Assembly: GCF_000011385.1 (NCBI RefSeq)
Contig: NC_005125.1
Coordinates: forward strand, 1,860,001 to 1,924,000
Direction of reading: 5' to 3'
DNA length: 64,000 bases
Origin: Gloeobacter violaceus PCC 7421
Lineage (GTDB): Bacteria > Cyanobacteriota > Cyanobacteriia > Gloeobacterales > Gloeobacteraceae
Position 1 is the first letter of the stretch, and each line of letters opens with the position of its first letter. Under the pieces are notes generated by a model that saw only the letters and a list, made by a program, of their open reading frames with translations, made no database searches and had not been told where the DNA came from. Shown here in pieces: positions 1 through 64,000 of this stretch. The position numbers and the translations under genes are program-made.

Positions 1-753
1 ACCTGCACGCCCGCCCGGGCGATCCCCGAGGACGAGGTGATCAAAAAGCTCGATTCCGTCCCGGTCTTCTTGATCGCCGATACCAAGGGCAACCCCCTCA
101 TCGTCACCGTTAAAGACGACAAGACAAAAAAGGACACCTCCATCCTCTGGCTGTTCCTGGACCAGAACGCGGCCAAGGAGGCCTACGGCAATCTCCAAAA
201 GAGCAACGACAAAGCCGCCAAAGAATCGCAAATCGGTGTGATTAGCCTCGGGCAAGCCTTTAAGGCGGCCAAAGAAGAACAGAAGAAAAAAGAGAACAAA
301 GTCAATTTCCAATTCCAATCCGACCCCAAGACGGTCACCGCCGCCCTTGATCTGGCCAAGAAGGTCGACCCCAAGACCAAGGACTTCCCGGGCATCCCGG
401 TTTTCTACGCCATGGGTACCGACGAGAAGACCAAGGCCAAAGGTTTTGTCACCTTCGAAAAGGACAACAAGCAGTACGTGCCGCTGTTCTTCGACAAAGA
501 CGATCTCGAACGCAACGTCGATCAGATCAAGCGCTCCAAGCCGGAACTGGCCAAGCAGATGAATATCGAGGTCGCTCCCCTCGACGCGGTGGTGGGCAAC
601 ATGCTCGAAGGCAAGAACGACACCGAATTCAACAAGCTGACCTTCGTGCCTTCATTCAAGGCGGTGGAGTACGTGCAGTCGCTGAAGAAGGCTGCCGCTC
701 CGGGTGCGGCCCCGGCTTCGGTGACCCCGGCTTCTTCCGCCCCGAAGCCGTAG
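1..753 (+). CDS. Tic22-like family protein (5' end outside window)
   Basis: The reading frame is open from base 1, so the true start and probably a signal peptide lie upstream; the first residues TCTPARAIPEDE look like the end of a signal peptide followed by the mature protein. The rest (about 250 residues) has the Tic22 pattern: short beta strands such as VPVFLIAD and IPVFYAMG, each followed by a lysine-rich segment and a helix, in two similar halves. It ends in an Ala/Pro-rich tail. Tic22 relatives in cyanobacteria are periplasmic chaperone-like proteins linked to outer-membrane biogenesis. An internal GTG at 37 is unlikely to be the start. prmC follows after 10 nt, so the two are probably cotranscribed. 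The family call is by pattern, not search. Confidence 0.7.
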   Translation, partial: TCTPARAIPEDEVIKKLDSVPVFLIADTKGNPLIVTVKDDKTKKDTSILWLFLDQNAAKEAYGNLQKSNDKAAKESQIGVISLGQAFKAAKEEQKKKENKVNFQFQSDPKTVTAALDLAKKVDPKTKDFPGIPVFYAMGTDEKTKAKGFVTFEKDNKQYVPLFFDKDDLERNVDQIKRSKPELAKQMNIEVAPLDAVVGNMLEGKNDTEFNKLTFVPSFKAVEYVQSLKKAAAPGAAPASVTPASSAPKP

Positions 754-763
754 CGCTGCGGCG

Positions 764-1624
764 GTGAGACAGCCGGCCGACGGTTGGCGGGAGCAAGCCC
801 TGGCCGAGGCCCGGGTTCACGACATTGATGCGGCCGAAATCGACTACCTGATCGAAGCGGTCACAGGTCTCGACCGGCTGCGGGTACGCCTTGGCGGGCC
901 ACAAGCACTCGAAGCACACCGCGAAAAGCTCGCCGCCCTTTGGCGTCGGCGTATCGAAGAAGCGATGCCGCTGCAGTACCTGCTGGGCACCGCCCACTGG
1001 CGCGATCTGCAATTGCAGGTGAACCCTGCGGTGCTCATTCCCCGACCGGAGAGCGAGGCGCTGGTGGATGTTGCCGTCGATTTTTGCCGCTCCTGCGCCG
1101 GGGCGCGGGTGGTGGATTTGGGCACCGGTTCCGGGGCAATCGCCGTCGCCGTGGCCCGCGCCCTACCGGGAGCCACCGTCTGGGCGGTGGACGCTTCGGA
1201 GGCGGCTCTCGTGGTGGCAGGAGCCAATATCGAGCGCTACGGGCTTTCTGAACAGGTGCATTTGCTGCGGGGCAACTGGTTTGTACCTTTGCCCACGCAG
1301 CCCTTCGATGCCGTGTTGAGCAACCCGCCCTACATCCCGAGCGCTGAAATTGCCGCACTGATGCCCGAGGTGCGCCTGCACGAACCGCTCTCGGCTCTCG
1401 ACGGCGGTTCAGACGGTCTTGATGCAGTCCGGCAGATTATTGCCGATGCCGCCCGGCATCTGCGGCCGGGCGGCATCCTCGCTCTCGAAGTGATGGCGGG
1501 TCAGGGCCCGACGGTAGTGCAACTATTGGCCCGCGACAGTCGCTACGGCTGTATCCGCACGGTGCGCGACTGGGCGGGGATCGAACGCATCGTGGTTACG
1601 TACGCTTGGGCGAGAGGATCATAA
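764..1624 (+). CDS. prmC: Peptide chain release factor N5-glutamine methyltransferase PrmC/HemK
   Basis: SAM-dependent methyltransferase that methylates the glutamine of the GGQ motif in release factors RF1/RF2, in the cytoplasm. About 286 residues, normal for the family. The N-terminal helical domain is followed by the LIPRPESE substrate segment, the SAM-binding motif [13 protein letters not shown], and the diagnostic catalytic NPPYIP motif that contacts the target glutamine. A GTG at 764 is the only sensible start. The gene follows the Tic22-like gene by 10 nt. Its 3' end overlaps the 3' end of the convergent infC by 29 bp, so the two stop codons lie inside each other's coding sequence. Confidence 0.93.
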
Positions 1625-2138
1625 TCATGTTGCGCCCCTCCACCGAGGGCTCCTGCTGCACCTCGCCGATCTCGGCGGAGTCGGCGGCAAGCTGCATGAG
1701 CAAATCTTTGGCCAGATTGGCATGCTGGATCTCGCGGCCCCGGAACATGATGGTCGCTTTGACCTTGTCGCCGTCTTTGAGAAAGCGGATCGTATCGCGC
1801 AGACGCACCTGGTAATCGTGCTCGCCAATCGTATAGCGCATCTTGACTTCTTTGACGTCGGCGGTGTGCTGTTTCTTGCGCGCTTCTTTGGCCCGTTTCT
1901 CTTGCTCGAATTTGTATTTACCATAATCCATGATCCGGCAGACCGGCGGCTGGGCGTCTTCGCTGACTACCACCAGATCGAGATTGCGTTCCTCGGCAAT
2001 GCGCAGGGCATCGCGCGGGTGCATGATCCCCAACTGGGTGCCATCGGCGTCGATGGCGCGGATCTTCGGAAAGCGGATCCGCTCGTTGATCATGGGGAGG
2101 TTGGCTTGACCCCGGTCAGAGCGCTTCTTAATGACCAA
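1596..2138 (-). CDS. infC: Translation initiation factor IF-3
   Basis: IF-3 binds the 30S subunit, prevents 50S joining and proofreads the start codon and initiator tRNA. The protein contains the family signature around [11 protein letters not shown], the [10 protein letters not shown] segment, [13 protein letters not shown], and the C-domain [11 protein letters not shown]. The frame is open far upstream (to 3617), but everything beyond about 2140 is antisense to other genes. Homologues begin a few residues before the NERI motif, and a TTG at 2138 preceded by GGAGG at 2150-2154 (11-nt spacing) gives that start (180 residues). An ATT codon two codons later (2132) is another possible rare start, the first ATG being at 2093. 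infC is known for rare start codons that allow autoregulation. The 3' end overlaps prmC. Confidence 0.9.
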
Positions 2139-2297
2139 TCTTTGAGGAGCCTCCAGGCGAGAAAATCTTCCAAAAAACAAAGCAAGCCAGAGCATTTGCC
2201 CAGGCCGCAATTGGATTGGAAATTTGGGTGTTGATACTATTAGGGTAAGTTTTCCAACCTGCCCTGTCAAGTTGCTCAAACCAACGGAATCCAGGCC

Positions 2298-3119
2298 TTG
2301 AGACCCTTTGACGCCTTTGAAATCGAAATTGCCCTGGCGGACGGCACCGTGCTGGGGGGCGAATTGGTCGCCCCCGACACCCCGGTGGCCGGGGTGATCT
2401 TTGCACCGGCGACGGGCCTTGGCGATCGCGACGGCAACGACACCGACGTCGGCTTCGCTCCGCTCGCCCAGATCGCCGCGGGACTTGCCGGGCGCCGGAT
2501 CGCCTCTTTGCGCAGCGAGGGACGCGGGGTGGGGCGCAGCGGCGGTGAATTTGTCGGGCCGCAGGCGGCCCTCGACGATTTTGTGGCCCTCGTCGAGCTT
2601 GCGGCCGGTCGCTTTGCGGAGTTGGGCGGGCGGCCCGTGCTGCTGGGCCACGCCATCGGCTGCACGCTCGCGGCGGTGGCGGCAAGCCGCCTGGGGCCGG
2701 AGCGACTGCGGGGCGTGGTGCTTATCGCCCCGCCCATCAGCCCCGTGAGCGAATTGATGGGCTTTCGCTCGGAGGCGTCCAAAGCGATGGCCGCTCTTCC
2801 CCCTGCCGATCAATGGCAGGCGCTCGCGCGGGTGCAGGCCGAGTATGGCCGGCGCAAGTCGTTTTTGCCCGCCGGGATGCAGATTCGGGTACCGTTGCTG
2901 GCGGTGCAGGGGGAGCGCGATTGGGTCTTCCCGCCCGCCGAGTCGGCGCGGCTGGCCAGCCAGGTGGATGGAGCGGTGCGCTTGCTGCTGAGCGGACTCG
3001 ATCACTGGCTGGTGCGCGCCGACGGCTGGCGATCTCCTACCGAAAATTTGACGGCGGATCTGCCGGTGGATCCGCAAGCTGTCCGGGCGATTGCGGACTG
3101 GATTGCGGCCCTCCCGTAA
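2298..3119 (+). CDS. Alpha/beta-hydrolase fold protein with alanine at the nucleophile position
   Basis: 273 residues with an alpha/beta-hydrolase core. A start-region strand pair leads to [18 protein letters not shown], then a GRG loop, the nucleophile-elbow strand [11 protein letters not shown] (residues 112-122), VLIAPP after it, [11 protein letters not shown] carrying the expected acid, and GLDHWL carrying the expected histidine. The elbow reads G-H-A-I-G rather than G-x-S-x-G, so the nucleophilic serine is replaced by Ala119 (codon GCC at 2652). Acid and histidine are kept. This suggests a non-hydrolytic or altered role. The closest style is the predicted-hydrolase group with long N-terminal strands. 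TTG start; no partner gene is evident, as the neighbours infC (divergent) and argZ are unrelated. Confidence 0.75.
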
Positions 3120-3182
3120 CATCGGCGGGGCGCGGGTACACCTCTGGCTTAAAATAGGCGAGGTCTGGCCCGATGAGGATCT

Positions 3183-5261
3183 ATGCGTTCCGGATTGCGC
3201 TATCTGATGTGCTCGCCCACCCACTACGAGGTGGACTACATCATCAACCCCTGGATGGAGGGCAACGTTCACCGCTCCTCGCGCGAAGAGGCGGCCCGCC
3301 AGTGGGAGGGACTGCACAAGATCCTGGACGAGCTCGCCGATGTGCAGCTGGTCGAGCCTGCCCCCGGCTGGCCGGACATGGTCTTTACCGCCAACGCCGG
3401 GCTGGTGCTCGACAAGAATGTCGTGCTGAGCCGGTTCTTCCACCCGGAGCGCCAGGGGGAGGAGCCCCACTTTCGCGAATGGTTCGAGGCGCAGGGCTAT
3501 GTGGTCTGCGAGCTGCCCACCAAGATCGCCTTCGAAGGGGCGGGCGACGCGCTGCTCGATCGAGAGGGCCGCTGGCTGTGGGCGGGCTACGGGTTTCGCT
3601 CGTCGCTGGAGTCGCACCCGTACCTGGCCAAGTACCTCGACATCGAAGTGCTCTCACTGCGGTTGGTGGACGAGCGCTTTTACCACCTTGACACCTGCTT
3701 TTGTCCGCTGTCGGACGGCTATTTGCTCTACTACCCGCCCGCCTTCGACGATACCTCCAATCGCCTGATCGAATCGCGGGTGAGCCCGGACAAGCGGCTG
3801 GTGGTGGGCGAAGTCGACGCGGTCAACTTTGCCTGTAACGCCGTCAATGTCGAGCGCACGGTAATCGTCAACCAGGTGACGCCGGGGCTTGCGGCACGGC
3901 TGGCCAGTTGCAACTTCGCGGTGCGCGAGACGCCCCTCAGCGAATTTCTCAAAGCGGGCGGAGCGGCCAAATGTCTGACGCTGCGCCTCACAGAGCCGCG
4001 CACTGTCGAGATGCCCCAGGTGCAGGTCGCCACCCGCAACGTCGAGATGCAGGGGCACCTGCTCGATTCGGCCCTGATGACCGAGGTGATCGATCTCATT
4101 CTCAAAGGCGGCGCCAGCTTCCAGATCCTCGACTTTAAAGTCGGCCAGCGGCGCCAGGACACCTCCTATACGCGATTGCAGGTGACTGCCCCCACCGCCG
4201 AGACCCTCGAAAGCGTCCTGACCCAACTTATCGATCGCGGTGCGGTGCTCGCCGAGGAGGCCGTTCGCGATGCCGAACTGCAGGCGGCCACGCAGGACGG
4301 TGTGGCGCCGCAGGACTTTTTTGTCACCAGTATTTATCCGACGGAAGTGCGCCTGGGGGGACGCTGGGTGGTGGTGGCCCACCAACGCATGGACGGCGCC
4401 ATCGTCGTCGAGCCGGAGACTGGAACCGCCCGCTGCGCACTGCTGCGGGACATCAAAGCCGGTGAGCGGGTGGTGACCGGTGTCGAGGGGATCCGCACCC
4501 GCCACCAGAAGGCCCTTCCTGACCGCGAGCGCGAAGAGTTTTCGTTCATGGCCTCGGGGGTCTCCAGCGAGCGGCGCGTCGAACTGGTGGTCGAGCAGGT
4601 GGCCTGGCAGTTGCGCCGCCTGCGCACCCAGGGCGGCAAGGCGGTGGTGGTGGCCGGACCCGTCGTCATCCACACCGGCGGCGGTGCGCATCTGGCCAAC
4701 CTCATCCGTGAAGGCTATGTGCAGGCGCTGTTGGGCGGCAACGCCATCGCCGTCCACGACATCGAGCAGGCTTTCCACGGCACCTCGCTGGGGGTGGATT
4801 TGCAGCGGGGCGTCGTCATCCAGGGCGGCCATCGGCACCATCTGAAGACCATCAACCTCATCCGCCGCTGCGGGAGCATCGCCGCCGCCGTCGAGCAGGG
4901 GGTGCTGCACTCGGGCATCTTCTACGAATGTGTAAAAGCCGGGGTGCCCTTTTCGCTGGCGGGTTCGATCCGCGACGACGGGCCGTTGCCCGATACCGAG
5001 ATGGACTTGATTCAAGCCCAAACCGACTACGCTCGCCTGATCGAGGGGGCGGATCTGATCTTGATGCTCTCCTCGATGCTCCATTCGATCGGTGTCGGGA
5101 ACATGACGCCCGCCGGGGTGAAGCTGGTGTGCGTGGACATCAACCCGGCAGTGGTCACCAAGCTGGCCGACCGCGGTTCGGTCGAATCGGTGGGCGTGGT
5201 CACCGACGTCGGTCTGTTCTTGAGCTTGCTTGTGCGGCAGTTGCATTACCTGGATCACTGA
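3183..5261 (+). CDS. argZ: Bifunctional arginine dihydrolase/ornithine cyclodeaminase (ArgZ/AgrE type)
   Basis: 692 residues, matching the cyanobacterial two-domain enzyme. The N-terminal domain (about 1-280) is a guanidine-modifying enzyme fold: NPWM and [11 protein letters not shown] substrate segments, [11 protein letters not shown] with the catalytic histidine, and [15 protein letters not shown] with the catalytic cysteine. In characterised homologues this domain converts arginine to ornithine, CO2 and ammonia. The C-terminal half (about 290-692) is the LOR/SDH-type domain with an NAD-binding region ([45 protein letters not shown]), which in the Anabaena AgrE protein converts ornithine to proline. 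It releases nitrogen from arginine or cyanophycin. ATG at 3183; monocistronic in appearance, convergent with the antiporter gene. Confidence 0.9.
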
Positions 5262-5299
5262 ATCTCAAGTTCGACTGCACAAGGGTTAGACGTCTTGAA

Positions 5300-6613
5300 T
5301 TATGCGGGCTTGCCCTCGCTGCGGCGGCCGTAAAGACTCATCAACGGCGTCACTGAGATGCCGTGCACGACGATCGAAATCGCCACCACCATAAGGGTGA
5401 TCGCCGTTAGGGTGCGGGCGATGTCCCCGGGTAGACCGTGGGTAATCGCAAACATCAAATAGTAAATGGAGCCGATGCCGCGAATGCCGAACCAGGCCAT
5501 CAACCGGCGCTGCAGTCCGGAGGTGTTGGAGCCCAACAGTCCGATCCACACCGAGATCGGCCGGATCACCAGAAACAACAGCGGCACAAACCACAGCAAA
5601 GCGGCAGGCGGCGGCAAGAAAGTAGCGAGCAATCCGCCCACCAGCACCACGATCACCACCTCCCCGATGCGCTCGAGTTGTTCGTTGAATTCGAGCACCG
5701 CCTGGGCCATAAACAGCGGCGCCGACTCGGAGCCCGGGGGTACTTCCTCCTTAGCACCCTGGCGGGCCATCGCCTGAACGTCCTCGGAGGGCTTTTCGCC
5801 GGCGGCTTGCAGTTCAATGCTGCGCAACGCCAATCCGGCGGCGAAGACGGCAAGGAATCCATAGCCGGCTACCAACAGCGCCGCTCCGTACGACAGGGCG
5901 ATCAATCCCAGGGCCAGAAAATCGTCGAGTTGGACGGCCTCCTCGCGGCGACTGCGCAGATAGAGCACCAGTCTGCCCACCAGCAGGCCGCAAAGCCATC
6001 CCACACCCAACCCGGCAGCCGTTGCCCAGAGGACATCGACCGCAACCCAGCGCCAACCTCCCTCACCCAGCTCGTGCAGGCCCAGCAGTCCCAACCCCAA
6101 CATCACAAACGGAAAGGCGGTGCCGTCATTGAGGCCCGCTTCGCCGGTGAGGCTGAAGCGCAATCGATCGCTGTCGAACGGATCTTCTAGTTGCACGTCG
6201 GAAGCAAGCACCGGATCAGTTGGGGCAAGCACCCCCCCAAGCAAAATCGCCGCTCCCAGGGGCAATCCCAGCCAGAACACTCCTGCACAAGCAATCAAGG
6301 CGACAGTGACCGTCATCGAGATGAAGGCGAGGCGCACGGGCAGTTGCCAGCGTTTCTTCGACAGCGGTGTGCGCAGCTTCAGCCCGGAGGTAAACAGCGA
6401 AATGATCACTGCCACCTCTGTGATTCGTTCGAGCAACCCGGCTTGCTCAATGGCATCGAGCCGTATGAGCCCCAGGCCGACGGGGCCGAGCACCAATCCC
6501 ACCAGAAGATACAGCAACGAAGTGGTGAGCGGTAGACGACGCAGAATCGAGTTGGAGAGCGCCATAACGATAAATAGCGCCCCAACGATCACAAACCACA
6601 AGTTAAAGGTCAT
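5300..6613 (-). CDS. Na+(or K+)/H+ antiporter, CPA1/NhaP-type
   Basis: A hydrophobic protein of about 437 residues with roughly twelve predicted membrane helices. The helix-rich N-terminus begins MTFNLWFVIVGALFIVM. The core signature LLGGVLAPTDPVLASDVQ and the RFSLTGEAGLNDGTAFPFV segment are typical of CPA1 antiporters, and the Asp pair in these helices binds the ion. A hydrophilic stretch of about 40 residues (EKPSEDVQAMARQGAKEE) interrupts the membrane region before the last helices. The frame extends to 6721, but the ATG at 6613 places the first helix right at the N-terminus as in relatives. No clear ribosome binding site is visible, so this start is moderately sure. Role: inner-membrane ion and pH homeostasis. 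Confidence 0.85.
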   Translation of the reverse strand: MTFNLWFVIVGALFIVMALSNSILRRLPLTTSLLYLLVGLVLGPVGLGLIRLDAIEQAGLLERITEVAVIISLFTSGLKLRTPLSKKRWQLPVRLAFISMTVTVALIACAGVFWLGLPLGAAILLGGVLAPTDPVLASDVQLEDPFDSDRLRFSLTGEAGLNDGTAFPFVMLGLGLLGLHELGEGGWRWVAVDVLWATAAGLGVGWLCGLLVGRLVLYLRSRREEAVQLDDFLALGLIALSYGAALLVAGYGFLAVFAAGLALRSIELQAAGEKPSEDVQAMARQGAKEEVPPGSESAPLFMAQAVLEFNEQLERIGEVVIVVLVGGLLATFLPPPAALLWFVPLLFLVIRPISVWIGLLGSNTSGLQRRLMAWFGIRGIGSIYYLMFAITHGLPGDIARTLTAITLMVVAISIVVHGISVTPLMSLYGRRSEGKPA

Positions 6614-6772
6614 GACTGAATCAACGAAAGTTTTCTGGCGACCGCCTGGACAGTCGGAGTCCGGCCCGCCCATCTTTGCAGACAATATGGCGCAGTACAT
6701 CTCCCTGTTGGGATAGTCCACCGCCTTCGCAGGCGGAGTTTAAAATAAGGCTCGTCGCGCGAGAAAGCTGCT

Positions 6773-7618
6773 TTGAACTACACCAGAACCCTTCTTCTCA
6801 CCCTGACCGCCGCTGCGCTCGTCGCCCCGCCGGCCGCGGCCCACGACTACTGGTTGATGCCCGAGAAGTTCACGCCCGTCGCGGGCGAGCCACTCAAGGT
6901 GCATCTTTATTACGGCGACGACTTCAAGCCGGAAAACGAGCGCCCCTTTCAGAAGGATCGCACCCCCAGCTTTGTGCTGATTTCCGCCACTGAAGCACGG
7001 GAGTTGAGCGCTACCACACCCGATCAGCAGCTGCCGCTGGCGGAGTTGACCTTTGCTGAGGCGGGCACCCATCTGCTGGCCCTCGATCGCACTGCCCAGA
7101 ACATCAATCTCGAACCCAAACAGTTCAACGAGTACCTGCGCCACGAAGGGCTCACCGATATCCTGGCGGTGCGCAAAAAGACCAAAAAGCTGCAGACCCA
7201 GGGGCGCGAGCGCTACTCTCGCAACATCAAAGCGCTGGTGCAGACCGGGGATGTCCGCAACGACGAAATTGCTCTGCGCACCCTGGGTAAGCCCATCGAG
7301 ATCGTCCCCGAGCAGAACCCGGTGAACCTGCAGCCTGGCCAGAACCTGGGGGTGCGCGTGCTCTTCGAGGGCAAACCGCTTGCAAACCGGCAGATCGATG
7401 CGCTCAACACCACCAGCGGCAAACTCGTGCGCCTCTCGGCGCGCACCGACAAAGAGGGCCGCGCCGGCTTCCGGCTCGATCGCCCCGGCCCCTGGATCGT
7501 GCGGCTGGTGCACATGCGCGCCTGCGCCCGGGACTGCCGCAATGTCGATTGGGAAAGCTTCTGGAGTTCGCTGACTTTTGCCCTGGCGGACGCCCCGGCT
7601 CAAAGTGCCCGGCCGTAG
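6773..7618 (+). CDS. Exported DUF4198 family protein
   Basis: 281 residues starting at TTG 6773, with a clear signal peptide (LLLTLTAAALVAPPAAA, cleavage before HDYWLMPE). The mature N-terminus HDYWLMPEKF and the GEPLKVHLYYGDDF strand are the hallmark of DUF4198. The C-terminal half has the Ig-like NRQIDALNTTSGKLVRLSARTDKEGRAGFRLDRPGPWIVRL region common to this family. Many DUF4198 proteins are periplasmic and sit near nickel or cobalt transporters; no such transporter is seen here, so a metal role is only family-based. The 3' end overlaps the convergent dprA gene by 19 bp. Confidence 0.75.
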   Translation: MNYTRTLLLTLTAAALVAPPAAAHDYWLMPEKFTPVAGEPLKVHLYYGDDFKPENERPFQKDRTPSFVLISATEARELSATTPDQQLPLAELTFAEAGTHLLALDRTAQNINLEPKQFNEYLRHEGLTDILAVRKKTKKLQTQGRERYSRNIKALVQTGDVRNDEIALRTLGKPIEIVPEQNPVNLQPGQNLGVRVLFEGKPLANRQIDALNTTSGKLVRLSARTDKEGRAGFRLDRPGPWIVRLVHMRACARDCRNVDWESFWSSLTFALADAPAQSARP

Positions 7619-8682
7619 CGCGACCCGGCCTGCTGCACGAGCAGTCCCCGCAGTTCGAGGGTGAGTAGGGCGCTTGCGAGCCGGTCGGTAGTAAGTCCCG
7701 TCCCCAAAGCCAATTCGTCGAAGGAGCAGCCGTCGCCCTGGATCTGATCCCAGATGCGCTTCTCGTCGCCGTCGAGCACCGGGGGTAGCGCGGAAGGCAC
7801 CGTGGCGCGCACCAGTTGGGCTCCCAGATCGGCAAGCAGCGCTTCGAGGCCAAGGATGACCCGCGCCCCCTGGGAAATCAGCTTGAGGCACCCTTGCGCC
7901 TGGGGCGTATCGATGGCCCCGGGCAGAGCGAACAATTCCCGGTTGTAATCGCAGGCCAGATACGCCGAGATGAGCGCACCGGAGCGCTCGGGCGCTTCGA
8001 TGACGATCGTGGCGAGGCTCATGCCCACGACAATCCGGTTGCGGCGGGGAAAGTTGTGGGTGAGGGTTTCTTCCTCAGGGGCATATTCGCTCAGCAACAG
8101 ACCGCTATGGGCAATCTCGGCAGCCATACCCGCGTGCTCAGGCGGATAGACGCGCGTCAGGCTGGTTGCGAGCACCGCTGCGGTCTTCCCGACCCCAAGG
8201 GCGGCCTCGTGGGCGATACCGTCGATGCCTGCAGCCAGACCGGAAATCACCAGAAAGCCTGCCGCAGCCAAGGTTTCGGCGATTTGGGCGGCCCAGCGCC
8301 TGCCGTAGTCGCTTGGGTGACGGGTTCCCACCACCGCGACCGCGGGCGACAGTTGCCGCAGCGGCCCGCGGTAAAAAAGCAAAGGGGGCGGGTCGGGAAT
8401 CTCGCGCAACAGCGGTGGATAATCCCCGTCGGCCGGCGTCCAGAAGGATGGCCAACGGTCCTCCAGTGCTTCGAGCAAAAGCCCCGGATCGGTGCGCTCG
8501 CGGTAGCGACGGCTTTCGAGCCCTTTGCGGGCGCTCCAGCCCTCGACCGCCGAGAACTCGGTCTCTGCCGCTTCCCAGGCCGCCTGCAACGACCCGAAAT
8601 GCTCCCTGAGCCGCCGGATTGTCAGAGGACCAACCCCCGGCGATTGCCGCCAGGCGACCCAATAAGCCCGCTCACTTGTCAA
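7600..8682 (-). CDS. dprA: DNA-processing protein DprA
   Basis: DprA loads RecA on incoming single-stranded DNA during natural transformation. About 360 residues. An N-terminal helix-hairpin-helix-like segment (SPGVGPLTIRRLREHFGSL) is followed by the Rossmann-like DprA core with AVVGTRHPSDYGRR, VISGLAAGIDGIAHEAAL, TAAVLATSLTRVYPPEH, LLSEYAPEEETLTHNFPRRNRIVVGMS and FALPGAIDTPQAQGCLKLI, then a C-terminal winged-helix-like DML1 domain. The open frame reaches 8880 but runs into the neighbouring deaminase. A TTG at 8682 preceded by a GGAG sequence gives a start consistent with homologues. Its presence suggests a competence pathway in this organism. Confidence 0.9.
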   Translation of the reverse strand: MTSERAYWVAWRQSPGVGPLTIRRLREHFGSLQAAWEAAETEFSAVEGWSARKGLESRRYRERTDPGLLLEALEDRWPSFWTPADGDYPPLLREIPDPPPLLFYRGPLRQLSPAVAVVGTRHPSDYGRRWAAQIAETLAAAGFLVISGLAAGIDGIAHEAALGVGKTAAVLATSLTRVYPPEHAGMAAEIAHSGLLLSEYAPEEETLTHNFPRRNRIVVGMSLATIVIEAPERSGALISAYLACDYNRELFALPGAIDTPQAQGCLKLISQGARVILGLEALLADLGAQLVRATVPSALPPVLDGDEKRIWDQIQGDGCSFDELALGTGLTTDRLASALLTLELRGLLVQQAGSRYGRAL

Positions 8683-8776
8683 TGCCCCACTCCATCCGAC
8701 GATGGCAGCATCACCCCGCCTCGCCCTTACCGGCAACGGTTCGGCGCTGCCAGCCGCCCACCGGACAGGTGCGTGG

Positions 8777-9298
8777 TCAATCGGTGTGTCCAACCCCGGA
8801 ATCGGGATCGCCCCGGCGCATGTCCATGCGCTCCAGGAGCTTGATGCCTTCCTCGCGGCGCACCCCGGGCACCAGTTCAAGCGGTCCGCGCACCAGGGCG
8901 TCGTTGACGTTGCGGGCGGTGGCCCCCTCCAGCAGTGCCTGCTCGATGTTCGCGTCCTCGGACAGCGCCGCGTAGACCACCCTCGGGATGCCCACCAGGG
9001 ACATCGCCGACAGACACATCAGACAGGGTTCCAGGGTGACGTACATGCAGAGGTCTTTTTTATCCTCATCGCTCATCCCATCGAGACGTTCGGCCTGCGC
9101 GCGCAGGATAGACATCTCGCCATGGGCAGTGACGTCGTGGGTCTCGGCATACTGGTTGTGCTCGAGGGCAAGCACCTTGCCGCGCCAGGTGAGCATCGCC
9201 CCCACCCCGGCCTTGCCTTCGTCGACGGCAGCGTTTGCCTCAGCAATAACCATGTCTATACAGTCAATATCATATTCTGTCGGTAAGCCAATTCCCAT
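8777..9298 (-). CDS. Cytosine-deaminase-like nucleoside/nucleobase deaminase
   Basis: Zinc-dependent deaminase of the CDA superfamily, about 173 residues. The zinc site is visible as AHGEMSIL (His ligand and proton-shuttling Glu) and PCLMCLSAM (two Cys ligands). The HGE form, rather than the HAE of TadA and guanine deaminases, matches yeast-type cytosine deaminase, as do the compact length and the IPRVVYAAL strand after the PCxxC motif. It therefore probably acts on a free base such as cytosine rather than tRNA, which is inference. The start at ATG 9298 has GAGG at 9308-9311 with 9-nt spacing; an upstream ATG at 9325 has none. It lies 94 nt upstream of dprA on the same strand. Confidence 0.75.
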   Translation of the reverse strand: MGIGLPTEYDIDCIDMVIAEANAAVDEGKAGVGAMLTWRGKVLALEHNQYAETHDVTAHGEMSILRAQAERLDGMSDEDKKDLCMYVTLEPCLMCLSAMSLVGIPRVVYAALSEDANIEQALLEGATARNVNDALVRGPLELVPGVRREEGIKLLERMDMRRGDPDSGVGHTD

Positions 9299-9426
9299 TG
9301 CTGCGATCCTCAGGCTTTCTGCCATACACGCTACTGTTTAAGTGCGGCATGCGCCTACACACAAAGGAAGAATGTAGTACGCTTTATCTCTGGTAGGGTT
9401 GGATCTATCCCTCGCAGGTTGCACCC

Positions 9427-10215
9427 ATGCCAAAATTCTGGTTAGTGATTGTGTGTCCTTTTTTTTTGGCGACGGCGGCAACAGCCGCACCGGTCGAGCT
9501 GATCGGGCTGGCCGGGAACAACACTTTGGTCCGTTTTGAAGCCGGGCGGCCCGCCGCGGCGACAACCCTCAAAGTGAACGGTGTGAGCGGCACCCTGGTG
9601 GGGATCGACTACCGTCCTGCCGACGGCAAGCTCTACGGCCTCAGCGACGCCCAGAATCTCTATACCATCGACCCGGCGGGCGGTTCGGCATCTTTGGTGA
9701 GTACCCTCTCGGTACCCTTTACCGGTGGGGTGCGCTCGGGATTCGACTTCAACCCGTCGGCGGACCGGTTGCGGCTGGTGGGTGCCGACGGCCAGGATTT
9801 GCGGGTGAATGTCGATCTGGGGGCAACGGCGGTGGACGGCAAGCTGGCCTACGACTCCCGCGACCGCAACGCCAAGAAAACTCCCCAAGTGAGTGCTTCG
9901 GCCTACACCAACTCGCTGGCCAAAGCCGGGGCGACGAAGCTGTTGAATATCGACTTCAGCCTTGATGTGCTTACCCTTCAAGAGCCTCCCAACGACGGCG
10001 TGCTGAAGACCATCGGTCCGTTGGGGGTCGATTTTGGACCGGCAAGCGGGTTTGACATTCTCACCGGGCCCGACGGCAAAGACCGGGCGTTTGCCACCTC
10101 GGGTAGTGTGTTCTACACGGTCGATCTGGCCAGCGGCCGGGCGCGCAAGGTTGGTACTATCGGCGACGGCAAATTGGCGGTCTTTAGTCTGGCGGCCGGG
10201 CACGGCCGACCTTGA
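9427..10215 (+). CDS. Exported DUF4394 protein (paralogue 1)
   Basis: 262 residues with a signal peptide (LVIVCPFFLATAATA, cleavage before APVELIGL). The mature part is a beta-propeller-like DUF4394 domain: LIGLAGNNTLVRF, LVGIDYRPADGKLYGLSD, NLYTIDPAGGSA, SGFDFNPSADRLRLVGADGQDLRVNVD, and GVDFGPASGFDILTGPDG. It closely resembles the product of the minus-strand gene at 11734-12543. The ECF sigma/anti-sigma pair lies directly downstream (97 nt), and the two DUF4394 genes flank that pair, suggesting a shared envelope-stress or surface regulon. Function of DUF4394 is unknown. Confidence 0.8.
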   Translation: MPKFWLVIVCPFFLATAATAAPVELIGLAGNNTLVRFEAGRPAAATTLKVNGVSGTLVGIDYRPADGKLYGLSDAQNLYTIDPAGGSASLVSTLSVPFTGGVRSGFDFNPSADRLRLVGADGQDLRVNVDLGATAVDGKLAYDSRDRNAKKTPQVSASAYTNSLAKAGATKLLNIDFSLDVLTLQEPPNDGVLKTIGPLGVDFGPASGFDILTGPDGKDRAFATSGSVFYTVDLASGRARKVGTIGDGKLAVFSLAAGHGRP

Positions 10216-10312
10216 GGGCCTGCATCCAAACATCGCCAGGGTACGTAGTGTTCAATAAGCAGTCATCCCTGCTTACCGACCCCATCCGTTCAGGGCCCTT
10301 CAGTAAAACCCC

Positions 10313-10906
10313 ATGCACCCTCCCGACTCATCGGACAGCCGGCCGGCAAATCTGCGCGCAGGCGGGGATGTCGAGTTGTTCCGCTCGATCAAGGGCGGTC
10401 AGTTGGCCGCCCTGGGAACTCTTTACGACCGCTTCGGCGGTTTGGTCCATGGGCTGGCGCTCGCTATTCTCACCAATCCCCAGGAAGCGGAGGATCTGAC
10501 CCAGGAGGTGTTTCTTTCCCTATTTCGCAACTGTACCTACGATCCGACCAGGGGGGCGCCGAGCAGCTATCTCATCACCCTCACCCGCTCGCGGGCTATC
10601 GACAGGCTGCGCGCGAAAGGCCGGGCGGCAAAATTGATGCAACGCTGGGGGCAGAGCAGGGTAGTCGAGACCTCACCGGTGACGCCGATGGAGAGCGCTT
10701 CGATCAACGAATGTTCGCAGGCGGTGCGCGACGCCCTCGAAAAACTTTCTCCCAACCACCGCCGGGTGTTGGAGATGTCCTACTTTAAAGAGTTGAGTCA
10801 AAGAGAAATCGCCGAGAAGTTGGGAACACCGCTCGGCACGGTCAAAAGTTGGGTGCGCAGGGGGCTGTCGGAACTCAAAGAAACGTTGCAGGAATATGTC
10901 GGGTAG
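10313..10906 (+). CDS. ECF-type RNA polymerase sigma factor
   Basis: 197 residues. Region 2 is visible as AALGTLYDRFGGLVHGLALAIL followed by EAEDLTQEVFLSLF and the TRSRAIDRLRAKGR segment that binds the -10 element. Region 4 has the helix-turn-helix ALEKLSPNHRRVLEMSYFKELSQREIAEKLGTPLGTVKSWVRRGLSELK. The arrangement with an RskA-type anti-sigma 9 nt downstream identifies a SigK/RskA-like ECF unit that responds to envelope signals through regulated proteolysis in studied homologues. ATG start. Confidence 0.92.
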   Translation: MHPPDSSDSRPANLRAGGDVELFRSIKGGQLAALGTLYDRFGGLVHGLALAILTNPQEAEDLTQEVFLSLFRNCTYDPTRGAPSSYLITLTRSRAIDRLRAKGRAAKLMQRWGQSRVVETSPVTPMESASINECSQAVRDALEKLSPNHRRVLEMSYFKELSQREIAEKLGTPLGTVKSWVRRGLSELKETLQEYVG

Positions 10907-10915
10907 TGTGGACTT

Positions 10916-11638
10916 ATGTACGGATCCCCGGGCCCTAAAAGCCGCGAAGATTTGATGATCGAATATGTTCTGGGCGAACTTTCCAGGCGCTCGCCCCAGG
11001 AAGCCGAAAAGTTTGAGCAACTGCTCGCGCAGGACCTCGCCCTGAAGCGCGAGGTGCAGCAGTTGCGCAAGGTTTTGGGGCTGTTGCCCTATGCCACGGT
11101 GAGTGCACCTCCCAAGCACCTGCGCACCGCTATTCTCGATGCCGCCGCCGCGCCGCCGCGCCGCGCGGGCGGGCCGCGCATCTCACCGGGCTGGATCGCG
11201 GCGGTGGCAGCCGCCTGCGTGGCGGCGGTCTTCGGCATCGACGGCTTCCGGCTGCGCCAGCAGCTGCAGGCGGTCAAAGAGGCCAACGAAGCGCTCCAGC
11301 AGCCCAATCTACTGTTGCAATTTTCTTTGATAGGGACCGGACCGCTCTCGAACGCCTTCGGCAGCGTCGCGATGGATCTCGACACCAAACGGGCGGCCGT
11401 CGCCATCAACAACCTGCCGACCGCACCCGCAGGGCAGGTGTACCGCCTCTGGGCGATCACGGGCAATAAAACCGTCCCCTGCGGGCAGTTCAACCCCGGG
11501 GCGGGGGGCAAGGTGATCACCCAGTTTGCGATTCCAGTCGAAGCCTACAGCGGCCCGATCGCCCAACTGCTCGTCACCTTGGAGCCCGCGAGCCTGCCGG
11601 CCCAACCCACCGGCCCGTCGGTGCTGGTGACCGGCTGA
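10916..11638 (+). CDS. RskA-like membrane anti-sigma factor
   Basis: 240 residues. The N-terminus (about 1-60: EDLMIEYVLGELSRRSPQEAEKFEQLLAQD) is the zinc-less anti-sigma domain that binds the sigma factor. One membrane helix follows (PGWIAAVAAACVAAVFGI, about residues 88-106), then a short coiled segment. A periplasmic RskA C-terminal domain carries the characteristic AVAINNLPTAPAGQVYRLWAI segment. It is cotranscribed with and probably inhibits the sigma factor just upstream. A strong bidirectional terminator lies 17 bases after the stop codon. Confidence 0.88.
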   Translation: MYGSPGPKSREDLMIEYVLGELSRRSPQEAEKFEQLLAQDLALKREVQQLRKVLGLLPYATVSAPPKHLRTAILDAAAAPPRRAGGPRISPGWIAAVAAACVAAVFGIDGFRLRQQLQAVKEANEALQQPNLLLQFSLIGTGPLSNAFGSVAMDLDTKRAAVAINNLPTAPAGQVYRLWAITGNKTVPCGQFNPGAGGKVITQFAIPVEAYSGPIAQLLVTLEPASLPAQPTGPSVLVTG

Positions 11639-11654
11639 GCGGCGCAACGCCGTA

Positions 11655-11686
11655 AAAAGCCCCCCGCCCACAGGCGGGGGGCTTTT
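11655..11686. terminator. Bidirectional rho-independent terminator
   Basis: A 14-bp perfect stem (AAAAGCCCCCCGCC and its complement at 11673-11686) with a CACA loop. It ends in T residues on one strand and in T residues on the other because the stem starts with A. It lies between the convergent anti-sigma gene and the second DUF4394 gene, so it can serve both. Confidence 0.9.
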
Positions 11687-11733
11687 GGCAATCGGGGGGA
11701 AGGGGGGTCAGGAGTTTGCCGGTCTAGTGGCAG

Positions 11734-12543
11734 TTATTTCGCCGGGACTGCGGCGAGGCCGACGAAGTTGAGCGAACCGTTGCCCACGGTGCCGACGTTG
11801 GTGGCTTTGCCGGTCACCAGATCGACCGCGTAGAGGGTGGCTCCAGAGATAGCGAAGGCGCTGTTGACGCCGTTGTCGTCGATGAAGATGTCAAAACCGG
11901 CGGTGGGGCCAAAATCGGCTCCCAGGGGGCCGACCGTCTTCAAGATGCCGTCGTTGGGCGGATCTTGAATGACCAGCACGTCGAGGGCGATGTCGATGTC
12001 GTACAGGCGGGTGGCGGGGGCGGCGGCCACGTTGTTGATGTAACCGGAGCCGGAAACGTTGGGATCTTTGCCGGCGTTGACGTCATTGGCGTCGTAGACG
12101 ACATCTGTATCAGGAAAAACCTCGTTGGTGTCGACATTGACGCGCAGGTTCTCGTTGGTGTGCTTGCCCACCAGCCGCAGGCGGTCCGCCGACGGGTTGA
12201 AGTCGAATCCGGACTTGTTGCCGCCGCCGAAGGGGGTGGGCAGCACGCTGATGAACGTCGAGGCACCGGTGGCCGGGTCGATTGTGTAGAGGTAGTTGGT
12301 GTCGGTCAGGGCATAGAGCAGCTTGTTGGCCGGACGAAAGTCGATGCCGATCACGGTGCCGTTGACGTCGCGGATCTTGATAGTCCGGGTCTGGCCAGGG
12401 CGGGCGGAATTGAACCGTACGAGGGTGTTGCCGTCGGTCAGTCCGATGAGCGGGGACTCCGACGCCTCCACTGCTCCGGCAAACAGGGCCGAGGCGGCCA
12501 CGGCGAGGGCGCCGGCCAGAGCAATCAGCTTGTTGGGTCGCAT
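11734..12543 (-). CDS. Exported DUF4394 protein (paralogue 2)
   Basis: 269 residues with a signal peptide (LIALAGALAVAASALFAGAVEA). The domain matches the 9427-10215 product block by block: LIGLTDGNTLVRF, VIGIDFRPANKLLYALTD, YLYTIDPATGAS, KSGFDFNPSADRLRLVG, LRVNVDTN, and DPPNDGILKTVGPLGADFGPTAGFDIF. The ATG at 12543 has GGAGG seven bases upstream; the longer open frame to 12627 is rejected. It is convergent with the sigma/anti-sigma operon, and a small inverted repeat sits about 130 bp upstream. Confidence 0.82.
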   Translation of the reverse strand: MRPNKLIALAGALAVAASALFAGAVEASESPLIGLTDGNTLVRFNSARPGQTRTIKIRDVNGTVIGIDFRPANKLLYALTDTNYLYTIDPATGASTFISVLPTPFGGGNKSGFDFNPSADRLRLVGKHTNENLRVNVDTNEVFPDTDVVYDANDVNAGKDPNVSGSGYINNVAAAPATRLYDIDIALDVLVIQDPPNDGILKTVGPLGADFGPTAGFDIFIDDNGVNSAFAISGATLYAVDLVTGKATNVGTVGNGSLNFVGLAAVPAK

Positions 12544-12670
12544 GAAAAGCCTCCACAAAATTTGGGCGACGCGAAAACATACGCCGCCCACGCCGGGGTG
12601 GATGAGCCCGAGGGTCAAAGTTGCCACGAAGGTCTGAGGCCCACCGATCTATTTCAACGACCAGCCGGTC

Positions 12671-12693
12671 TCTTGGGGCCTGAAGACCCAAGA
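12671..12693. promoter_or_regulatory. Inverted repeat upstream of DUF4394 paralogue 2
   Basis: TCTTGGG (12671-12677) and CCCAAGA (12687-12693) form 7-bp perfect arms with a 9-base spacer, in the promoter region of the minus-strand DUF4394 gene. It may be an operator or a small RNA hairpin. The function is speculative. Confidence 0.3.
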
Positions 12694-12895
12694 AGTATGT
12701 TTATTTTCGCAAAGATGTTTCTTGAAAACCGTCCCCTCGCTGACCGCAATCTAGAATGCTGATCGCGGGATTTTTTTAGCTTTTCTCAACCCCGACGGAG
12801 CCTAACTGGGCGACCAGCTGGACATCAGGCTTTAGTAATTCTGTAATACGTATCTTGTATATAGCTCGGGAAACCCCCTTTCCAAGGAGACAAAA

Positions 12896-13144
12896 ATGGA
12901 GCAGCAAGCCCACTTCGGACGATCGAGCGGTGCGGGCGTGGGGTGGTTAAAAATCACAACCGACGATCCCTACTCGTATGGGTTCAGTCCCTTCGACACT
13001 GCCCAGCAAGCCCGAAAGCGCCGCGCGGCATATATGGCCGGAGCGTCGCCGACTTCGAGGCGTTGCCTGCAGTTGGGGCTCAATCCCCTTTGTTGCTTCA
13101 GAAAGAAACCGCTTTATCCAGTCTGGAGTGGAGGTAGGCCGTGA
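12896..13144 (+). CDS. Small hypothetical protein, 82 residues
   Basis: Not recognised. The ATG at 12896 follows a strong AAGGAGA site with good spacing. The AT-rich sequence before it (around TTGTATATAG at 12853-12862) could be a promoter, in a clear gap between DUF4394 paralogue 2 and the histidine kinase. The product is basic, with KITTDDPYSYGFSPFD in the first half and a Cys pair (CCFRKK) near the end. Its stop TGA overlaps the GTG start of a second tiny gene, with GGAGG just before it, which suggests translational coupling. It could still be a chance frame; length and composition alone do not prove coding. Confidence 0.4.
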   Translation: MEQQAHFGRSSGAGVGWLKITTDDPYSYGFSPFDTAQQARKRRAAYMAGASPTSRRCLQLGLNPLCCFRKKPLYPVWSGGRP

Positions 13145-13287
13145 AAACCCGTGGTTGGAAGCGATTGGTCAACTTGAGCGCCATTCGTTGCGTGTACGAC
13201 TGCCGGCCGGCTTTGGTGGCGGACTTGGCGGCAAGAGTGCGTCAGCGACAGCAGATCCGGAAGATGTGCGACCGGTTCGTCGACTGA
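13141..13287 (+). CDS. Small hypothetical basic protein, 48 residues
   Basis: Not recognised. A GTG at 13141 overlaps the stop of the preceding 82-residue frame (GTGA) and is preceded by GGAGGTAGGCC, a near-ideal ribosome binding site. The product starts MKTRGWKRLVNLS, contains CVYDC, and continues into an Arg/Gln-rich helix (ARVRQRQQIRKMCDR). High positive charge and three cysteines could fit a nucleic-acid-binding or metal-binding microprotein, but this is a guess. Confidence 0.4.
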   Translation: MKTRGWKRLVNLSAIRCVYDCRPALVADLAARVRQRQQIRKMCDRFVD

Positions 13288-13518
13288 GCGACACCTTGCG
13301 AAGGTTGCCAAGAAACACCTGCGGTTACGGGTGCGGGTCTATAGTAGATCTCTTGCATGAACCGGATTGCGGAACGAGTTTCCGATGGTTTGAGCTGTTT
13401 ATCTTGGCATTCGCGCAAGCGGTCTAATATTTTGCTGCTTGTGCCGTTGCTTTTTGCATCGCCGAAGGTTTCCCTCTATTTGCTTGCTTGAAATCTTCCC
13501 CGGCACTCGAAGCACACT
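13288..13518. other. Leader region upstream of histidine kinase
   Basis: No convincing gene. A 44-codon frame at 13357-13491 with a hydrophobic C-terminus (ILLLVPLLFASP) is present but has no ribosome binding site. The stretch is AT-richer than its surroundings and probably holds the promoter for the two-component operon. Confidence 0.35.
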
Positions 13519-15546
13519 TTGCGGGATCCCACGATGCAAGACGAAAACACGGCCAGGGAGCGATCCCCCATGGGAGGTGCAGCTTTGCGCCGCTTTATAG
13601 AGAGGGTGAAAGGGACGCACCTGCACAAACGACGGCTGCGAAGGCTCGCTTGCGATTGCGAGGTGCAGCTGCACAGTGCCGAGCGGCAGATCCGATTTTT
13701 CCTGGAAAGCACCACCGATGCGTTTGTCGCCCTCGATCGCCAATGGCGTATCACTTATGCCAACCAGCGCGTTGCTGCCCTCAACCACCTGCCCCTCGAG
13801 CAAATTGTCGGCAAGACGCACTGGCAGATGTGGCCCTGGTCGGTGGGTAGCCGGGTGGAGCAGGAATACCGCCGGGCCGTCGATGAGCAGAGCGAGGCAC
13901 ACTTCGAGATTCTCTACGAACCGCTCCAGCTGTGGCTGGAAATCCACGCCTACCCCTCGCCGGATGGGCTGGCCATCTTCTTTCGCGACATCACCGAGCA
14001 AAAGCAGACCCAGCAGTGGCTGGGTCTGCTGGCGCAGGCGAGCGAGGTGTTCGCCGCTTCGCTCGATTACCGCACGACTTTGCAGAATGTCGCCCAACTG
14101 GTCGTCACGGTCATGGCGGACTGGTGCTTGATCGACATTGTCGAAAACGAGCAGATCGCCTTTACCAACCCGATCGTTGCCGCTGCCGACCCGGAGTTGG
14201 TGCAGCTGCTGCGCGATTTGAGGCATCTCTATCCGCTTTCCCGCGACGCGGATTACGGTGCGCCCCGGGTGTTTCGTACCGGTGAACCGATCCTCGCAGA
14301 GGTGATCCCCGAGAGCTTTTATGCAAGCTTCTGCGTCAGCGAACAGCAACTCGACATGCTGCAGCGGCTGGACGCCTGCTCCTACATCATCGTGCCGCTC
14401 GTTGCCCACGGACAGACGCTCGGCACGCTCGTGCTCGCCTCGGGGCGCACACTTTCCGGGCGCCATTACAGCGACCGGGATCTCAAAACAGCAGAAGAAC
14501 TGGCCCGCCGCGCCTCGATATCGGTCGACAACGCGCGCGCCCACCGGGCAGAGCAGCAGGCGCGCAGCCAGGCCGAGACAGCGCGCGCAAAGCTCATCGA
14601 TACACTCGACAGCATCACCGATGCATTCGTCGCCCTCGATCCTGAGTGGCGCGTCAGCTATGTCAACCGGCTGGCAGCGAAATTCAGCGCCAAAACCCAG
14701 CAAGCGTTGATAGGCAAAAATGTCTGGGAGGAATGGCCCGGGTTGGTGGGGACTCGCTTTGAGACGGAATGCCGCCGGGCGGTGGTCGAGCAGGTGGCTG
14801 TTCACCTGGAGGAATTTGATGTTCCCTCGAACCTCTGGTTCGAAGTGCACGCCTACCCGTCGAGCGACGGTCTGGGAATTTACTTTCGCGACATCACCGA
14901 GCGCCGCCGCTTCGAGCGACAAATCATCGCTTCGCTACAAGAAAAAGAAGTGCTGCTGCGGGAGATCCACCACCGGGTCAAAAACAATCTGCAGGTTGTC
15001 ACAAGCCTGCTGCGCCTGCAGGCCCATCAAACCGTTGACGCAGCCTCCATCGAGGCGCTTCAGACCTGCCGAAGGCGGGTGCAGTCGATGGCCTCCATTC
15101 ACGAACTGCTCTACCAGTCGGGGGATCTGGCCAGCGTCGACTTTGGCGAGTACGTCCGGCTCATCGGGCACCAGCTGATCCGCTCCTACAGAGCACGACC
15201 AGGAAAAGTGCGACTGAAGATGGAAGCATGCAGTGTACGTCTGGACCTGGCGATGGCGATTCCTTGCGGCCTGATTGTCAACGAACTGATCTCCAACAGC
15301 CTCAAGCACGCCTTTGCGCGGGACAAGCGCAACCGGATCGGCGTCAGGCTCAGCCAGAGCGAGCAGACGGTCACTTTGCTGGTCGAGGACAACGGCAGTG
15401 GGCTGCCTGCCGATTTTGACCCGGCCAAGCTCGAATCGCTGGGGCTGCAACTGGTAAACGACTTGGCCCTACAACTTGGGGGAAGCGTTGTGTTCTCGGG
15501 TGCCCAGGGTACCTCGGTGCGCGTGACTTTCCCGGTTCATCGCTAG
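13519..15546 (+). CDS. PAS-GAF-PAS sensor histidine kinase (HisKA_2 family)
   Basis: 675 residues, with no membrane helix, so cytoplasmic. PAS1 (about 50-155, FFLESTTDAFVALDRQWR ... IFFRDITEQK) is followed by a GAF domain (about 165-335), then PAS2 (about 350-470, LDSITDAFVALDPEWR ... YFRDITERR). The kinase core has the HisKA_2 phosphoacceptor motif LREIHHRVKNNLQVV at about 482 and a HATPase with NELISNSLKHAF and VEDNGSGLP. PAS1 and PAS2 are similar in sequence and look like an internal duplication. An ATG at 13534 (MQDEN) is an alternative start. A REC-Crp regulator lies 16 nt downstream and is the likely partner. The signal is unknown; GAF/PAS could bind a small ligand or chromophore, but no bilin cysteine is evident. 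Confidence 0.9.
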   Translation: MRDPTMQDENTARERSPMGGAALRRFIERVKGTHLHKRRLRRLACDCEVQLHSAERQIRFFLESTTDAFVALDRQWRITYANQRVAALNHLPLEQIVGKTHWQMWPWSVGSRVEQEYRRAVDEQSEAHFEILYEPLQLWLEIHAYPSPDGLAIFFRDITEQKQTQQWLGLLAQASEVFAASLDYRTTLQNVAQLVVTVMADWCLIDIVENEQIAFTNPIVAAADPELVQLLRDLRHLYPLSRDADYGAPRVFRTGEPILAEVIPESFYASFCVSEQQLDMLQRLDACSYIIVPLVAHGQTLGTLVLASGRTLSGRHYSDRDLKTAEELARRASISVDNARAHRAEQQARSQAETARAKLIDTLDSITDAFVALDPEWRVSYVNRLAAKFSAKTQQALIGKNVWEEWPGLVGTRFETECRRAVVEQVAVHLEEFDVPSNLWFEVHAYPSSDGLGIYFRDITERRRFERQIIASLQEKEVLLREIHHRVKNNLQVVTSLLRLQAHQTVDAASIEALQTCRRRVQSMASIHELLYQSGDLASVDFGEYVRLIGHQLIRSYRARPGKVRLKMEACSVRLDLAMAIPCGLIVNELISNSLKHAFARDKRNRIGVRLSQSEQTVTLLVEDNGSGLPADFDPAKLESLGLQLVNDLALQLGGSVVFSGAQGTSVRVTFPVHR

Positions 15547-16641
15547 GAGGAGGCAACCGGCTATGCGCAAGCTCAACATCATGGTGGTGGAGGACGAGCG
15601 CATTGTCGCGCGGGATGTACAAAAAATTCTCGAGGCGATGGGTCACACTGTCCTGGCCTCCGTCAGCTCTGCAGAGGAAGCCATCCAGAAAATCGTGCGC
15701 GCCCAGCCCGATCTGGTGCTGATGGATATCCGTCTGCAAGGAGAGATGGACGGGGTGGAAGCGGCCGGGCGTATCCGCCGCCAGTTCGGCGTGCCGGTGA
15801 TCTACCTGACTGCTTATGCAGACGAAGAGACGGTGCGGCGCGCCCAGCCGACCGAACCCTTCGGCTTCATTGTCAAACCCTTCGAAGCAGTCGAGTTGCG
15901 CACGGTGATCACCATGGCCATGCAGCGGCTGAAGCTCGAGAGGCAGCTGGAGCAACAAGGGGCCATTCAGGCGGAACTGCAGCACTACCGGCAGTTGCAC
16001 CACCAGAGGATCGGCGATCTGACGACCCTGGATGGCCCGGAGGAAGGCACCCAAAGCCCGGCAGAGAGACGTCCCCGGCAAACTTTCGAACGCAGTAAGG
16101 AGATCCCCCTGGAGGCCCGGGCAGTCTGGCAGGTGCACTCGGGCTTGGTCAAACTGAGCAAACTGCATCCGAGCGGTGAAGAGGTGCTCATCGGTCTGGC
16201 CGGACCCGACCGGCTGTTCGGTCCGACGCTGACCTCTCTGGAGGCCTGTCGGGCTACAGCGCTCTCCCGGGTCGAACTGGTGCGCCACGGTGTGCAGGAA
16301 ATCTCGCCTGCGACCGCAACCGGTCGGCTGCTGCAGACGCAGATTGAGCGGGGCATCCACCAGACCGAGGCACTGCTTGCCATCTACGGCCAGAGGTACG
16401 CCGGGGACCGCCTGCGGGGAGTGTTGCTGCTGTTGGCTGTGGAGATTGGTTGCCCGGTGGCGGGTGGAGTGCGCCTGGAGGTGCGGCTCACCCACGAGGA
16501 GTTGGCCACCGTTCTCGGTGTGGAACGGGCCACGGTGACGGTGCTTCTCGGCCGTCTTGAGAAACAGGGGTGGCTCACCCACGATTCCAGGCATCACCTG
16601 ATCCTCAAAGACCGCCTGCTGAAGACCGCCTCCGAGGAAGG

Positions 16642-19893
<3,252 letters not shown>

Positions 19894-20047
19894 AGCGGCG
19901 ACCTGCAACTAAGCAAACAGTCCTATCTTAGTCCTTCACCTACAGAGCGACGGTGGCCGGTGAACATCCGGCGCTCCCGGCCGGACCTAGGATGGTAAGA
20001 AACGCCGGAGTACAGCTGCCGAATCACCTTATCGCCTTTATCACCGC

Positions 20048-20232
20048 CTTCAAATGCAACACCCGCTTCGCATAGGACGAACACCACGGCTGCTTTGATG
20101 ATGCGGGCAAGTCGCTTCTGGTCACGGCCCTGGGTCGCCTGTTCCACCGGCGCGGGGTCAAAGCCGCTCCCTTCAAAGGCCAGAATACGGCCCTCAACGC
20201 CTACGTCACCGCTGAGGAACACGGACATGGTC
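20048..20232 (+). pseudogene. Decayed 5' fragment of cobQ
   Basis: This stretch aligns with about 40 bp of upstream leader plus the first ~160 bp of intact cobQ (about 21819-22013). Shared stretches include TCGCATAGGAC, GGCTGCTTTGATG, and CTCCCTTCAAAGGCCAGAATA. The fragment has lost 19 nt exactly over the P-loop codons (between 20100 and 20103), which shifts the frame, and it carries scattered mostly silent differences. Similarity stops near 20230 just before the AT-rich membrane-protein gene. The many third-position differences suggest a diverged allele rather than a fresh duplication. Confidence 0.8.
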
Positions 20233-20318
20233 TTCACTGCAAGCCTACGGTCACCAGGCTGGCTCGTACTATACTTTGATTACTATTTCTGTCCACAGCG
20301 GAAGACTGTCAGCCCACA

Positions 20319-21374
20319 ATGCTAGATTCGCTTATTAATTCTGTTTTGGCTTTTCTAACAACTCTAGCTGGCCCTGTAGCGACTTTGCTGGCAGGAATTA
20401 TTACTGCCTGGACTGCTTTCAAAGTTGCAGAATATAACTACCGAACAATAAATTCCAAACAGGTTCAGGAAAGATTACCAATTAAAATTAAGCGCATTGA
20501 GCAAAAAACTATAAACAAGTTGTCTCGCATAGGTGAGCTATTTTGGTGGTCTTGCGTTTGTTTTTTTGCAGTGTTCCCAACCTTCCTCGTTATTCTACTT
20601 GCATCTGAAACAACACGAACTCGACTAGCCAACGATTTGGGTTTTGCCTTGAACTACTTATTCTTGTTTCTTGCAACGATCGCGGCTGCGATTTACTTAA
20701 TACCCTCTACTCAAAAGCTGGAGAGGCAGCTCTCGCCAAAAGCAACAGTAGAGATAGAAGCTCGATGGCAAGACATACTCAGCGCTTGTCGAACGGCTCT
20801 GAGAGCTATTGACGCTAGCATAAAAACCTTTGACTCTGAAGTTGGCCTGATAAGAGCAACGATGAGGGTCAGTTTACTTTCCGTTGGTCAAGAACTGGTG
20901 ATTAGAATTCGCAAACGGGATAGTGACTCTGTTTCCCAGATTCACTTGGTCGAGATTGAGAGCATTTTTCCATTGAAACCAACAAACGCGAACCGTGAAC
21001 CGCAAGGTCATAAGCAAGTGTCAAAAGACGAAGCAAATCTAAGTGAGATTCATGGCATTAATGTAAATAAATTTGTACAGCAGCTAGAGAAGTCTGAAGC
21101 GCGTTCGACCGATGTAGAGGCAGGGACTTTTCTTCCATCCTCTGAAGGTTCTGATACTCATCCTCCATCCAATGTCGTAGGAAGTTTCGATAGAAAGTCT
21201 TGGGAGTTGATACTGAAAGAGATTAGAAAGATAAGAGAAGAAGAATCAGAGCACAAAGTGAAGCCAGAAAATGGAAAATTCAAACGTACATTTGGCTCGG
21301 CAAAAGGCTTGATCAAGGTTGCTCCTGATTTTGATGCACCTTTGCCTAATGACATTATGAAACATTTTGAATGA
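20319..21374 (+). CDS. Three-helix membrane protein with C-terminal antitoxin-like tail
   Basis: 351 residues, AT-rich codon use unlike all neighbours, suggesting transfer. Predicted membrane helices lie at about 8-31, 74-95 and 105-128. A soluble domain follows (about 140-260: alpha helix, then strands such as SLLSVGQELVIRIRKRD, SQIHLVEIESIF and a GINVNKFVQQLE helix). It resembles a small alpha/beta module that in other proteins reads like S-x-x-SWGE...DWGKN, recalled from memory rather than searched. After a low-complexity linker comes a charged helix (302-315) and the last ~30 residues FKRTFGSAKGLIKVAPDFDAPLPNDIMKHFE-like (split here as FKRTFGSAKGLIKV and APDFDAPLPNDIMKHFE). That tail matches the C-terminal toxin-binding peptide of cyanobacterial antitoxins that pair with VapC-like PIN toxins. 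The stop overlaps the PIN start (ATGA). Proposed role: membrane-anchored antitoxin or signal-responsive TA regulator. Confidence 0.7.
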   Translation: MLDSLINSVLAFLTTLAGPVATLLAGIITAWTAFKVAEYNYRTINSKQVQERLPIKIKRIEQKTINKLSRIGELFWWSCVCFFAVFPTFLVILLASETTRTRLANDLGFALNYLFLFLATIAAAIYLIPSTQKLERQLSPKATVEIEARWQDILSACRTALRAIDASIKTFDSEVGLIRATMRVSLLSVGQELVIRIRKRDSDSVSQIHLVEIESIFPLKPTNANREPQGHKQVSKDEANLSEIHGINVNKFVQQLEKSEARSTDVEAGTFLPSSEGSDTHPPSNVVGSFDRKSWELILKEIRKIREEESEHKVKPENGKFKRTFGSAKGLIKVAPDFDAPLPNDIMKHFE

Positions 21375-21757
21375 GTTATTTGCTAGATACCCATGCATTT
21401 CTCTGGTTCATCTCTGGTGATATTCGCCTCTCCACAAACGCAAGAGCAATCATTGAGAACGAAAGCAATGAGACATATCTCAGCGTAGCCAGTATATGGG
21501 AAATATCTATCAAAGCGCGCTTGAGCAGACTCGAACTGATCGGTTCACCGGAGAAAGTAATTCAGGATAATATGTATTCAAACGGATTTATTTGTCTACC
21601 TATCGAAAAGACTCATGCACTCCAAATCTATAACTTGCCTGACTACCATCGAGATCCCTTCGACAGAATCTTGATTGCACAAAGCCAGGTAGAAAATTTG
21701 ATTTTGCTCACCACAGACTCTCAAATTAAACAGTACAATGTCGCCACCATTTGGTAA
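21371..21757 (+). CDS. PIN-domain ribonuclease toxin, VapC-like
   Basis: 128 residues. It starts SYLLDTHAFLWF with the first catalytic acid Asp6; Glu44 lies in SIWEISIKARL; Asp95/Asp98 lie in HRDPFDRILIAQS; and Asp116 lies in LLTTDSQI. These are the four acidic positions of the Mg2+-dependent PIN nuclease site, all intact. Related cyanobacterial PIN toxins cleave tRNA or other RNA and are held in check by an upstream antitoxin. The start overlaps the preceding gene by 4 nt, the standard antitoxin-toxin arrangement, but that upstream gene encodes a large membrane protein instead of a small antitoxin. AT-rich like its partner. Confidence 0.88.
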   Translation: MSYLLDTHAFLWFISGDIRLSTNARAIIENESNETYLSVASIWEISIKARLSRLELIGSPEKVIQDNMYSNGFICLPIEKTHALQIYNLPDYHRDPFDRILIAQSQVENLILLTTDSQIKQYNVATIW

Positions 21758-21849
21758 TTTATCAATGGCTCACTGTCAGACTGCTTGAACGTTCCATGCA
21801 GCCATTAATATCTTGACCCACAACACCTACCTCGCATAGGACAAACACA

Positions 21850-23322
21850 GTGGCTGCTTTGATGGTCGTCGGCACTTCCTCTCACGCGGGCAAGTCACTT
21901 CTGGTGACGGCGCTGGGTCGCCTGTTTCACCGGCGCGGGGTAAAAGTCGCTCCCTTCAAAGGCCAGAATATGGCCCTCAACGCCTATGTCACCGCCGAAG
22001 GCCACGAAATCGGCCACGCCCAGGCGGTGCAGGCCTGGGCCTGCGGACTGGAACCCAGCGTGGCGATGAACCCGATTTTGCTCAAGCCCCAGGGCAATAT
22101 GACCAGCCAGGTGATCTTGAAGGGCAAGCCCGCCGGGGTGTGCGGGGCCGTCGATTACTACCGCGACTACTTTGAACCCGGCTGGCAGGCGGTGGTGGAG
22201 GCACTCGCTGAGTTGCAGTCGCAATACGAACTGGTGATCTGCGAAGGAGCCGGCAGTCCGGCGGAGGTTAACCTGCGCCACCGGGATCTGACCAACATGC
22301 GCGTCGCTTTGCACCTGGGGGCGCCGACACTGCTGGTGACCGACATCGACCGGGGAGGCGCCCTCGCTCACGTCGTAGGTACTTTGCAGGTGCTGCCCCC
22401 CGAGGAGCGCGCCCTCATCAAAGGCATCGTGATCAACAAGTTTCGCGGTTCGCTTGCACTGTTGCAGCCGGGCCTCGACTGGCTTGCCCAGTACACCGGC
22501 GTGCCGGTGGTGGGTGTGCTGCCCTGGCTGGAGATGGCCCTACCCGAGGAAGATTCGATGGGTTTATTCGATCGGCGCGGAGCGCGCAAACAGGCGCAAT
22601 TGGAGATCGTCGTGATCCGACTGCCGCGCATCGCCAATTTCACGGATTTCGACGCCCTGGAAGCAGAACCCAGCGTCCGGGTGCGCTACGTGAGCCCCGA
22701 CGGATACCTTGGTCATCCAGATGCAATTATCCTGCCAGGATCAAAAGCCACCATCCCCGACCTGCTTGCCCTCGAAGCGAGCGGCATGGCTGCACAAATC
22801 CGGGCTTACGGGGGGGTGATCCTAGGAATCTGTGGTGGTCTGCAGATACTGGGAAGCACCATCGACGATCCTGAAGGATTTGAGGGGCACCCCGGCCGCC
22901 ATCCCGGTCTTGGGCTCATCGAGGCTACAACCGTTTTCGAGCCGCTCAAGATTACCCGTCAGGTGCAGGTCGAATCGCGCCTGCCGGCTGGGGAGCCTGT
23001 CGTCGGTTACGAAATTCATCAGGGGCAGACGACTTTTGCTCCCACCCTCGAAGCGCTGTTTGCCGAGCCCCATCTCGGCGTGGTCAGCAGTAATCGCCGC
23101 GTCTGGGGTACCTATTTGCACGGCCTGTTGGACAACCACGCCTGGCGTCGCCACTGGCTCAACGCGCTTCGGGAGCGCCGGGGCCTGCCACAGCTCCCCG
23201 TGCAAAGCGGCCATTACCGTGAACAGCGCGAGGAGATGTTCGAGCGTCTCGCCGACGCCTGGGAGCCCCATCTGCCGATCGATGGGTTTGCCCAGTTGGC
23301 CGGGTTTGCCTCCCAGGTGTAA
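21850..23322 (+). CDS. cobQ: Cobyric acid synthase CobQ/CbiP
   Basis: Amidates side chains of adenosyl-cobyrinic acid a,c-diamide with glutamine, in cobalamin synthesis. 490 residues, full length. The N-terminal DTBS-like ATPase begins [21 protein letters not shown] and contains KGQNMALNA and CEGAGSPAEVNL. The C-terminal class I glutamine amidotransferase has GVILGICGGLQILG with the catalytic Cys and GTYLHGLLDN with the His. GTG at 21850 is the start; the corresponding segment is also present in the left remnant at 20048-20232. The right remnant at 24925-24990 repeats its 3' end. Composition is high-GC like the chromosome, unlike the TA genes just upstream. Confidence 0.95.
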   Translation: MAALMVVGTSSHAGKSLLVTALGRLFHRRGVKVAPFKGQNMALNAYVTAEGHEIGHAQAVQAWACGLEPSVAMNPILLKPQGNMTSQVILKGKPAGVCGAVDYYRDYFEPGWQAVVEALAELQSQYELVICEGAGSPAEVNLRHRDLTNMRVALHLGAPTLLVTDIDRGGALAHVVGTLQVLPPEERALIKGIVINKFRGSLALLQPGLDWLAQYTGVPVVGVLPWLEMALPEEDSMGLFDRRGARKQAQLEIVVIRLPRIANFTDFDALEAEPSVRVRYVSPDGYLGHPDAIILPGSKATIPDLLALEASGMAAQIRAYGGVILGICGGLQILGSTIDDPEGFEGHPGRHPGLGLIEATTVFEPLKITRQVQVESRLPAGEPVVGYEIHQGQTTFAPTLEALFAEPHLGVVSSNRRVWGTYLHGLLDNHAWRRHWLNALRERRGLPQLPVQSGHYREQREEMFERLADAWEPHLPIDGFAQLAGFASQV

Positions 23323-23328
23323 CAAGCG
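23319..23328. repeat. 10-bp direct repeat, left copy (at cobQ stop)
   Basis: GTAACAAGCG spans the cobQ stop codon here and recurs at 24918-24927 at the start of the cobQ 3' remnant. The two copies bound the roughly 1.6-kb segment with the glycine-zipper gene pair, so they may mark a recombination junction. Confidence 0.6.
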
Positions 23329-23466
23329 ATTCATGTTCCCATCTATTCTGTTTGCATATTGTTGTTGTTGTGGGCAGCGAGAAAAGAGAAAAACTTCTCA
23401 GGAATATTTTGACAAAAATATATTCTTCGCATAAATTCTGGAGGAGCAACTCTCTGCAGGTAGACC

Positions 23467-24648
23467 GTGGAAGAAAAGTATTTCCTTCAGAACGAGTCAG
23501 ATGGCAGTGGAGATGCCACCTACATCGGCACATTGGGTGAAGAAGGCGCACAAGTTAATGCTTTCAGCCAGAACGGCGAGTACAGCTATGGTAGCGACGG
23601 CAACCAGAATGTGTTGTGGGATCAGGACAGCGACTACTACAGCGTGCAAAATCTGTACGCGAGCGAGGACGGCAGTAGTCTTGACAGTGGCACTGGCAGT
23701 ACCAACTTCGGCAACTTTGAGAACGCATGGATAAGCGGATCAGCGAGTCTGTCCGACAATGAACAAGACATTGACACCAATTCAGATGTCTATGACAGCA
23801 TTGCCCAGGGAGTGAGTGGTCTCGATTTTGACTTCGACAGCTTCTCCGATGCGAACGGCACGGTGTTCGCTACCAACGCGGATAGTCCGAACAGCAACTA
23901 CCCAGGCGCAGATACTTACGGCGCGATGAACGACGATGGCTATAGACTACTACCGGGGGCCAGCGCCGTCACCGACTCAGCTATCCCTCAATTCGAACAA
24001 GCAGCTACTGACCAAGATCTACCACTCGCTGCAGACGAACTACTCGTTGTTGACGCGCAAATTGAAGTTGAAAACGATATCCACGCGCTTTTGGTAAGCA
24101 GCGGCGAACAAGCGTCGATAGCCTTCTCGCTACCACAGGGTGCCAATGCAGATTTTATGAACGATTCCAGCGTGATGGCTATTGCCAAGTGGGATGAATT
24201 GGGTGGTAGTTCGAATGGGCAAACTGATAGTTGGAACGCTGACGAACTTAATGTAATCGCAGGCAAACTACCTGCAGGTCCAAACGGCTATCCGGACGAT
24301 AAGACCTGCAGGCTGTTGCATGAATTGGAACAAAAATATCCGGATACACCACAGCAGAAACGCAGAGAAGAGGAGCGTAGGTCGATGGAGCAGATAACTT
24401 ATCCAGGGGCAGGCGGTATGCTGGGCACCATTGTCGGCAGCGGCCTGACAGGTGCAGCGGCAGGCTCTGCAGCGGGTTCCTTAGGCTTTGGAATCGGTGG
24501 ACTCGTCGGGGGTGCAATAGGTGGGCTCGCCGGTACAATAGCTGGTGAACAGGCAAGCCAGGATAAAGTATGGGTTGAGGATGCCTACAAACATTGTGAA
24601 GAACAAGGAACCCAAGCACCCTGGACTAGACCAGAACCCCCTCGATAG
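23467..24648 (+). CDS. Acidic protein with C-terminal glycine zipper
   Basis: Not recognised. 393 residues starting at GTG, after a stretch with GGAGGAG and GCAGG. Residues 1-300 are rich in Asp, Ser, Asn, Gly and Gln, very acidic, with no signal peptide. A basic/acidic patch (QQKRREEERR, 297-306) leads into a glycine-zipper segment at 314-360 (GAGGMLGTIVGSGLTGAAAG continuing to IGGLAGTIAGEQ). Such zippers form membrane-inserting helical hairpins in bacteriocins and some secreted effectors. The tail is short and has two Cys in total (281 and 377). A three-helix membrane protein starts 3 nt downstream, suggesting a toxin/immunity or effector/partner pair. GC is intermediate. This is a hypothesis based on architecture only. 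Confidence 0.6.
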   Translation: MEEKYFLQNESDGSGDATYIGTLGEEGAQVNAFSQNGEYSYGSDGNQNVLWDQDSDYYSVQNLYASEDGSSLDSGTGSTNFGNFENAWISGSASLSDNEQDIDTNSDVYDSIAQGVSGLDFDFDSFSDANGTVFATNADSPNSNYPGADTYGAMNDDGYRLLPGASAVTDSAIPQFEQAATDQDLPLAADELLVVDAQIEVENDIHALLVSSGEQASIAFSLPQGANADFMNDSSVMAIAKWDELGGSSNGQTDSWNADELNVIAGKLPAGPNGYPDDKTCRLLHELEQKYPDTPQQKRREEERRSMEQITYPGAGGMLGTIVGSGLTGAAAGSAAGSLGFGIGGLVGGAIGGLAGTIAGEQASQDKVWVEDAYKHCEEQGTQAPWTRPEPPR

Positions 24649-24651
24649 GCG

Positions 24652-24921
24652 ATGCAAACGTTGGATGCATTAAAGCCGGAGTTTTTTGGCTGGGCCATTA
24701 TCAATGGAGCCCTGATCGCAGTTGCGACTCAGCTGGCCTGGGCTCAAGCAGGCCTCAAGTGGTACAAATCGGTTGTCATTGTTGCTTTGCTTGTCGCACT
24801 ACTGGCTGCAGGATGGAGCAGCTGGCTGAATCCGAGAGGGACAGCGTTCTCCGTGGGGCTGTTTGTCTGTGCTTTGGCTATTCTCTGGCCGCTGTACAGG
24901 CGATTTTCGACACGATGGTAA
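24652..24921 (+). CDS. Small three-helix membrane protein (possible immunity protein)
   Basis: Not recognised. 89 residues with predicted membrane helices at about 12-30, 38-57 and 64-83 and a positively charged end (RRFSTRW). It starts 3 nt after the stop of the glycine-zipper gene, so it is surely cotranslated with it. Size and topology resemble immunity proteins of membrane-active bacteriocins. The stop TAA lies in the GTAACAAGCG repeat at the cobQ remnant. Confidence 0.6.
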   Translation: MQTLDALKPEFFGWAIINGALIAVATQLAWAQAGLKWYKSVVIVALLVALLAAGWSSWLNPRGTAFSVGLFVCALAILWPLYRRFSTRW

Positions 24922-24927
24922 CAAGCG
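24918..24927. repeat. 10-bp direct repeat, right copy
   Basis: Second copy of GTAACAAGCG (first at 23319-23328). It overlaps the stop codon of the small membrane protein gene and leads straight into the cobQ 3' remnant. Confidence 0.6.
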
Positions 24928-24990
24928 TCTCGTCGACGTCTGGGAGCCCCATCTGCCGATCGGTTCGGTTTGCCAAGTGGGCTGGGTTGA
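24925..24990 (+). pseudogene. Decayed 3' fragment of cobQ
   Basis: It matches the last ~65 bp of intact cobQ (from GCGTCTCGCCGACG at about 23246 onward), including an unbroken CTGGGAGCCCCATCTGCCGATCG. In translation it reads RLVDVWEPHLPIG against RLADAWEPHLPID of CobQ, then shifts frame and ends. It lies 17 bp from the lysC stop codon. With the 5' remnant at 20048-20232 it brackets the intact gene. Confidence 0.8.
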
Positions 24991-25006
24991 ATTCCCATTT
25001 GGTTTT

Positions 25007-26812
25007 CTAGCTGCTGCGGCCTTCCACCGCGACCATCGCCCCGCTACCCAGGCCGAAGGCCCGGTGCACCGCCTGGAGAGACGCTTCGCAGCAAGCAGCC
25101 TCCACGATGCAGCTCACCTTGATAGTCGAGGTGGAGATCATCTCGATGTTGGTGCCGAGACTCGCAAGCGTCTCGAACATGCGGGCGGCCACCCCCGGGG
25201 TGCCGACGATGCCCGCTCCCACCAGGCTGAGTTTGGCCACCGATTCGCGCACGACCACCCCGCCACAGCCTGCGAAGCCCATGCACAAAGAAGCGAGGGC
25301 GCGTTGGGCCGCGCGCACGGCGGAGCGGCTGACCGTAAAGCCGATGTCGTTGGTGTCGGCCCCGCGCTGCGATTGGACGATCATGTCGACGGCAATCCCT
25401 TCTTGGGCCAGACACTGAAAGATCTCCGCCGCCACCCCGGGCCGGTCGGGTATCTGCAAAATCGCTACCTGGGCTTGATTGGTGTCGAGGGCTACGCCGC
25501 GCACCGCCTGGGCGACCGGCCGCGCGCCGCTCACCACCGGCGGTTCCTCGTAGACCGGCGCGCGCAGGCCGAACTGGCCACAGAGCACCTCGCCCGCCTT
25601 CTCGGCCTGCTCGCCTGCAATCACGCAGCTGAGGCTGGTTTCGGAAGTCGAAATCATCTGGATATTGATCCGCGCCTCGGCTAGGGCTTTGAACATCTGG
25701 GCGACCACACCCGGTCGTCCGATGATCCCGGCGCCGCGGATGCTCACTTTGGTGGGCACCGGGTCCACCACCACCGCGCAACCGCCCAGCGCGGCGGCGG
25801 CCGTTTCGCTCGTGGCGACCGCAGCGGCCAGATCCGAGCGCTGGACCGTAAAGGCAATGTCGTTGGTGGGTTCCGGAGCATTCGGGTGGTGGATGGACTG
25901 GATAATCAGGTCCACATCGATCCCCGCCTTGGCCAGGTGCCCAAAAAGGGCCGCCGCCACACCGGGACGGTCCGGAACGCGCAACAGCGCAATTTTTGCC
26001 TGATGGTTGTCGATGTAGACGGCGTCTACCGGCCGCTCGGTCTCCAGATTGTCGATGGCCCGGTCCACCGGCAGACGGGGCGAGAGCACAATCGTACCGG
26101 GGGCGTCGCTCCAACTGGAGCGCACCACCAACGGCACCGCGTAGTTGCGGGCAATCTCGACGGCGCGCGGATGGAGCACCTGGGCACCCAGGCTCGCCAA
26201 TTCCAGCATCTCCTCGCTGGTGATTTCCTCGAGCAAGGCGGCATCGCCCACCAGGCGCGGATCGGTGGTCAGTACCCCCGGCACGTCGGTATAAATTTCG
26301 CAGCGGTTGGCCTTGAGCACGGCCGCGAGAGCCACGGCGCTGGTGTCGGACCCGCCCCGGCCCAGCGTCGTAATTTCCCAGAAGCGCGAGTGGCAGATGC
26401 CCTGAAAGCCGGCCACCACCAGCACGTACCCGGCAGCCAGAAGCTCGTTGATGCGGCCTGTCTGCACCCTGCGGATGCGTGCCCGGGTGTGGTTGGGTTC
26501 GGTGACGACACCCACCTGGGCACCGGTCAGCGAAATCGCCTTGCAACCCAAGGCGTGCAGCGCCATGGTCAAGAGCGCCACGCTCTGCTGCTCGCCGGTG
26601 GTGAGCAGCATGTCCATCTCGCGCGGGTCCGGCTCGCCGTGCATCTCGCAGGCCATTTTGACCAGGGCGTCGGTGGTGTGGCCCATCGCCGAGACGACCA
26701 CGACCAGATCGTGTCCCTGGCGGTGGGTGCGGGCGATGCGCTCGGCCACCGAGCGCATCCGTTCGGCGCTGCCCACCGATGTGCCGCCGTACTTCTGAAC
26801 GATGAGGCCCAC
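25007..26812 (-). CDS. lysC: Aspartate kinase with four ACT domains
   Basis: Phosphorylates aspartate, the first step to lysine, threonine, methionine and diaminopimelate. About 601 residues, the long form seen in cyanobacteria. The kinase part begins LIVQKYGGTSVGSAERM, with VVVSAMGHTTDALV, FQGICHSRFWEITTLGRGGSDTSAVALA and GVLTTDPRL. The regulatory half holds two ACT pairs, visible as repeated blocks (VPDRPGVAAALFGHLAKAGIDVDLIIQS and IPDRPGVAAEIFQCLAQEGIAVDMIVQS; RGAGIIGRPGVVAQMFKALAEARINIQMIST and VGAGIVGTPGVAARMFETLASLGTNIEMIST). Allosteric feedback by lysine/threonine is expected. GTG at 26812 gives the canonical start; the frame extends further. It is divergent from the flavodiiron genes. 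Confidence 0.95.
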   Translation of the reverse strand: MGLIVQKYGGTSVGSAERMRSVAERIARTHRQGHDLVVVVSAMGHTTDALVKMACEMHGEPDPREMDMLLTTGEQQSVALLTMALHALGCKAISLTGAQVGVVTEPNHTRARIRRVQTGRINELLAAGYVLVVAGFQGICHSRFWEITTLGRGGSDTSAVALAAVLKANRCEIYTDVPGVLTTDPRLVGDAALLEEITSEEMLELASLGAQVLHPRAVEIARNYAVPLVVRSSWSDAPGTIVLSPRLPVDRAIDNLETERPVDAVYIDNHQAKIALLRVPDRPGVAAALFGHLAKAGIDVDLIIQSIHHPNAPEPTNDIAFTVQRSDLAAAVATSETAAAALGGCAVVVDPVPTKVSIRGAGIIGRPGVVAQMFKALAEARINIQMISTSETSLSCVIAGEQAEKAGEVLCGQFGLRAPVYEEPPVVSGARPVAQAVRGVALDTNQAQVAILQIPDRPGVAAEIFQCLAQEGIAVDMIVQSQRGADTNDIGFTVSRSAVRAAQRALASLCMGFAGCGGVVVRESVAKLSLVGAGIVGTPGVAARMFETLASLGTNIEMISTSTIKVSCIVEAACCEASLQAVHRAFGLGSGAMVAVEGRSS

Positions 26813-26909
26813 GGAAAAATTCGGTTGCCGACAGATCCCCACGAGTCTACCGGTACGCTGCTCCAGGACACAAGGGATTCACCGACCCTCCCCGCAGGTG
26901 GGCAGTATG

Positions 26910-26928
26910 TTGATCGAAAATCGATCAA
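26910..26928. promoter_or_regulatory. Perfect palindrome in lysC/flavodiiron intergenic region
   Basis: TTGATCGA (26910-26917), AAA, TCGATCAA (26921-26928): an 8-bp perfect inverted repeat with a 3-base spacer. It is placed 64 bp before the flavodiiron ATG and 98 bp before the lysC start. The geometry fits a dimeric transcription factor operator controlling one or both genes. The factor is unknown. Confidence 0.5.
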
Positions 26929-26991
26929 TATTCGGCTCTACACTGAATAAGTAGAAATGACCACGGACGGAGCTTGGGAGGCGCGCAGGCT

Positions 26992-28746
26992 ATGCAGCAG
27001 ACGATCCAAAAAAGGTTGACGGTCCAGTCCGGAGCGGTGGCACCTGAGACGGTGGCGATGCGCTGCCTCGACTGGGATCGCGACCGCTTCGACATCGAAT
27101 TTGGTCTGCAAAACGGCACGACCTACAACTCGTACCTGATCGAGGGCGAGCAGGTAGCCCTGGTGGATACCAGCCACGAAAAGTTCCGCTCCCTTTATTT
27201 AGATCTGCTCAAAGGCCACATCGATCCCAAGCGGATCGACTATCTGGTGATCAGCCACACCGAACCCGACCACAGCGGTCTGGTGGCGGACGTGCTGGCG
27301 CTCGCTCCCCAGGCGACGGTGGTCGCTTCGCGCATGGCGCTGCAGTTTCTGGCGAACATGGTGCACCGCCGCTTTCCGCAGCGGGCGGTCAAAAGCGGCG
27401 ACACCCTCGATCTCGGAGGCGGGCATGTGCTCGAATTTGTCTCGGCCCCCAACTTGCACTGGCCCGACACGATGTTCACGTTCGACCGGGGCACGGGGGT
27501 GCTCTACACCTGCGACGCTTTTGGGATGCACTACTGCAACGAGCGGATGTTCGATGAGGACTTGAGTGCCATCGAGCCCGATTACCGTTTTTATTACGAG
27601 TGCCTGATGGCTCCCAACGCCCGCTCGGTGCTCACCGCCCTCAAGCGCATGGAGCCTCTGGGGGAGATCACCGCCATTGCCACCGGCCACGGGCCGATGC
27701 TCAAGCTGCACCTGGGCGAGTTGGTCGATCGGTACCGGCGCTGGAGCCAGGAGCAGAGCGAGGCGACCACCAGCGTGGCAGTCTTCTATGTCTCGGACTA
27801 CGGCTACAGCGACCGGCTATCCCAGGCGATTGCCCAGGGAATCACCAAGTCCCACGTCGCCACCGAACTGGTGGACCTGCGCGCCACGCCCCTCGCCGAG
27901 ATCCAGGAAATCGTCCGCCAGAGCGCCGGGGTGGTGATTGGCACCCCCCCCACGGCGGGGCCGGCCGCCCAGGCGACCCAGGCGGCTTTGGGCGTGATTC
28001 TGGCCAACGTCAAAGAAAAGCAGGCTTTTGGCATCTACGAAGCCTGCGGTGGGTTCGACGAGCCCGCCTTTCCGCTTTCGAGCCGATTTGCCGATCTGGG
28101 CCTGGTGCGGGCCTTTGCCCCCATTCGCATCCCCGGGCGCGAAGGGGCGCTGGCCGAGGCCGAGGCGACCGGCACACCCACCCCGGCGCTGTACAAGCTC
28201 TGCGAAGAGTCCGGGACCGACCTGGCCCAATGGCTCACCCGCGACCGCACCGTCCAGCAGATGAAGGCGGTCGCGGTCGGGCTCGACAAGGCGATGGGCC
28301 GTCTGTCGGGCGGGCTGTACGTGCTCACCGCCGCCAAAGGCGAACTCAAAGGCGCCATGCTCGCCTCCTGGGTCAACCAGGCGAGCTTTGCCCCCCTGGG
28401 CGTCACGATCGCCGTCGCCAAGGACCGGGCCATCGAAGCGCTGATGCAGGTGGGCGACCTGTTTGCCCTCAATGTGCTCGAAGAAGGCAAGTACGCTCCG
28501 CTGATGCGCCACTTTCTGAAGCGCTTTGCCCCCGGCGAGGACCGCTTCGTGGGTGTGGAAACGCTCACCGGCACGGGCGGCACGCCAATTCTGGCCGATG
28601 CCCTCGCCTATATGGAGTGCCGGGTCGCCAGCCGCATGGAGTGTTCCGATCACTGGCTGGTCTACGGCGTGGTTGAGGATGGCCGCGTCTCCAACCTGGA
28701 AGGACTGACCGCCGTCCACCACCGCAAAGTCGGCAACCACTATTAA
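26992..28746 (+). CDS. Flavodiiron protein with intact iron ligands (Flv3-like)
   Basis: Reduces O2 to water with electrons from the photosynthetic chain, protecting photosystem I. About 584 residues with three domains: metallo-beta-lactamase-like (about 1-260), flavodoxin-like (about 265-405) and flavin-reductase (about 430-584). The diiron ligands are visible as HTEPDH, LHWPDTMF, TCDAFG, and GHGP. This full set corresponds to the Flv3/Flv4 class. GGGAGG at 26976-26981 supports ATG 26992 over the TTG at 26974. The partner gene follows 63 nt downstream; such proteins work as heterodimers in cyanobacteria. Confidence 0.92.
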   Translation: MQQTIQKRLTVQSGAVAPETVAMRCLDWDRDRFDIEFGLQNGTTYNSYLIEGEQVALVDTSHEKFRSLYLDLLKGHIDPKRIDYLVISHTEPDHSGLVADVLALAPQATVVASRMALQFLANMVHRRFPQRAVKSGDTLDLGGGHVLEFVSAPNLHWPDTMFTFDRGTGVLYTCDAFGMHYCNERMFDEDLSAIEPDYRFYYECLMAPNARSVLTALKRMEPLGEITAIATGHGPMLKLHLGELVDRYRRWSQEQSEATTSVAVFYVSDYGYSDRLSQAIAQGITKSHVATELVDLRATPLAEIQEIVRQSAGVVIGTPPTAGPAAQATQAALGVILANVKEKQAFGIYEACGGFDEPAFPLSSRFADLGLVRAFAPIRIPGREGALAEAEATGTPTPALYKLCEESGTDLAQWLTRDRTVQQMKAVAVGLDKAMGRLSGGLYVLTAAKGELKGAMLASWVNQASFAPLGVTIAVAKDRAIEALMQVGDLFALNVLEEGKYAPLMRHFLKRFAPGEDRFVGVETLTGTGGTPILADALAYMECRVASRMECSDHWLVYGVVEDGRVSNLEGLTAVHHRKVGNHY

Positions 28747-28809
28747 ACAGGTGACAAATGTCAGGCCAGGACAGCCTGACCGACACGCGACACCACGAGG
28801 AGAAGCGCC

Positions 28810-30549
28810 ATGACCCCTGCCCAAACGCCTGTGCGCGATATCCAGACGGTGGCGGTGGCCCCCGATACTTGGGCGCTGCGCTCCCGCAGCTTCGTGCGGC
28901 TCAAATTCGAGGTCGAGTACGCCCGGCAGCGGGGCACCACCTCCAACGCCTTTCTGTTTCAGGGGCCGGATCGAACGGTGCTGCTCTCCCCGCCGGGCGA
29001 AACGTTCACTGCCCTGTTTCTTGCGGAGTTGGAGCGGCTCATTGCCCTGGAGCAGATCCACGCGGTAGTGCTGGGTCACATCAACCCCAACCGCGCCAAA
29101 ACCCTGATTGCCCTGCTGGCGCGCGCTCCCCGCCTGGAGATAATCTGCTCCAACCCCGGGGCCATCGCCCTTAGACCTTTGCTTGAAGGTGAAGCGGCCG
29201 ACCTGCAAACGCAAATCCGGATCGTCCGCGGCCAAGAAGTCCTGGAACTGGGCGGCGATCGGCGGCTGCAGTGCATTCCCGCTCCGACGCCGCGCTGGCC
29301 CGACGGGCTGTGCCTCTTTGATCAAAAGCACTCGGCACTTTACACCGACAAATTTTTTGCCGCCCACGTCGCGGACGATGCCCTCTTCGACGAGAGCGGC
29401 ACCGCCACGGGCGAGGACGCCCGTTACTTTTATGATTGTCTGATGGCAAGCCAGGCGCGCCAGGTCGAAGCGGTGCTCGACCGGCTTGCCGAGTGGCCCG
29501 CCCGGGTGATTGCCCCGGTGCACGGACCGCTGTTGCGCTCGGGCGGGCTGGATCTTATCTCCCATTACCGCCGCTGGAACCGCGCTCAGATTGAAAAGAC
29601 GCTCACCGTCGCCTTGCTCTACGCCTCGGCCTACGGCTCCACCGCCACCCTCGCCCAGGCGCTTGCCCACGGGATCACCAAGGCCGGGGTGGGTGTGGAG
29701 ACCATCAACTGCGAATTCGCCACCCCGGAGGAGATCCGCGAGGTGGTCTCGCGCGCCGACGGCTTTGTGATCGGCTCGCCCACCCTGGGCGGTCACGCCC
29801 CCACCCAGATCCAGACGGCCCTGGGCATTGTGCTTGCCACCGCTCCCAAATCGCAACTGACCGGGGTATTCGGCTCCTTCGGCTGGAGCGGCGAAGCGAT
29901 CGACCTGCTGGAGGGCAAACTGCGCAACGCTGGATATTCCTTCGGCTTCGAGACTATTCGCGTCAAGTTCAAACCCAACGCCGGCACCTTGCAGGAGTGC
30001 GAGGAGGCGGGCACCGATTTTGCCCAGACGCTCAAGAAGACGCGCAAAGCCCGTCAGGGTCGCGCTCCTGCCGCCTCCACCCCCGTCGAGCAAGCCGCGG
30101 GCCGCATCGTCGGTTCGCTGTGTGTCGTCACGGCCCGGCGTGAAGAGGTCAGCAGTGCGATGCTCGCCTCCTGGGTCACCCAGGCCACCTTCAATCCGCC
30201 GGGGCTCACCGTGGCCGTCGCCAAGGAGCGGGCCATCGAGTCGCTGCTGTACCCGGGTGACGCCTTCGTGCTCAATATCCTTGAAGACGGGCAGCACCTG
30301 CCTTTGATGAAGCACTTTCTCAAACCCTTCGCTCCTGGCCAGGACCGTTTTGCGGGGGTTGCCACGCGCGCGGCGGCCAACGGCTCGCCCATCCTCTCAG
30401 AAGCGCTCGCCTACCTCGAATGCCGTGTGGAGGGGCGCATGGACTGCGGCGATCACTGGCTGGTCTACTGCGTGGCCGAGGGGGGAGATGTGCTCAACCC
30501 GAACGGCAAGACGGCCGTGCACTTTCGCTCGACCGGTACGCACTACTGA
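28810..30549 (+). CDS. Flavodiiron protein with degenerate iron site (Flv1-like)
   Basis: 579 residues with the same three-domain layout. The diiron motif is changed: HINPNR in place of HxExDH, PRWPDG in place of the His-containing segment, and FDQKHSALYTDKF where the bridging Asp region is expected. This loss marks the Flv1/Flv2 class, whose subunits pair with an intact Flv3/Flv4 partner. The flavodoxin domain (ALLYASAYGSTATLAQALAHG) and C-terminal flavin reductase are complete. A GAGGAGAAG site precedes the ATG. The stop overlaps the convergent peptidase remnant by 7 bp. Confidence 0.92.
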   Translation: MTPAQTPVRDIQTVAVAPDTWALRSRSFVRLKFEVEYARQRGTTSNAFLFQGPDRTVLLSPPGETFTALFLAELERLIALEQIHAVVLGHINPNRAKTLIALLARAPRLEIICSNPGAIALRPLLEGEAADLQTQIRIVRGQEVLELGGDRRLQCIPAPTPRWPDGLCLFDQKHSALYTDKFFAAHVADDALFDESGTATGEDARYFYDCLMASQARQVEAVLDRLAEWPARVIAPVHGPLLRSGGLDLISHYRRWNRAQIEKTLTVALLYASAYGSTATLAQALAHGITKAGVGVETINCEFATPEEIREVVSRADGFVIGSPTLGGHAPTQIQTALGIVLATAPKSQLTGVFGSFGWSGEAIDLLEGKLRNAGYSFGFETIRVKFKPNAGTLQECEEAGTDFAQTLKKTRKARQGRAPAASTPVEQAAGRIVGSLCVVTARREEVSSAMLASWVTQATFNPPGLTVAVAKERAIESLLYPGDAFVLNILEDGQHLPLMKHFLKPFAPGQDRFAGVATRAAANGSPILSEALAYLECRVEGRMDCGDHWLVYCVAEGGDVLNPNGKTAVHFRSTGTHY

Positions 30550-30970
30550 CCCTGGGCGGATGTGGAGGCCGCTCCGAGGGGCAGCGGTGCACCGGGAGGA
30601 TTGGGCGGGCTCAAGTAGCGGGCCAAAAACCGGTAAATTTCTTGGCGCGATTCTCTGGCCAGGGCCGTGTCGAGGCGGTTGAAGGCGTGGCCGCCGGGGG
30701 CATCCTGGTAGATTTTGTACTCGAACTGTTTGCCCGCCGCCTTGAGGGCCTTGATGAGCGCCTCCACCTGCATAACGTTGACGTCCTCGTCGTTGGTGGT
30801 CGTGTGGACCATCAGCGGAGTCTTGAGCTTCTCGGCGTGGAAGACCGGCGAGCGGCGGCGGCGGTACTCGGCCACATCCTCCTCGGGGGTCTTGCCGATG
30901 TGGTGAGAGGCAGAAAATAGCTCCCGGTAGTTCTGGCTTTTGTAACCGAGGCGCAGGATTACATTGAGTT
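30543..30970 (-). pseudogene. Truncated prolyl-oligopeptidase (S9) C-terminal remnant
   Basis: The frame translates as LGYKSQNYRELFSASHHIGKTPEED followed by a C-terminal hydrolase segment: KLKTPLMVHTTTNDEDVNV with the acid, and DAPGGHAFNR with the catalytic His. The region that should carry the nucleophile Ser, the beta-propeller and any start is missing; an in-frame stop appears just upstream (near 30978). The match is to S9 family peptidases. It is probably non-functional, although a GTG at 30875 could in principle start a 110-residue product. Confidence 0.7.
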
Positions 30971-31011
30971 TTCAGTTATCTCTTCCTTGAGCTCTCAGTT
31001 ATCTCTTACTT
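30966..31011. repeat. 23-bp tandem repeat, two copies
   Basis: Two adjacent copies (30966-30988 and 30989-31011) share GAG-T-T-TCAGTTATCTCTT with three differences. They lie at the truncation point of the S9 peptidase remnant. Confidence 0.7.
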
Positions 31012-31302
31012 ATTAGACATGCCAGCTAGTAGTACCATGACTAATATTAAAGAGTACTAGATGGAATTGAGGAACCGATTTCCTGCATTCCTAAAACCAC
31101 GCCACCCTCTCCCGGGCGATCCAGTACTGGTTTTGTAAACAAACCGAATAGTCCCCTTCCGAAGCAACTTTCGGCACTTAACCGTTCTTGAAGATTAGGC
31201 AAATCGATTCGGCTCATGCGCCTGACCGAAGCGCGCTCGGGCAGGCACAATCCGGATTCGTATAGCTATCCACAATTCATCACTCTTGAGGTATGCATTT
31301 AT
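31012..31302. other. Non-coding stretch before IPT gene 1
   Basis: About 290 bp, AT-richer than average, with no supportable gene. It should contain the promoter of the downstream IPT/TIG gene; I could not assign -35/-10 boxes with confidence. Confidence 0.4.
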
Positions 31303-32700
31303 ATGTCACGCATATCAGGTTCTGCTGTGTTCCTGTCGGTTGCGCTTGCGACCGTTCAGCCTTTTGCATTGCCGCTTCTGAGTCAGGAGGCACTGGCTCA
31401 AACTACATCCGCAATCACCAGTTTTTCGCCCACCAGTGGCCCGATTGGGACAGCGGTGGTCATCAACGGCAGTGGTTTCAGCAACGTCAGTTCGGTCAAG
31501 GTGGGCGGGGGCAATGTCGGCTTTACCCGCAACTCCAGCACCCAGGTGACCGCCACCACTAACAGCAATGCCAAAACCGGTCCAATTTCGATTCAGACCA
31601 GCAACGGCTTGCTCACCAGCTCCAGCACCTTCACCGTTACAGTCAACAATCCGACTATTTCCAGTTTCTCGCCCATCAGCGGCCCGCCCGACACCAAGGT
31701 GGTCATCCAGGGCACCTACTTCAACAACGTCCAGTCCGTCAAAATCGGCAGCATCTATTTGAATTTCGTCCGCGACTCGGAGACGCAGCTCACCACCACC
31801 ACCAAAACAGGCAATGTCAGCGGCAAGGTAACCGTCACCACCACCGGAGGCTCCGCCGTCAGTTCGGCAAGCTTTACTAGTGATCCGCCGAGCATCACCA
31901 GCTTCACCCCGACCAACGGCACCGCCTATCCAGCCACCGACGTCACCATCAAGGGCATCAACCTGCTCAATATCACCAGCATCGGCTTCGGCAAAGGCTA
32001 TGCCGAGAACTGGCAATCCTCCAGCCACAAGGAAGTCAAGACCAAAATCCCCTGCACGGCGAGCACCGGCAAAATCGCCATCAACACCTACGCGGGTGTG
32101 ATCTCAAGCACCACCGACTTCAGCGTGCCCGACGCCGGTGTGCCGAGTGACGTGCCCCAGCGCATCGCCTGCGTCAAAGACCCCCGCACCCCCCCGGACG
32201 GTTTCACGGCCATCACCTATTGGGGACAGGCGATCGTCGATACCAGCAAAACTGGTGAAGCCATCGTCGAGATCGACTACATGAAGCTCTGGTGCACCAT
32301 CAACGGCACCGAGAAGCTCCTCGCCGACGACCAGGGCTCGATCGACGGCCAACTCTATGTGCGCTCCGGCTGGTACAGCATCCGCGAGACCGAGCCGATG
32401 CCTTACACCTACAACGCCGAGAATGACTCGGTCGTGCTGCCCATCTCCGACCATCCCGACAAAATCTTCCACTGGTACATGAGCACCCCCCGAGCTTCCT
32501 GGTCGCCGGACGAGACCGTCAGCAGCTGCCGCGTCGAGGGCCGCATGAAAATCAGTGGACCGGCCCTGGTGCAGTTGGGTGCCGACTGGTGGGTGGACGC
32601 CTACGCCCCCTGGAACGGCGCGCAGGTGAACAACCGCGAGATGGGTTATTCCAACTGGTATCTCGCATCGCCCGATTGGCAGGTTATCCGGATGCCCTGA
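31303..32700 (+). CDS. Exported IPT/TIG-repeat surface protein, paralogue 1
   Basis: 465 residues. Signal peptide about 1-30 (FLSVALATVQPFALPLL, ends near ALAQ). Three IPT/TIG Ig-like repeats follow, each starting with a pattern like SFSPTSGPIGTAVVINGSGF (also SSFSPISGPPDTKVVIQG and SFTPTNGTAYPATDVTIKG). The C-terminal ~190 residues form a domain I do not recognise: DAGVPSDVP, GFTAITYWGQAIVDTSK, KLWCTINGT, HWYMSTPRASW, SSCRVEGRMKISG, and ADWWVDAYAPWNG. It shares this domain with the gene at 46336-47988. Likely cell-surface or matrix protein linked with the polysaccharide locus. GAGG at 31287 supports ATG 31303. Confidence 0.75.
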   Translation: MSRISGSAVFLSVALATVQPFALPLLSQEALAQTTSAITSFSPTSGPIGTAVVINGSGFSNVSSVKVGGGNVGFTRNSSTQVTATTNSNAKTGPISIQTSNGLLTSSSTFTVTVNNPTISSFSPISGPPDTKVVIQGTYFNNVQSVKIGSIYLNFVRDSETQLTTTTKTGNVSGKVTVTTTGGSAVSSASFTSDPPSITSFTPTNGTAYPATDVTIKGINLLNITSIGFGKGYAENWQSSSHKEVKTKIPCTASTGKIAINTYAGVISSTTDFSVPDAGVPSDVPQRIACVKDPRTPPDGFTAITYWGQAIVDTSKTGEAIVEIDYMKLWCTINGTEKLLADDQGSIDGQLYVRSGWYSIRETEPMPYTYNAENDSVVLPISDHPDKIFHWYMSTPRASWSPDETVSSCRVEGRMKISGPALVQLGADWWVDAYAPWNGAQVNNREMGYSNWYLASPDWQVIRMP

Positions 32701-32721
32701 ACTTGAGTTGAGAGGTTATTT

Positions 32722-33000
32722 TTACAGAGGTAGCCGTGATTTAGGTTCAGCACGGCTACCTCTGTACCCTGTTAGACTCGCTTGCCAGCCTGGGTACCAC
32801 CGACTCATTCCAGCCGCGCACCACCTCTCGAAATCGGCATATTGCTCCCCACTCCAGTACGCCCAAGGAACTGCTCCTCGCGGGCCCTTGGTGGGGGGCA
32901 TATGCGATGTCTGACCTTCTGCAGGAGTGACATTCAAGAACGCGAACAACTCCCGCGCCTGCTGAAAAACTTCCTCGCTTCGGGCAATCCATTTTCGCAA
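32722..33000 (-). CDS. Possible hypothetical protein or gene remnant
   Basis: A TTG-started frame of 92 residues, 24 bp downstream of the pyruvyltransferase gene on the same strand. Composition is plausible for a real protein (VFQQARELFAFLNVTPAEG; PWAYWSGEQYADFERWC), with many Trp/Tyr. No family is recognised and the 3' end runs through a long inverted repeat, so it may be a chance frame or a fragment. Confidence 0.3.
   Translation of the reverse strand: MRKWIARSEEVFQQARELFAFLNVTPAEGQTSHMPPTKGPRGAVPWAYWSGEQYADFERWCAAGMSRWYPGWQASLTGYRGSRAEPKSRLPL
32725..32764. terminator. Large inverted repeat, probable terminator
   Basis: CAGAGGTAGCCGTG (32725-32738) pairs perfectly with CACGGCTACCTCTG (32751-32764) across a 12-base loop, 25 bases after the IPT gene stop. 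It has no clean T tract, so terminator function is likely but not proven. Confidence 0.55.
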
Positions 33001-33024
33001 GAAGCCATCCGAGAAATAACTGAT

Positions 33025-34095
33025 TTAGCCCGAGCTTTTCGCAGTAGCCAATCGCGAACTCAGCGCTCGAATCAAGAAATCTCTTGATGCCTGAACACGC
33101 CTGGTCAGGCGCTCCTGTACAGGCGCGTAATCAATATTACTGGTATTTGTCTTGTCACCGTCAAAAATGCGCTCGATCAGGCCCAGTTTGTTCAGTAAGT
33201 CGCCAGTTTTGGCGGCCTTTGTTTTGCAGACGAACACGTTGAAGGGCTTGTGGAAAATAATTGAGAATATCGAACCGTGGTAAGAGTCCGTAAAAACATA
33301 AGCCGCTTGTGAATAGTACCGTACCCACTCCTCAGGCCCAATACCAGCCAGGTTGTACTGTGCAATTCTGTGGTGGTAACCTACCGAGACAATTTTTAAA
33401 TTGCGTTCACCCGCCAGTCGAAGAATAAAACTCTCCTCTGAGCTACTCATCGGACCCATTTTATAAATCAGCAAAAAAGGGCTGTCGATGGCAAGCGCTT
33501 TGCCCAAAAACTCTCCATAACCGACCAAAAATGTTGGGTCAAGTACCTGGATCGAATCCAGGGCGCACTCTTCTTTGATCACGCGGGCTGTGTTTGCATC
33601 TCGGACTGAAATGGCCTGGAATTGACGCACCAGGCTTTGAACGTTACTGCGATGGGCACCCAGGGTCTCGGTGTGGCCTGCACTGGCTGCATAGCTGATT
33701 TTAAGCGTTGTTTCTCCGTCGATAAAATCCAGAAAAAATGACGGATCGTATCCGCGCCATCCGTCCGTGGACCAGACCTGGTCACTCCCGACGACAACGG
33801 CGTCGTAGCAACGTTTGAAGCGCTTGAGGCCTTCCGATGAAAAGTAGACCCCTTCACTGAGCTGGATGCGCGATTCTCTGAATTGCTTCATCTTGAGGAT
33901 CTTGGCAAGATTGCTCAATACGGGTCGGCTGGGCAAAAGCTCTCTGACATAATAGTTTTTCATCGCAACAAAAGGCTGGTAGTCGATGACCTCGGCTTTG
34001 AAGCCCAGGTTGTCGATGGTTTTCCAGAGCGCGTAGTTCTGAAGCGTTGCCCCATAGTTGCTAGTGTGATGAAACGAGAGAATTCCTACTTTCAT
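33025..34095 (-). CDS. Polysaccharide pyruvyl transferase family protein
   Basis: 356 residues. PS_pyruv_trans fold: GILSFHHTSNYGATLQNYALW at the N-terminus, VVVGSDQVWSTDGWRGYDPSFFLDFI, LDPTFLVGYGEFLG, and the C-terminal TDSYHGSIFSIIFHKPFNVF motif, which is the family's substrate/nucleotide segment. It transfers pyruvate from phosphoenolpyruvate as a ketal to sugars, adding negative charge to exopolysaccharide. It is the last recognisable gene of the polysaccharide locus. GGGAAG precedes the ATG. Confidence 0.85.
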   Translation of the reverse strand: MKVGILSFHHTSNYGATLQNYALWKTIDNLGFKAEVIDYQPFVAMKNYYVRELLPSRPVLSNLAKILKMKQFRESRIQLSEGVYFSSEGLKRFKRCYDAVVVGSDQVWSTDGWRGYDPSFFLDFIDGETTLKISYAASAGHTETLGAHRSNVQSLVRQFQAISVRDANTARVIKEECALDSIQVLDPTFLVGYGEFLGKALAIDSPFLLIYKMGPMSSSEESFILRLAGERNLKIVSVGYHHRIAQYNLAGIGPEEWVRYYSQAAYVFTDSYHGSIFSIIFHKPFNVFVCKTKAAKTGDLLNKLGLIERIFDGDKTNTSNIDYAPVQERLTRRVQASRDFLIRALSSRLATAKSSG

Positions 34096-34175
34096 TGTCG
34101 AGCTTCCCTGGCTAGTGTCCGACTTTAAGCTATGCTATCCAACCGATAGTACCATGTCAATTTAAAGGAGATAAC

Positions 34176-35015
34176 TTAGTCCACACTGATCACTTCTAAT
34201 TCAACCTTTTGCAGTGCCATCAAGTGCAAAATTTTGGTTATCGTAATCAAGGTCACTATCGGCGTGCTGCTTTTCGACTTGTTTAAAATCCAGTTGCTGG
34301 TTTTGCTGGAAAACCAGGCTTCACCGATACGCAATCCCCGCAGTCTGTCCATGATTGGATAACAAGCCGATTTAAAGACTGTGCCGCAATTGGGCAGAGT
34401 ATTGTCCTGGTGTTCTTTGGCCCACTGTCGACGTTCCTGCAGAGGGTTGGAAGCAAAATCCGCCGGGCTGAATTGCAGCACAGCGCTCAAGATCAATTTG
34501 CGGGTCATGCCGGTGAAGACAGTTTGGCGATAGCTTCTGGTAATCTGCTCGTTGGCGAGGGTCTTGACTTCGCCGTTTTCAAGAAACGTCACGCTTTCCA
34601 CAAAATCGTAAATGGTGCGGCTGTGAAGTTTGCCCCTACCGGCGTTCATTGCCAACGCTCCGCCAATCGAAGCGGGAACCGAAGCCAGATAGTAAAAGCT
34701 GTCAAAAGAATTTTGGCCGCAGTAGTTCAATACTTCGTTGATCTGCACGGTGGAAGATACCCGCAGGCGGTAGTCGGGAAGCGGTTCGAGGGTTTTGGGC
34801 AAGCTATTCTTGAGCACCAGCGAGCGCACCGACGAGCGAGTGAACAAAGTATTGGAGCCGTTTCCGAGGATATAGACCTTCGCTCCGTGCCGGTCTGCCC
34901 ACCGGCAGTAGTCCATAAATTCCTCGGCGCTTTTGAATTCTCCGTAACACTCAAATCGATGAGTGGTCCGAAAAGTGGAAAGTTGGTTCGATTCGACAGA
35001 AACAATACTCACCAC
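34176..35015 (-). CDS. MurB-like FAD-binding reductase in polysaccharide locus
   Basis: About 279 residues, starting at GTG 35015 behind AGGGAG. The FAD-binding PCMH-type domain shows KVYILGNGSNTLF and YLASVPASIGGALAMNAGRG, as in UDP-N-acetylenolpyruvoylglucosamine reductase, followed by a MurB C-terminal domain (LPNCGTVFKS). MurB normally has a serine in the GSFFKNP-type motif; here the segment reads NCGTVFKS, so the proton donor is altered to Thr or Cys. Being next to a pyruvyltransferase and inside an EPS locus, it is more likely a specialised paralogue than the cell-wall enzyme; an enolpyruvyl-sugar to lactyl-sugar role is an inference. Confidence 0.8.
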   Translation of the reverse strand: MVSIVSVESNQLSTFRTTHRFECYGEFKSAEEFMDYCRWADRHGAKVYILGNGSNTLFTRSSVRSLVLKNSLPKTLEPLPDYRLRVSSTVQINEVLNYCGQNSFDSFYYLASVPASIGGALAMNAGRGKLHSRTIYDFVESVTFLENGEVKTLANEQITRSYRQTVFTGMTRKLILSAVLQFSPADFASNPLQERRQWAKEHQDNTLPNCGTVFKSACYPIMDRLRGLRIGEAWFSSKTSNWILNKSKSSTPIVTLITITKILHLMALQKVELEVISVD

Positions 35016-35050
35016 AGTTACTCCCTGAAGCAAGAACGCGACCTATACGA

Positions 35051-36517
35051 TCAAGACGCTTTGCTGCCCGCCGCTTTGGGCAACAATTCGCGGGCGTAGG
35101 CAAACGCCCGCTCAAAGAGCGAAGGAGCGCCCCAGCGCAACGCGAGCAGATAAACACCAGCGCCCACGGCAATGGAGAGTACAAGTAACGACAAGGGATC
35201 GAGCCGCTCGACAAGCAACTGCCGGGTTACCCAGATGGCCGATACCATCGCCAACGAGCTCATCAAGGGAGGAATGAACTGTCTCAAGTACACGTCAAGC
35301 TCAATGCGGATGAGGCGGTCCACCGCCCAGACGGCCACCGGCGTGAGCAGGTAGACCCGCAGTGTGTAGGCGGCGGCGACCGCCACAATCCCCCAATGAA
35401 CAGCGAAGGCGAAGGCGACCAGACCGCAGACAGCGTTGAGCAAATTGATCCCAAGACGCCAGGCAGGCTTGCCCATCGCCACGAGCACCGTCGAGTTGAA
35501 AAAGAGGACCGATTGCTGAAGGCCCAGCAGTGCCAGGATCTGCAGCACCGGCACACTTGCTTCCCATTGGCCGCCGAAGACGACTGCCACCAGTTCCGGC
35601 GCTAAGGCCGCTACCCCCAGAAATGCCGGGAAGGAGACCAGGCTGGTGAACTGCGTAACGGTGTAAAAGGCGGAACGCAGGCGCTCCGGCTGCTGCTGCA
35701 GTTGGGAGAACGTGGGCATCGCCACCTGGGTGGTGGTTGTCGTCAACAGCATGGTCATCACCGTCAGGATGCGCATGGCGATGCTGTAGTAACCCAGTGC
35801 GACCGGTCCGAGAAAGTAACCGATCAAAAAATCGACGGCGCGGCGGTTGAAAAAATTCGACAGGTTGAAACCGGTCACGTTGATCCCGAAGCCGAACAGC
35901 TCGCGCAAGTGCGCTTTGCTGATCTGCAACCCCGGCCGCCAGGGGCTGGCAAACCAGAGGATCGCCAGCCCAATCGCCTGATTAACGAGTTGCTGACCGA
36001 CGAGGCTCCACACCCCAAAGCCGCCAAGGGCCATGGCCAGGCCCACCGCCCCCCCCGCCAAGGTGGCGACAAGCTGGCGGGCGGCAAGGGCGCGAAAGGC
36101 GAACTCGCGGGTAAGGACCGCCTGCTGAACGGCGCTCAGCGAACCGATGAGAAAACTGGGGGCAAGCCAGGCAATGATCGCTCCAAGACGCGGCTCACCG
36201 AAAAGGGCTGCCACCGGTCCACTGACTGCGACGCCGAGCAACGTCAGCACCAGCCCGATGGCCGCGTTCGTCCAGAAGGCGGTATCGAGATGGGAACGGT
36301 CGAGCCCAGGGCGCTGGATAATCGCTTCGGTGAACCCTTGCTCCTGGAAAACCTGGACAAAAGCCACAAAGACACTGGCGAGTGCCACCAGCCCGAAAGT
36401 CTCAGGCCCCAGTACTCTGGCCAGAACCAGATAGACCAGCAGGGAAAGGAACTGGCTGCCGAAATTTTGAACGGCAGACCAGCCTACCCCCTTGATTGCT
36501 TTGTGACGCAGGTTCAT
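35051..36517 (-). CDS. Polysaccharide flippase, Wzx/MOP family (copy 1)
   Basis: 488 residues, about fourteen predicted membrane helices, no large soluble domain. The N-terminus NLRHKAIKGVGWSAVQNFGSQFLSLLVYLVLARVLGPETFGLVAL and the following FQEQGFTEAIIQR are typical of the PST/Wzx branch of the MOP superfamily. It moves lipid-linked oligosaccharide repeat units across the inner membrane. A second flippase lies at 49887-51380 in the same locus. It is between the MurB-like gene and the nucleotidyltransferase, same strand. Confidence 0.85.
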   Translation of the reverse strand: MNLRHKAIKGVGWSAVQNFGSQFLSLLVYLVLARVLGPETFGLVALASVFVAFVQVFQEQGFTEAIIQRPGLDRSHLDTAFWTNAAIGLVLTLLGVAVSGPVAALFGEPRLGAIIAWLAPSFLIGSLSAVQQAVLTREFAFRALAARQLVATLAGGAVGLAMALGGFGVWSLVGQQLVNQAIGLAILWFASPWRPGLQISKAHLRELFGFGINVTGFNLSNFFNRRAVDFLIGYFLGPVALGYYSIAMRILTVMTMLLTTTTTQVAMPTFSQLQQQPERLRSAFYTVTQFTSLVSFPAFLGVAALAPELVAVVFGGQWEASVPVLQILALLGLQQSVLFFNSTVLVAMGKPAWRLGINLLNAVCGLVAFAFAVHWGIVAVAAAYTLRVYLLTPVAVWAVDRLIRIELDVYLRQFIPPLMSSLAMVSAIWVTRQLLVERLDPLSLLVLSIAVGAGVYLLALRWGAPSLFERAFAYARELLPKAAGSKAS

Positions 36518-36538
36518 CTATATGCCTGGTGGGTGTAC

Positions 36539-37522
36539 TTAGAGATTGGGCAGTCCGAGTGAGACCTGCATCCCGTCGCCCCAGATCGAACGCACCAGGT
36601 CGCCTTTGAGCTTGTGTCCCCACCGCTCGCTCGTCCACACCACACTGTCCACCACCACGCTGTCCGCGCGGATCGTGCACCCGTCGCTCACGCAGCTATA
36701 CCCCAGCACCCGCGCACCCTTCTCGATCGTGCAGCCGGAGCCTATCAGGGCCTGTTCGGAGACCACCGCCCCGGCTTGCACCACCGTCCCTTCGCCGATG
36801 CGCTGGGCGATCTCCGGATGGGTCAACAGCTCCCAGTGCGTGTACAGATACTGCGAGAGCGTCCCGACATCCGACCAGTACGCCCCCGTGCCCATCGCAT
36901 AGACCGGAGCCCCCTTGCAGACCAGCAGCGGAAACAGGTCGTTGCCGAAATCGAAAAAGGCCGCCTCGGGGATGTACTCGAACACCTCCGGCTCCAACAC
37001 GTAGATGCCCGTATTCGCCAGGCGCGAGCGCTCGGTGCCTTTGGCCGGTTTTTCCTGAAAGCTGCGCACACGGCCGTCGGGGTCCGCGACCACGACGCCG
37101 AAACGGCTCGGGTCGCCGACTTCTTTGACCGCCATGGTGGCGACAGCGCCGGATTGTTTGTGGAAGCGCACCAGGGCGCCCAGGTCCAAGTCGGTCATCA
37201 CGTCGCCAGAGATGACCAAAAAGGGGCCGCCGGCCAAAAAGCCCGCCTGCCTGCGCACGCCGCCGGCGGTGCCGAGGAGCTGTTCTTCCCAGGAGTACTG
37301 CAGGCAGACACCATGGTCGTGTCCGTCCGCGAAGCGCTCGACGATTTTTTCACCGCGGTAGTGGAGGTTGGCGACGATCTCGTCGAAGCCGTGCTTGCGG
37401 CACAGCCCGAGGATGTGGGCCATGACCGGTTTGTTGATGACGGGCATCAGGGGTTTAGGGAGGGCGTCGGTGAAGGGGCGCAGGCGGGTGCCTTTGCCGG
37501 CGGCAAGCACAAATGCTTTCAT
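36539..37522 (-). CDS. Nucleotidyltransferase for NDP-sugar (mannose-1-P guanylyltransferase-like)
   Basis: 327 residues. The N-terminal Rossmann-like NTP transferase has the signature AGKGTRLRPFTDALPKPLMPV, GTAGGVRRQ and VISGDVMTDLDL, then FQEKPAKGTERSRLANTGIYVLEPEVF. The C-terminal ~90 residues are a left-handed beta-helix with hexapeptide-like repeats (TVVQAGAVVSEQALIGSGCTI). The length and this helix resemble GDP-mannose or UDP-glucose pyrophosphorylase relatives; the base and sugar cannot be fixed from sequence alone. It provides an activated sugar for the locus. Confidence 0.8.
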   Translation of the reverse strand: MKAFVLAAGKGTRLRPFTDALPKPLMPVINKPVMAHILGLCRKHGFDEIVANLHYRGEKIVERFADGHDHGVCLQYSWEEQLLGTAGGVRRQAGFLAGGPFLVISGDVMTDLDLGALVRFHKQSGAVATMAVKEVGDPSRFGVVVADPDGRVRSFQEKPAKGTERSRLANTGIYVLEPEVFEYIPEAAFFDFGNDLFPLLVCKGAPVYAMGTGAYWSDVGTLSQYLYTHWELLTHPEIAQRIGEGTVVQAGAVVSEQALIGSGCTIEKGARVLGYSCVSDGCTIRADSVVVDSVVWTSERWGHKLKGDLVRSIWGDGMQVSLGLPNL

Positions 37523-37568
37523 CGCTTTGCTCCTGTAAAGTCAATGGGTGTTGCGAAGCGGGAGGGTT

Positions 37569-38444
37569 CTAGCGGTTTGTCTTCTCGACAAGGTTTCTGA
37601 GGTACTGGCCGTACTCGGTCTTGCCCAGCCGCCCCGCCTGCTCCAGCACCGCCTCGACACCGATGTGACCCATCTGGTAGGCGATCTCCTCCAGACACGC
37701 CACCTTCAAACCCTGCCGCTTCTCGATCGTCTCGATAAAATTCGACGCCTGCAACAGCGACTCGTGCGTGCCGGTGTCCAGCCACGCCATCCCCCGACCG
37801 AGACGCTCCACCCGCAACAACCCCCGCTCCAGGTAGGCGTTGTTGACGTCGGTGATCTCCAGTTCCCCCCGCGCCGAGGGCTTCACCCCCGCGGCGATCT
37901 CGCTTATCTGTGCGTCGTAAAAATACAGACCGACCACCGCGTAGTTGGACTTCGGCGCTTTGGGCTTCTCGTCGATCGACAGCACCCGCCCTTGCTCGTC
38001 GTACTCCACCACCCCGTAGCGCTCTGGGTCCGAGACGCGGTAGGCAAAGATCGTCGAGCCGAACGTGCGGGTGGCCGCTTTTTGAAGCATTTCGCCCAGG
38101 CCGTAGCCATAGAAGATGTTGTCGCCCAAGATCAGACAGGCCGGGCCGCCCTCCAAAAACTCGCGTCCGAGGACGAAGGCCTGGGCGAGGCCGTCGGGGC
38201 TCGGCTGGACGCAGTAGCGGATCTCGATGCCGTAGCGCGAGCCGTCGCCGAGCAGTTCTTGGTAGGCGGGCAGGTCGCGGGGGGTGGAGATGAGCAGCAC
38301 CTCGCGGATGCCGGCGAGCATCAGGGTGGCCAGCGGGTAGTAGATCATCGGTTTGTCGTAGACGGGCAGCAGTTGTTTGCTGACCCCCAGGGTGAGGGGG
38401 TAGAGCCGCGTGCCCTTGCCCCCAGCCAATATGATCCCTTTCAT
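37569..38444 (-). CDS. rfbA: Glucose-1-phosphate thymidylyltransferase
   Basis: 291 residues, standard RmlA length. Signature: [35 protein letters not shown], then [31 protein letters not shown], and [15 protein letters not shown]. It makes dTDP-glucose for dTDP-rhamnose and related sugars. The other Rml genes are not in the window. ATG at 38444 has GAGGAA upstream; the long frame extension to 38789 is antisense overlap. Confidence 0.93.
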
Positions 38445-38494
38445 CGCAGTAGTTTCCTCGGTGGTTGGGTGGTGCCGGCCTGGCCGGGTGCAGC

Positions 38495-40000
38495 TCACGG
38501 CAACGACAGACGGGTAATGGAGTAAGGCGGCAGATCCAGCTTGCCCGCGAAGCGGCCCTGGTTGTGGTTCAACGAGGCGCTGTCGCTCACCAGGGTCAGC
38601 GGTGCACCCGAAAGCTGCTCGAATCGGCCGTTGGCCAAAGCGGCGGGCAGGGCCAGCGGCTGTGCGCCCGCCGAAAGATTCAACAAAACAGCCTCCCGGC
38701 GGGGGCCGTCGCCAAAACTCCACGCCGCCACCGCCGAATAGGCGAATCCCCCACGCCCCTGCAGGGTGGGTGAGCCTGGAGCAGTCCACCTTTGGACATC
38801 GGTCATTCCCCGCAGGGCATCTCCGACCAGCTGCAGCGCCCGGCCGCTTGCGCTTAAGGCGAAAGGCACCGTCGCGGGCGCTTCGGTGGGACTGGTAAAG
38901 CCTGCCAGCCGAAAACCGCGCTCACTGCTGAAGACACTCGCAAACAGAGCGTTGCCGATGAGGGCATGGCACTGGATGAGGGTGATTTTTGGATCCTCGG
39001 TGAACAACAAGGTCGCCGCGGCCAGACCCAAGCCGTGCATCCAGGTGCCGGGGAGCGGCTGCCCCTGGTCGAAGAGGTTGTACTCGGTGATCCAGACTTC
39101 CCGGTCGGGTTCGACCAGCGCCAAGCCGTTTTGTTGCAATTTCGACCAGGCCAAAAAGGGCATTCCCAGCACCACGGCCACCTCGGATGGAGAGTAGCGC
39201 ACCGGCAACGCCTCGCGCGAGGGCTTGAACTGGGTATCACCGATTCCGCTGCTGTAATAGTGGTGGATCGTCACCGCATCGGCGCTCCGCAACCGCGGGA
39301 GCAACTCGCGGTTCCACCCTGTCCAGCGCGGGTCGGAGGCTTGTTCCGGAACGACGGAGGCGCCCACCGCAGCCACCTTTGCTTTGGGAAAGGCCCGGTG
39401 GATGGCGGCACTCCAGCGGTTGGCTTCCAGGGCGTAGTCCCTGGCGGAGGGAAAGGCGGCTTTGTGATCGCGCTGACCGATGTAGTACTCGTTGCCCAGC
39501 TCCACGTGCGTAACCGGCATGCCCAGTCCTTCGGCGCGGCGCAGCATCGCCAGTTGCTCTTCGAGGGTGGAGGTGAGCATATTGACCACGAACAGCGGTT
39601 TGGCTCCTGCCGCTTTGAGTGCCGGCCGGATATCTTCCAGGCGGTTGGTGTCGACTTTCGGCCGGATCCCGCGGTAGCTCGGCGGCAGGTCGGCGCCGGC
39701 GGCAAACCAGCCTTTGCGCCAGTCCCAGTAGTTGGCTTCCGTCCCGGCCGGGTAGCGCAGCGTCGAGGGCCGCAGCAAAGCGAGCGTCTGCAAAAACTGA
39801 GGTGTCGTCCAATCGACGCGGTAGAGCAAATTGGCGCCGTTGTACCCGAAATAGTCGGCCGCCAACGCCCGCGGGCGGCCCACGGCCTGCAGGGAGGACA
39901 ACTCCGCGGCGGCCCCGGCCGCCGGATACAGCACCGACCAGAGCGCCACAAGCGCGGCCGCCGCGCGGGAGGGCACCCGCACACCCGATTCCCTCAACAA
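38495..40000 (-). CDS. Exported glycoside-hydrolase-like protein of the polysaccharide locus
   Basis: About 501 residues with an N-terminal signal region ([20 protein letters not shown]). The catalytic-type beta/alpha barrel shows [45 protein letters not shown] with the probable acid/base Glu, [12 protein letters not shown], and [11 protein letters not shown] with the probable nucleophile Glu. The C-terminal ~130 residues are a beta-sandwich. It resembles clan GH-A enzymes such as alpha-L-arabinofuranosidase/GH39-like proteins, here probably an EPS-processing glycosidase, as similar genes do in other EPS loci. Start is TTG, overlapping the acetyltransferase stop, with AGGAAG before it. Confidence 0.7.
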
Positions 40001-40509
40001 TTGACTTCCTTTTTGCTCACGTCCCTGGCCGGATTGCCTACCATCACAGCCCCTTCGGGCACGTCCTCGAGCACCACCGCCCCGGCACCGATCTTGGCGT
40101 TGTCCCCGATGGCAAGACCGCCGACGCGGTGCTCTCGGGAGATGATCAAGGCCCCGGCACCGAGCAGCACATCGTCCCCGACCACGATATTCGGTCCACC
40201 GAGGGTGACATTCTGGAGAATCACGCAGCGGCTGCCGATCACGGTGTCCGGGTTGACTATCAGACCGCGGGCGTGCGCCAGAAACAAGCCCGGCCCGATC
40301 TTCACCCGCGGCCCGATCCACACGCCGTGCAAAAAGTCGTTGAGACGCACCGTCAGGTAGGCGACGGGCTTGAGGCGGTGCCGGTAGCACCAGCTTGAGA
40401 ACCGGTAAAGCACCACGGCCGTGAACATCGGGTAGTACAAAAAACTCAGCCATGAACCGCCATGGTGTTGGCGAAAGACTTTGATATCTTCTGTCAAGTT
40501 TTCAAACAT
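39994..40509 (-). CDS. Hexapeptide-repeat O-acetyltransferase (CysE-like)
   Basis: 171 residues. The N-terminal helical part is followed by left-handed beta-helix repeats: VWIGPRVKIGPGLFLAHARGLIV, DTVIGSRCVILQNVTLGG, VVGDDVLLGAGALIIS, IGDNAKIGAGAVVLEDVPEGAVMVGNPARDV. The architecture is that of serine acetyltransferase-like enzymes, but in an EPS locus it most likely acetylates a sugar using acetyl-CoA. It overlaps the start of the glycosidase-like gene. Confidence 0.82.
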   Translation of the reverse strand: MFENLTEDIKVFRQHHGGSWLSFLYYPMFTAVVLYRFSSWCYRHRLKPVAYLTVRLNDFLHGVWIGPRVKIGPGLFLAHARGLIVNPDTVIGSRCVILQNVTLGGPNIVVGDDVLLGAGALIISREHRVGGLAIGDNAKIGAGAVVLEDVPEGAVMVGNPARDVSKKEVNC

Positions 40510-40572
40510 CGCCGGGGTCTCCTGCTCAACGATTCGAGCGCTCGGGAAATGGCAACCACGCCGTCGCGGCGC

Positions 40573-41733
40573 TCAAGAAGGGGTTTTGACACCGGCCCGC
40601 TCCTCGGCGGAAAAGACCGGTTGGACTGCGCCCACTCGGCGGGCCGCCAAAGCGCGGTAGGCGTCGGCCACCGCATCCCAGTCGTAGAACTGTTCGATGC
40701 GCCGACGCAAAGCCTGGGTGCGATCCGGCGATTGCACCGCTCGACGCAAGTCCGCAGCCAGCCTCGTTACGGTGAAGTATTCGCCGTCCTCGCCGAGCGC
40801 TTCGCGGCTGAAGGGGGTGTCGATGGCGAGCACCCGCGGGCAGGACTGCATCGCTTCGAGTAAGGCCGGGTTGGTGCCGCCCACCGAATTGCCGTGGATG
40901 TACACCGCGCAGTGGCGGCGCAGCACCGTCAACACCTGCGCGTCGTACTCCGCGCTGCACACCTGCACGCTCGCACCTGCCTGGGAGGCCAGGCGTTTGA
41001 GTTCGAGGCCGTAGGCCGTGTCGTGGGCGTAGCCGACGACCAGATGCTTGTAACCTTGGGCGGCGAGCCCGGAATCGACAAAGGCACCGGCCGCCTCGGC
41101 GGGCAGATTGTCCGGCTCGATGCGGGTGATCTGCAAAGAGAATTTTCCAGCCTCGACGCCGTATTGCCGGAGAATCTCGGCGGTACGGGAGGCGGAGACC
41201 TCCGGCAGCCGGGGAACACCGTACGGAATGAACACCGAAGTGGCCCCGAAGCGCCTTCTGTAGTAGAGATTCAGCTCTCTGGAGTCAGAAATCAGGTCGC
41301 ATAACCTCGCGATCACGGCGGAAGCGAGAAAGTAGTAGAGCTTGAACGGAGCCGACCATTTGGGCCGCCGCCATTCGAGACCGTCGGTGTTGATGCTCAT
41401 TGGAATGCCGCTCAGCAGGGTGATCAAAATTCCCGGAAGGTTGGCGTTGTTGAACCAAAAGACATAGTCGTAGCGGCCGCGGTTGGCCAACAAGAACAAA
41501 CCGGTCTGAATGGAGGAGATGAATGTGTCGAGGCTTTTTTTGCGGGCACCCGCGACGTAAATTAATCGGCGCCCCTCGCAGTGCTCGAGCTTCTGGGGAT
41601 ACATGCGCGCCCGGCAAAAGACTTCACACTCGACCCCGCCGGCGGTCAATCGGGCCGTAATTTCCTGTACCGCAGTCTCAAAGCCGCCGTACTTCGCGGG
41701 AAGCCCGCGCGTCCCACAAAAGGCAATGCGCAT
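40573..41733 (-). CDS. Glycosyltransferase with DUF1972 N-terminus
   Basis: 386 residues. The start IAFCGTRGLPAKYGGFETAVQEI is the hallmark of the DUF1972 rhamnosyltransferase-type GT family. A GT4-like C-terminal half has YIHGNSVGGTNPALLEAMQ, the usual nucleotide-sugar-binding Glu segment. GT-B fold, cytoplasmic face. The ATG at 41733 follows CTCACTGGAGATAACC, giving a GGAG site; the longer frame to 41964 is rejected. Confidence 0.88.
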   Translation of the reverse strand: MRIAFCGTRGLPAKYGGFETAVQEITARLTAGGVECEVFCRARMYPQKLEHCEGRRLIYVAGARKKSLDTFISSIQTGLFLLANRGRYDYVFWFNNANLPGILITLLSGIPMSINTDGLEWRRPKWSAPFKLYYFLASAVIARLCDLISDSRELNLYYRRRFGATSVFIPYGVPRLPEVSASRTAEILRQYGVEAGKFSLQITRIEPDNLPAEAAGAFVDSGLAAQGYKHLVVGYAHDTAYGLELKRLASQAGASVQVCSAEYDAQVLTVLRRHCAVYIHGNSVGGTNPALLEAMQSCPRVLAIDTPFSREALGEDGEYFTVTRLAADLRRAVQSPDRTQALRRRIEQFYDWDAVADAYRALAARRVGAVQPVFSAEERAGVKTPS

Positions 41734-41789
41734 GGTTATCTCCAGTGAGGAATACAAGTAGCGGTTATGGGTTTGCTCAAGGCGGGCTG

Positions 41790-43010
41790 CTAAAGCACCT
41801 TGGCGTAGATGTCGAGAATTTGCTCGTAATGGCGCTCCTGGCTGAATAGCCTTTCGATCTTTTTGCGACCGGCCAGGCCCATGGACAGGGTTTGCTCCCG
41901 GTTGCGCAGGGCAGTAAGCAACCGGTCGCGCAAGGCTTCGACATCGCCTGCTGGAAACAACCACCCATCGGTTTCGGGGTCTACCAACTCCGGGATGCCG
42001 CCGATGTCCGCCCCGATCACCGGCCTGCTAAAGGCATAGGCCTCCAGCACCGACATCGGACAATTTTCGTACCACTCCGAAGGCAGGATGCAGGCGCGGC
42101 TGCCTCCGATGAGCTGTTGCAATTCCTCGCCGCGCTTGGGTCCCAATAGCCGAATGTGGGAAAGCCCACGCCGCTCCACCAGTGCCTGCGCCTCCGCCCG
42201 CGCCTCCCCGTCACCGACAATCAAAAGTGGCGTGTCCTTCAGGGGGGCTGCCGCTTCGATGAGTGTGAAGATCCCCTTGAGCCGCTCCACGCGACCAAAG
42301 TAGAGAAAATACTCTCCCTGGACTGGATTGACGGCAATTTGCGAGACATCGACAAAGTTGTGCACAGTGCTCATTTTTTGGGCGGGCACGCCGAGTTCGG
42401 CGAGTTTGCGGCGCTGGAAGTGGCTGACCGTAATGAAGCGGTCGATGTGGTCGACAACTCCGCCGAGCAGACGGGCGTAGTACGCCTCGGCGGCACTGAG
42501 CAGCGAACGGGCGAGCGAGCCGCGGTTGCAGCGGCCGGCGACCGCCCGCCAGTAGTCTTTGCCGCTGCACGCCTGGCAAAGCTGTCCTTGGGCGTCGATG
42601 AGCGTGGAGACCGGGCAAGCCAGGCGGTACTCATGCAACGTCTGGACCGCCGGGATGCCCGCGCGGCGCAGGATCGGCAAAATCGCGGTGGTGAGTTGTC
42701 CGTAGTAAATGTGCAAATGGGCGATGTGGGGGCGGTGTTCGGCAAGCAGGCGGGCGAGAGCCCGGGCAGCGGGTCGAGAGTAAAGGAAATGCACGAGGTC
42801 GGCCGGGGAAGGGGAACTGAAATTAACCGCCGTCGGAAAGTAGCGCGCCCAGGGTGTGGGGAGGTTTTCGGGCTGACTGGCGGCAAAGGGGATGACCGAA
42901 TGGCCCTTCTTCTCGAGCAACGCGGCCAGCGAGAAGAAATAGCGATCGGAGCCGCCGCGGATAAAGTAGTTTTGCGAGACCTTCAGCACAGTGGACGGCA
43001 CGGCTGGCAC
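41790..43010 (-). CDS. Glycosyltransferase family 4 protein
   Basis: 406 residues, GT-B fold. N-terminal acceptor domain has VSQNYFIRGGSDRYFFSLAALLEKKGHSVIPF. The Cys-containing middle (ACPVSTLIDAQGQLCQACSGKDYW) resembles a subset of GT4 enzymes with a small inserted zinc-like loop. The C-terminal donor domain has YFGRVERLKGIFTLIEAAA, LLGPKRGEELQQLIGG and SEWYENCPMSVLEAYAFSRPVIG with the conserved EX7E. It probably adds one sugar of the repeat unit. It lies 56 bp upstream of the DUF1972 transferase. Confidence 0.88.
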   Translation of the reverse strand: MPAVPSTVLKVSQNYFIRGGSDRYFFSLAALLEKKGHSVIPFAASQPENLPTPWARYFPTAVNFSSPSPADLVHFLYSRPAARALARLLAEHRPHIAHLHIYYGQLTTAILPILRRAGIPAVQTLHEYRLACPVSTLIDAQGQLCQACSGKDYWRAVAGRCNRGSLARSLLSAAEAYYARLLGGVVDHIDRFITVSHFQRRKLAELGVPAQKMSTVHNFVDVSQIAVNPVQGEYFLYFGRVERLKGIFTLIEAAAPLKDTPLLIVGDGEARAEAQALVERRGLSHIRLLGPKRGEELQQLIGGSRACILPSEWYENCPMSVLEAYAFSRPVIGADIGGIPELVDPETDGWLFPAGDVEALRDRLLTALRNREQTLSMGLAGRKKIERLFSQERHYEQILDIYAKVL

Positions 43011-43016
43011 CTCGAA

Positions 43017-44954
43017 TCAAGGATTGGTCTGGTTGACCTGGAAATTGTCGTAGACAATCTGCACTGCGGGAGCGTCTTTGCTGTAGGCCATGATCCCGGA
43101 CCGGCTGCGGCGGTCGAAGTAGCGACCTTTGTCCGCCCCGGCCAGCGTCACGGTGCCGGGCAGCAGCACCTGACCGGTGTCAAAGGTCGGGTAGATTGCT
43201 CTGTAAGCCGCCCGGACCGTGCTGTTTGTCGGATCGGCTATCAAGAACACTTCCAGCGACTGCACCGAAGCGGGATCGGTGAGGGTGATTGTGCTTAGCG
43301 AAGTGCCAACGGCCCGGCGCTCCTGGTAGAACTCGATGCCGACGGTGCCGGGGGCGGTGGCCCGGGCCACTACTTTGATGAAGTTATCCTGGTCCGGTCC
43401 GAGAAAAATGCCGGATTGCTGATAGGGCGGCGTATTGAGTTGTGAGAGCGGTCCGAGGATCTTGGCGCTGACGGTAAAGGGGATCGAGCGACCGTCAAAC
43501 GCCAATTGCAACCCATTGATGAGGGTGTTGTCGGTGCGGCTGGGGCTGGAGTTGGCGGTGGTGAAGACGAGGGTGCCGGTGTTGTTGAAATCGAGCCGCA
43601 ACAGACTGGGGTCGTAGGAGACCACTGAGGAGAACGTATCGCTGCTGTTGCGCTGGGCACTGAGAAAACCGAGGCCCTGGCCATTGGTATCCACCAAGCT
43701 GTTGGAGACCGAGGAACGAAAATACAACACCAGCTTGGTGGAGCCGGGAGCAGGGGCGACGACGGCCGGGTCGAGACCGGAGTTTTCGGGCCGTGCGTTG
43801 GTGAGCAAGAATACCCCGTCGTTGTAATCAAAATTCTTGGGAGTGCTGGGCCCAGGCTGAACATTGCCCGGATCAGCCACGGCGTACCAACTGTTGACAA
43901 TCAGTCGACCGAGACTGTCGCGGGCAGGATAGAGCCGCCAGTTGTGCAACAAGTCGGGCTTATTCAGGTTGTCGTCGGTGTAGGTGTCGCCGTGATAGAG
44001 AGTCAAAGCGCTACTGGGATACTCGGCGATATTGCCTGTCGTCGGTGTGAGGCTGGTGACACCGAAGTCGAGCGTCACTTTGGGCAACAATTTCTGGTTC
44101 TCGCCACCGTACTCATCTGTGCCGCCTACGAAGGCGTAGATGAGACTGTTGTTGCCGTTGGTGCCTGCTTTGGCATAGTAGTTGGTATATCCGCTCACAT
44201 CGGTGCCGCGGCCGGCGTATCTGCCCAGTGGCCACACATACAAAGGTTTGCTCGCATCGGCGCGCACCCAGTACGGAGAGTAAACCTCCTCGCCGAGCCA
44301 TTTTTTAGCCCCGCTAGGATTGAGGCTCTCTGAACCCACGACAGTGCCGAAACCAAACGTGCGGACAATCTCGGCAATGGAAGGTTCGAAATTACCTTCA
44401 AAGTCAGCGGCGTTGAGTCCGGCCAACTGCACCTTGGCACTGGGCAAAGCCGGATCGTCTGAGTTGATGGTCAAAGTGGCATAGTTTTCGCCGTTGGTGG
44501 TGTGGGTAGGGCTGCCTGAGACCACACTCGAGACGCGCTGGGGAGCAAACTGAACGGACAGATTCAAAGAAGCGCCGGGAGCAAGCGTCAACGGCAGTGC
44601 CGGGGTGTTGAGAATCTGAAAGTCTCCGGGTCGTTGATAATCGGCGGTTCTCCCGCTTACTGCGTTTGCGGCTTCCTCCGAATTGCCGAGCAACAGACTA
44701 TTAATCGTCAGTGGGCCAGAACCGGAATTGGTCAGCGTGATTGACTTTGCTGCCAGTATTTTTCCACGGGTTGTGCCGAAAACAACCCGATTCTTGACGA
44801 TATCGGCTTCCGGTGTCTTCAACAGCAGTTTGCCCGTGGCCTGGGCGCGAGACGGGGCAATGGGCAAAAAGCCCATCCACAAAAAGCCCACACATGCTAC
44901 AGGAATGAGACTATGCATCAGTCCCAACCAGACTTTCCCAACGTTCATGTTCAT
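43017..44954 (-). CDS. Exported choice-of-anchor/ASH-like beta-sandwich protein
   Basis: 645 residues. A signal or anchor segment (IPVACVGFLWMGFLPIAPSRAQA) is followed by an Ig-like ASH/choice-of-anchor D type domain (RGKILAAKSITLTNSGSGPLTINSLLL; LPLTLAPGASLNLSVQFAPQ; YATLTINSDDPALPSAKVQLAGL). The remaining ~450 residues are beta-rich with no family recognised, containing YPSSALTLYHGDTYTDDN, and a terminal region resembling a laminin-G-like sandwich. It probably resides on the cell surface or in the matrix. It is the only large non-enzymatic protein inside the minus-strand polysaccharide cluster. Confidence 0.6.
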   Translation of the reverse strand: MNMNVGKVWLGLMHSLIPVACVGFLWMGFLPIAPSRAQATGKLLLKTPEADIVKNRVVFGTTRGKILAAKSITLTNSGSGPLTINSLLLGNSEEAANAVSGRTADYQRPGDFQILNTPALPLTLAPGASLNLSVQFAPQRVSSVVSGSPTHTTNGENYATLTINSDDPALPSAKVQLAGLNAADFEGNFEPSIAEIVRTFGFGTVVGSESLNPSGAKKWLGEEVYSPYWVRADASKPLYVWPLGRYAGRGTDVSGYTNYYAKAGTNGNNSLIYAFVGGTDEYGGENQKLLPKVTLDFGVTSLTPTTGNIAEYPSSALTLYHGDTYTDDNLNKPDLLHNWRLYPARDSLGRLIVNSWYAVADPGNVQPGPSTPKNFDYNDGVFLLTNARPENSGLDPAVVAPAPGSTKLVLYFRSSVSNSLVDTNGQGLGFLSAQRNSSDTFSSVVSYDPSLLRLDFNNTGTLVFTTANSSPSRTDNTLINGLQLAFDGRSIPFTVSAKILGPLSQLNTPPYQQSGIFLGPDQDNFIKVVARATAPGTVGIEFYQERRAVGTSLSTITLTDPASVQSLEVFLIADPTNSTVRAAYRAIYPTFDTGQVLLPGTVTLAGADKGRYFDRRSRSGIMAYSKDAPAVQIVYDNFQVNQTNP

Positions 44955-45023
44955 GCCTTCTCGTGAAAAACATCCACAGTTCTAACGCTCAGCTTGCATT
45001 GGGTACAGCTGTTACCGACCCAT

Positions 45024-46082
45024 TTAGGACATGTGAAGTTGCGCTTCATCCAGCACTTGGCCCCGATTGCGAACTTCGGTTTCCACTTCCCTTCGCCACA
45101 TATCAAAGGGTTTACCATCCCAATGTTTGTAGGGAATAAAATTCAGGATCAACGCCCATCGCGGATTCTGATTGTAGCCACCCTGATGAGCAATCAACTG
45201 ATTTGATAACGTTAGCATGCCTGCTTGACCAAGTATCGGCTTGCTGCGTTGCCCGCTATAAAAAAGAACCATGTCTCCAAACTTGTCGGAGCGAGTGTAT
45301 TTTTCGTGACTCCAGCGCAAGGTCTTCCACCGCACGTACAACAAATTAACCAACTTGCGCACGACATGCCGATGGGAACAAGGAATAACATGGTAAGGAC
45401 CATCCTCCAGTCCAACGACGTCATTCAGGTAGACAAATGCTTTGTAGCGCAATGTCAAGCCATCGGTGTGTAACCGCCTCTTGGTGGTACTGTCGGGCAT
45501 ATCCAGCTGAATGACGGCACTCTGCGCCACCAGACGGTCGCCGGTTCGCTCCTCGAGCATCCGCTGCACTGTGGTTAACAGCTGCGAAAAGCGCGGGTCC
45601 AGCTTCTGAACATTGATAAACTGGACAATACCAAGATTAATGTCTCGAATTTCAGACCGATAATTGACATAGCACTTGCCCCCGTCTTCATCGTCAGTTC
45701 GATAGTTTTGGGCGGGGATAATGCAGCTTTCACCACTCATATACTTTTTGGCAAAATCAATGATTTTGCTGCAGTCTTGGCGGCCAAGAAAAGCAGGAAA
45801 AACCTCGTAACCTTTGCGGGTGAATGTATTGATTGGCTGGCGGTAGATATCGAAAGCGGACACAAGAATTTCAGAGCTCATGCGGAAATAATTGCGTAAG
45901 TAATTAGCCAACTTTTGCAATTTGTGCATTGTTCGACTCGACAGATTGTGGAAGGTTATGCTGGGCATTTGCCCTCGCAGGTAAGATACTGAATTGTATT
46001 TGCTTGCGTTTTGCCCCGCTTGGGGGAAATTTTCCGCACTTTCGTTTATTCTACGGTAGATTTTCCGAGAGGTAGAACTCAT
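45024..46082 (-). CDS. Phytanoyl-CoA dioxygenase (PhyH) family Fe(II)/2-oxoglutarate oxygenase
   Basis: About 352 residues from ATG 46082 (the open frame reaches 46112). The double-stranded beta-helix core shows RRLHTDGLTLRYKAFVYLNDV, carrying the HxD iron ligands; YHVIPCSHRH; and ISNQL-like LIAHQGGYNQNPRWALILNF with the distal His and the Arg that holds 2-oxoglutarate. The N-terminal ~110 residues are not recognised and the exact start is uncertain. In a surface-glycan locus it may hydroxylate a sugar, lipid or protein precursor; the substrate is unknown. Confidence 0.75.
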   Translation of the reverse strand: MSSTSRKIYRRINESAENFPQAGQNASKYNSVSYLRGQMPSITFHNLSSRTMHKLQKLANYLRNYFRMSSEILVSAFDIYRQPINTFTRKGYEVFPAFLGRQDCSKIIDFAKKYMSGESCIIPAQNYRTDDEDGGKCYVNYRSEIRDINLGIVQFINVQKLDPRFSQLLTTVQRMLEERTGDRLVAQSAVIQLDMPDSTTKRRLHTDGLTLRYKAFVYLNDVVGLEDGPYHVIPCSHRHVVRKLVNLLYVRWKTLRWSHEKYTRSDKFGDMVLFYSGQRSKPILGQAGMLTLSNQLIAHQGGYNQNPRWALILNFIPYKHWDGKPFDMWRREVETEVRNRGQVLDEAQLHMS

Positions 46083-46335
46083 TATCTCGGATTCTCTAAA
46101 GAACAATGTCAATATTTTTGTAATAATACTTATTGATTAATTCAGTCGAACATTGATTAATAAAGACATGATCAATGTAGACAAACAATAATATTTTCTT
46201 TTCTGCTTTCCCTTCCTACTGAAAGCCTAAGATTCGGTTTTAGGCTTATCGATTATGCGTAAATGTGTTCAGGCTTTGTAGCTGTTCGCGTTCTTGCCAA
46301 GAGTTTGTCGAATCAACAGAATTTCCGGAGAATTT
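46083..46335. other. Divergent intergenic region with repeats
   Basis: AT-rich, with two divergent promoters expected (PhyH gene on minus, IPT gene 2 on plus). I see a direct repeat ATTGATTAAT (46132-46141 and 46152-46161), an inverted repeat CATTGAT/ATCAATG (46151-46157 and 46171-46177), and AAGCCTAA/TTAGGCTT (46223-46230 and 46240-46247). These are candidate regulatory sites or the leader of the IPT gene. Confidence 0.4.
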
Positions 46336-47988
46336 ATGCGCCTCAAGTTAGCGTTTGTTTGTGGATTTTCAGCGCTTTTTGCATTAAATCCTGTGCAGTT
46401 GCCAGAGCACTTCATGGGTTTGGTTATAGATCAGCCTTCTGCCTGGGCGGCCTCGTCGCCGACCGTGAGCAGCTTCTCACCGACCAGTGGCGGACCTGGC
46501 ACTCAAGTCACCATCAACGGCAGCAACTTCGACGGTCTCGAAAATATCAACTTCAACGGTGCCTACGCAGCCTATATCTGGGTGTCTTCCAGCCAACTGA
46601 AGGCGACGGTTCCATCGGGGGCAACCACTGGTAAAATCCAAGTCAAAACAACTGTCGGTTCCGCCAGTAGCTCCAGTCAATTTACGGTGCCTGAGGTGAT
46701 CAGCAGTTTCTCGCCATCCAGCGGTCCAGTCGGAACTTCGGTGACCATCAACGGCAGCGGATTCAGCAATAGCGTCAGTTCTGTTAAATTCGGAGACGGC
46801 TACGTCAGTTTCGTGCGCGAATCTGCGGGAAAGATTCAAGCAACGACCAATACCAGTGCCTCCACCGGCAAGATCATCATCAACAATGGAGGCACCCTGA
46901 TCAGCAGTTCCGGAACTTTTACAGTGACCACACTCCAACCGAGAGTGGATAGCTTCACGCCGACCAACGGGCCACCGGGTACTAAAGTCGTCATCAAGGG
47001 TGCAAATTTTATCAACGTGAACTCTGTTCAAATCGGCAGCATCTACCTTGCCTTCACGGTAGATTCTGAAACCCAGATCACGGCCACCACCAAAACCGGC
47101 AACGTGAGCGGGAAGATTACAGTCACCACCCTGGACAACGGTTCGGCCAGCAGTGCGGGCAGTTTCACCAGTGATCCGCCCAAGATCACGAGCTTTTCTC
47201 CCATGAGCGGCTCGGCTTATCCTGTGACCACTGTCACGATTAACGGCCTCAACCTGGTCGGGATCAGCGGCGTTTCCTTTGATGGCGCCCCAACCAGTTA
47301 CCGGATCCTCTCCGACAAGAAGTTGGAGGCTGAAGTCCCCTGCCCGGCCCGCACCGGGACGATCTCCGTCAAAACCTTCGCCGGGACCATTTACAGCACC
47401 TCCAACTTTGGGGTGCAAGACGCCGGGGTTCCCGAAGACATCCCGACTCCGATCGCCTGCCTGGTCACTCCCACCACTCCTCCGCCGGGCTTCACCGCCG
47501 CGACCTACTGGGCGGTGGCCCTCGTCGACACGGCCAAATCGGGCACCGGTTCGGTCGAGGTGGCCTACACCCAACTGTGGTGCACCATCGACGGGGTCGA
47601 TACCAAACTGGCGGACGACGTGGGTACGCTGTTCGGGGGGCTTTTCTCCCGCGACACCTGGGATGGCGCCCCCGTATCCACCCCGATGCCCTGGACGTAC
47701 AACCCCACCAACAATTCGGCCATCGTCTATCCTTCCGAGAACCCGGATTTGTTTTACCACTGGTACATGCCTACACCCCGCGCCTCCTGGCCCTCCGATG
47801 CTTCGGTCACCAGCTGCCGGGTCAAGACTCGGGTGAAAATTTCTGGTTCGGCGCTGTTGCAGATGGGCGGGGACTGGTGGTTGAACTCGACCGCCGCCTG
47901 GAACGGCGAACAGGTCAACAACCGGGCCATGGGCAACACCAACTGGTACTTCCCGAACGGGGAATGGCAGGACATTACGTTCCCCTAA
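46336..47988 (+). CDS. Exported IPT/TIG-repeat surface protein, paralogue 2
   Basis: 550 residues. Signal peptide at the start (LAFVCGFSALFALNPVQL). Four IPT/TIG repeats (SSFSPTSGGPGTQVTINGSNF, then three similar starts) are followed by the same unrecognised ~190-residue C-terminal domain as the 31303-32700 product: DAGVPEDIP, GFTAATYWAVALVDTAK, QLWCTIDGV, HWYMPTPRASW, TSCRVKTRVKISG, GDWWLNSTAAWNGEQVNNRAMG. Three cysteines of this domain are conserved. The one extra IPT repeat is the main difference. GGAG precedes ATG 46336. It is the only plus-strand gene inside the polysaccharide region. Confidence 0.78.
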   Translation: MRLKLAFVCGFSALFALNPVQLPEHFMGLVIDQPSAWAASSPTVSSFSPTSGGPGTQVTINGSNFDGLENINFNGAYAAYIWVSSSQLKATVPSGATTGKIQVKTTVGSASSSSQFTVPEVISSFSPSSGPVGTSVTINGSGFSNSVSSVKFGDGYVSFVRESAGKIQATTNTSASTGKIIINNGGTLISSSGTFTVTTLQPRVDSFTPTNGPPGTKVVIKGANFINVNSVQIGSIYLAFTVDSETQITATTKTGNVSGKITVTTLDNGSASSAGSFTSDPPKITSFSPMSGSAYPVTTVTINGLNLVGISGVSFDGAPTSYRILSDKKLEAEVPCPARTGTISVKTFAGTIYSTSNFGVQDAGVPEDIPTPIACLVTPTTPPPGFTAATYWAVALVDTAKSGTGSVEVAYTQLWCTIDGVDTKLADDVGTLFGGLFSRDTWDGAPVSTPMPWTYNPTNNSAIVYPSENPDLFYHWYMPTPRASWPSDASVTSCRVKTRVKISGSALLQMGGDWWLNSTAAWNGEQVNNRAMGNTNWYFPNGEWQDITFP

Positions 47989-47993
47989 CACCT

Positions 47994-49181
47994 TCAAACT
48001 CCTTGACTGCCGCTCCGCCCAAGCAGGCGGAGCGTTTTGTTTGCGATCAAATCGAGCATCACGTTGCGGTAGGCAAGGGCCACCCGGTCCCAGCCAAATC
48101 GCGTCGCACTTTTTTGTGCCCGCTCCCGCCAGTTGTCCGCCAGCGCCTGCCGCAGCGCCGCGGCGTAGGCATCGGCATCGGTCACATCGCACAGCAGGCC
48201 CCCGTCGCCTACGATGAGCTGTCGCACAGCATCGTCGGTGGCCACCACCCCAAGGCCCGAAGCCATCGCCTCCAGATAGCACAGCCCCCAGGGTTCGTCG
48301 ATCGATGGGAGGGTAAACGCCCGGCAGGCGCGGTAGACAGCCGGCATCTGCGCATAGGGAAACGTCGCGATGCGAAAGCGCCCCGCACCGAGTTTCTGCT
48401 CGCCGAGAGCGGCAAAGTAGGGACGATCGCGGCCGTCGCCGCAGATGAGCAGCGAGACGCCCGCAAGCCGGGAGACCGCCTCGATGGCGAGATGGACCCG
48501 TTTGTGGCCTCCTTGCCACAGCGAGGCTACGCACAGAACCACCGGACCTTCGAGGCCCAGATCGGCGCGCTCGCCCTCCGGGCTGAAGCGGGCCAGATCG
48601 ACGCCGTTGGGGATGACGGTCACGGGCTGCTGGGGACTGCGGCTACGGACCCGCTCGGCAATCTCCTCGGAAAGGGCCACCAGATGATCGGGCCTGAAGC
48701 CCAGGTTGCGCTCCAGCAGCCGCCCCCCCCCCACCAGACCGCAGTGCTCGGTAAAGAGCACCGGCGTACCGGTAAGGGCGCGCACCAGGCAGGCGACCGC
48801 CAACCCGCCGATGTCGTTGTTGGGAAAGATCAAGTCCGCCGGCCGCTTGATCAGATGCCATAGGCAGGGCAGAAAATTGGTCAGATGCTCCGACCAGATC
48901 TCGGGGGCGTCGATAAACGGTTTCCACAGAGGTGCCAGCTTCGGGTGCTCAAAAAATTCCCGAGCCCGCGTGCGCGGTATGCCGCCGGTCGGGATGCTCC
49001 AGGGACCGCAGTCCGCACCGCTGAGCAATTCCACTTCAAAGTGTTCGCTGAGCTGACGGGCCATCTCGATGCTGAAGACCTCGGCCCCGCCGCTGAGGTT
49101 GACGCCGGCGCTCGGATGGATGAGCACCACCCGATAAGGGCTCAAAACCGGCGCGCCGGTGGCCGCTTGATGAAAAAGCAC
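47994..49181 (-). CDS. Glycosyltransferase family 4 protein with 10-G tract
   Basis: About 395 residues starting at GTG 49181 behind GGAGCAAATT. It is GT-B: VVLIHPSAGVNLSGGAEVFSIEMA in the acceptor domain; VVALSEEIAERV; VIPNGVDLARF; SLWQGGHKRVHLAIEA; LPSIDEPWGLCYLEAMASGLGVVA with EX7E. Position 48723-48732 is a run of ten C on the plus strand (ten G in the gene, coding LVGGGRLL), where slippage would shift the frame. The plus-strand terminator of IPT gene 2 lies in its final codons. The next gene upstream on the same strand is the initiating sugar transferase. Confidence 0.88.
   Translation of the reverse strand: MLFHQAATGAPVLSPYRVVLIHPSAGVNLSGGAEVFSIEMARQLSEHFEVELLSGADCGPWSIPTGGIPRTRAREFFEHPKLAPLWKPFIDAPEIWSEHLTNFLPCLWHLIKRPADLIFPNNDIGGLAVACLVRALTGTPVLFTEHCGLVGGGRLLERNLGFRPDHLVALSEEIAERVRSRSPQQPVTVIPNGVDLARFSPEGERADLGLEGPVVLCVASLWQGGHKRVHLAIEAVSRLAGVSLLICGDGRDRPYFAALGEQKLGAGRFRIATFPYAQMPAVYRACRAFTLPSIDEPWGLCYLEAMASGLGVVATDDAVRQLIVGDGGLLCDVTDADAYAAALRQALADNWRERAQKSATRFGWDRVALAYRNVMLDLIANKTLRLLGRSGSQGV
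48011..48038 (+). terminator. Rho-independent terminator of IPT gene 2
   Basis: CGCTCCGCC (48011-48019) pairs with GGCGGAGCG (48026-48034) across CAAGCA, followed by TTTT. It lies inside the last codons of the convergent glycosyltransferase gene, so it is transcribed in antisense there. Confidence 0.85.
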
Positions 49182-49224
49182 AATTTGCTCCTGATGTCGA
49201 AATGGTGAAATGCTACCGCCGGAT

Positions 49225-49884
49225 TCAATAGGCTCCCTTTTTCGCCAGGACCACCAGCGCCGTCCTCCACAAAATCCACAGATCCAGACCCAGCGACCAG
49301 CGATCGACGTACTGCAAATCCAGCTCCAACATCTGCACAAAGTTCAATTCGCTGCGCCCCCGGACCTGCCACAGCCCACTCATTCCGGGCAGCACCGACT
49401 GCCGACGCGCCAGTCGCCGGGGCTCCACAAATGTCCGGGCTTTTTGGCAATCGCGCTCCTGCAGCGGCCGCGGACCGACCAGGCTCATCTCGCCTGTCAG
49501 CACGTTGATCAGTTGGGGAAGCTCATCGAGGCTGGTGCGGCGCAAAAAGCCGCCAAGGCGGGTGACGCGCGGGTCGTTTTTCATCTTGAAGAGCACCCCG
49601 CCCTCCGATTCGTTGAACGCTTCGAGGCGCTCAAGCCTGACCTCGGCATCGGCGGTCATGGTGCGGAACTTCCAAACGCGAAAGCGCCGCTCGCCCAGAC
49701 CCATACGGACCTGCCGGAAAAAAACCGGTCCTGGCGAGTCGAGTTTGATGAGCACCGCGATGAGGAGAAATACCGGAAAGAGCAGCAGCAGCCCTGCTAC
49801 AGCCCCGGAAAGATCGAGCAGGCGTTTGCCGGCCAGTTGGCCCGGCAAGGTACGCAATTGAGAGTCCCGGGTAAGAGTGTCCAT
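49225..49884 (-). CDS. Initiating sugar (phosphoglycosyl) transferase
   Basis: 219 residues. One hydrophobic N-terminal helix (KRLLDLSGAVAGLLLLFPVFLLIAVLIKLDSPGPVFFRQVRMG) is followed by the catalytic core RVWKFRTM, DPRVTRLGGFLRRTSLDELPQLINVLTGEMSLVGPRP, and SVLPGMSGLWQVRGRS. This is the short, monotopic, WcaJ/WbaP-core type. It moves a sugar-1-phosphate from a UDP-sugar onto undecaprenyl phosphate, starting the repeat unit. It is 2 bp from the flippase gene. Confidence 0.92.
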   Translation of the reverse strand: MDTLTRDSQLRTLPGQLAGKRLLDLSGAVAGLLLLFPVFLLIAVLIKLDSPGPVFFRQVRMGLGERRFRVWKFRTMTADAEVRLERLEAFNESEGGVLFKMKNDPRVTRLGGFLRRTSLDELPQLINVLTGEMSLVGPRPLQERDCQKARTFVEPRRLARRQSVLPGMSGLWQVRGRSELNFVQMLELDLQYVDRWSLGLDLWILWRTALVVLAKKGAY

Positions 49885-49886
49885 TA

Positions 49887-51380
49887 TTATTTTCTGGTTG
49901 TAGAAGATACAATTTTTGCCAGTTCATCCGGCTTGAAAGGCGGTTTTTGCGCCTCCAAACCGAAGATTCTGACGATAGCCAAAGAAGCAAACAGCATGTA
50001 CAAAGCGACCACCAGCGCCGCCGCGGCTACCGGCGGCAACGCCAGCAAGGCGGCGCAACCAGCCGCCCCGACCGCCGCGAGGGTAGGCAGCAGCACCGGC
50101 TTTGCCGGCACACCGAGATTCCAGCCGGAGGTGCGGCAGACCGCCACCCAGAACCAGCCGGTGGCTCCGGCGCCCATGACCAGAGCGACGGCGATGGCGA
50201 CGCCCACGACTCCCCCCAGCCAGGCACCCAGGACATACGAAGGGAGCGTGAGCGGGACGAGAACCCAGTTGATCCGCGCGTTGATGCCCGGCTTGTCGAA
50301 GGCGTTGAGGGCGGTTCCGATGATGGACATCAAGCCGCGGGCGTAGGCAAAGATCAGGACCAGCTGAAAGAGCACCGCCGCCTCGGCCCACTCCTGCCCG
50401 TAGATAAACGGGACCAGCCAGGGGGCCAGCACGAAACTCAGCGCATACACCGGTGCACCCAGCAGGGCGTACTGCTCTAGAGCACGGCCCACATAGGATT
50501 GCTGTTCGGCGCGATCCATATGCGACAGGGCCGTAAAGTGCACCCGGTTGACCTTGGTCAACGCGAAGACCGGCACCATCGCCAGCTGGTAGGCCACGTT
50601 GTAGAAACCGAGAGGCTCGGCCCCCAGCAGCCTACCGATGACGAGGTTGTCGCCGTTGGTGTTGGTCTGCACGGCCAGGTTGATGCTCATCATATCGGCG
50701 ATGTAGCGGCGCACCGCCTGGATAGCCTGGGGGTCCGGCCAGAACGAGTAGCGAAAATGATAGCCGCTGGCGCGTCGCCGGGCGACAGCATCGGCGGCCG
50801 CATAGGCGATCTCACCGGCTGCAAAGGCCCAGACTCCCCCTCCAGCCAGGGCGCACGCGACTGCCCCGACCAAGCGTGCCCCTCCTGCAGCACAGTCGCA
50901 CAGAGCGATTTCGCGAAAGCGCATCTGTCTGAGGAGCACCGAATCGTGGGCACCGGTGCCGGCATTGATCAAGAAGATCGTCCCGTGCAAAGCGGTGAGC
51001 GGCCACAAAATCGGCTCCCCAAAAAACAGCGACAGCGGATAGCTTGCCAGAACCTGGAGTACGAACAGCCCGACGGAGACGTTGACACCCAGGCTGTAGA
51101 CGGCATCGACCATGCGTTTGTCGTCGAGCCCACGCTGGACGAGCACTGCGGCGATCGTCCCGTCGCGAAATAAAAGCGACAGACCGGTAAGCACCAGCAC
51201 CATCGCCCACAGTCCGAAGTCGCTGGGCGAGAGCAACCGCGACAGTAAAATCTGAATGACGAACTGGGAGGCTTTGACCAGCACAAAGGCGCCGAGGAGC
51301 AGAGCGCTGCCCTGGGCCAGACGTCCGCGCAACGGCAGCCGCTGCAGGAAAGCGCGCAGCCGATGGAAGGGATGGGACAC
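49887..51380 (-). CDS. Polysaccharide flippase, Wzx/MOP family (copy 2)
   Basis: About 497 residues, GTG start at 51380 behind a GAGG sequence. Multiple helices; N-terminus LRGRLAQGSALLLGAFVLVKASQFVIQILLSRLLSPSDFGLWAMVLVLTGL is characteristic of the PST/Wzx branch. It flips the lipid-linked repeat. It stands between the initiating transferase and a GT2 gene, all minus strand and nearly touching. A second, clearly different copy is at 35051-36517. Confidence 0.87.
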   Translation of the reverse strand: MSHPFHRLRAFLQRLPLRGRLAQGSALLLGAFVLVKASQFVIQILLSRLLSPSDFGLWAMVLVLTGLSLLFRDGTIAAVLVQRGLDDKRMVDAVYSLGVNVSVGLFVLQVLASYPLSLFFGEPILWPLTALHGTIFLINAGTGAHDSVLLRQMRFREIALCDCAAGGARLVGAVACALAGGGVWAFAAGEIAYAAADAVARRRASGYHFRYSFWPDPQAIQAVRRYIADMMSINLAVQTNTNGDNLVIGRLLGAEPLGFYNVAYQLAMVPVFALTKVNRVHFTALSHMDRAEQQSYVGRALEQYALLGAPVYALSFVLAPWLVPFIYGQEWAEAAVLFQLVLIFAYARGLMSIIGTALNAFDKPGINARINWVLVPLTLPSYVLGAWLGGVVGVAIAVALVMGAGATGWFWVAVCRTSGWNLGVPAKPVLLPTLAAVGAAGCAALLALPPVAAAALVVALYMLFASLAIVRIFGLEAQKPPFKPDELAKIVSSTTRK

Positions 51381-51420
51381 GATCACCTCGAATGTGATGC
51401 ACTTGTCTCCCAATCACGGT

Positions 51421-52500
51421 TCAGGAACGGGAGGAGGGGGGAGTGTCGCCAACGCTGAAAGGGGTGGAGGTGAACTTGGCGCGGAAAAAACCTCGCAGGC
51501 CGATGCGCAGTACGGTTTTGCCGTCTTCGGGCGACGCGACGCAGATCGTCCGGTACAGCAGCCGCCAGAGCAGATCCCGCGGCCGGGATCTGCAGGCGAT
51601 GCCCTCGCGCAAAGTGAGGGCGATCATCTTCCAGGCCGGGTAGCGCTTTGCACCATCTTGCAGAGCCAACATCGCCTGATAGTCGCCGTCTCGCTCCAGG
51701 TCGAAGCGCTCGGCAAAGCCGTGTTTTGCGGCCATCGTGTTGATGAATTCGGCTACGGTTTTGTAGGACATCAGCGCGTAGGCAAAGTTGCCGCTGCGGC
51801 TGCGCCGGTTGTTGCCGTGGATGCGGTAGTACATCAGCGGCTCCTCGATGCAACCCACCTGGCCATAGAACGGCGCCACCGCCACCAGATAGCAATCGGA
51901 ACCGTTGTTGTAAGGACGGCCCGCAACGATCACCTCGCGACTGGGAATGGGAGTGATCTTCTCAAGCATTGCTCGGCGATAAGCAAGCCCCGAGGTGATG
52001 GCGCACGGGTAGCGCCCCCAGTTCAGGAGCATCTTGCGGACATCTCCGGCAGCAAAAGTGCGCACGCCTTTGCCAATCACGCCGTTGTCGGCATCGACGG
52101 AGATCCACGGGTGGGAGATTTGCATCCAATCCGGGTGCTCCGCGAAGGCCTGCACCACCCGCTCCAGTTTGCGGGGATGGTAATAGTCGTCCGAATCGAG
52201 CAGACAAACGATTTCTCCGCGGCTGTGGCGCAGGGCCGTATTGTAGGCCTCGGCTTGGCCGCTGTTGCGCTCAAGAAAAATCGCCTGGACCCGCTCGCCA
52301 AAGGAGCGGATCACCTCGGCGGACCCGTCGGTGGACGCGTCGTCCACAACGATCAGCTCAAAGTTGGAGTAGGTCTGCCCGAGAACGCTCTTGATGGCCT
52401 GGCCGATAAAGCGGCCAAAGTTGTAGTTGCACATCACGACGCTCACCAGGGGCAGCTGGAGACCGCTTGCAGCACCGCTATTCGCTTCGAGTTGATTCAT
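51421..52500 (-). CDS. Glycosyltransferase family 2 protein
   Basis: 359 residues, GT-A fold. N-terminus VVMCNYNFGRFIGQAIKSVLGQTYSNFELIVVDDASTDGSAEVI, then IVCLLDSDDYYHPRKLERV with the DxD-type metal motif, and HRSR-like YRIHGNNRRSR toward the C-terminus. Adds a sugar to the growing repeat. The start ATGA overlaps the polymerase stop by 4 nt. Confidence 0.9.
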   Translation of the reverse strand: MNQLEANSGAASGLQLPLVSVVMCNYNFGRFIGQAIKSVLGQTYSNFELIVVDDASTDGSAEVIRSFGERVQAIFLERNSGQAEAYNTALRHSRGEIVCLLDSDDYYHPRKLERVVQAFAEHPDWMQISHPWISVDADNGVIGKGVRTFAAGDVRKMLLNWGRYPCAITSGLAYRRAMLEKITPIPSREVIVAGRPYNNGSDCYLVAVAPFYGQVGCIEEPLMYYRIHGNNRRSRSGNFAYALMSYKTVAEFINTMAAKHGFAERFDLERDGDYQAMLALQDGAKRYPAWKMIALTLREGIACRSRPRDLLWRLLYRTICVASPEDGKTVLRIGLRGFFRAKFTSTPFSVGDTPPSSRS

Positions 52501-53837
52501 GACATGCTCCGCGTCATTCTGGAGGACACTGCCGTTTTGGACGGCTTTTGGTCAACGACAAGCAGGACACACAACAGCACCACCGACAGGCGCACAATCT
52601 CAAAGGCTACGACCGCCGAAATCATCGTCCAGAGCACCAAAGTCCATAGCCCGCAGTCGGGACGCTCGTCGCGCTCCTGCCAAAGCCGTAGCCACAAACT
52701 TGACCAGAACGCCACAAACAGTGCCGTTCCCACAAAGCCCTGGCAGTACAGTAGCGAGCCGAGGATGAAGCTGTGGCTGCCAATCTGGGCGGGTTTATAA
52801 CCGGGGATCACCGTTTTGCCGGGCATCCCGAAACCGAACAGCGGCAGATCCTCGGCCACTTTTTCGAACGTCCTTTCGTAGATGAGTCGGCGGGCGTCGG
52901 TCGATTCTTTGCGAAAGTTGTCCGTCGATTGCACCGTCCCCTGATAACTGCCCAGCACCGCCTCGGTTACCGGCGGCACGCTCAAGATCGTGAAGCTGCC
53001 CGCCGCCGCCAGAGCCAGCACAGCTGCGATTCCGCCGCTTTTGCCCAGGCTGAACACAAACCGAAGGGCCGCCACGATAGCCAAGCACAAAAGGGCCGAG
53101 CGGGTTCCGGTCAAAAGCAACGCCAGCAACCCGGCTCCGCCGAGCAAGAAAGGCCAGAGGCCCCTGCCGCTCAATGACAACAAGCACACAAACGCCATCG
53201 CCTGGCCGGCAAATTCGGGATGGGCAAAAAACGAACTGTAACGAGCCCCACCGAAGAAGTTGAAGCTTTCGCTCGAATCGAGAAGACGCAGGTAGTTCGA
53301 ATCTCCCATTCCCCCGGCGTATTGCTCCTGCTTGCCCAGCAACAACCCAGTCAACGAACGCAAAATCGGGACATTGCCGCCCATTACAATCTGAGCGACA
53401 AACCAGAGCGCCAAAATCTCAGCCATGAGCACCGCGCCGGCCCAAAGCGCCACCCGCAGCCGCACCCGGATATGATTGCTCTGGATATACCAAAGCAATA
53501 ATCCGCCGCTCAGCCAGTGGGCGAGCGGGCCAAGCAGTGTGTGTCCAGTGATCGCCTGCGCATTGAGATTGATGTTGACCCAGCAGTAGACCCCGAAGCA
53601 CAGCAGGAGTACCGCCTCCAGCCGCGGTTTAGCAAGGCGTATCCGGCCGAAGCGCCACCAATCGCTGAGGGCAATGCCCAGCAACAGCAACAGCAAAATG
53701 TACGCGTAGCCTATTCCCCACCAAACCGGCAGCAACACAATAATCCCAAAGACAATGCGCTCGGCATGGGTCAGCTGCTCCCAGGCGCTCTGGACTCGAC
53801 CCAGGAGACTGGGGGGTACTGCAATCGTGGTTGTCAT
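52497..53837 (-). CDS. O-antigen ligase/polymerase (Wzy-like) membrane protein
   Basis: 446 residues, about ten predicted membrane helices and one large periplasmic loop (about 290-350, EAVLGSYQGTVQSTDNFRKESTDARRLIYERTFEKVAEDLPLFGFGMPG). The loop with GFGMPG followed by HSFILGSLLYCQGFVGTALFVAFW fits the Wzy_C/O-antigen ligase family. It polymerises repeat units in the periplasmic leaflet. It overlaps the GT2 gene by 4 nt and is 11 nt from the Wzc gene. Confidence 0.85.
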   Translation of the reverse strand: MTTTIAVPPSLLGRVQSAWEQLTHAERIVFGIIVLLPVWWGIGYAYILLLLLLGIALSDWWRFGRIRLAKPRLEAVLLLCFGVYCWVNINLNAQAITGHTLLGPLAHWLSGGLLLWYIQSNHIRVRLRVALWAGAVLMAEILALWFVAQIVMGGNVPILRSLTGLLLGKQEQYAGGMGDSNYLRLLDSSESFNFFGGARYSSFFAHPEFAGQAMAFVCLLSLSGRGLWPFLLGGAGLLALLLTGTRSALLCLAIVAALRFVFSLGKSGGIAAVLALAAAGSFTILSVPPVTEAVLGSYQGTVQSTDNFRKESTDARRLIYERTFEKVAEDLPLFGFGMPGKTVIPGYKPAQIGSHSFILGSLLYCQGFVGTALFVAFWSSLWLRLWQERDERPDCGLWTLVLWTMISAVVAFEIVRLSVVLLCVLLVVDQKPSKTAVSSRMTRSMS

Positions 53838-53848
53838 GGTTGGTTCGC

Positions 53849-55879
53849 CTAACTTTCGGACGACGAGGCGAGGGCCGGCCGCTCGTAGCGGTACCGGTAG
53901 GACCCCTTGGCCGATTCGCCGCCGTTGATGACCAGGTGAACGCTGCTGCCAAAGCGCTGCAGGGCGGCGAGGCTGGCGTTCACCTCGTCGCGATTGCTCA
54001 CTCCCGGACGGACCACAAACAGCACGTTGCCGATGGCCGCCGCGATGAGCTTCGTTTCGGCCACGAGATCCTCGGGGGCGGTATCGATGAGGACGTAGTC
54101 GTAGCCCCCGGCACTTTCCAATTCGCTCAGGTAGCGGCTGAAATGGCCCCGGGCGATGTACTCTCCGACGCTGGTGCGCTCATCCGGGCGGCCGGCCGGC
54201 AGAAAGCTCAGCGACGGGGCAAGGGCTACCGGCTCGCTTCCCGGTCCCACCTGCAGCTTGCGGCCGAGGCCCGCCTGGCGAAAGTCGGCGTCGACCACCA
54301 GCACCCGAAAACCCAATTCGCGCAAAGCTTTTGCCAGCCCCAGGGTGACGGTGGTTTTGCCTTCGCCGGTATTGGCGCTGGTGATCATCAACCGCCGCGC
54401 GGGCAAAGGCAACAGGCTGACCACCGAGGCGAGCTGCCGAAACTCCTCGGCTTCGGCGGCGCTGAGGGCGGCGTCTTTGAGTTTGGGGATGCGGCCCAGC
54501 ACCGGCAGACCGGTACTGTCCAGTTCGCGCACACCGAGCATCGGGTTGCGCCGCTCCAGCCACAGCGCCAGGGCGATGCTGCCTGAAAGCATCGCCACCA
54601 GCCCTCCGACGGCGACCAGCAGCCCCGAAGGAGAAGGTTTGGAATCGACCGAGGGCGCGTCGAGAATCTGTACGTTCGGATAGGCGTCGAAGGCGTTGAC
54701 TTTGGCCTGCTGCACCTGAGCGACCAGACCCCGGTAAATCCCCTCGGCAATCTCATAGCGCCGCTGCAACTCCTTCAGCCGGCTTTGCTGGGGAGCGAGG
54801 GTGCGCAGGCGTTCTTCGAGGGAAGCGGCTTTTTCGCCGATGCGGGCCGCCTGGTTGGTGAGGGCGCCATTTTCGGCCTGCGACTGCACCAGTTGCAATA
54901 TCAGGTCGATGCGCGAATCGCGGTAGCTGTTGCCCCCGAGTGAAACGTTCACTTTGCTCGCGTCGGGTACGATGCTGCCGACTTGCTGCTTGATTTTGCC
55001 CAACAGTTCCTCGCGCTGGAGCTCGAGCGATTTGACGCGCAGGTTCTTGCCGGTGTAGAGTCCCCGCGCCTGGGCCAGTTGCGATTCGATGTCGGCAAGG
55101 CGTTGGCGCAGGGCTTGAAGACCTTTGTCCTCCCCTAAATTGAGGGCGGCGGTGGCGCGGCGCAGGTCCATGCCGACCGCCTGCTCGAGGGCCGTCGCCC
55201 GCCGGGCGGCGGCTTCGGCCTGAGCGAGGGTGAGCGTCTGGGTCGAGCGCAGGGAATTGAGGGTCTCGACGATCCCGCGGGTCTGATCGTCGGCGTTGAC
55301 CAACCCGGTGCGCCGCTGGTAGCCGTAAAGCTCCACCTGGGCGGTTTGTAGATTGTTTTGGGCCTTAGCCGTTTCCACCCGGCTAAATTCGTCGCGCCGC
55401 CGGGCATCGTCGAGGCGCAGGGCGTTGAGGCGCGTCTGGTAAGACTGGAGCACCCATTCGGCACGCTGCTGGGCCAGTTCGGGACTCGAACCTTTGGCCT
55501 CCAACTGCACGATGGTCGATTGATCGCCAGGTTTGCCTTTGAACAACTTGCCGTAGGTGTCAAGGCGGGTGAATTTCTCGGTGCGCTCGGGGTCTTTTTG
55601 CCAGACCGGGCGCAGCACATCGCTGCTCAATAGAATGTTGGACTGGATGCTGGTGGGGTTGAGTTCGTTGGAAAACGGCAGCCCCTGCTGCTGGATGTTG
55701 CCCAAGGGTCCGAGATTCGCACTGAGGTTGCTGCTGGCGTTGGGCAAGATGAGCTGAGCCGAGGCGGTCCAGGTGCGCGGATAAAACACGGCGATCCCGA
55801 CGGTGGCGGCCAACAATACGGTGTTGAGGGCCAGCAACGGCCGCCAGTGCCGACGTCCGATTGCAACGATACTGCTCAT
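53849..55879 (-). CDS. Chain-length regulator with cytoplasmic tyrosine kinase (Wzc-like)
   Basis: 676 residues. The Wzz domain at the N-terminus begins with a membrane helix (LLALNTVLLAATVGIAVFYPR). A long coiled coil (about 130-380) and a second helix (SGLLVAVGGLVAMLSGSIALAL, about 415-437) follow. The BY-kinase domain carries Walker A ITSANTGEGKTTVTLGLAKAL, Walker A' VLVVDADFRQAGLGR and Walker B DYVLIDTAPED. A short C-terminal tyrosine cluster (SYRYRYERP) is the autophosphorylation tail. No Wzb phosphatase is in the window. It works with the OPX protein just upstream. Confidence 0.9.
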   Translation of the reverse strand: MSSIVAIGRRHWRPLLALNTVLLAATVGIAVFYPRTWTASAQLILPNASSNLSANLGPLGNIQQQGLPFSNELNPTSIQSNILLSSDVLRPVWQKDPERTEKFTRLDTYGKLFKGKPGDQSTIVQLEAKGSSPELAQQRAEWVLQSYQTRLNALRLDDARRRDEFSRVETAKAQNNLQTAQVELYGYQRRTGLVNADDQTRGIVETLNSLRSTQTLTLAQAEAAARRATALEQAVGMDLRRATAALNLGEDKGLQALRQRLADIESQLAQARGLYTGKNLRVKSLELQREELLGKIKQQVGSIVPDASKVNVSLGGNSYRDSRIDLILQLVQSQAENGALTNQAARIGEKAASLEERLRTLAPQQSRLKELQRRYEIAEGIYRGLVAQVQQAKVNAFDAYPNVQILDAPSVDSKPSPSGLLVAVGGLVAMLSGSIALALWLERRNPMLGVRELDSTGLPVLGRIPKLKDAALSAAEAEEFRQLASVVSLLPLPARRLMITSANTGEGKTTVTLGLAKALRELGFRVLVVDADFRQAGLGRKLQVGPGSEPVALAPSLSFLPAGRPDERTSVGEYIARGHFSRYLSELESAGGYDYVLIDTAPEDLVAETKLIAAAIGNVLFVVRPGVSNRDEVNASLAALQRFGSSVHLVINGGESAKGSYRYRYERPALASSSES

Positions 55880-55909
55880 GGCAAAGTTTTCCTCAGGTAC
55901 GGTGGGCGA

Positions 55910-56881
55910 CTAGCGGAACAACCACACAAAAGGCATCAACAAGGGCGAGAGCAGGCTCATGACGCCGCTGGTATTCGCCGTCGAACCGGCGTCGAGCACG
56001 ACCGAGTCGTCCTGCATCAACTTCGGATCGCTGCTGCCGCCCAGCACCTCGGCCATCTCAAAGCTCTTGGCGGTACGCTGACCGCCGGCCGGATCGGTGC
56101 GAATCAGCGTCACCTTGCGCCCCGAGCGCAAAAACGATTCGCCCGAGCCGCCCGCGGCCGTGAGCGCCCCAGCGAGGGTGGTGCCGGGCCGCAGCTTCAC
56201 TGGTCCCGCCGAGCCCGCCGGCAAATCCTGGCCCGAAACGTAGACGGTAATGGTCTCCGGAGCCAGTTGGGTGGGCAGGTTGCTCGCCTCGGACTGTCTC
56301 GGTCCAAGGCTTGCCACGATGATGCGGTCGCCGCCGATGACCGGGGCGTCCTGGCCCGGCGGCAGCTTGATGCGCTTGCCGGCGCGCTCCAGTTCGATGG
56401 CGGTCACATCGGCGTCGGGTCGCACCCCGCCCGCCTCCTTAATGGCGTTGTAGACAGTCCGGGTCGCACCCGGTTCGCTCCCGGCGGTGGAGCGGATCGT
56501 CAGTTGCCCAGGCCGGTAGACCGCACCGGCGACCTCGACGGAGGCGGGGCTCAACGAAACTACGCGCACCGACACATCCGGCACCCGGATGAAGTTCCGC
56601 AGGCGAGCGGTCAGTTCCTCCTGCAGTTCGATCTCCTCCCGTCCTGCCGCCGGTATGCGGCCCAGTTGCGGCACATGGATGGAGCCGTCCGCACCGATGA
56701 GAAACCCGGGATCGGTACCGTCTTTGGCCGAACCGAATTCTTCGCCGTTGGCCACCGCCACCGAGACCCGGTCAAAGGTGCTCAAGGTTGTGGCTTCGGC
56801 CGGTGGTCCGGCAAATCCCAGGCCGCAGAGCGCGAGCCATCCGATACCCAATCGACGCTTGTTCCGGCAAGCGCGTTGCAT
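55910..56881 (-). CDS. Polysaccharide export protein, OPX/Wza-like
   Basis: About 323 residues with signal peptide (WLALCGLGFAGPPAEA). Contains the polysaccharide biosynthesis/export domain (DGSIHVPQLGRIPAAGREEIELQEELTARLRNFIRVPDVSVRVV) and two SLBB-type repeats (VEVAGAVYRPGQLTIRS; TVYVSGQDLPAGS). It ends in a hydrophobic, amphipathic segment (SLLSPLLMPFVWLF). It forms the outer-membrane/periplasmic export channel with the Wzc-like protein. GAGGAA precedes ATG 56881. Confidence 0.87.
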   Translation of the reverse strand: MQRACRNKRRLGIGWLALCGLGFAGPPAEATTLSTFDRVSVAVANGEEFGSAKDGTDPGFLIGADGSIHVPQLGRIPAAGREEIELQEELTARLRNFIRVPDVSVRVVSLSPASVEVAGAVYRPGQLTIRSTAGSEPGATRTVYNAIKEAGGVRPDADVTAIELERAGKRIKLPPGQDAPVIGGDRIIVASLGPRQSEASNLPTQLAPETITVYVSGQDLPAGSAGPVKLRPGTTLAGALTAAGGSGESFLRSGRKVTLIRTDPAGGQRTAKSFEMAEVLGGSSDPKLMQDDSVVLDAGSTANTSGVMSLLSPLLMPFVWLFR

Positions 56882-56928
56882 GGCTTCCTCCTTTGAACTC
56901 TTGCTCAATTCGGACCTAGAGACCTCAG

Positions 56929-58305
56929 TCAGGGGCGTCCGACGCCGATATAGGTCAAGCCCGCCGCCCGAGCGGCGGCGGCGTCGAGACAGTTGCGCCC
57001 GTCAATGAGAATGGGCTGGCGCAGGCGACGGCGCAATACACTCAGATCAATCTCGCTGTAGAGCGGCCATTCGGTCATCACCACCAGGGCATCCGCCTGG
57101 GCTGCAGCCGCGAGTGGGTCGGCCGCCACCTGCATTTCCGGCAGCTGTTCGCGCGCCCGCTCGCTGGGTACGACCGGATCGTGCGCCACCACCCGGCAAC
57201 CCAGGGCGACGAGCTGCTCGGCCACCTCAAGCGCCGGTGCGCAGCGAATGTCATCGGTGTGGGGTTTGAAGGCCAATCCCCAAATCGCCACCGTCCGCCC
57301 CTTGAGGATGCGCAATTCCCGCTGCAGCTTCTCGACGACGCTCTGCTTCTGCGCCTCATTGACGGAGAGGGTCGCTTTGAGCAGCGCGCACTCGTAGCCG
57401 TACTCCCGGCCGGTACTGACCAGGGCTGAGACATCTTTTGGAAAGCACGAGCCGCCCCAGCCCGCCCCAGCGTTCAAAAACGCCCGACCGATGCGCTTGT
57501 CGAGGCCGATGGCCTCGGCCACCTGCTGTACATCGGCGCCGACGCGCTCACAGATGTTGGCCATTTCGTTGACAAAGGAAATCTTCGTGGCCAGGAAGGC
57601 GTTGGCGGCGTACTTGATCATCTCGGCGGAGGCGAGGTCGGTCACCACCAGCGGCAAGGCCCTACCCAGCGGTTCGGGCGCAATCCAGTGGGCATACAGT
57701 TCGCGCATCACAGCCACGGCCTGCTCACATTCTGCCCCGATCACGATGCGGTCGGGATTGAAGGTGTCCCAGACCGCCGACCCTTCGCGCAAAAATTCGG
57801 GGTTGCTCACCACATCGAAGGCGGGCTCGACCGGATGGGCAGTACTCACTCCCGGCGCACCGACCACCGTCGCTCCTTCCAGTTGCCGCGCTCCCTCTTC
57901 GACGAGCATCCGCACCCAGTTGCCCGACCCGACCGGGACGGTCGACTTGTTCACAATCACTCGGTAGCTCCCATCGAGGTGGCTGCCGATACCCCGGGCC
58001 ACCGCCCGCACCGCCGTCAGATCCGGCGAGCCGTCCGCACGCGATGGGGTACCGACGGTAATGAAGATGATTTCGCTGCCACGCGCCACCTCCGCCAGAT
58101 CCGCCGTAAATTCGAGCGATCCGTTCGCGCTGGTACGCTGAACGATATCCTCCAGACCGGGTTCGTGGATCGGAATCACCCCGCGGCGTAGACGCTCGAT
58201 TTTGAGCGCATCGTTGTCCATGCAGCGCACCCGATGGCCCACTGCAGCCAGACAGGCGCCCGTGACCAGACCGACATACCCGGTACCGATGACTCCGACT
58301 CTCAT
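56929..58305 (-). CDS. UDP-glucose 6-dehydrogenase
   Basis: About 458 residues. Oxidises UDP-glucose to UDP-glucuronate with two NAD+. Visible motifs: the NAD-binding GVIGTGYVGLVTGACLAAVGH at the N-terminus, FVNEMANICERVGAD, and the catalytic GWGGSCFPKDVSAL with the nucleophile Cys; C-terminal WGLAFKPHTDDIR. It supplies an acidic sugar to the locus. It is the first gene of the minus-strand polysaccharide block. AGGAAG precedes ATG 58305. Confidence 0.93.
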   Translation of the reverse strand: MRVGVIGTGYVGLVTGACLAAVGHRVRCMDNDALKIERLRRGVIPIHEPGLEDIVQRTSANGSLEFTADLAEVARGSEIIFITVGTPSRADGSPDLTAVRAVARGIGSHLDGSYRVIVNKSTVPVGSGNWVRMLVEEGARQLEGATVVGAPGVSTAHPVEPAFDVVSNPEFLREGSAVWDTFNPDRIVIGAECEQAVAVMRELYAHWIAPEPLGRALPLVVTDLASAEMIKYAANAFLATKISFVNEMANICERVGADVQQVAEAIGLDKRIGRAFLNAGAGWGGSCFPKDVSALVSTGREYGYECALLKATLSVNEAQKQSVVEKLQRELRILKGRTVAIWGLAFKPHTDDIRCAPALEVAEQLVALGCRVVAHDPVVPSERAREQLPEMQVAADPLAAAAQADALVVMTEWPLYSEIDLSVLRRRLRQPILIDGRNCLDAAAARAAGLTYIGVGRP

Positions 58306-59019
58306 GCGATTGCTTCCTGTGTGATTTAGCAAAGTCCGGACCCGCCCGGGGAGCGCTCGTCAGCCCCCCCCCCACGTCTTTGCCGGCGGGGGCAAGGCAC
58401 AGCCTCACCGCTTTTACTTCCACCCCCCCCACTGCTCAAAAGACAGATCACCCCCATCTCTGGGGAACCGTTCAAGCGCACTCACAGGTGTCGTCTCGAG
58501 CAGACCCGAAGCAGCCGCCGGTAGGCGGCCAAGGTCGGTAGGTTGTGGAGTCTTAATACATTTCAACAAACGCAACATAGTCGACCGCGCCTGTATCATT
58601 CGGTATCGAAAACTACTTTTTAAACAAAAAAGCCTCGTACCTCGATCGACAAATGTAGCTTTGTTGGTAACGGAGCACCATTTTCGATATTGGCGACATC
58701 CATGGCTGGAAATGCCCGATTTCAGGGCAATGCAAGCTTTGTGTTCGATGAACCACAGCATCGACACTGTAGCGGGACTGACCTACAACGGCCTATTTTC
58801 GTGAAGCAGATAACGCTTTAGCCCAATAGCCGAGACTTGCCAGCCACGGGAGCCGCCTGTGCTCCTCGCCCCAGGCGGAGGTAAACCCAAATAAAATACA
58901 GTAAATCGACCAAAATTAAGTAGTTTAAATAGTGACCGGGAGTTCGGTAGACAGGCGCTGATTTCTCCGGATTTATACTTATGAATCGAGAGCGCGCGGA
59001 CTTGTGTAGCTTTCCTACC
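58306..59019. other. Non-coding region with poly-C tracts
   Basis: No gene I can support. It includes runs of ten C (58364-58373) and eight C (58423-58430), a hairpin-like CCGCCTG...CAGGCGG near 58853-58885, and an A/T-rich stretch around 58890-58935. It should carry the promoter for the ugd-first polysaccharide operon (minus) and the LuxR-type gene (plus). Confidence 0.5.
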
Positions 59020-59039
59020 GGAGAATAGCGCTATTCTCC
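59020..59039. promoter_or_regulatory. Perfect 20-bp palindrome upstream of LuxR-type gene
   Basis: GGAGAATAGCGCTATTCTCC reads the same on both strands without spacer, 35 bp before the GTG start of the LuxR-type HTH gene. LuxR/NarL-type regulators bind dyad sites of about this length, so autoregulation by the adjacent protein is plausible. No promoter boxes could be confirmed. Confidence 0.6.
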
Positions 59040-59074
59040 AGCAGGACATTGGGGTTACGGCCGCTTCTCCCCCG

Positions 59075-59299
59075 GTGCGATCCCAGCCGCCGCCCGCTGC
59101 CCTGACGGCCCTGACTCCCCGCGAGCGGCAGGTCTCGGGACTGATCGCCCGGGGAGCGAGCAACGCCGAGATTGCCAGGTCGCTCTACATCTCAGAAGGA
59201 ACGGTGAAGTTCCACATCACCAAGATCCTCAGCCGGCTCGGGGTGCGCGACCGCACCCAGGCGGCGATTCTGGCCAACGCCTGTGCCGAGTGGCTTTGA
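59075..59299 (+). CDS. Stand-alone LuxR-type HTH transcriptional regulator
   Basis: 74 residues, essentially only the LuxR/NarL HTH: LTPRERQVSGLIARGASNAEIARSLYISEGTVKFHITKILSRLGVRDRTQAAI. No REC domain, and the frame upstream gives no start, so it is a genuinely short protein (or one that lost its receiver). Cyanobacteria have such small LuxR proteins (for example redox-responsive PedR); one Cys is present in ILANACAEWL, but membership is not shown. It may bind the palindrome at 59020-59039. Confidence 0.75.
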   Translation: MRSQPPPAALTALTPRERQVSGLIARGASNAEIARSLYISEGTVKFHITKILSRLGVRDRTQAAILANACAEWL

Positions 59300-59407
59300 A
59301 GGTTCCCAGCTGCAAAGGACAGGTACAGACCTGCGCATCCGACTTGCGAGGGAAGCGTCCGCCCTACCGGCTGTGCGATGTTCATGACAATCGAGTAGGG
59401 CCACACC

Positions 59408-59776
59408 ATGGAAAGCCAGAAGGACACCACCAAAGTCGACCTCACCTCCGCCTACGAACAAGCCCAGGAACTGGCCCAACCGGCCGAGGCGCCTGCCGCA
59501 ACCGCCGAGCCCACGCCGGAAGCCGGTATCCTGGCGGTGGACGAGGGTCTCACCGAGCAGGGCAAACTGGTGCAGAGCGTGGTTGCCGGTGAAGCCGAGC
59601 AACCCGACAATCTTGGCGAAGGCCAGTCCAGCGATCTAGCCCCCGAGGTCGAAAACGCTGCGGAGCCCGACGAAGTCGATTCACCGCTGGAGCGCTTCGG
59701 CGGGCCGAATGCCGATGAAGAGATCCTCAATGAACCTGTCGATGAAGAACCGCGGGACGAGACCTCGGCGGGTTAA
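59408..59776 (+). CDS. Acidic hypothetical protein, 122 residues
   Basis: Not recognised. Very rich in Glu, Asp, Pro, Ala, with no signal peptide or helix; probably disordered (PAEAPAATAEPTPEAG; EVENAAEPDEVDSP). The ATG at 59408 has no strong ribosome binding site. It lies between the LuxR-type gene and the GNAT gene, same strand. Confidence 0.5.
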   Translation: MESQKDTTKVDLTSAYEQAQELAQPAEAPAATAEPTPEAGILAVDEGLTEQGKLVQSVVAGEAEQPDNLGEGQSSDLAPEVENAAEPDEVDSPLERFGGPNADEEILNEPVDEEPRDETSAG

Positions 59777-59850
59777 GCCCTCCGGCGGGGGGCGGTGTCG
59801 GCATCGGGCAATGTGGGACAATCGGTTGCAGTCTTCTGCCGAAACCGGCG

Positions 59851-60411
59851 ATGCCAGCTTTTGACTTTGGTCCCTTTCCTGTTCTCAAAACCGAGCGGTT
59901 GCTTCTGCGGGAGGTGGTGCCGAGGGACGCGCAGGCGATCTTCGCCATCCGCAGCGATTACGAGGCGACCCGCTACAACATCGGCAGGGCGTACACGGGC
60001 CTGGATCAAGCGCGCGGCTTGATCGAAGACATCGCCGCCGGCTATGCCACCGGCAGTGAACTGCGCTGGGGAATCACTTTCGTCGGGCAAGAACGGGTGA
60101 TCGGTATGGCCGGTTTCAATTATTGGTCCCCAGGGGACCGCCGCGCTTCGATCGGTTTCGATCTGGCGCGGGAATTCTGGGGGAAGGGGATCATGGCGGA
60201 GGCGCTGCAGGCAATCTTGCGGTTCGGTTTTGAATCGATGGCCCTCAACCGCATCGAAGCCGACACCAGCGCCGCCAATGCCGCCTCGAGCCGGCTGTTG
60301 TCCCGGCTCGGTTTTCGCCTCGAAGGCTGCCAGCGCGAACAGTATTTCCAAGAAGGCCGCTTCCACGATCTGCTAATCTTCGCCCTGCTGCGCCGGGAGT
60401 TTGGCCCTTGA
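59851..60411 (+). CDS. GNAT family N-acetyltransferase (RimJ/RimL-like)
   Basis: 186 residues. The N-terminus FGPFPVLKTERLLLREVVPRDAQAIFAIR is typical of the RimJ/RimL branch, followed by VIGMAGFNYWSPGDRRASIGFDLAREFWGKGIMAEALQAILRFGF (acetyl-CoA-binding motif A) and LNRIEADTSAANAASSRLLSRLGFRLEG. Likely acetylates a protein N-terminus or small amine; the substrate is unknown. The next gene starts within a few bases. Confidence 0.88.
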   Translation: MPAFDFGPFPVLKTERLLLREVVPRDAQAIFAIRSDYEATRYNIGRAYTGLDQARGLIEDIAAGYATGSELRWGITFVGQERVIGMAGFNYWSPGDRRASIGFDLAREFWGKGIMAEALQAILRFGFESMALNRIEADTSAANAASSRLLSRLGFRLEGCQREQYFQEGRFHDLLIFALLRREFGP

Positions 60412-60413
60412 GC

Positions 60414-61448
60414 ATGGAGCGTCTCCGGGGAGTCTGGCTGACAAACGTCGGTAGCCGCGTGCTGCACTCGCGCGAAGCGATCGTCCGGGCGATGGACCTG
60501 CTTGCCCAAACCGGCTTCAACGCGGTCTTCCCCGTGGTCTGGAACAAAGGTTTCACCCTCTACCCGAGTCGGATCATGCTGGAACTCTTCGGCATCGAGA
60601 TCGATCCGCTCTACGCCGAAGCAAAACGCGACCCGCTTGCGGAGGTGATCGAAGCGGCGGGGCGGGCGGGAATCCGGATGGTGATCCCCTGGTTCGAGTA
60701 CGGCTTTGCCAGTTCGCCGCGCTCCGACGGCGGCCATATTTTACTCACCCGGCCCGCGTGGACGGCCCGGGTGAGCGGCGGAGCGCCGCTGGTCAAAAAC
60801 GGTCTGGTCTGGATGAACGCCCTCGACCCCGAGGTGCAGAATTTCGTTCTCAGCCTGATGCTGGAGGTGGCGACGCACTACGACATCGTGGGAGTCCAGG
60901 GGGACGACCGCCTGCCTGCCCTGCCGGTTGAAGGGGGCTACGACCCGCGCACTGTCGAGCTGTTTCGCGAGACCACCGGCAGTGATCCTCCCGGGTGGGC
61001 GAGTGAGCCGGGTTGGGTGCAATGGCGGGCAGACAGGCTCACGGAATTTCTAGGAAGGCTATACACACAGATCAAATCCGTTCGGCCGGAATTGCTGCTT
61101 TCCCTGGCTCCGAGCGTCTACCCCTTCAGCTTGAACCACTACCTGCAGGATGTGGCCGAGTGGGCGCGGCGGGGTTGGTTCGACCTGCTCCATCCCCAGG
61201 TCTACCGCGAAAACTTCGGCCAGTACCGGCGGGAGATCGACAGGTTCAAACGGGATTTTCCACCCGAGGCGACGGGCCGGATCGCACCGGGGATCGCCTT
61301 CAAGGCCAACGGTGTCGAGATCGGCGTCGACGATGTGCGCAGGCGCATTGCCCTCAATTGCGAGCGGGGATTGGGGGGGGAAGTGTTTTTTTACTTCGAC
61401 GGATTGTGTGCGAACGATGGGCGAATGGTCAAGGCTTTTCGAGACTGA
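60414..61448 (+). CDS. GHL10/DUF187-type glycoside hydrolase-like protein
   Basis: About 344 residues. Starts with LRGVWLTNVGSRVLHSREAIVRAMDLLAQTGFNAVFPVVWNKGFTLY, the hallmark of GHL10 TIM barrels, with IPWFEYGF, WMNALDPEVQNFVLSLMLEV, GVQGDDRLPALP, LSLAPSVYPFSLNHYLQDV, and DLLHPQVYRENFGQYRREID. Such proteins are often found in cyanobacteria; the substrate is unknown. No signal peptide is visible. The ATG at 60414 is chosen over a TTG at 60408 that overlaps the GNAT stop. Confidence 0.85.
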   Translation: MERLRGVWLTNVGSRVLHSREAIVRAMDLLAQTGFNAVFPVVWNKGFTLYPSRIMLELFGIEIDPLYAEAKRDPLAEVIEAAGRAGIRMVIPWFEYGFASSPRSDGGHILLTRPAWTARVSGGAPLVKNGLVWMNALDPEVQNFVLSLMLEVATHYDIVGVQGDDRLPALPVEGGYDPRTVELFRETTGSDPPGWASEPGWVQWRADRLTEFLGRLYTQIKSVRPELLLSLAPSVYPFSLNHYLQDVAEWARRGWFDLLHPQVYRENFGQYRREIDRFKRDFPPEATGRIAPGIAFKANGVEIGVDDVRRRIALNCERGLGGEVFFYFDGLCANDGRMVKAFRD

Positions 61449-61586
61449 ATGTGAGAATTCGTAAGCATCTGCAAGTTCTTCGGACAGTCCCGCAAGCTTG
61501 AACGCACCTTTGCTTGCACAATCTGCACGAACGCCCCGGCGGCGTACCTTACAGTGGGCTTGTTCTGGTAATCGGGTATCGACAGG

Positions 61587-63128
61587 ATGGCGGCTATGGG
61601 AAAAAGGTGGGTCGCGTTCGGCTTGGGCCTGGCAGGCTCGCTCGCGGCGGTGGCGGCGGTGGCGCAGCAGGTCAATTCGACGGCTTCGGAGCAGTCTTTG
61701 CGGCGGGCAAGGGCGGTGCTCGATGCGGGGATCGAAGCGCTGGGCGGGCCGCAGGTCCTGGAGAAGAGCCGCCGCATCACCCTCAAGGAAGTGGGCCACA
61801 GCCTGAACGCCTACCAGAGCGCGAATCCTGAGCCCCCTTACAGCAAAACCGCCTACGAGGAAGTGACCGTTATCGACTACAAGGACGGCCGATTGTTCAA
61901 TGAACAAAAGTCGGCTTTTCCCGGAATTGTCGTCTGGAACCGGACGATCATCGACGGCCAGAATGGCTACAACCTGGACATGCGGGCCAAAACGGCGGTG
62001 GCGATTGCCGACCCGTCAATTGCCGCCAACCGCGCCATCGTGCGCAAATTGCCCCATTTGCTTTTGCGGGAAGCCCGTAACCGCGTCGATACCTTGCGCT
62101 GGGTCGGAGAAGACGACTTTGGGGGCAAAAAACAGCAGGTGATCACCTACGCCCGCGACGACGGCCGCCAGCTTGCCCTCTACTTCGATGCTCAGACCCG
62201 TTTGCTCACCAAGAGCGATTTTTTGTATACCGACCCGGCGGTGGGCGACTCGCGCTCCGAATTCGTCTATCCGGGCTACCGGGAGGTAGAAGGCGTCAAA
62301 GTGCCCACCGGCCGTTCCTTCTATAACGCCGGCGAGCCGATTCAAACGACCGAGTACACCCAGGTGCAATTCGGCCAGGCGGTGAGCGACGCCCAGGTGG
62401 CGATCCCGGCAAATTTCAATAAGGCCCCCGCCCCGACCCCCGACGGTGAGAAGCTGACCCAACTGGGCGATGGCGTGTATCTTCTCGAAAACGCGGCCCT
62501 CAACTACAACACCCTGTTCGTCGCTTTCGAGGAGTACGTTCTGGTGGTGGACGCCCCCGAGCCGCTGCCCTACTCGGCCCACACCAGCAGGGTCATCGAG
62601 CGGATCAAAAAGACCGTTCCGGGCAAACCAATCCAATATCTGGTGCTTACCCACCACCACGCCGATCATACCGGGGGCGTGCGGACCTATATTGCCGAGG
62701 GCACCACGGTCGTCACCACTCCGGGTAACCGGGGGGCGATCGAAAAGCTGATGGCCGGCCGCTACACCATTGCACCGGATGAGTTTGCCAGGAAGCCCCA
62801 ACCGCTCAAACTCGAAACGATCGAAGGCAAAAAGCGGGTATTCCGAGACGGCAAGCGCATCGTCGAATTCTACGACATCGGTCCCAACCCCCATGCCCAG
62901 GAGATGGTCGTAGCCTGGCTACCCAAAGAAAAAATTCTCTTTCAGGCCGATCTCATCAACGTCAATGCGGGGGGCACCGTTCCCCCCGCCCAGGAGGCGA
63001 CCATCAGCCTTGCCCAGAGGCTGGCACAGTTGGGGATCACCCCAGAGCGCATCGCCTGTGTGCATGGGCGGACGATCACCGCCCAGGAACTGCGCGCTTC
63101 CCTTGTCCAGGCGCGTGACGACGGTTGA
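61587..63128 (+). CDS. Exported metallo-beta-lactamase-fold protein
   Basis: 513 residues. Signal peptide (FGLGLAGSLAAVAAVA). The first ~250 residues are a beta-rich N-terminal domain (ALGGPQVLEKSRRITLKEVGH and later WVGEDDFGGKKQQVITYARDD). The C-terminal MBL domain shows the zinc motif LTHHHADHTGGVRTYIAEG (HxHxDH form), YDIGPNPHAQEMVVAWLPKEKILFQADL. Exported hydrolase, possibly on a lipid or peptide-like substrate; the true substrate is unknown. Confidence 0.82.
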   Translation: MAAMGKRWVAFGLGLAGSLAAVAAVAQQVNSTASEQSLRRARAVLDAGIEALGGPQVLEKSRRITLKEVGHSLNAYQSANPEPPYSKTAYEEVTVIDYKDGRLFNEQKSAFPGIVVWNRTIIDGQNGYNLDMRAKTAVAIADPSIAANRAIVRKLPHLLLREARNRVDTLRWVGEDDFGGKKQQVITYARDDGRQLALYFDAQTRLLTKSDFLYTDPAVGDSRSEFVYPGYREVEGVKVPTGRSFYNAGEPIQTTEYTQVQFGQAVSDAQVAIPANFNKAPAPTPDGEKLTQLGDGVYLLENAALNYNTLFVAFEEYVLVVDAPEPLPYSAHTSRVIERIKKTVPGKPIQYLVLTHHHADHTGGVRTYIAEGTTVVTTPGNRGAIEKLMAGRYTIAPDEFARKPQPLKLETIEGKKRVFRDGKRIVEFYDIGPNPHAQEMVVAWLPKEKILFQADLINVNAGGTVPPAQEATISLAQRLAQLGITPERIACVHGRTITAQELRASLVQARDDG

Positions 63129-63178
63129 AGGCCGCCCCTTGCGCGTTATCGAGCGCATAAGCTTGCAGGCAGTCGGAG

Positions 63179-63200
63179 CGCAGGCTTAGAAAAGCCTGCG
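63179..63200. terminator. Hairpin between convergent genes
   Basis: CGCAGGCTT (63179-63187) pairs with AAGCCTGCG (63192-63200) over an AGAA loop, between the convergent MBL-fold and coiled-coil genes. It has no long T tract, so termination is only probable. Confidence 0.5.
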
Positions 63201-63222
63201 ATTCCTGCGCGCTGCCTCTCCA

Positions 63223-63636
63223 TCAAGATCCCTGCTCCTCTCCGAACAATCGGCGCAGAATATGCCCTTGGGCTCTGTAGAGATCCTCAATACGTTCTTG
63301 ATGGCGCTGCAGTTGTTCTTGCTGGGCGAAGATCTGACCCTGCTGGGTGAGCATCTGGTCCTGTTGGGTGAGCATTTGGTCCTGTTGGGTAAGCATCTGC
63401 TGTTGCATGTTTTGCATGACCGGCAGGATTTGGCCGAGGATGTTGGCCATCTGCTCAACGACCGAGCCGGTAGCAGCCAAATGCTGCAGCGTTTGGGTAA
63501 GCTGCTGGTTGAGCACCACTTGACCGGTGCGCAGTTCGGCAAGGAGGTCGAGCTGGTTGCCGAACTGTTGGACCAAAGCTTCCAGAACACGCTCGACACG
63601 CTCGATTCGATCGGGAGGTTGGCCGTTGGTGTTCAT
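63223..63636 (-). CDS. Coiled-coil protein with heptad repeats
   Basis: 137 residues, not recognised. Its centre repeats a 7-residue unit (MLTQQDQ, MLTQQDQ, MLTQQGQ, IFAQQEQ), likely forming a parallel coiled coil. The matching DNA is a 21-bp tandem repeat at 63322-63405. The N-terminus is polar (MNTNGQPPDRIERVERVLEALVQQF). Probably an oligomerising cytoplasmic protein. Confidence 0.7.
   Translation of the reverse strand: MNTNGQPPDRIERVERVLEALVQQFGNQLDLLAELRTGQVVLNQQLTQTLQHLAATGSVVEQMANILGQILPVMQNMQQQMLTQQDQMLTQQDQMLTQQGQIFAQQEQLQRHQERIEDLYRAQGHILRRLFGEEQGS
63322..63405. repeat. 21-bp tandem repeat, four copies
   Basis: Four consecutive 21-base units (starting at 63322, 63343, 63364, 63385), each like CTGGGTGAGCATCTGGTCCTG with few differences. 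They encode the heptads of the coiled-coil protein on the minus strand. Copy number could vary by slippage. Confidence 0.8.
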
Positions 63637-63691
63637 GGGTTGCCCGGGTTAGAAGTGCACGGCGATACTCTATTCAATCACTGCTGAATCT

Positions 63692-64000
63692 TTACTGTGC
63701 TTGCCCGTAAATTGCTGTCGGGTGCTGCTGGTAAAAAGCCCAGAGCTGATCGCCATAAGAAAAATGCCACCACTCCCCAGGATGTTGCTGAAAACCGGCT
63801 TCCTCCATGGCCGTGCGCAGTCTGGCGCGGTAGTAGTGAAATCGCCGCCCGATCTCAGTCGGGTCTTCAAAGTAGTGGTCAGGAGAAGAGCGCTCGGAAA
63901 TCTCGTCGATTTCTCCACCCATGGCCACGGGTTTTCCAGACGTATCGGCCAGGGTCAGATCCACCGCAGCTCCGGTGCTATGGGGCGGGGGAGTGGCCGG
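63692..64000 (-). CDS. VanX-like D-alanyl-D-alanine dipeptidase (5' part outside window)
   Basis: The frame is open to the window edge. The visible portion has HSTGAAVDLTLAD (zinc ligands His and Asp), MGGEIDEISERSS, and GEWWHFSYGD with the catalytic Glu and third ligand His. This matches VanX/DdpX dipeptidases, which cleave D-Ala-D-Ala in cell-wall turnover. Only the C-terminal ~100 residues are present; the start lies beyond 64000. Confidence 0.85.
   Translation of the reverse strand, partial: PATPPPHSTGAAVDLTLADTSGKPVAMGGEIDEISERSSPDHYFEDPTEIGRRFHYYRARLRTAMEEAGFQQHPGEWWHFSYGDQLWAFYQQHPTAIYGQAQ

Follow-up and report, generated by a model that had tools for sequence, protein, structure and literature searches.

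The window (the whole 64,000-nt stretch of Gloeobacter violaceus PCC 7421 DNA that was analysed) contains a pair of overlapping genes, in which the first encodes a 351-aa protein and the second encodes a PIN toxin. The preliminary description had reported, within 20319-21757, a gene for a 351-aa protein upstream of the PIN toxin gene, a 4-nt overlap between the two, and a three-helix membrane protein as the product of the first. We found the frame (20319-21374) present as described; it shares the tetranucleotide ATGA with the 128-aa PIN frame, and hydropathy analysis placed its hydrophobic segments at about the residues listed here. The features of the locus are:

20057..20223, + strand: partial copy of the 5' end of a cobQ-like gene, upstream of the pair (direct repeats)
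20319..21374, + strand: gene of the putative membrane-anchored antitoxin, 351 aa, consisting of module, linker and VapB tail (ORF; VapB and soluble-antitoxin profiles)
20343..20420, + strand: predicted membrane helix 1 (residues 9-34), with an N-terminus lacking K/R and predicted to lie outside (hydropathy, charge count)
20532..20609, + strand: predicted membrane helix 2 (residues 72-97), following a loop that is rich in K/R and predicted to be cytoplasmic (hydropathy, charge count)
20640..20711, + strand: predicted membrane helix 3 (residues 108-131); the part C-terminal to it is predicted to be cytoplasmic (hydropathy, charge count)
20721..21092, + strand: soluble middle domain (residues 135-258), common to all four family members (BLASTP, leave-one-out profile)
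21093..21236, + strand: variable linker (residues 259-306); that of G. morelensis is shorter (alignment)
21237..21371, + strand: putative toxin-binding tail of VapB/Phd antitoxin type (residues 307-351), beginning with the block of ~90% DNA identity with G. morelensis (profiles, alignment)
21371..21374, + strand: ATGA, where the antitoxin stop codon overlaps the start codon of the toxin gene (sequence)
21371..21757, + strand: gene of the PIN toxin (VapC type), 128 aa (Pfam PIN, E=5e-14; seven PIN proteins aligned)

GC content drops from ~0.61 in the surroundings to 0.40-0.46 across the pair, the 351-aa gene itself having 0.42. The partial cobQ-like copy was recognized from direct repeats with 21821-22006 (D1, 121 nt, 90%; D2, 44 nt, 84%), and the pair sits between this copy and the full cobQ-like gene, which begins near 21850. 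The partial copy is a footprint of insertion or duplication and has no part in the function of the pair. As a side observation, the pair appears to be inserted between two cobQ-like 5' copies (20057-20223 and 21821-22006), the upstream one having diverged.

VapBC systems were taken to consist of a PIN toxin and, adjacent upstream, a small soluble antitoxin with an N-terminal DNA-binding domain and a C-terminal segment related to VapB or Phd. The toxin fulfils its part of this definition: in the alignment of seven homologues the acidic residues D6, E44, D95, D98 and D116 are invariant, so far as an alignment can tell leaving the active site intact. PDB searches with the PIN protein and its family gave no useful match, and a single-sequence AlphaFold2 model (pLDDT 32) was too low in confidence to interpret. 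Gene order is also that of VapBC, with the antitoxin gene adjacent upstream and an ATGA overlap that is kept in G. morelensis.

The C-terminal segment of the 351-aa protein, FGSAKGLIKVAPDFDAPLP, matched the NCBIfam family NF050009 (TA_VapB) at residues 314-343 with E=4.2e-7. This match falls short of the cut-off for the full-length family, as a partial domain should. We also built a soluble-antitoxin profile from eight proteins with the same tail, taken from the same genome, other cyanobacteria and Caballeronia. All eight are encoded upstream of a PIN gene with a 4-nt overlap when the first start codon is taken (the annotated start of the Caballeronia gene gives 1 nt). This profile matched the window protein with E=2.6e-11 and the G. 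morelensis protein with 1.2e-10, the best of 2000 shuffles reaching only 0.017. The resemblance to the toxin-binding tail of antitoxins that had been proposed from the sequence alone is thereby confirmed in profile searches, and the VapBC expectation of a segment related to VapB/Phd is satisfied. The placement of the tail needed revision: it is a toxin-binding type of tail at the C-terminus as described, but its conserved block, with the core R.FG..KG...A.DFDAPLP.D...FE, starts at about residue 307 and not at 315-320.

The significant match spans only profile positions 37-76, the C-terminal, toxin-binding half, indicating that this half is present and the DNA-binding half is missing. With 351 aa, three hydrophobic helices and a match to the C-terminal half alone, the protein does not meet the expectation of a small soluble antitoxin with an N-terminal DNA-binding domain. 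Since that usual defining feature is absent, we regard the fusion as a variant of type II toxin-antitoxin (TA) systems and not as an ordinary member. The missing half fits the earlier suggestion that autoregulation by DNA binding is absent or different, on which we have no data.

The tail itself is present in 93 of 292 cyanobacterial genomes. Among the roughly 150 tail sites listed in these genomes, open frames were short (up to ~145 aa) with two exceptions of 368 aa (the window protein) and 281 aa, so the membrane fusion is an outlier among many soluble antitoxins. The 281-aa frame (genome G270) was considered as a second fusion and rejected, being an ordinary Phd antitoxin plus upstream open frame. 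Using tblastn, the tail was also found in Phd/YefM antitoxins on plasmids, and the one that was checked adjoins a VapC gene. Separately, one soluble antitoxin upstream of a PIN gene (L007) combines the same tail with an N-terminus that is not of the Phd type seen in its relatives, which suggests that the tail is portable among N-terminal domains in general.

The expectation that relatives would carry the same three-helix plus antitoxin-tail gene next to a PIN gene was met in G. morelensis, where a pair of the same architecture stands at the same chromosomal site before cobQ. This genome is identified as G. morelensis MG652769 by a gene at 142852-143208 of its contig 2, for which PLSDB gives identical coordinates on plasmid pGMOR1. 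Between the two species the flanking chromosome is ~92% identical, and the DNA from 21237 to the end of the toxin gene is ~90% identical. Upstream of 21237, in the module, just 33-53% of positions in aligned codons are identical and synonymous sites are saturated. The proteins behave in the same way, with 93% amino acid identity in the tail, 91% in PIN and ~26% in the module. The dN/dS values of 0.06 for the tail and 0.12 for PIN suggest that both are under purifying selection. Judged from these alignments, the simplest reading is that, at the linker/tail junction, the membrane module has probably been replaced by a different module from its own family. Very rapid evolution confined to the module is the less likely alternative, although it cannot be excluded.

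Other observations concern the wider locus. In G. morelensis the DNA upstream of the pair is different and includes a Uma2-type gene (L022:78-578). In a third Gloeobacter genome (G295), only the last PIN codons remain, directly before cobQ (L057:171-210) and joined to unrelated sequence; this remnant is a scar of the same locus, from which the toxin locus was lost by deletion or insertion. In another genome of the genus (G294), nothing matched the N-terminal 217 residues of the cobQ-like protein at 1e-5, although the other three genomes of the genus have it.

The layout reaches further than the preliminary description had claimed: the module is also fused to partner elements of MazF and Shedu. 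In the same genome, a 324-aa protein (L012:1219-2193) carries a homologous module (BLASTP 2e-9 against the window protein), and its gene is followed, with a 1-nt overlap, by a PemK/MazF toxin gene (Pfam PF02452, 1e-17). MazEF systems combine such a toxin with a soluble DNA-binding MazE; the toxin is there, and in place of MazE stands the membrane module. The tail of this protein, DDPYDWGETDPKTIGKPVYFDPELG, is 68% identical over 28 residues to the tail of a soluble antitoxin-like protein of plasmid pGMOR1 (WP_230844405) and, over 17 residues, 53% identical to the antitoxin that accompanies a second MazF of the same genome, the two MazF proteins being 49% identical.

Plasmid pGMOR1 of G. morelensis offered some side observations. 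The orphan antitoxin-like protein on it (L026:2249-2608, 119 aa) has a MazF-type tail and no annotated MazF gene alongside. Nearby lie eight CRISPR-like repeats of 36-37 nt at a spacing of 71-81 nt (L026:1708-2258, L127:1073-2812), and the final one, a degenerate copy, overlaps the orphan gene's start codon. The array adjoins a gene annotated as transposase; its product resembles type V C2c8 at 1.5e-83 (NF038192), a match that stays below cut-off.

The third locus of the G. violaceus genome encodes a 384-aa protein (L025:1036-2190) with a module that matches the MazF-linked one at 2e-12. The next gene, overlapping by 1 nt, encodes the Shedu nuclease SduA (PADLOC PDLC00379, 1.5e-81; Pfam SduA_C, 9e-30), which qualifies the locus as Shedu. 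The C-terminal domain of the 384-aa protein is homologous to a protein of ~100 aa whose gene immediately precedes the Shedu gene in other cyanobacteria (2e-5 to 2e-6, several genomes), and one of these upstream partners aligns weakly with a ParE model (0.06). When this partner domain was surveyed, it stood alone (~100 aa) in most genomes, lay in frames of 406-424 aa in five genomes, and was fused to the membrane module in Gloeobacter only. The two long frames that were read (L054 and L126) have a common N-terminal region, with a Pfam AHJR-like match in L054. As an observation in its own right, L025:1036-2822 (chromosome ~4072739-4074525) is a two-gene Shedu variant with exchangeable N-terminal parts.

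That the four modules form one family was supported by leave-one-out searches, in which each member was sought with a profile of the other three. The E-values were 2e-16, 1e-10, 2e-13 and 1e-6, with the best decoys at 0.0015-0.16; for the soluble middle domain alone they were 1e-13, 2e-8, 6e-11 and 8e-6, beside the window protein's BLASTP match to the MazF-linked paralogue (E=2e-9). In all four members, K and R are absent ahead of helix 1; loop 1 contains 6-11 of them and loop 2 contains 0-2. By the positive-inside rule, this distribution predicts that the C-terminal tail of all four is cytoplasmic, where it would be required. All module genes have a low GC content (0.40-0.43 against ~0.60 in their surroundings), which suggests a foreign origin.

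No Pfam, NCBIfam, PADLOC or PDB family was found for the module. None of the four proteins matched a PADLOC model, which would have placed it in a known anti-phage defence family. Profile searches of 386 and 390 cyanobacterial genomes found no relatives outside the two Gloeobacter species, and none appeared in genome-contig and viral-contig collections, the first genome scan of which used poor patterns. Weak module-profile matches (E 0.002-0.009) in G095, G106, G280, G457 and G552 were taken as chance, and those that were read (L039 and L062) look unrelated. PHROG 18859 aligned with residues 6-60 at E=0.0015. With a module of unknown fold (the AlphaFold2 model of the 351-aa protein from its single sequence, at pLDDT 46, was too low in confidence to interpret), a sensor role has not been demonstrated; and because the family is known from four proteins of two species only, the argument for modularity rests on few events.

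The pair and its paralogues can be set against known systems. The Phd/YefM + PIN (VapC) loci of cyanobacteria and proteobacteria (e.g. WP_025602117/WP_165989623 of Caballeronia pSBC1_4) resemble the window pair in the tail, in the overlapping genes and in a PIN protein 38-52% identical, but their antitoxin is small and soluble, whereas the window protein has a three-helix module as its N-terminal half and no DNA-binding half. Likewise, the L012 tail is of the YDWG..DP..IG type of soluble MazEF systems (the pair at L033:1204-1973 of the same genome, and the pGMOR1 orphan), in which a soluble N-terminal domain takes the place of the membrane module. In Shedu loci (SduA, PADLOC PDLC00379) with a small upstream partner, this partner occurs alone (~100 aa) or ends a protein of 403-411 aa with an AHJR-like domain; at L025 the same partner domain is the C-terminus of a membrane protein. 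The hyperpromiscuous Panacea (PanA) antitoxins also use one common part for many toxin families (PMC8832971). However, the shared Panacea part is the neutralizing one, whereas in Gloeobacter the shared part is the membrane module and the toxin-specific part is exchanged; a Pfam search gave no Panacea match to the module. Zorya, Kiwa and SNIPE (PMC12904381) also tie a membrane component or signal to a nuclease, but the Gloeobacter module proteins match no PADLOC model. HigX of Caulobacter, a membrane-bound regulator adjoining higBA (PMC13384398), was considered as a precedent and rejected because it is not an antitoxin.

For the membrane-anchored antitoxin itself we found no earlier description, a search that covered open-licence literature only and is weak evidence of novelty. 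A 2009 survey of type II TA systems detected none with a membrane component and left out three membrane-protein gene pairs for that reason (PMC2701414), so such systems may have been filtered out of later searches too.

We consider it fairly probable that the pair is a type II TA system of the VapBC kind, in which a three-helix membrane module replaces the DNA-binding half of the antitoxin, giving a membrane receptor/antitoxin that holds interchangeable nucleases. The membrane anchor, the identity of the tail and the modularity of the fusion proteins rest on sequence: on the cognate-type tail, the gene overlap, the hydrophobic helices, the charge topology, the homology of the modules, the different modules on the same tail-toxin unit and the three nuclease families. 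The tails of soluble VapB/Phd systems bind and inhibit the nuclease toxin. By analogy with these homologous tails, we infer that the tail inhibits the PIN nuclease, and because of this inference the nuclease is taken to be held at the membrane.

On this VapBC-like reading, the module would lie in the cytoplasmic membrane with its N-terminus out and its C-terminus in, and the middle domain and linker would display the VapB tail to the cytoplasm. The PIN RNase, whose overlapping gene is probably translationally coupled, would be captured by the tail and kept at the membrane in inactive form. It would be set free, and growth would stop, when the module senses a disturbance (phage entry or a loss of membrane energization, for instance) or is degraded by a membrane protease. 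For the other nucleases the module would do the same job, with the C-terminal partner element alone being changed (MazF tail or Shedu partner domain). Binding and inhibition of PIN by the tail, the membrane location in the cell, the trigger or membrane-triggered release and the physiological role are inferred, as interaction, toxicity and localization data are lacking.

The main rival concerns localization in place of inhibition: through the tail, the module would dock a nuclease that is active or primed, so that it meets incoming phage nucleic acid at the membrane, as in SNIPE or Zorya. In favour of this reading, defence at the injection site by membrane-placed systems has precedents (PMC12904381), the three partners include Shedu, an anti-phage DNA nuclease, and inhibition by the small Shedu partner domain is unproven. 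Yet VapC and MazF are RNases for which injected DNA is no obvious target, and an uninhibited toxin would be costly. In the described families, moreover, the antitoxin tails of VapC and MazF occupy or distort the active site. We regard this possibility as unlikely.

It could also be supposed that the fusion is an accidental chimera, in which a tail joined by chance to a membrane protein gene still neutralizes and the membrane part has no role. The region does bear marks of rearrangement (the partial cobQ copy and the low GC), and the module was not found outside Gloeobacter. However, one module family is joined to the partner elements of three unrelated nucleases, the second species has a module that is different but of conserved topology, and a needless part would hardly be swapped for another member of its own family. 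We accordingly give this explanation little weight.

Even less can be said for a soluble antitoxin peptide made by internal initiation or proteolysis, with the long protein as a precursor or a separate membrane protein. An in-frame GTG codon lies just upstream of the tail in both species (window 21258; L022:1534 in G. morelensis), and the strictly conserved DNA block starts near these codons, but their positions differ between the two species, each of which has tail and module in one frame. Reversed roles, with the membrane module as a toxic pore and the soluble nuclease or its complex as guard, are scarcely credible: effectors with two or three membrane helices are frequent in defence systems, but each of the three neighbours is a nuclease in its own right that elsewhere has a soluble partner, the element fused to the module is in every case a homologue of that partner, and the PIN active site is intact.

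The trigger of chromosomal TA systems is a long-standing question, and a membrane part within the antitoxin is a place to seek the signal. With three nuclease families sharing one membrane part, direct swap experiments are possible. At one of the three loci at least, the presence of a Shedu nuclease suggests a role in phage defence, although its small partner has not been shown to be an inhibitor. More broadly, and only tentatively, since we are less than evenly convinced of it, a Gloeobacter membrane receptor platform with interchangeable plugs may place VapC, MazF and Shedu under the control of an event at the cytoplasmic membrane, which would turn TA pairs into membrane-triggered abortive-response systems. 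Photosynthesis in Gloeobacter, which lacks thylakoids, takes place in the cytoplasmic membrane, and for this reason a growth switch linked to that membrane would be of particular interest in this organism.

Follow-up and report, generated by a model that had tools for sequence, protein, structure and literature searches.

A MurB-like flavoenzyme paired with a PS_pyruv_trans protein in an exopolysaccharide locus of Gloeobacter violaceus: a candidate two-step route to lactyl-ether sugars

In peptidoglycan synthesis, MurB reduces UDP-GlcNAc-enolpyruvate, the same chemistry as is proposed below for the second step of a polysaccharide modification. The catalytic positions of the E. coli enzyme are Arg159, Ser229 and Glu325. 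Of these, Ser229 is named in the title of PDB entry 1uxy. For the ketal pyruvyltransferases, the account in PMC10435577 gives Arg148 and His308 as key residues of CsaB, and Arg306 as a docking contact in both CsaB and Pvg1. Lactyl ethers are reported from Nostoc and Vibrio exopolysaccharides (PMC5983295) and from O-antigens (PMC10609480), and the title of a paper on the Klebsiella K22 capsule gives 4-O-[(S)-1-carboxyethyl]-glucuronic acid, a lactyl ether. The EPS of Nostoc commune DRH-1 contains 3-lactyl-glucuronic acid. Neither an assignment of the synthesis of these ethers, nor a proposal that a transferase and a flavoenzyme make them, was found in searches of an open library of papers.

The window analysed here is a stretch of 64,000 nucleotides of G. 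violaceus PCC 7421 (contig NC_005125.1). As the first-pass annotation had it, a MurB-like gene lies beside a PS_pyruv_trans gene, 80 bp apart on the minus strand, and the setting of the pair is an exopolysaccharide (EPS) locus with the following features.

33025..34095, minus strand: PS_pyruv_trans (PF04230) protein, of a class unlike CsaB/WcaK, proposed enolpyruvyl transferase
33274..33291, minus strand: TDSYHG codons; the His aligns with CsaB H308, with no Arg two residues earlier
34096..34175, minus strand: intergenic gap of 80 bp between the PS_pyruv_trans and MurB-like genes
34176..35015, minus strand: MurB-like flavoenzyme, proposed enolpyruvyl-ether reductase; GTG start, 279 aa (a TTG farther upstream, at 35033, would give 285 aa)
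34368..34391, minus strand: NCGTVFKS codons, with Thr218 (285-aa numbering) aligned to Ser229, the proton donor of E. coli MurB
35051..36517, minus strand: MOP/Wzx-type flippase, immediately preceding the pair on its upstream side (Polysacc_synt_3, 301 bits)
36539..37522, minus strand: sugar nucleotidyltransferase (NTP_transferase, 172 bits)
37569..38459, minus strand: RmlA, glucose-1-phosphate thymidylyltransferase (TIGR01207, 485 bits, cut-off 361)
39994..40509, minus strand: EpsC-like hexapeptide acetyltransferase (Hexapep 51.6 bits; NF041874 115 bits, under the cut-off of 150)
40573..41964, minus strand: rhamnosyltransferase-like glycosyltransferase with DUF1972 (NF046071 127 bits, under the cut-off of 500)
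49225..49884, minus strand: initiating sugar-phosphate transferase (Bac_transf, 223 bits)
53849..55879, minus strand: Wzc-like chain-length/autokinase protein (CbiA and AAA_31 pass their cut-offs, GNVR falls slightly short)
56929..58305, minus strand: UDP-glucose/GDP-mannose dehydrogenase (three Pfam domains over cut-off)

The MurB-like protein passes the Pfam cut-off for FAD_binding_4 (PF01565; 47.1 bits, cut-off 26.4) and falls under that for MurB_C (PF02873; 20.7 bits, cut-off 27). Against NCBIfam NF010480 the E-value is 8e-34, but the score of 116.8 bits fails the cut-off of 259, and TIGR00179 is also failed (83.9 bits, cut-off 144.5). All nine matches of a PDB profile search are MurB, as are the 14 best structural matches of the predicted structure, itself a poor model (pLDDT 54). 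Alignment places R169, T218 and E280 in the columns of Arg159, Ser229 and Glu325. These columns hold Arg, Ser or Thr, and Glu in every row of the cyanobacterial MurB-like subfamily (19/19 at each) and in every aligned transferase-linked MurB-like protein (23/23 at each). The proton-donor region had been called changed, and the Ser229 column is indeed Thr, but the change is modest; the NCG-x-VF stretch is otherwise that of an ordinary MurB, and Thr is found in 6/19 subfamily rows and Ser in the other 13, with Ser in 35/35 housekeeping rows.

In the case of the partner, PF04230 (134.4 bits, cut-off 25.3) is the only domain given by a Pfam scan, with no PF00275 domain of the MurA family. A CsaB-type ketal pyruvyltransferase was rejected on the score against the CsaB model TIGR03609, 16.1 bits for a cut-off of 213.1. 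A hidden MurA partner was also rejected; the first-pass annotation had suggested looking for one, and the EPSP-synthase-family (PF00275) genes of the genome are just one MurA and one AroA, both away from the locus. The best-supported partner of the MurB-like enzyme is the PS_pyruv_trans protein itself, which by sequence is not of the CsaB (ketal) type. The same genome carries a second copy of the pair. Of its three PF04230 genes, two are paired with its two MurB-like genes and the third is CsaB by score (380.5 bits, cut-off 213.1), with no MurB-like, FrhB-like or nitroreductase gene recognised within 2.5 kb of it.

The equivalents of CsaB Arg148 and His308 in the window transferase are R165 and H273, and Arg and His are present in 31/31 reductase-linked rows of the alignment. 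The Arg306 column holds Ser in the window protein and lacks Arg in 31/31 reductase-linked rows, with Arg in WcaK and in Gloeobacter's own CsaB, the two ketal-type references of this motif alignment. K328 and R207, also important in CsaB, have no confident counterpart in the alignment. The window transferase carries the class motif GSDxxW. A nitroreductase also lies beside two Arg-type PF04230 proteins from cyanobacteria, and the class motif is thus not the sole predictor of reductase pairing.

The association recurs in cyanobacteria. Among 388 sampled genomes, 16 hold 18 members of the MurB-like subfamily, and a transferase is directly adjacent to 17 of the 18, in either gene order, one of these 17 cases resting on a contig-end fragment; many of the cyanobacterial copies are closely related to one another. 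For the remaining member, no transferase was found in the 8.8 kb upstream, the contig stops 590 bp downstream, and another contig of that genome carries a similar transferase as a C-terminal fragment. The adjacency exceeds chance. When 146 genomes from the phylum were searched with the window protein alone, close relatives appeared in the own genome (two) and in one other, the rest being 20-31% identical, and a peptide-pattern scan of the genome contigs, with two narrow patterns, gave four loci only.

The pair stands apart from wall synthesis and has stayed together in distant taxa, including in fused form. It occurs in the haloarchaeon Natrinema, in Cetobacterium and in Novosphingobium, and in Paracoccus aestuarii the transferase is fused to a MurB-like part. 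In Pfam, the reductases of Natrinema and Novosphingobium are matched by FAD_binding_4 but not by MurB_C, their MurB kinship resting on tblastn. In a tree, the MurB parts of Novosphingobium and P. aestuarii lie on long branches outside the cyanobacterial clade, and a single origin of the pair is therefore unsupported. Of 28 MurB-like plasmid records, nine were examined, giving three that are transferase-linked (one a fusion), one MurA-linked in a polysaccharide locus, one in a wall cluster, three solitary and one beside a carbamoyltransferase. Six further records, from a second set of 51, comprised one transferase-linked, two MurA-linked, two wall clusters and one without annotation. MurB-like matches are also present in phage records.

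The same transferase class also pairs with other flavin reductases. For instance, the transferase is fused to a nitroreductase in P. alcaliphilus and Gemmobacter, and to FrhB in Marinibacterium. Among 14 plasmid loci that carry relatives of the transferase, 13 have a flavin reductase of the MurB-like, FrhB-like or nitroreductase kind fused to it or within two genes, called by record annotation in four and by Pfam scan in the others. These 14 loci come from the 50 matches listed of 106; the 36 left out were 33 from Sinorhizobium, and one each from L. plantarum, P. yeei and an unannotated Phocaeicola. A class member in Ruminococcus albus has no reductase within 4.5 kb. In blastn searches of E. 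coli genomes, neither the Cetobacterium pair nor the FrhB pair of Klebsiella aerogenes was found, and an E. coli nitroreductase pair was present in 3/5,426 genomes, on plasmids only.

The pair is probably a two-step cassette that puts a lactyl ether on an EPS sugar. Here, the PS_pyruv_trans protein would move the enolpyruvyl group of PEP to one sugar hydroxyl with no ketal closure, unlike CsaB, and the MurB-like flavoenzyme, in which the catalytic Arg-Ser/Thr-Glu positions of MurB are kept, would then reduce the resulting ether, giving a 1-carboxyethyl (lactyl) ether. The acceptor may be a uronic acid, since a UDP-sugar dehydrogenase is encoded in the same locus. The first-pass annotation had allowed for either lactyl-ether or pyruvate-modified sugars; the former is the better supported.

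Alternatively, the transferase could make an ordinary pyruvate ketal, as the characterised PF04230 proteins CsaB and Pvg1 do (PMC10435577), and it keeps the equivalents of CsaB Arg148 and His308; the MurB-like protein would then perform an unrelated redox reaction on another sugar of the polymer, the two genes being neighbours merely as EPS decorators. This is unlikely given direct adjacency in 17/18 cases and in both orders, fusions with three kinds of flavoenzyme, and the lack in the window transferase of an Arg two residues before the His. In addition, there are Klebsiella capsules with a pyruvyltransferase gene and without pyruvate: PMC4616057 lists K8, K22, K37 and K66, among 46 types without pyruvate, as having a pyruvyl-adding gene, and counts two nitroreductases and one coenzyme F420 hydrogenase across all 79 cps loci together. 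The K22 and K37 capsules are reported to differ by an acetyl group. Counting against the lactyl-ether reading is K8, in the same list, whose capsule is, to our knowledge, not known to carry a lactyl ether.

Distinctly unlikely is a reading in which the PF04230 protein acts as a glycosyltransferase, or transfers a group of another kind, and the flavoenzyme serves as reductase for another intermediate such as an unsaturated sugar. The predicted transferase fold (pLDDT 79) resembles GT-B proteins, and the best structural matches of the model are UDP-GlcNAc 2-epimerases and glycosyltransferases, which would fit such an activity, as would the fact that no known product was found for the class. A PDB sequence search with the transferase gave no relative, its three matches all being Rap1A at E >0.1, and Pvg1 is absent among the 50 matches listed in each of two fold searches with the model, which carries no weight either way. 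Against this reading are the retained Arg148 and His308 equivalents, a MurB-type partner that points to enolpyruvyl chemistry, and the MurA-MurB paralogue pairs found in two alphaproteobacterial polysaccharide loci, with a third beside a glycosyltransferase.

It is very improbable that the MurB-like protein serves as a second MurB in peptidoglycan synthesis, although it is a MurB superfamily member with the catalytic positions kept. The first-pass annotation had placed this paralogue apart from wall synthesis, and it is not the only murB of the genome, as a proper murB elsewhere passes both NF010480 (287.1 bits, cut-off 259) and TIGR00179 (239.6 bits, cut-off 144.5). The UDP-GlcNAc contacts of E. 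coli MurB, taken here as Lys217, Asn233, Lys275, Gln288 and Arg327 in a list that is not fully reliable (position 213, also expected as a contact, is Met in E. coli), correspond to K206, S222, R232, T245 and I282 in the window protein. In these columns the cyanobacterial subfamily has Lys in 19/19, Asn in 1/19, Lys in 6/19 (with Arg in 7), Thr in 18/19 and Ile in 19/19; housekeeping rows have Lys in 15/35, Asn in 32/35, Lys in 30/35, His in 35/35 and Lys/Arg in 31/35. Of these five presumed contacts, the subfamily departs at three (Asn233, Gln288 and Arg327), keeps Lys217, and keeps Lys275 in part. The same kind of pair is also found in a haloarchaeon, and haloarchaea have no peptidoglycan. 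A wall role was rejected on the separate murB, the haloarchaeal pair and the changed columns. Equally remote is the reverse order, in which the flavoenzyme acts first to give a reduced three-carbon donor, from which the PF04230 protein transfers an intact lactyl group. The alternating gene order gives no hint of the sequence of action and so leaves room for it; against it, MurB chemistry is known on a sugar ether and not on free PEP, and we know of no precedent for such a transfer.

If the lactyl-ether cassette is placed beside the other reductase pairings, a wider scheme comes into view, for which the case is evenly balanced: the GSDxxW class may be a second enolpyruvyl transferase, unrelated to MurA, to which MurB-like, FrhB-like and nitroreductase proteins were each recruited as the reductase, forming a general lactyl-ether route in bacterial and archaeal surface polysaccharides in which the reductase family perhaps sets (R) or (S) configuration. 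An R product would be expected from a MurB-like partner, and the K22 lactyl group is S. If the scheme holds, many genes labelled as pyruvate-ketal transferases would encode the opening step towards a lactyl ether, capsule structures would become predictable from gene pairs, and the MurA/MurB logic would have been rebuilt from other parts.

Compared with MurA-MurB of peptidoglycan synthesis, the window pair shares the proposed two-step logic of enolpyruvyl transfer followed by flavin reduction to a lactyl ether, and its reductase belongs to the superfamily of MurB and has identical catalytic positions, with Ser or Thr as the acid. It differs in its transferase, a PF04230 protein with a GT-B-like model where MurA is of the EPSP-synthase family, in its EPS setting, and in several columns of presumed substrate contacts. 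The ketal pyruvyltransferases CsaB and WcaK share PF04230 and the Arg148/His308 equivalents of CsaB with the window transferase, which differs in lacking an Arg at the Arg306 position, in carrying GSDxxW, and in having a flavin reductase partner. The accessory MurA-MurB pairs of Haematobacter, Agrobacterium sp. MA01 and Qingshengfaniella likewise set a MurB paralogue beside an enolpyruvyl transferase outside the wall cluster, in a polysaccharide locus in two of the three cases; however, their partner is a MurA homologue, and their MurBs form a separate clade in the tree and keep the Lys275, His288 and Lys/Arg327 columns in 3/3. Pairs of PS_pyruv_trans with FrhB-like (coenzyme F420 hydrogenase beta) proteins or nitroreductases have the same transferase class and an adjacent or fused flavin reductase, and differ from the window pair in that the reductase belongs to a family other than MurB.

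In the window, a MurB-like flavoenzyme gene lies 80 bp from a PS_pyruv_trans (PF04230) gene:

34176-35015, - strand: MurB-like protein, 279 aa, GTG start
33025-34095, - strand: PS_pyruv_trans protein, 356 aa

A flippase gene upstream has the same orientation, followed in profile scans by sugar nucleotidyltransferase, acetyltransferase and glycosyltransferase genes and, farther along, by genes for a Bac_transf protein, a Wzc-like protein and a UDP-sugar dehydrogenase. The surroundings are an EPS locus, as the first-pass annotation had correctly observed. Two long open frames of the locus, 38495-39985 (-) and 45024-46112 (-), match no Pfam family at E 0.1. The gene block is flanked by two secreted-looking + strand proteins that are alike by eye (31216-32700, with IPT/TIG repeats in a Pfam scan, and 46294-47988), and neighbouring + strand proteins at 26974-28746 and 28810-30549 resemble, by eye, tandem flavodiiron proteins.

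A profile search of the G. violaceus genome, a single contig of 4,659,019 bases, finds three MurB_C matches. One gene passes the curated MurB models (NF010480, 287 bits for a cut-off of 259). For the window protein the score is 117 bits, below that cut-off, and it is very probably not the wall enzyme. The third gene is a second copy, 72% identical to the window protein and also directly beside a PS_pyruv_trans gene. Large secreted-looking proteins, similar by eye, are encoded near both copies (window 43017-44954 (-); 3522-5495 (-) in L077, the second copy's locus), which suggests common content beyond the pair itself. The two EPSP-synthase-family genes of the genome are one AroA and one MurA, and the pair therefore has no dedicated MurA. 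The first-pass suggestion of a lactyl ether was a good one, but the MurA-like partner that it sought gives way to the neighbouring transferase itself, which would form an enolpyruvyl ether on an EPS sugar for reduction by the flavoenzyme to a lactyl (1-carboxyethyl) ether. Two of the three PF04230 genes partner the MurB-likes; the third passes the CsaB model (380 bits, cut-off 213), and within 2.5 kb of it none of the three kinds of reductase gene (MurB-like, FrhB-like, nitroreductase) is recognised.

The reductase alignment comprises E. coli MurB, 35 housekeeping rows, 19 rows of the cyanobacterial MurB-like subfamily and four other transferase-linked rows. In E. coli numbering, all 23 transferase-linked rows have Arg at position 159 and Glu at 325; at 229, 17 of them have Ser and the other six Thr. 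The picture is mixed at Lys217, Asn233, Lys275, Gln288 and Arg327, which we take to be substrate contacts, and three of these columns differ. The Asn233 column is Asn in 32/35 housekeeping but 1/19 subfamily rows, the Gln288 column is His in 35/35 housekeeping and Thr in 18/19 subfamily rows, and the Arg327 column is Lys or Arg in 31/35 housekeeping as opposed to Ile in 19/19 subfamily rows. The Lys275 column is partly kept: 30/35 housekeeping rows have Lys, as against 6/19 subfamily rows, with Arg in a further 7/19. Lys217 is conserved in 19/19 subfamily rows, compared with 15/35 housekeeping rows. If these are indeed the contact columns, the simplest reading is that the subfamily would carry out MurB chemistry on a different substrate. 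A 62-row tree places the 19 cyanobacterial rows together with those of Cetobacterium and Natrinema (100/95), apart from housekeeping MurBs, with a program warning of a long-branch join for Cetobacterium; the MurB parts from Novosphingobium and Paracoccus sit on long branches outside this group.

Among 388 sampled genomes of the class, 18 subfamily members (profile A3, E no higher than 1e-40) occur in 16 genomes, taking in the two G. violaceus copies and, apparently, three of four further loci from a scan of genome contigs. The transferase adjoins in all four of those loci, in one case with reversed gene order and overlapping genes. It is directly adjacent, in either order, in 17 of the 18 members, once as a fragment at a contig end. 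In the case of the eighteenth, no transferase is present in the 8.8 kb upstream, the contig ends 590 bp downstream, and another contig of that genome bears a similar transferase as a C-terminal fragment.

The pair is also present outside cyanobacteria, being found in the examined subset of the 28 plasmid records that match the MurB-like protein. It occurs in Cetobacterium (a plasmid record), in Novosphingobium (second plasmid search; 4-bp gene overlap), in Paracoccus aestuarii, where PF04230, FAD_binding_4 and MurB_C are joined in a single protein of 845 aa, and in Natrinema pellirubrum (17-bp overlap), a haloarchaeon and so of a group without peptidoglycan. Pfam assigns FAD_binding_4, and no MurB_C, to the reductases of Natrinema and Novosphingobium. 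Sequence similar to the Natrinema protein occurs in 22 phage records, of which the best 10 are unannotated 'Bacteriophage sp.' entries of faecal origin, perhaps bacterial DNA. On plasmid pBCJ2315 of Burkholderia cenocepacia, a MurB-like and a carbamoyltransferase gene overlap, with a NUDIX hydrolase after them (L044:5052-6765), with no annotated polysaccharide genes in the 12.7 kb shown. In two alphaproteobacterial polysaccharide loci, a MurA-MurB paralogue pair takes the place of the transferase pair, and a third adjoins a glycosyltransferase:

L042:4539-6882: MurA-MurB paralogue pair, Haematobacter plasmid polysaccharide locus
L072:5923-8283: MurA-MurB paralogue pair, Agrobacterium sp. MA01 plasmid polysaccharide locus
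L073:4658-6927: MurA-MurB paralogue pair, Qingshengfaniella plasmid, beside one glycosyltransferase

The MurBs of these three pairs form a separate clade, and the pairs are possibly a parallel route to lactyl ethers or muramic acid. Vibrio parahaemolyticus K31 provides another capsule-tied MurB, its serotype-specific marker being a gene named murB in the accessible part of PMC8443796.

Plasmid relatives of the window transferase number 106 records. Fourteen loci were sampled, 12 from the best 50 of the 106 and two examined earlier, and in 13 a flavin reductase is fused or within two genes. The reductase is FrhB-like in seven (S. meliloti pSymB, Klebsiella aerogenes, Pseudobutyrivibrio, Marinibacterium, Bacteroides, L. 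plantarum LZ227, Paracoccus yeei), a nitroreductase in four (L. plantarum TMW 1.1623, an E. coli plasmid, P. alcaliphilus, Gemmobacter) and MurB-like in two (Cetobacterium, Novosphingobium); Ruminococcus albus has none nearby. Fusions with nitroreductase and FrhB are confirmed by Pfam, and with the MurB-like fusion the class is therefore fused to each of three flavoenzyme families, which have unrelated folds. The annotated neighbours of E. coli WcaK, like CsaB a ketal-type pyruvyltransferase, include no flavin reductase of these kinds.

Of 34 aligned PF04230 proteins, 31 are reductase-linked, and all 31 keep the equivalents of CsaB Arg148 and His308, whose mutation shows importance for PEP (accessible part of PMC10435577). 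Two positions ahead of that His, WcaK and the G. violaceus CsaB have an Arg (Arg306 in CsaB, where it is a docking contact) that occurs in 0/31 reductase-linked rows; 30/31 have GSDxxW, the exception being Paracoccus yeei with Leu for Trp. The Ruminococcus protein also has GSDxxW and lacks the Arg. A survey of 60 cyanobacterial genomes gave 93 PF04230 rows, with 88 proteins typed (three rows not recovered, one merged, one missed) and neighbours sought within about 1.5-2.5 kb only, using profiles built from examples found here. All five GSDxxW proteins have a MurB-like neighbour, but are from one order and hence not independent. Among the remaining 83, two have a nitroreductase neighbour and none a MurB-like one. 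By the Arg alone, 75 have it and 13 do not. The motif is an imperfect guide, since the two nitroreductase-neighbouring proteins have the Arg:

L154:2291-4605: Arg-motif PF04230 protein and 398-aa nitroreductase-family protein, same strand, outside GSDxxW class
L162:1329-3930: Arg-motif PF04230 protein and 398-aa nitroreductase-family protein, divergent, outside GSDxxW class

The genetics of the pair are strong; its chemistry we infer. Among Klebsiella capsules, K37 and K66 bear a lactyl ether in addition to K22. The paper on the K22 structure has in its title 'another glycan containing 4-O-[(S)-1-carboxyethyl]-D-glucuronic acid' (as cited in PMC7246685, PMC3857182 and PMC13123978), and K22 and K37 differ in acetylation (accessible parts of PMC13123978 and PMC5359410). 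In the accessible part of PMC4616057, four of 46 types without pyruvate (K8, K22, K37, K66) still have a pyruvyl-adding gene, and 79 capsule loci, counted together and not by type, have two genes for nitroreductases and one for a coenzyme F420 hydrogenase. For cyanobacteria, 3-lactyl-glucuronic acid is described from Nostoc commune DRH-1 EPS (accessible part of PMC5983295). In the openly accessible literature, most subscription journals lying outside it, no paper was found that proposes synthesis of lactyl ethers by a PS_pyruv_trans protein together with a flavin reductase, and the accessible part of a pyruvylation review (PMC6801904) has one section for enolpyruvylation (MurA, NikO) and another for ketals. 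We propose the module as a variant of MurA-MurB logic, from which it differs in that the transferase is another one and the flavoenzyme is interchangeable.
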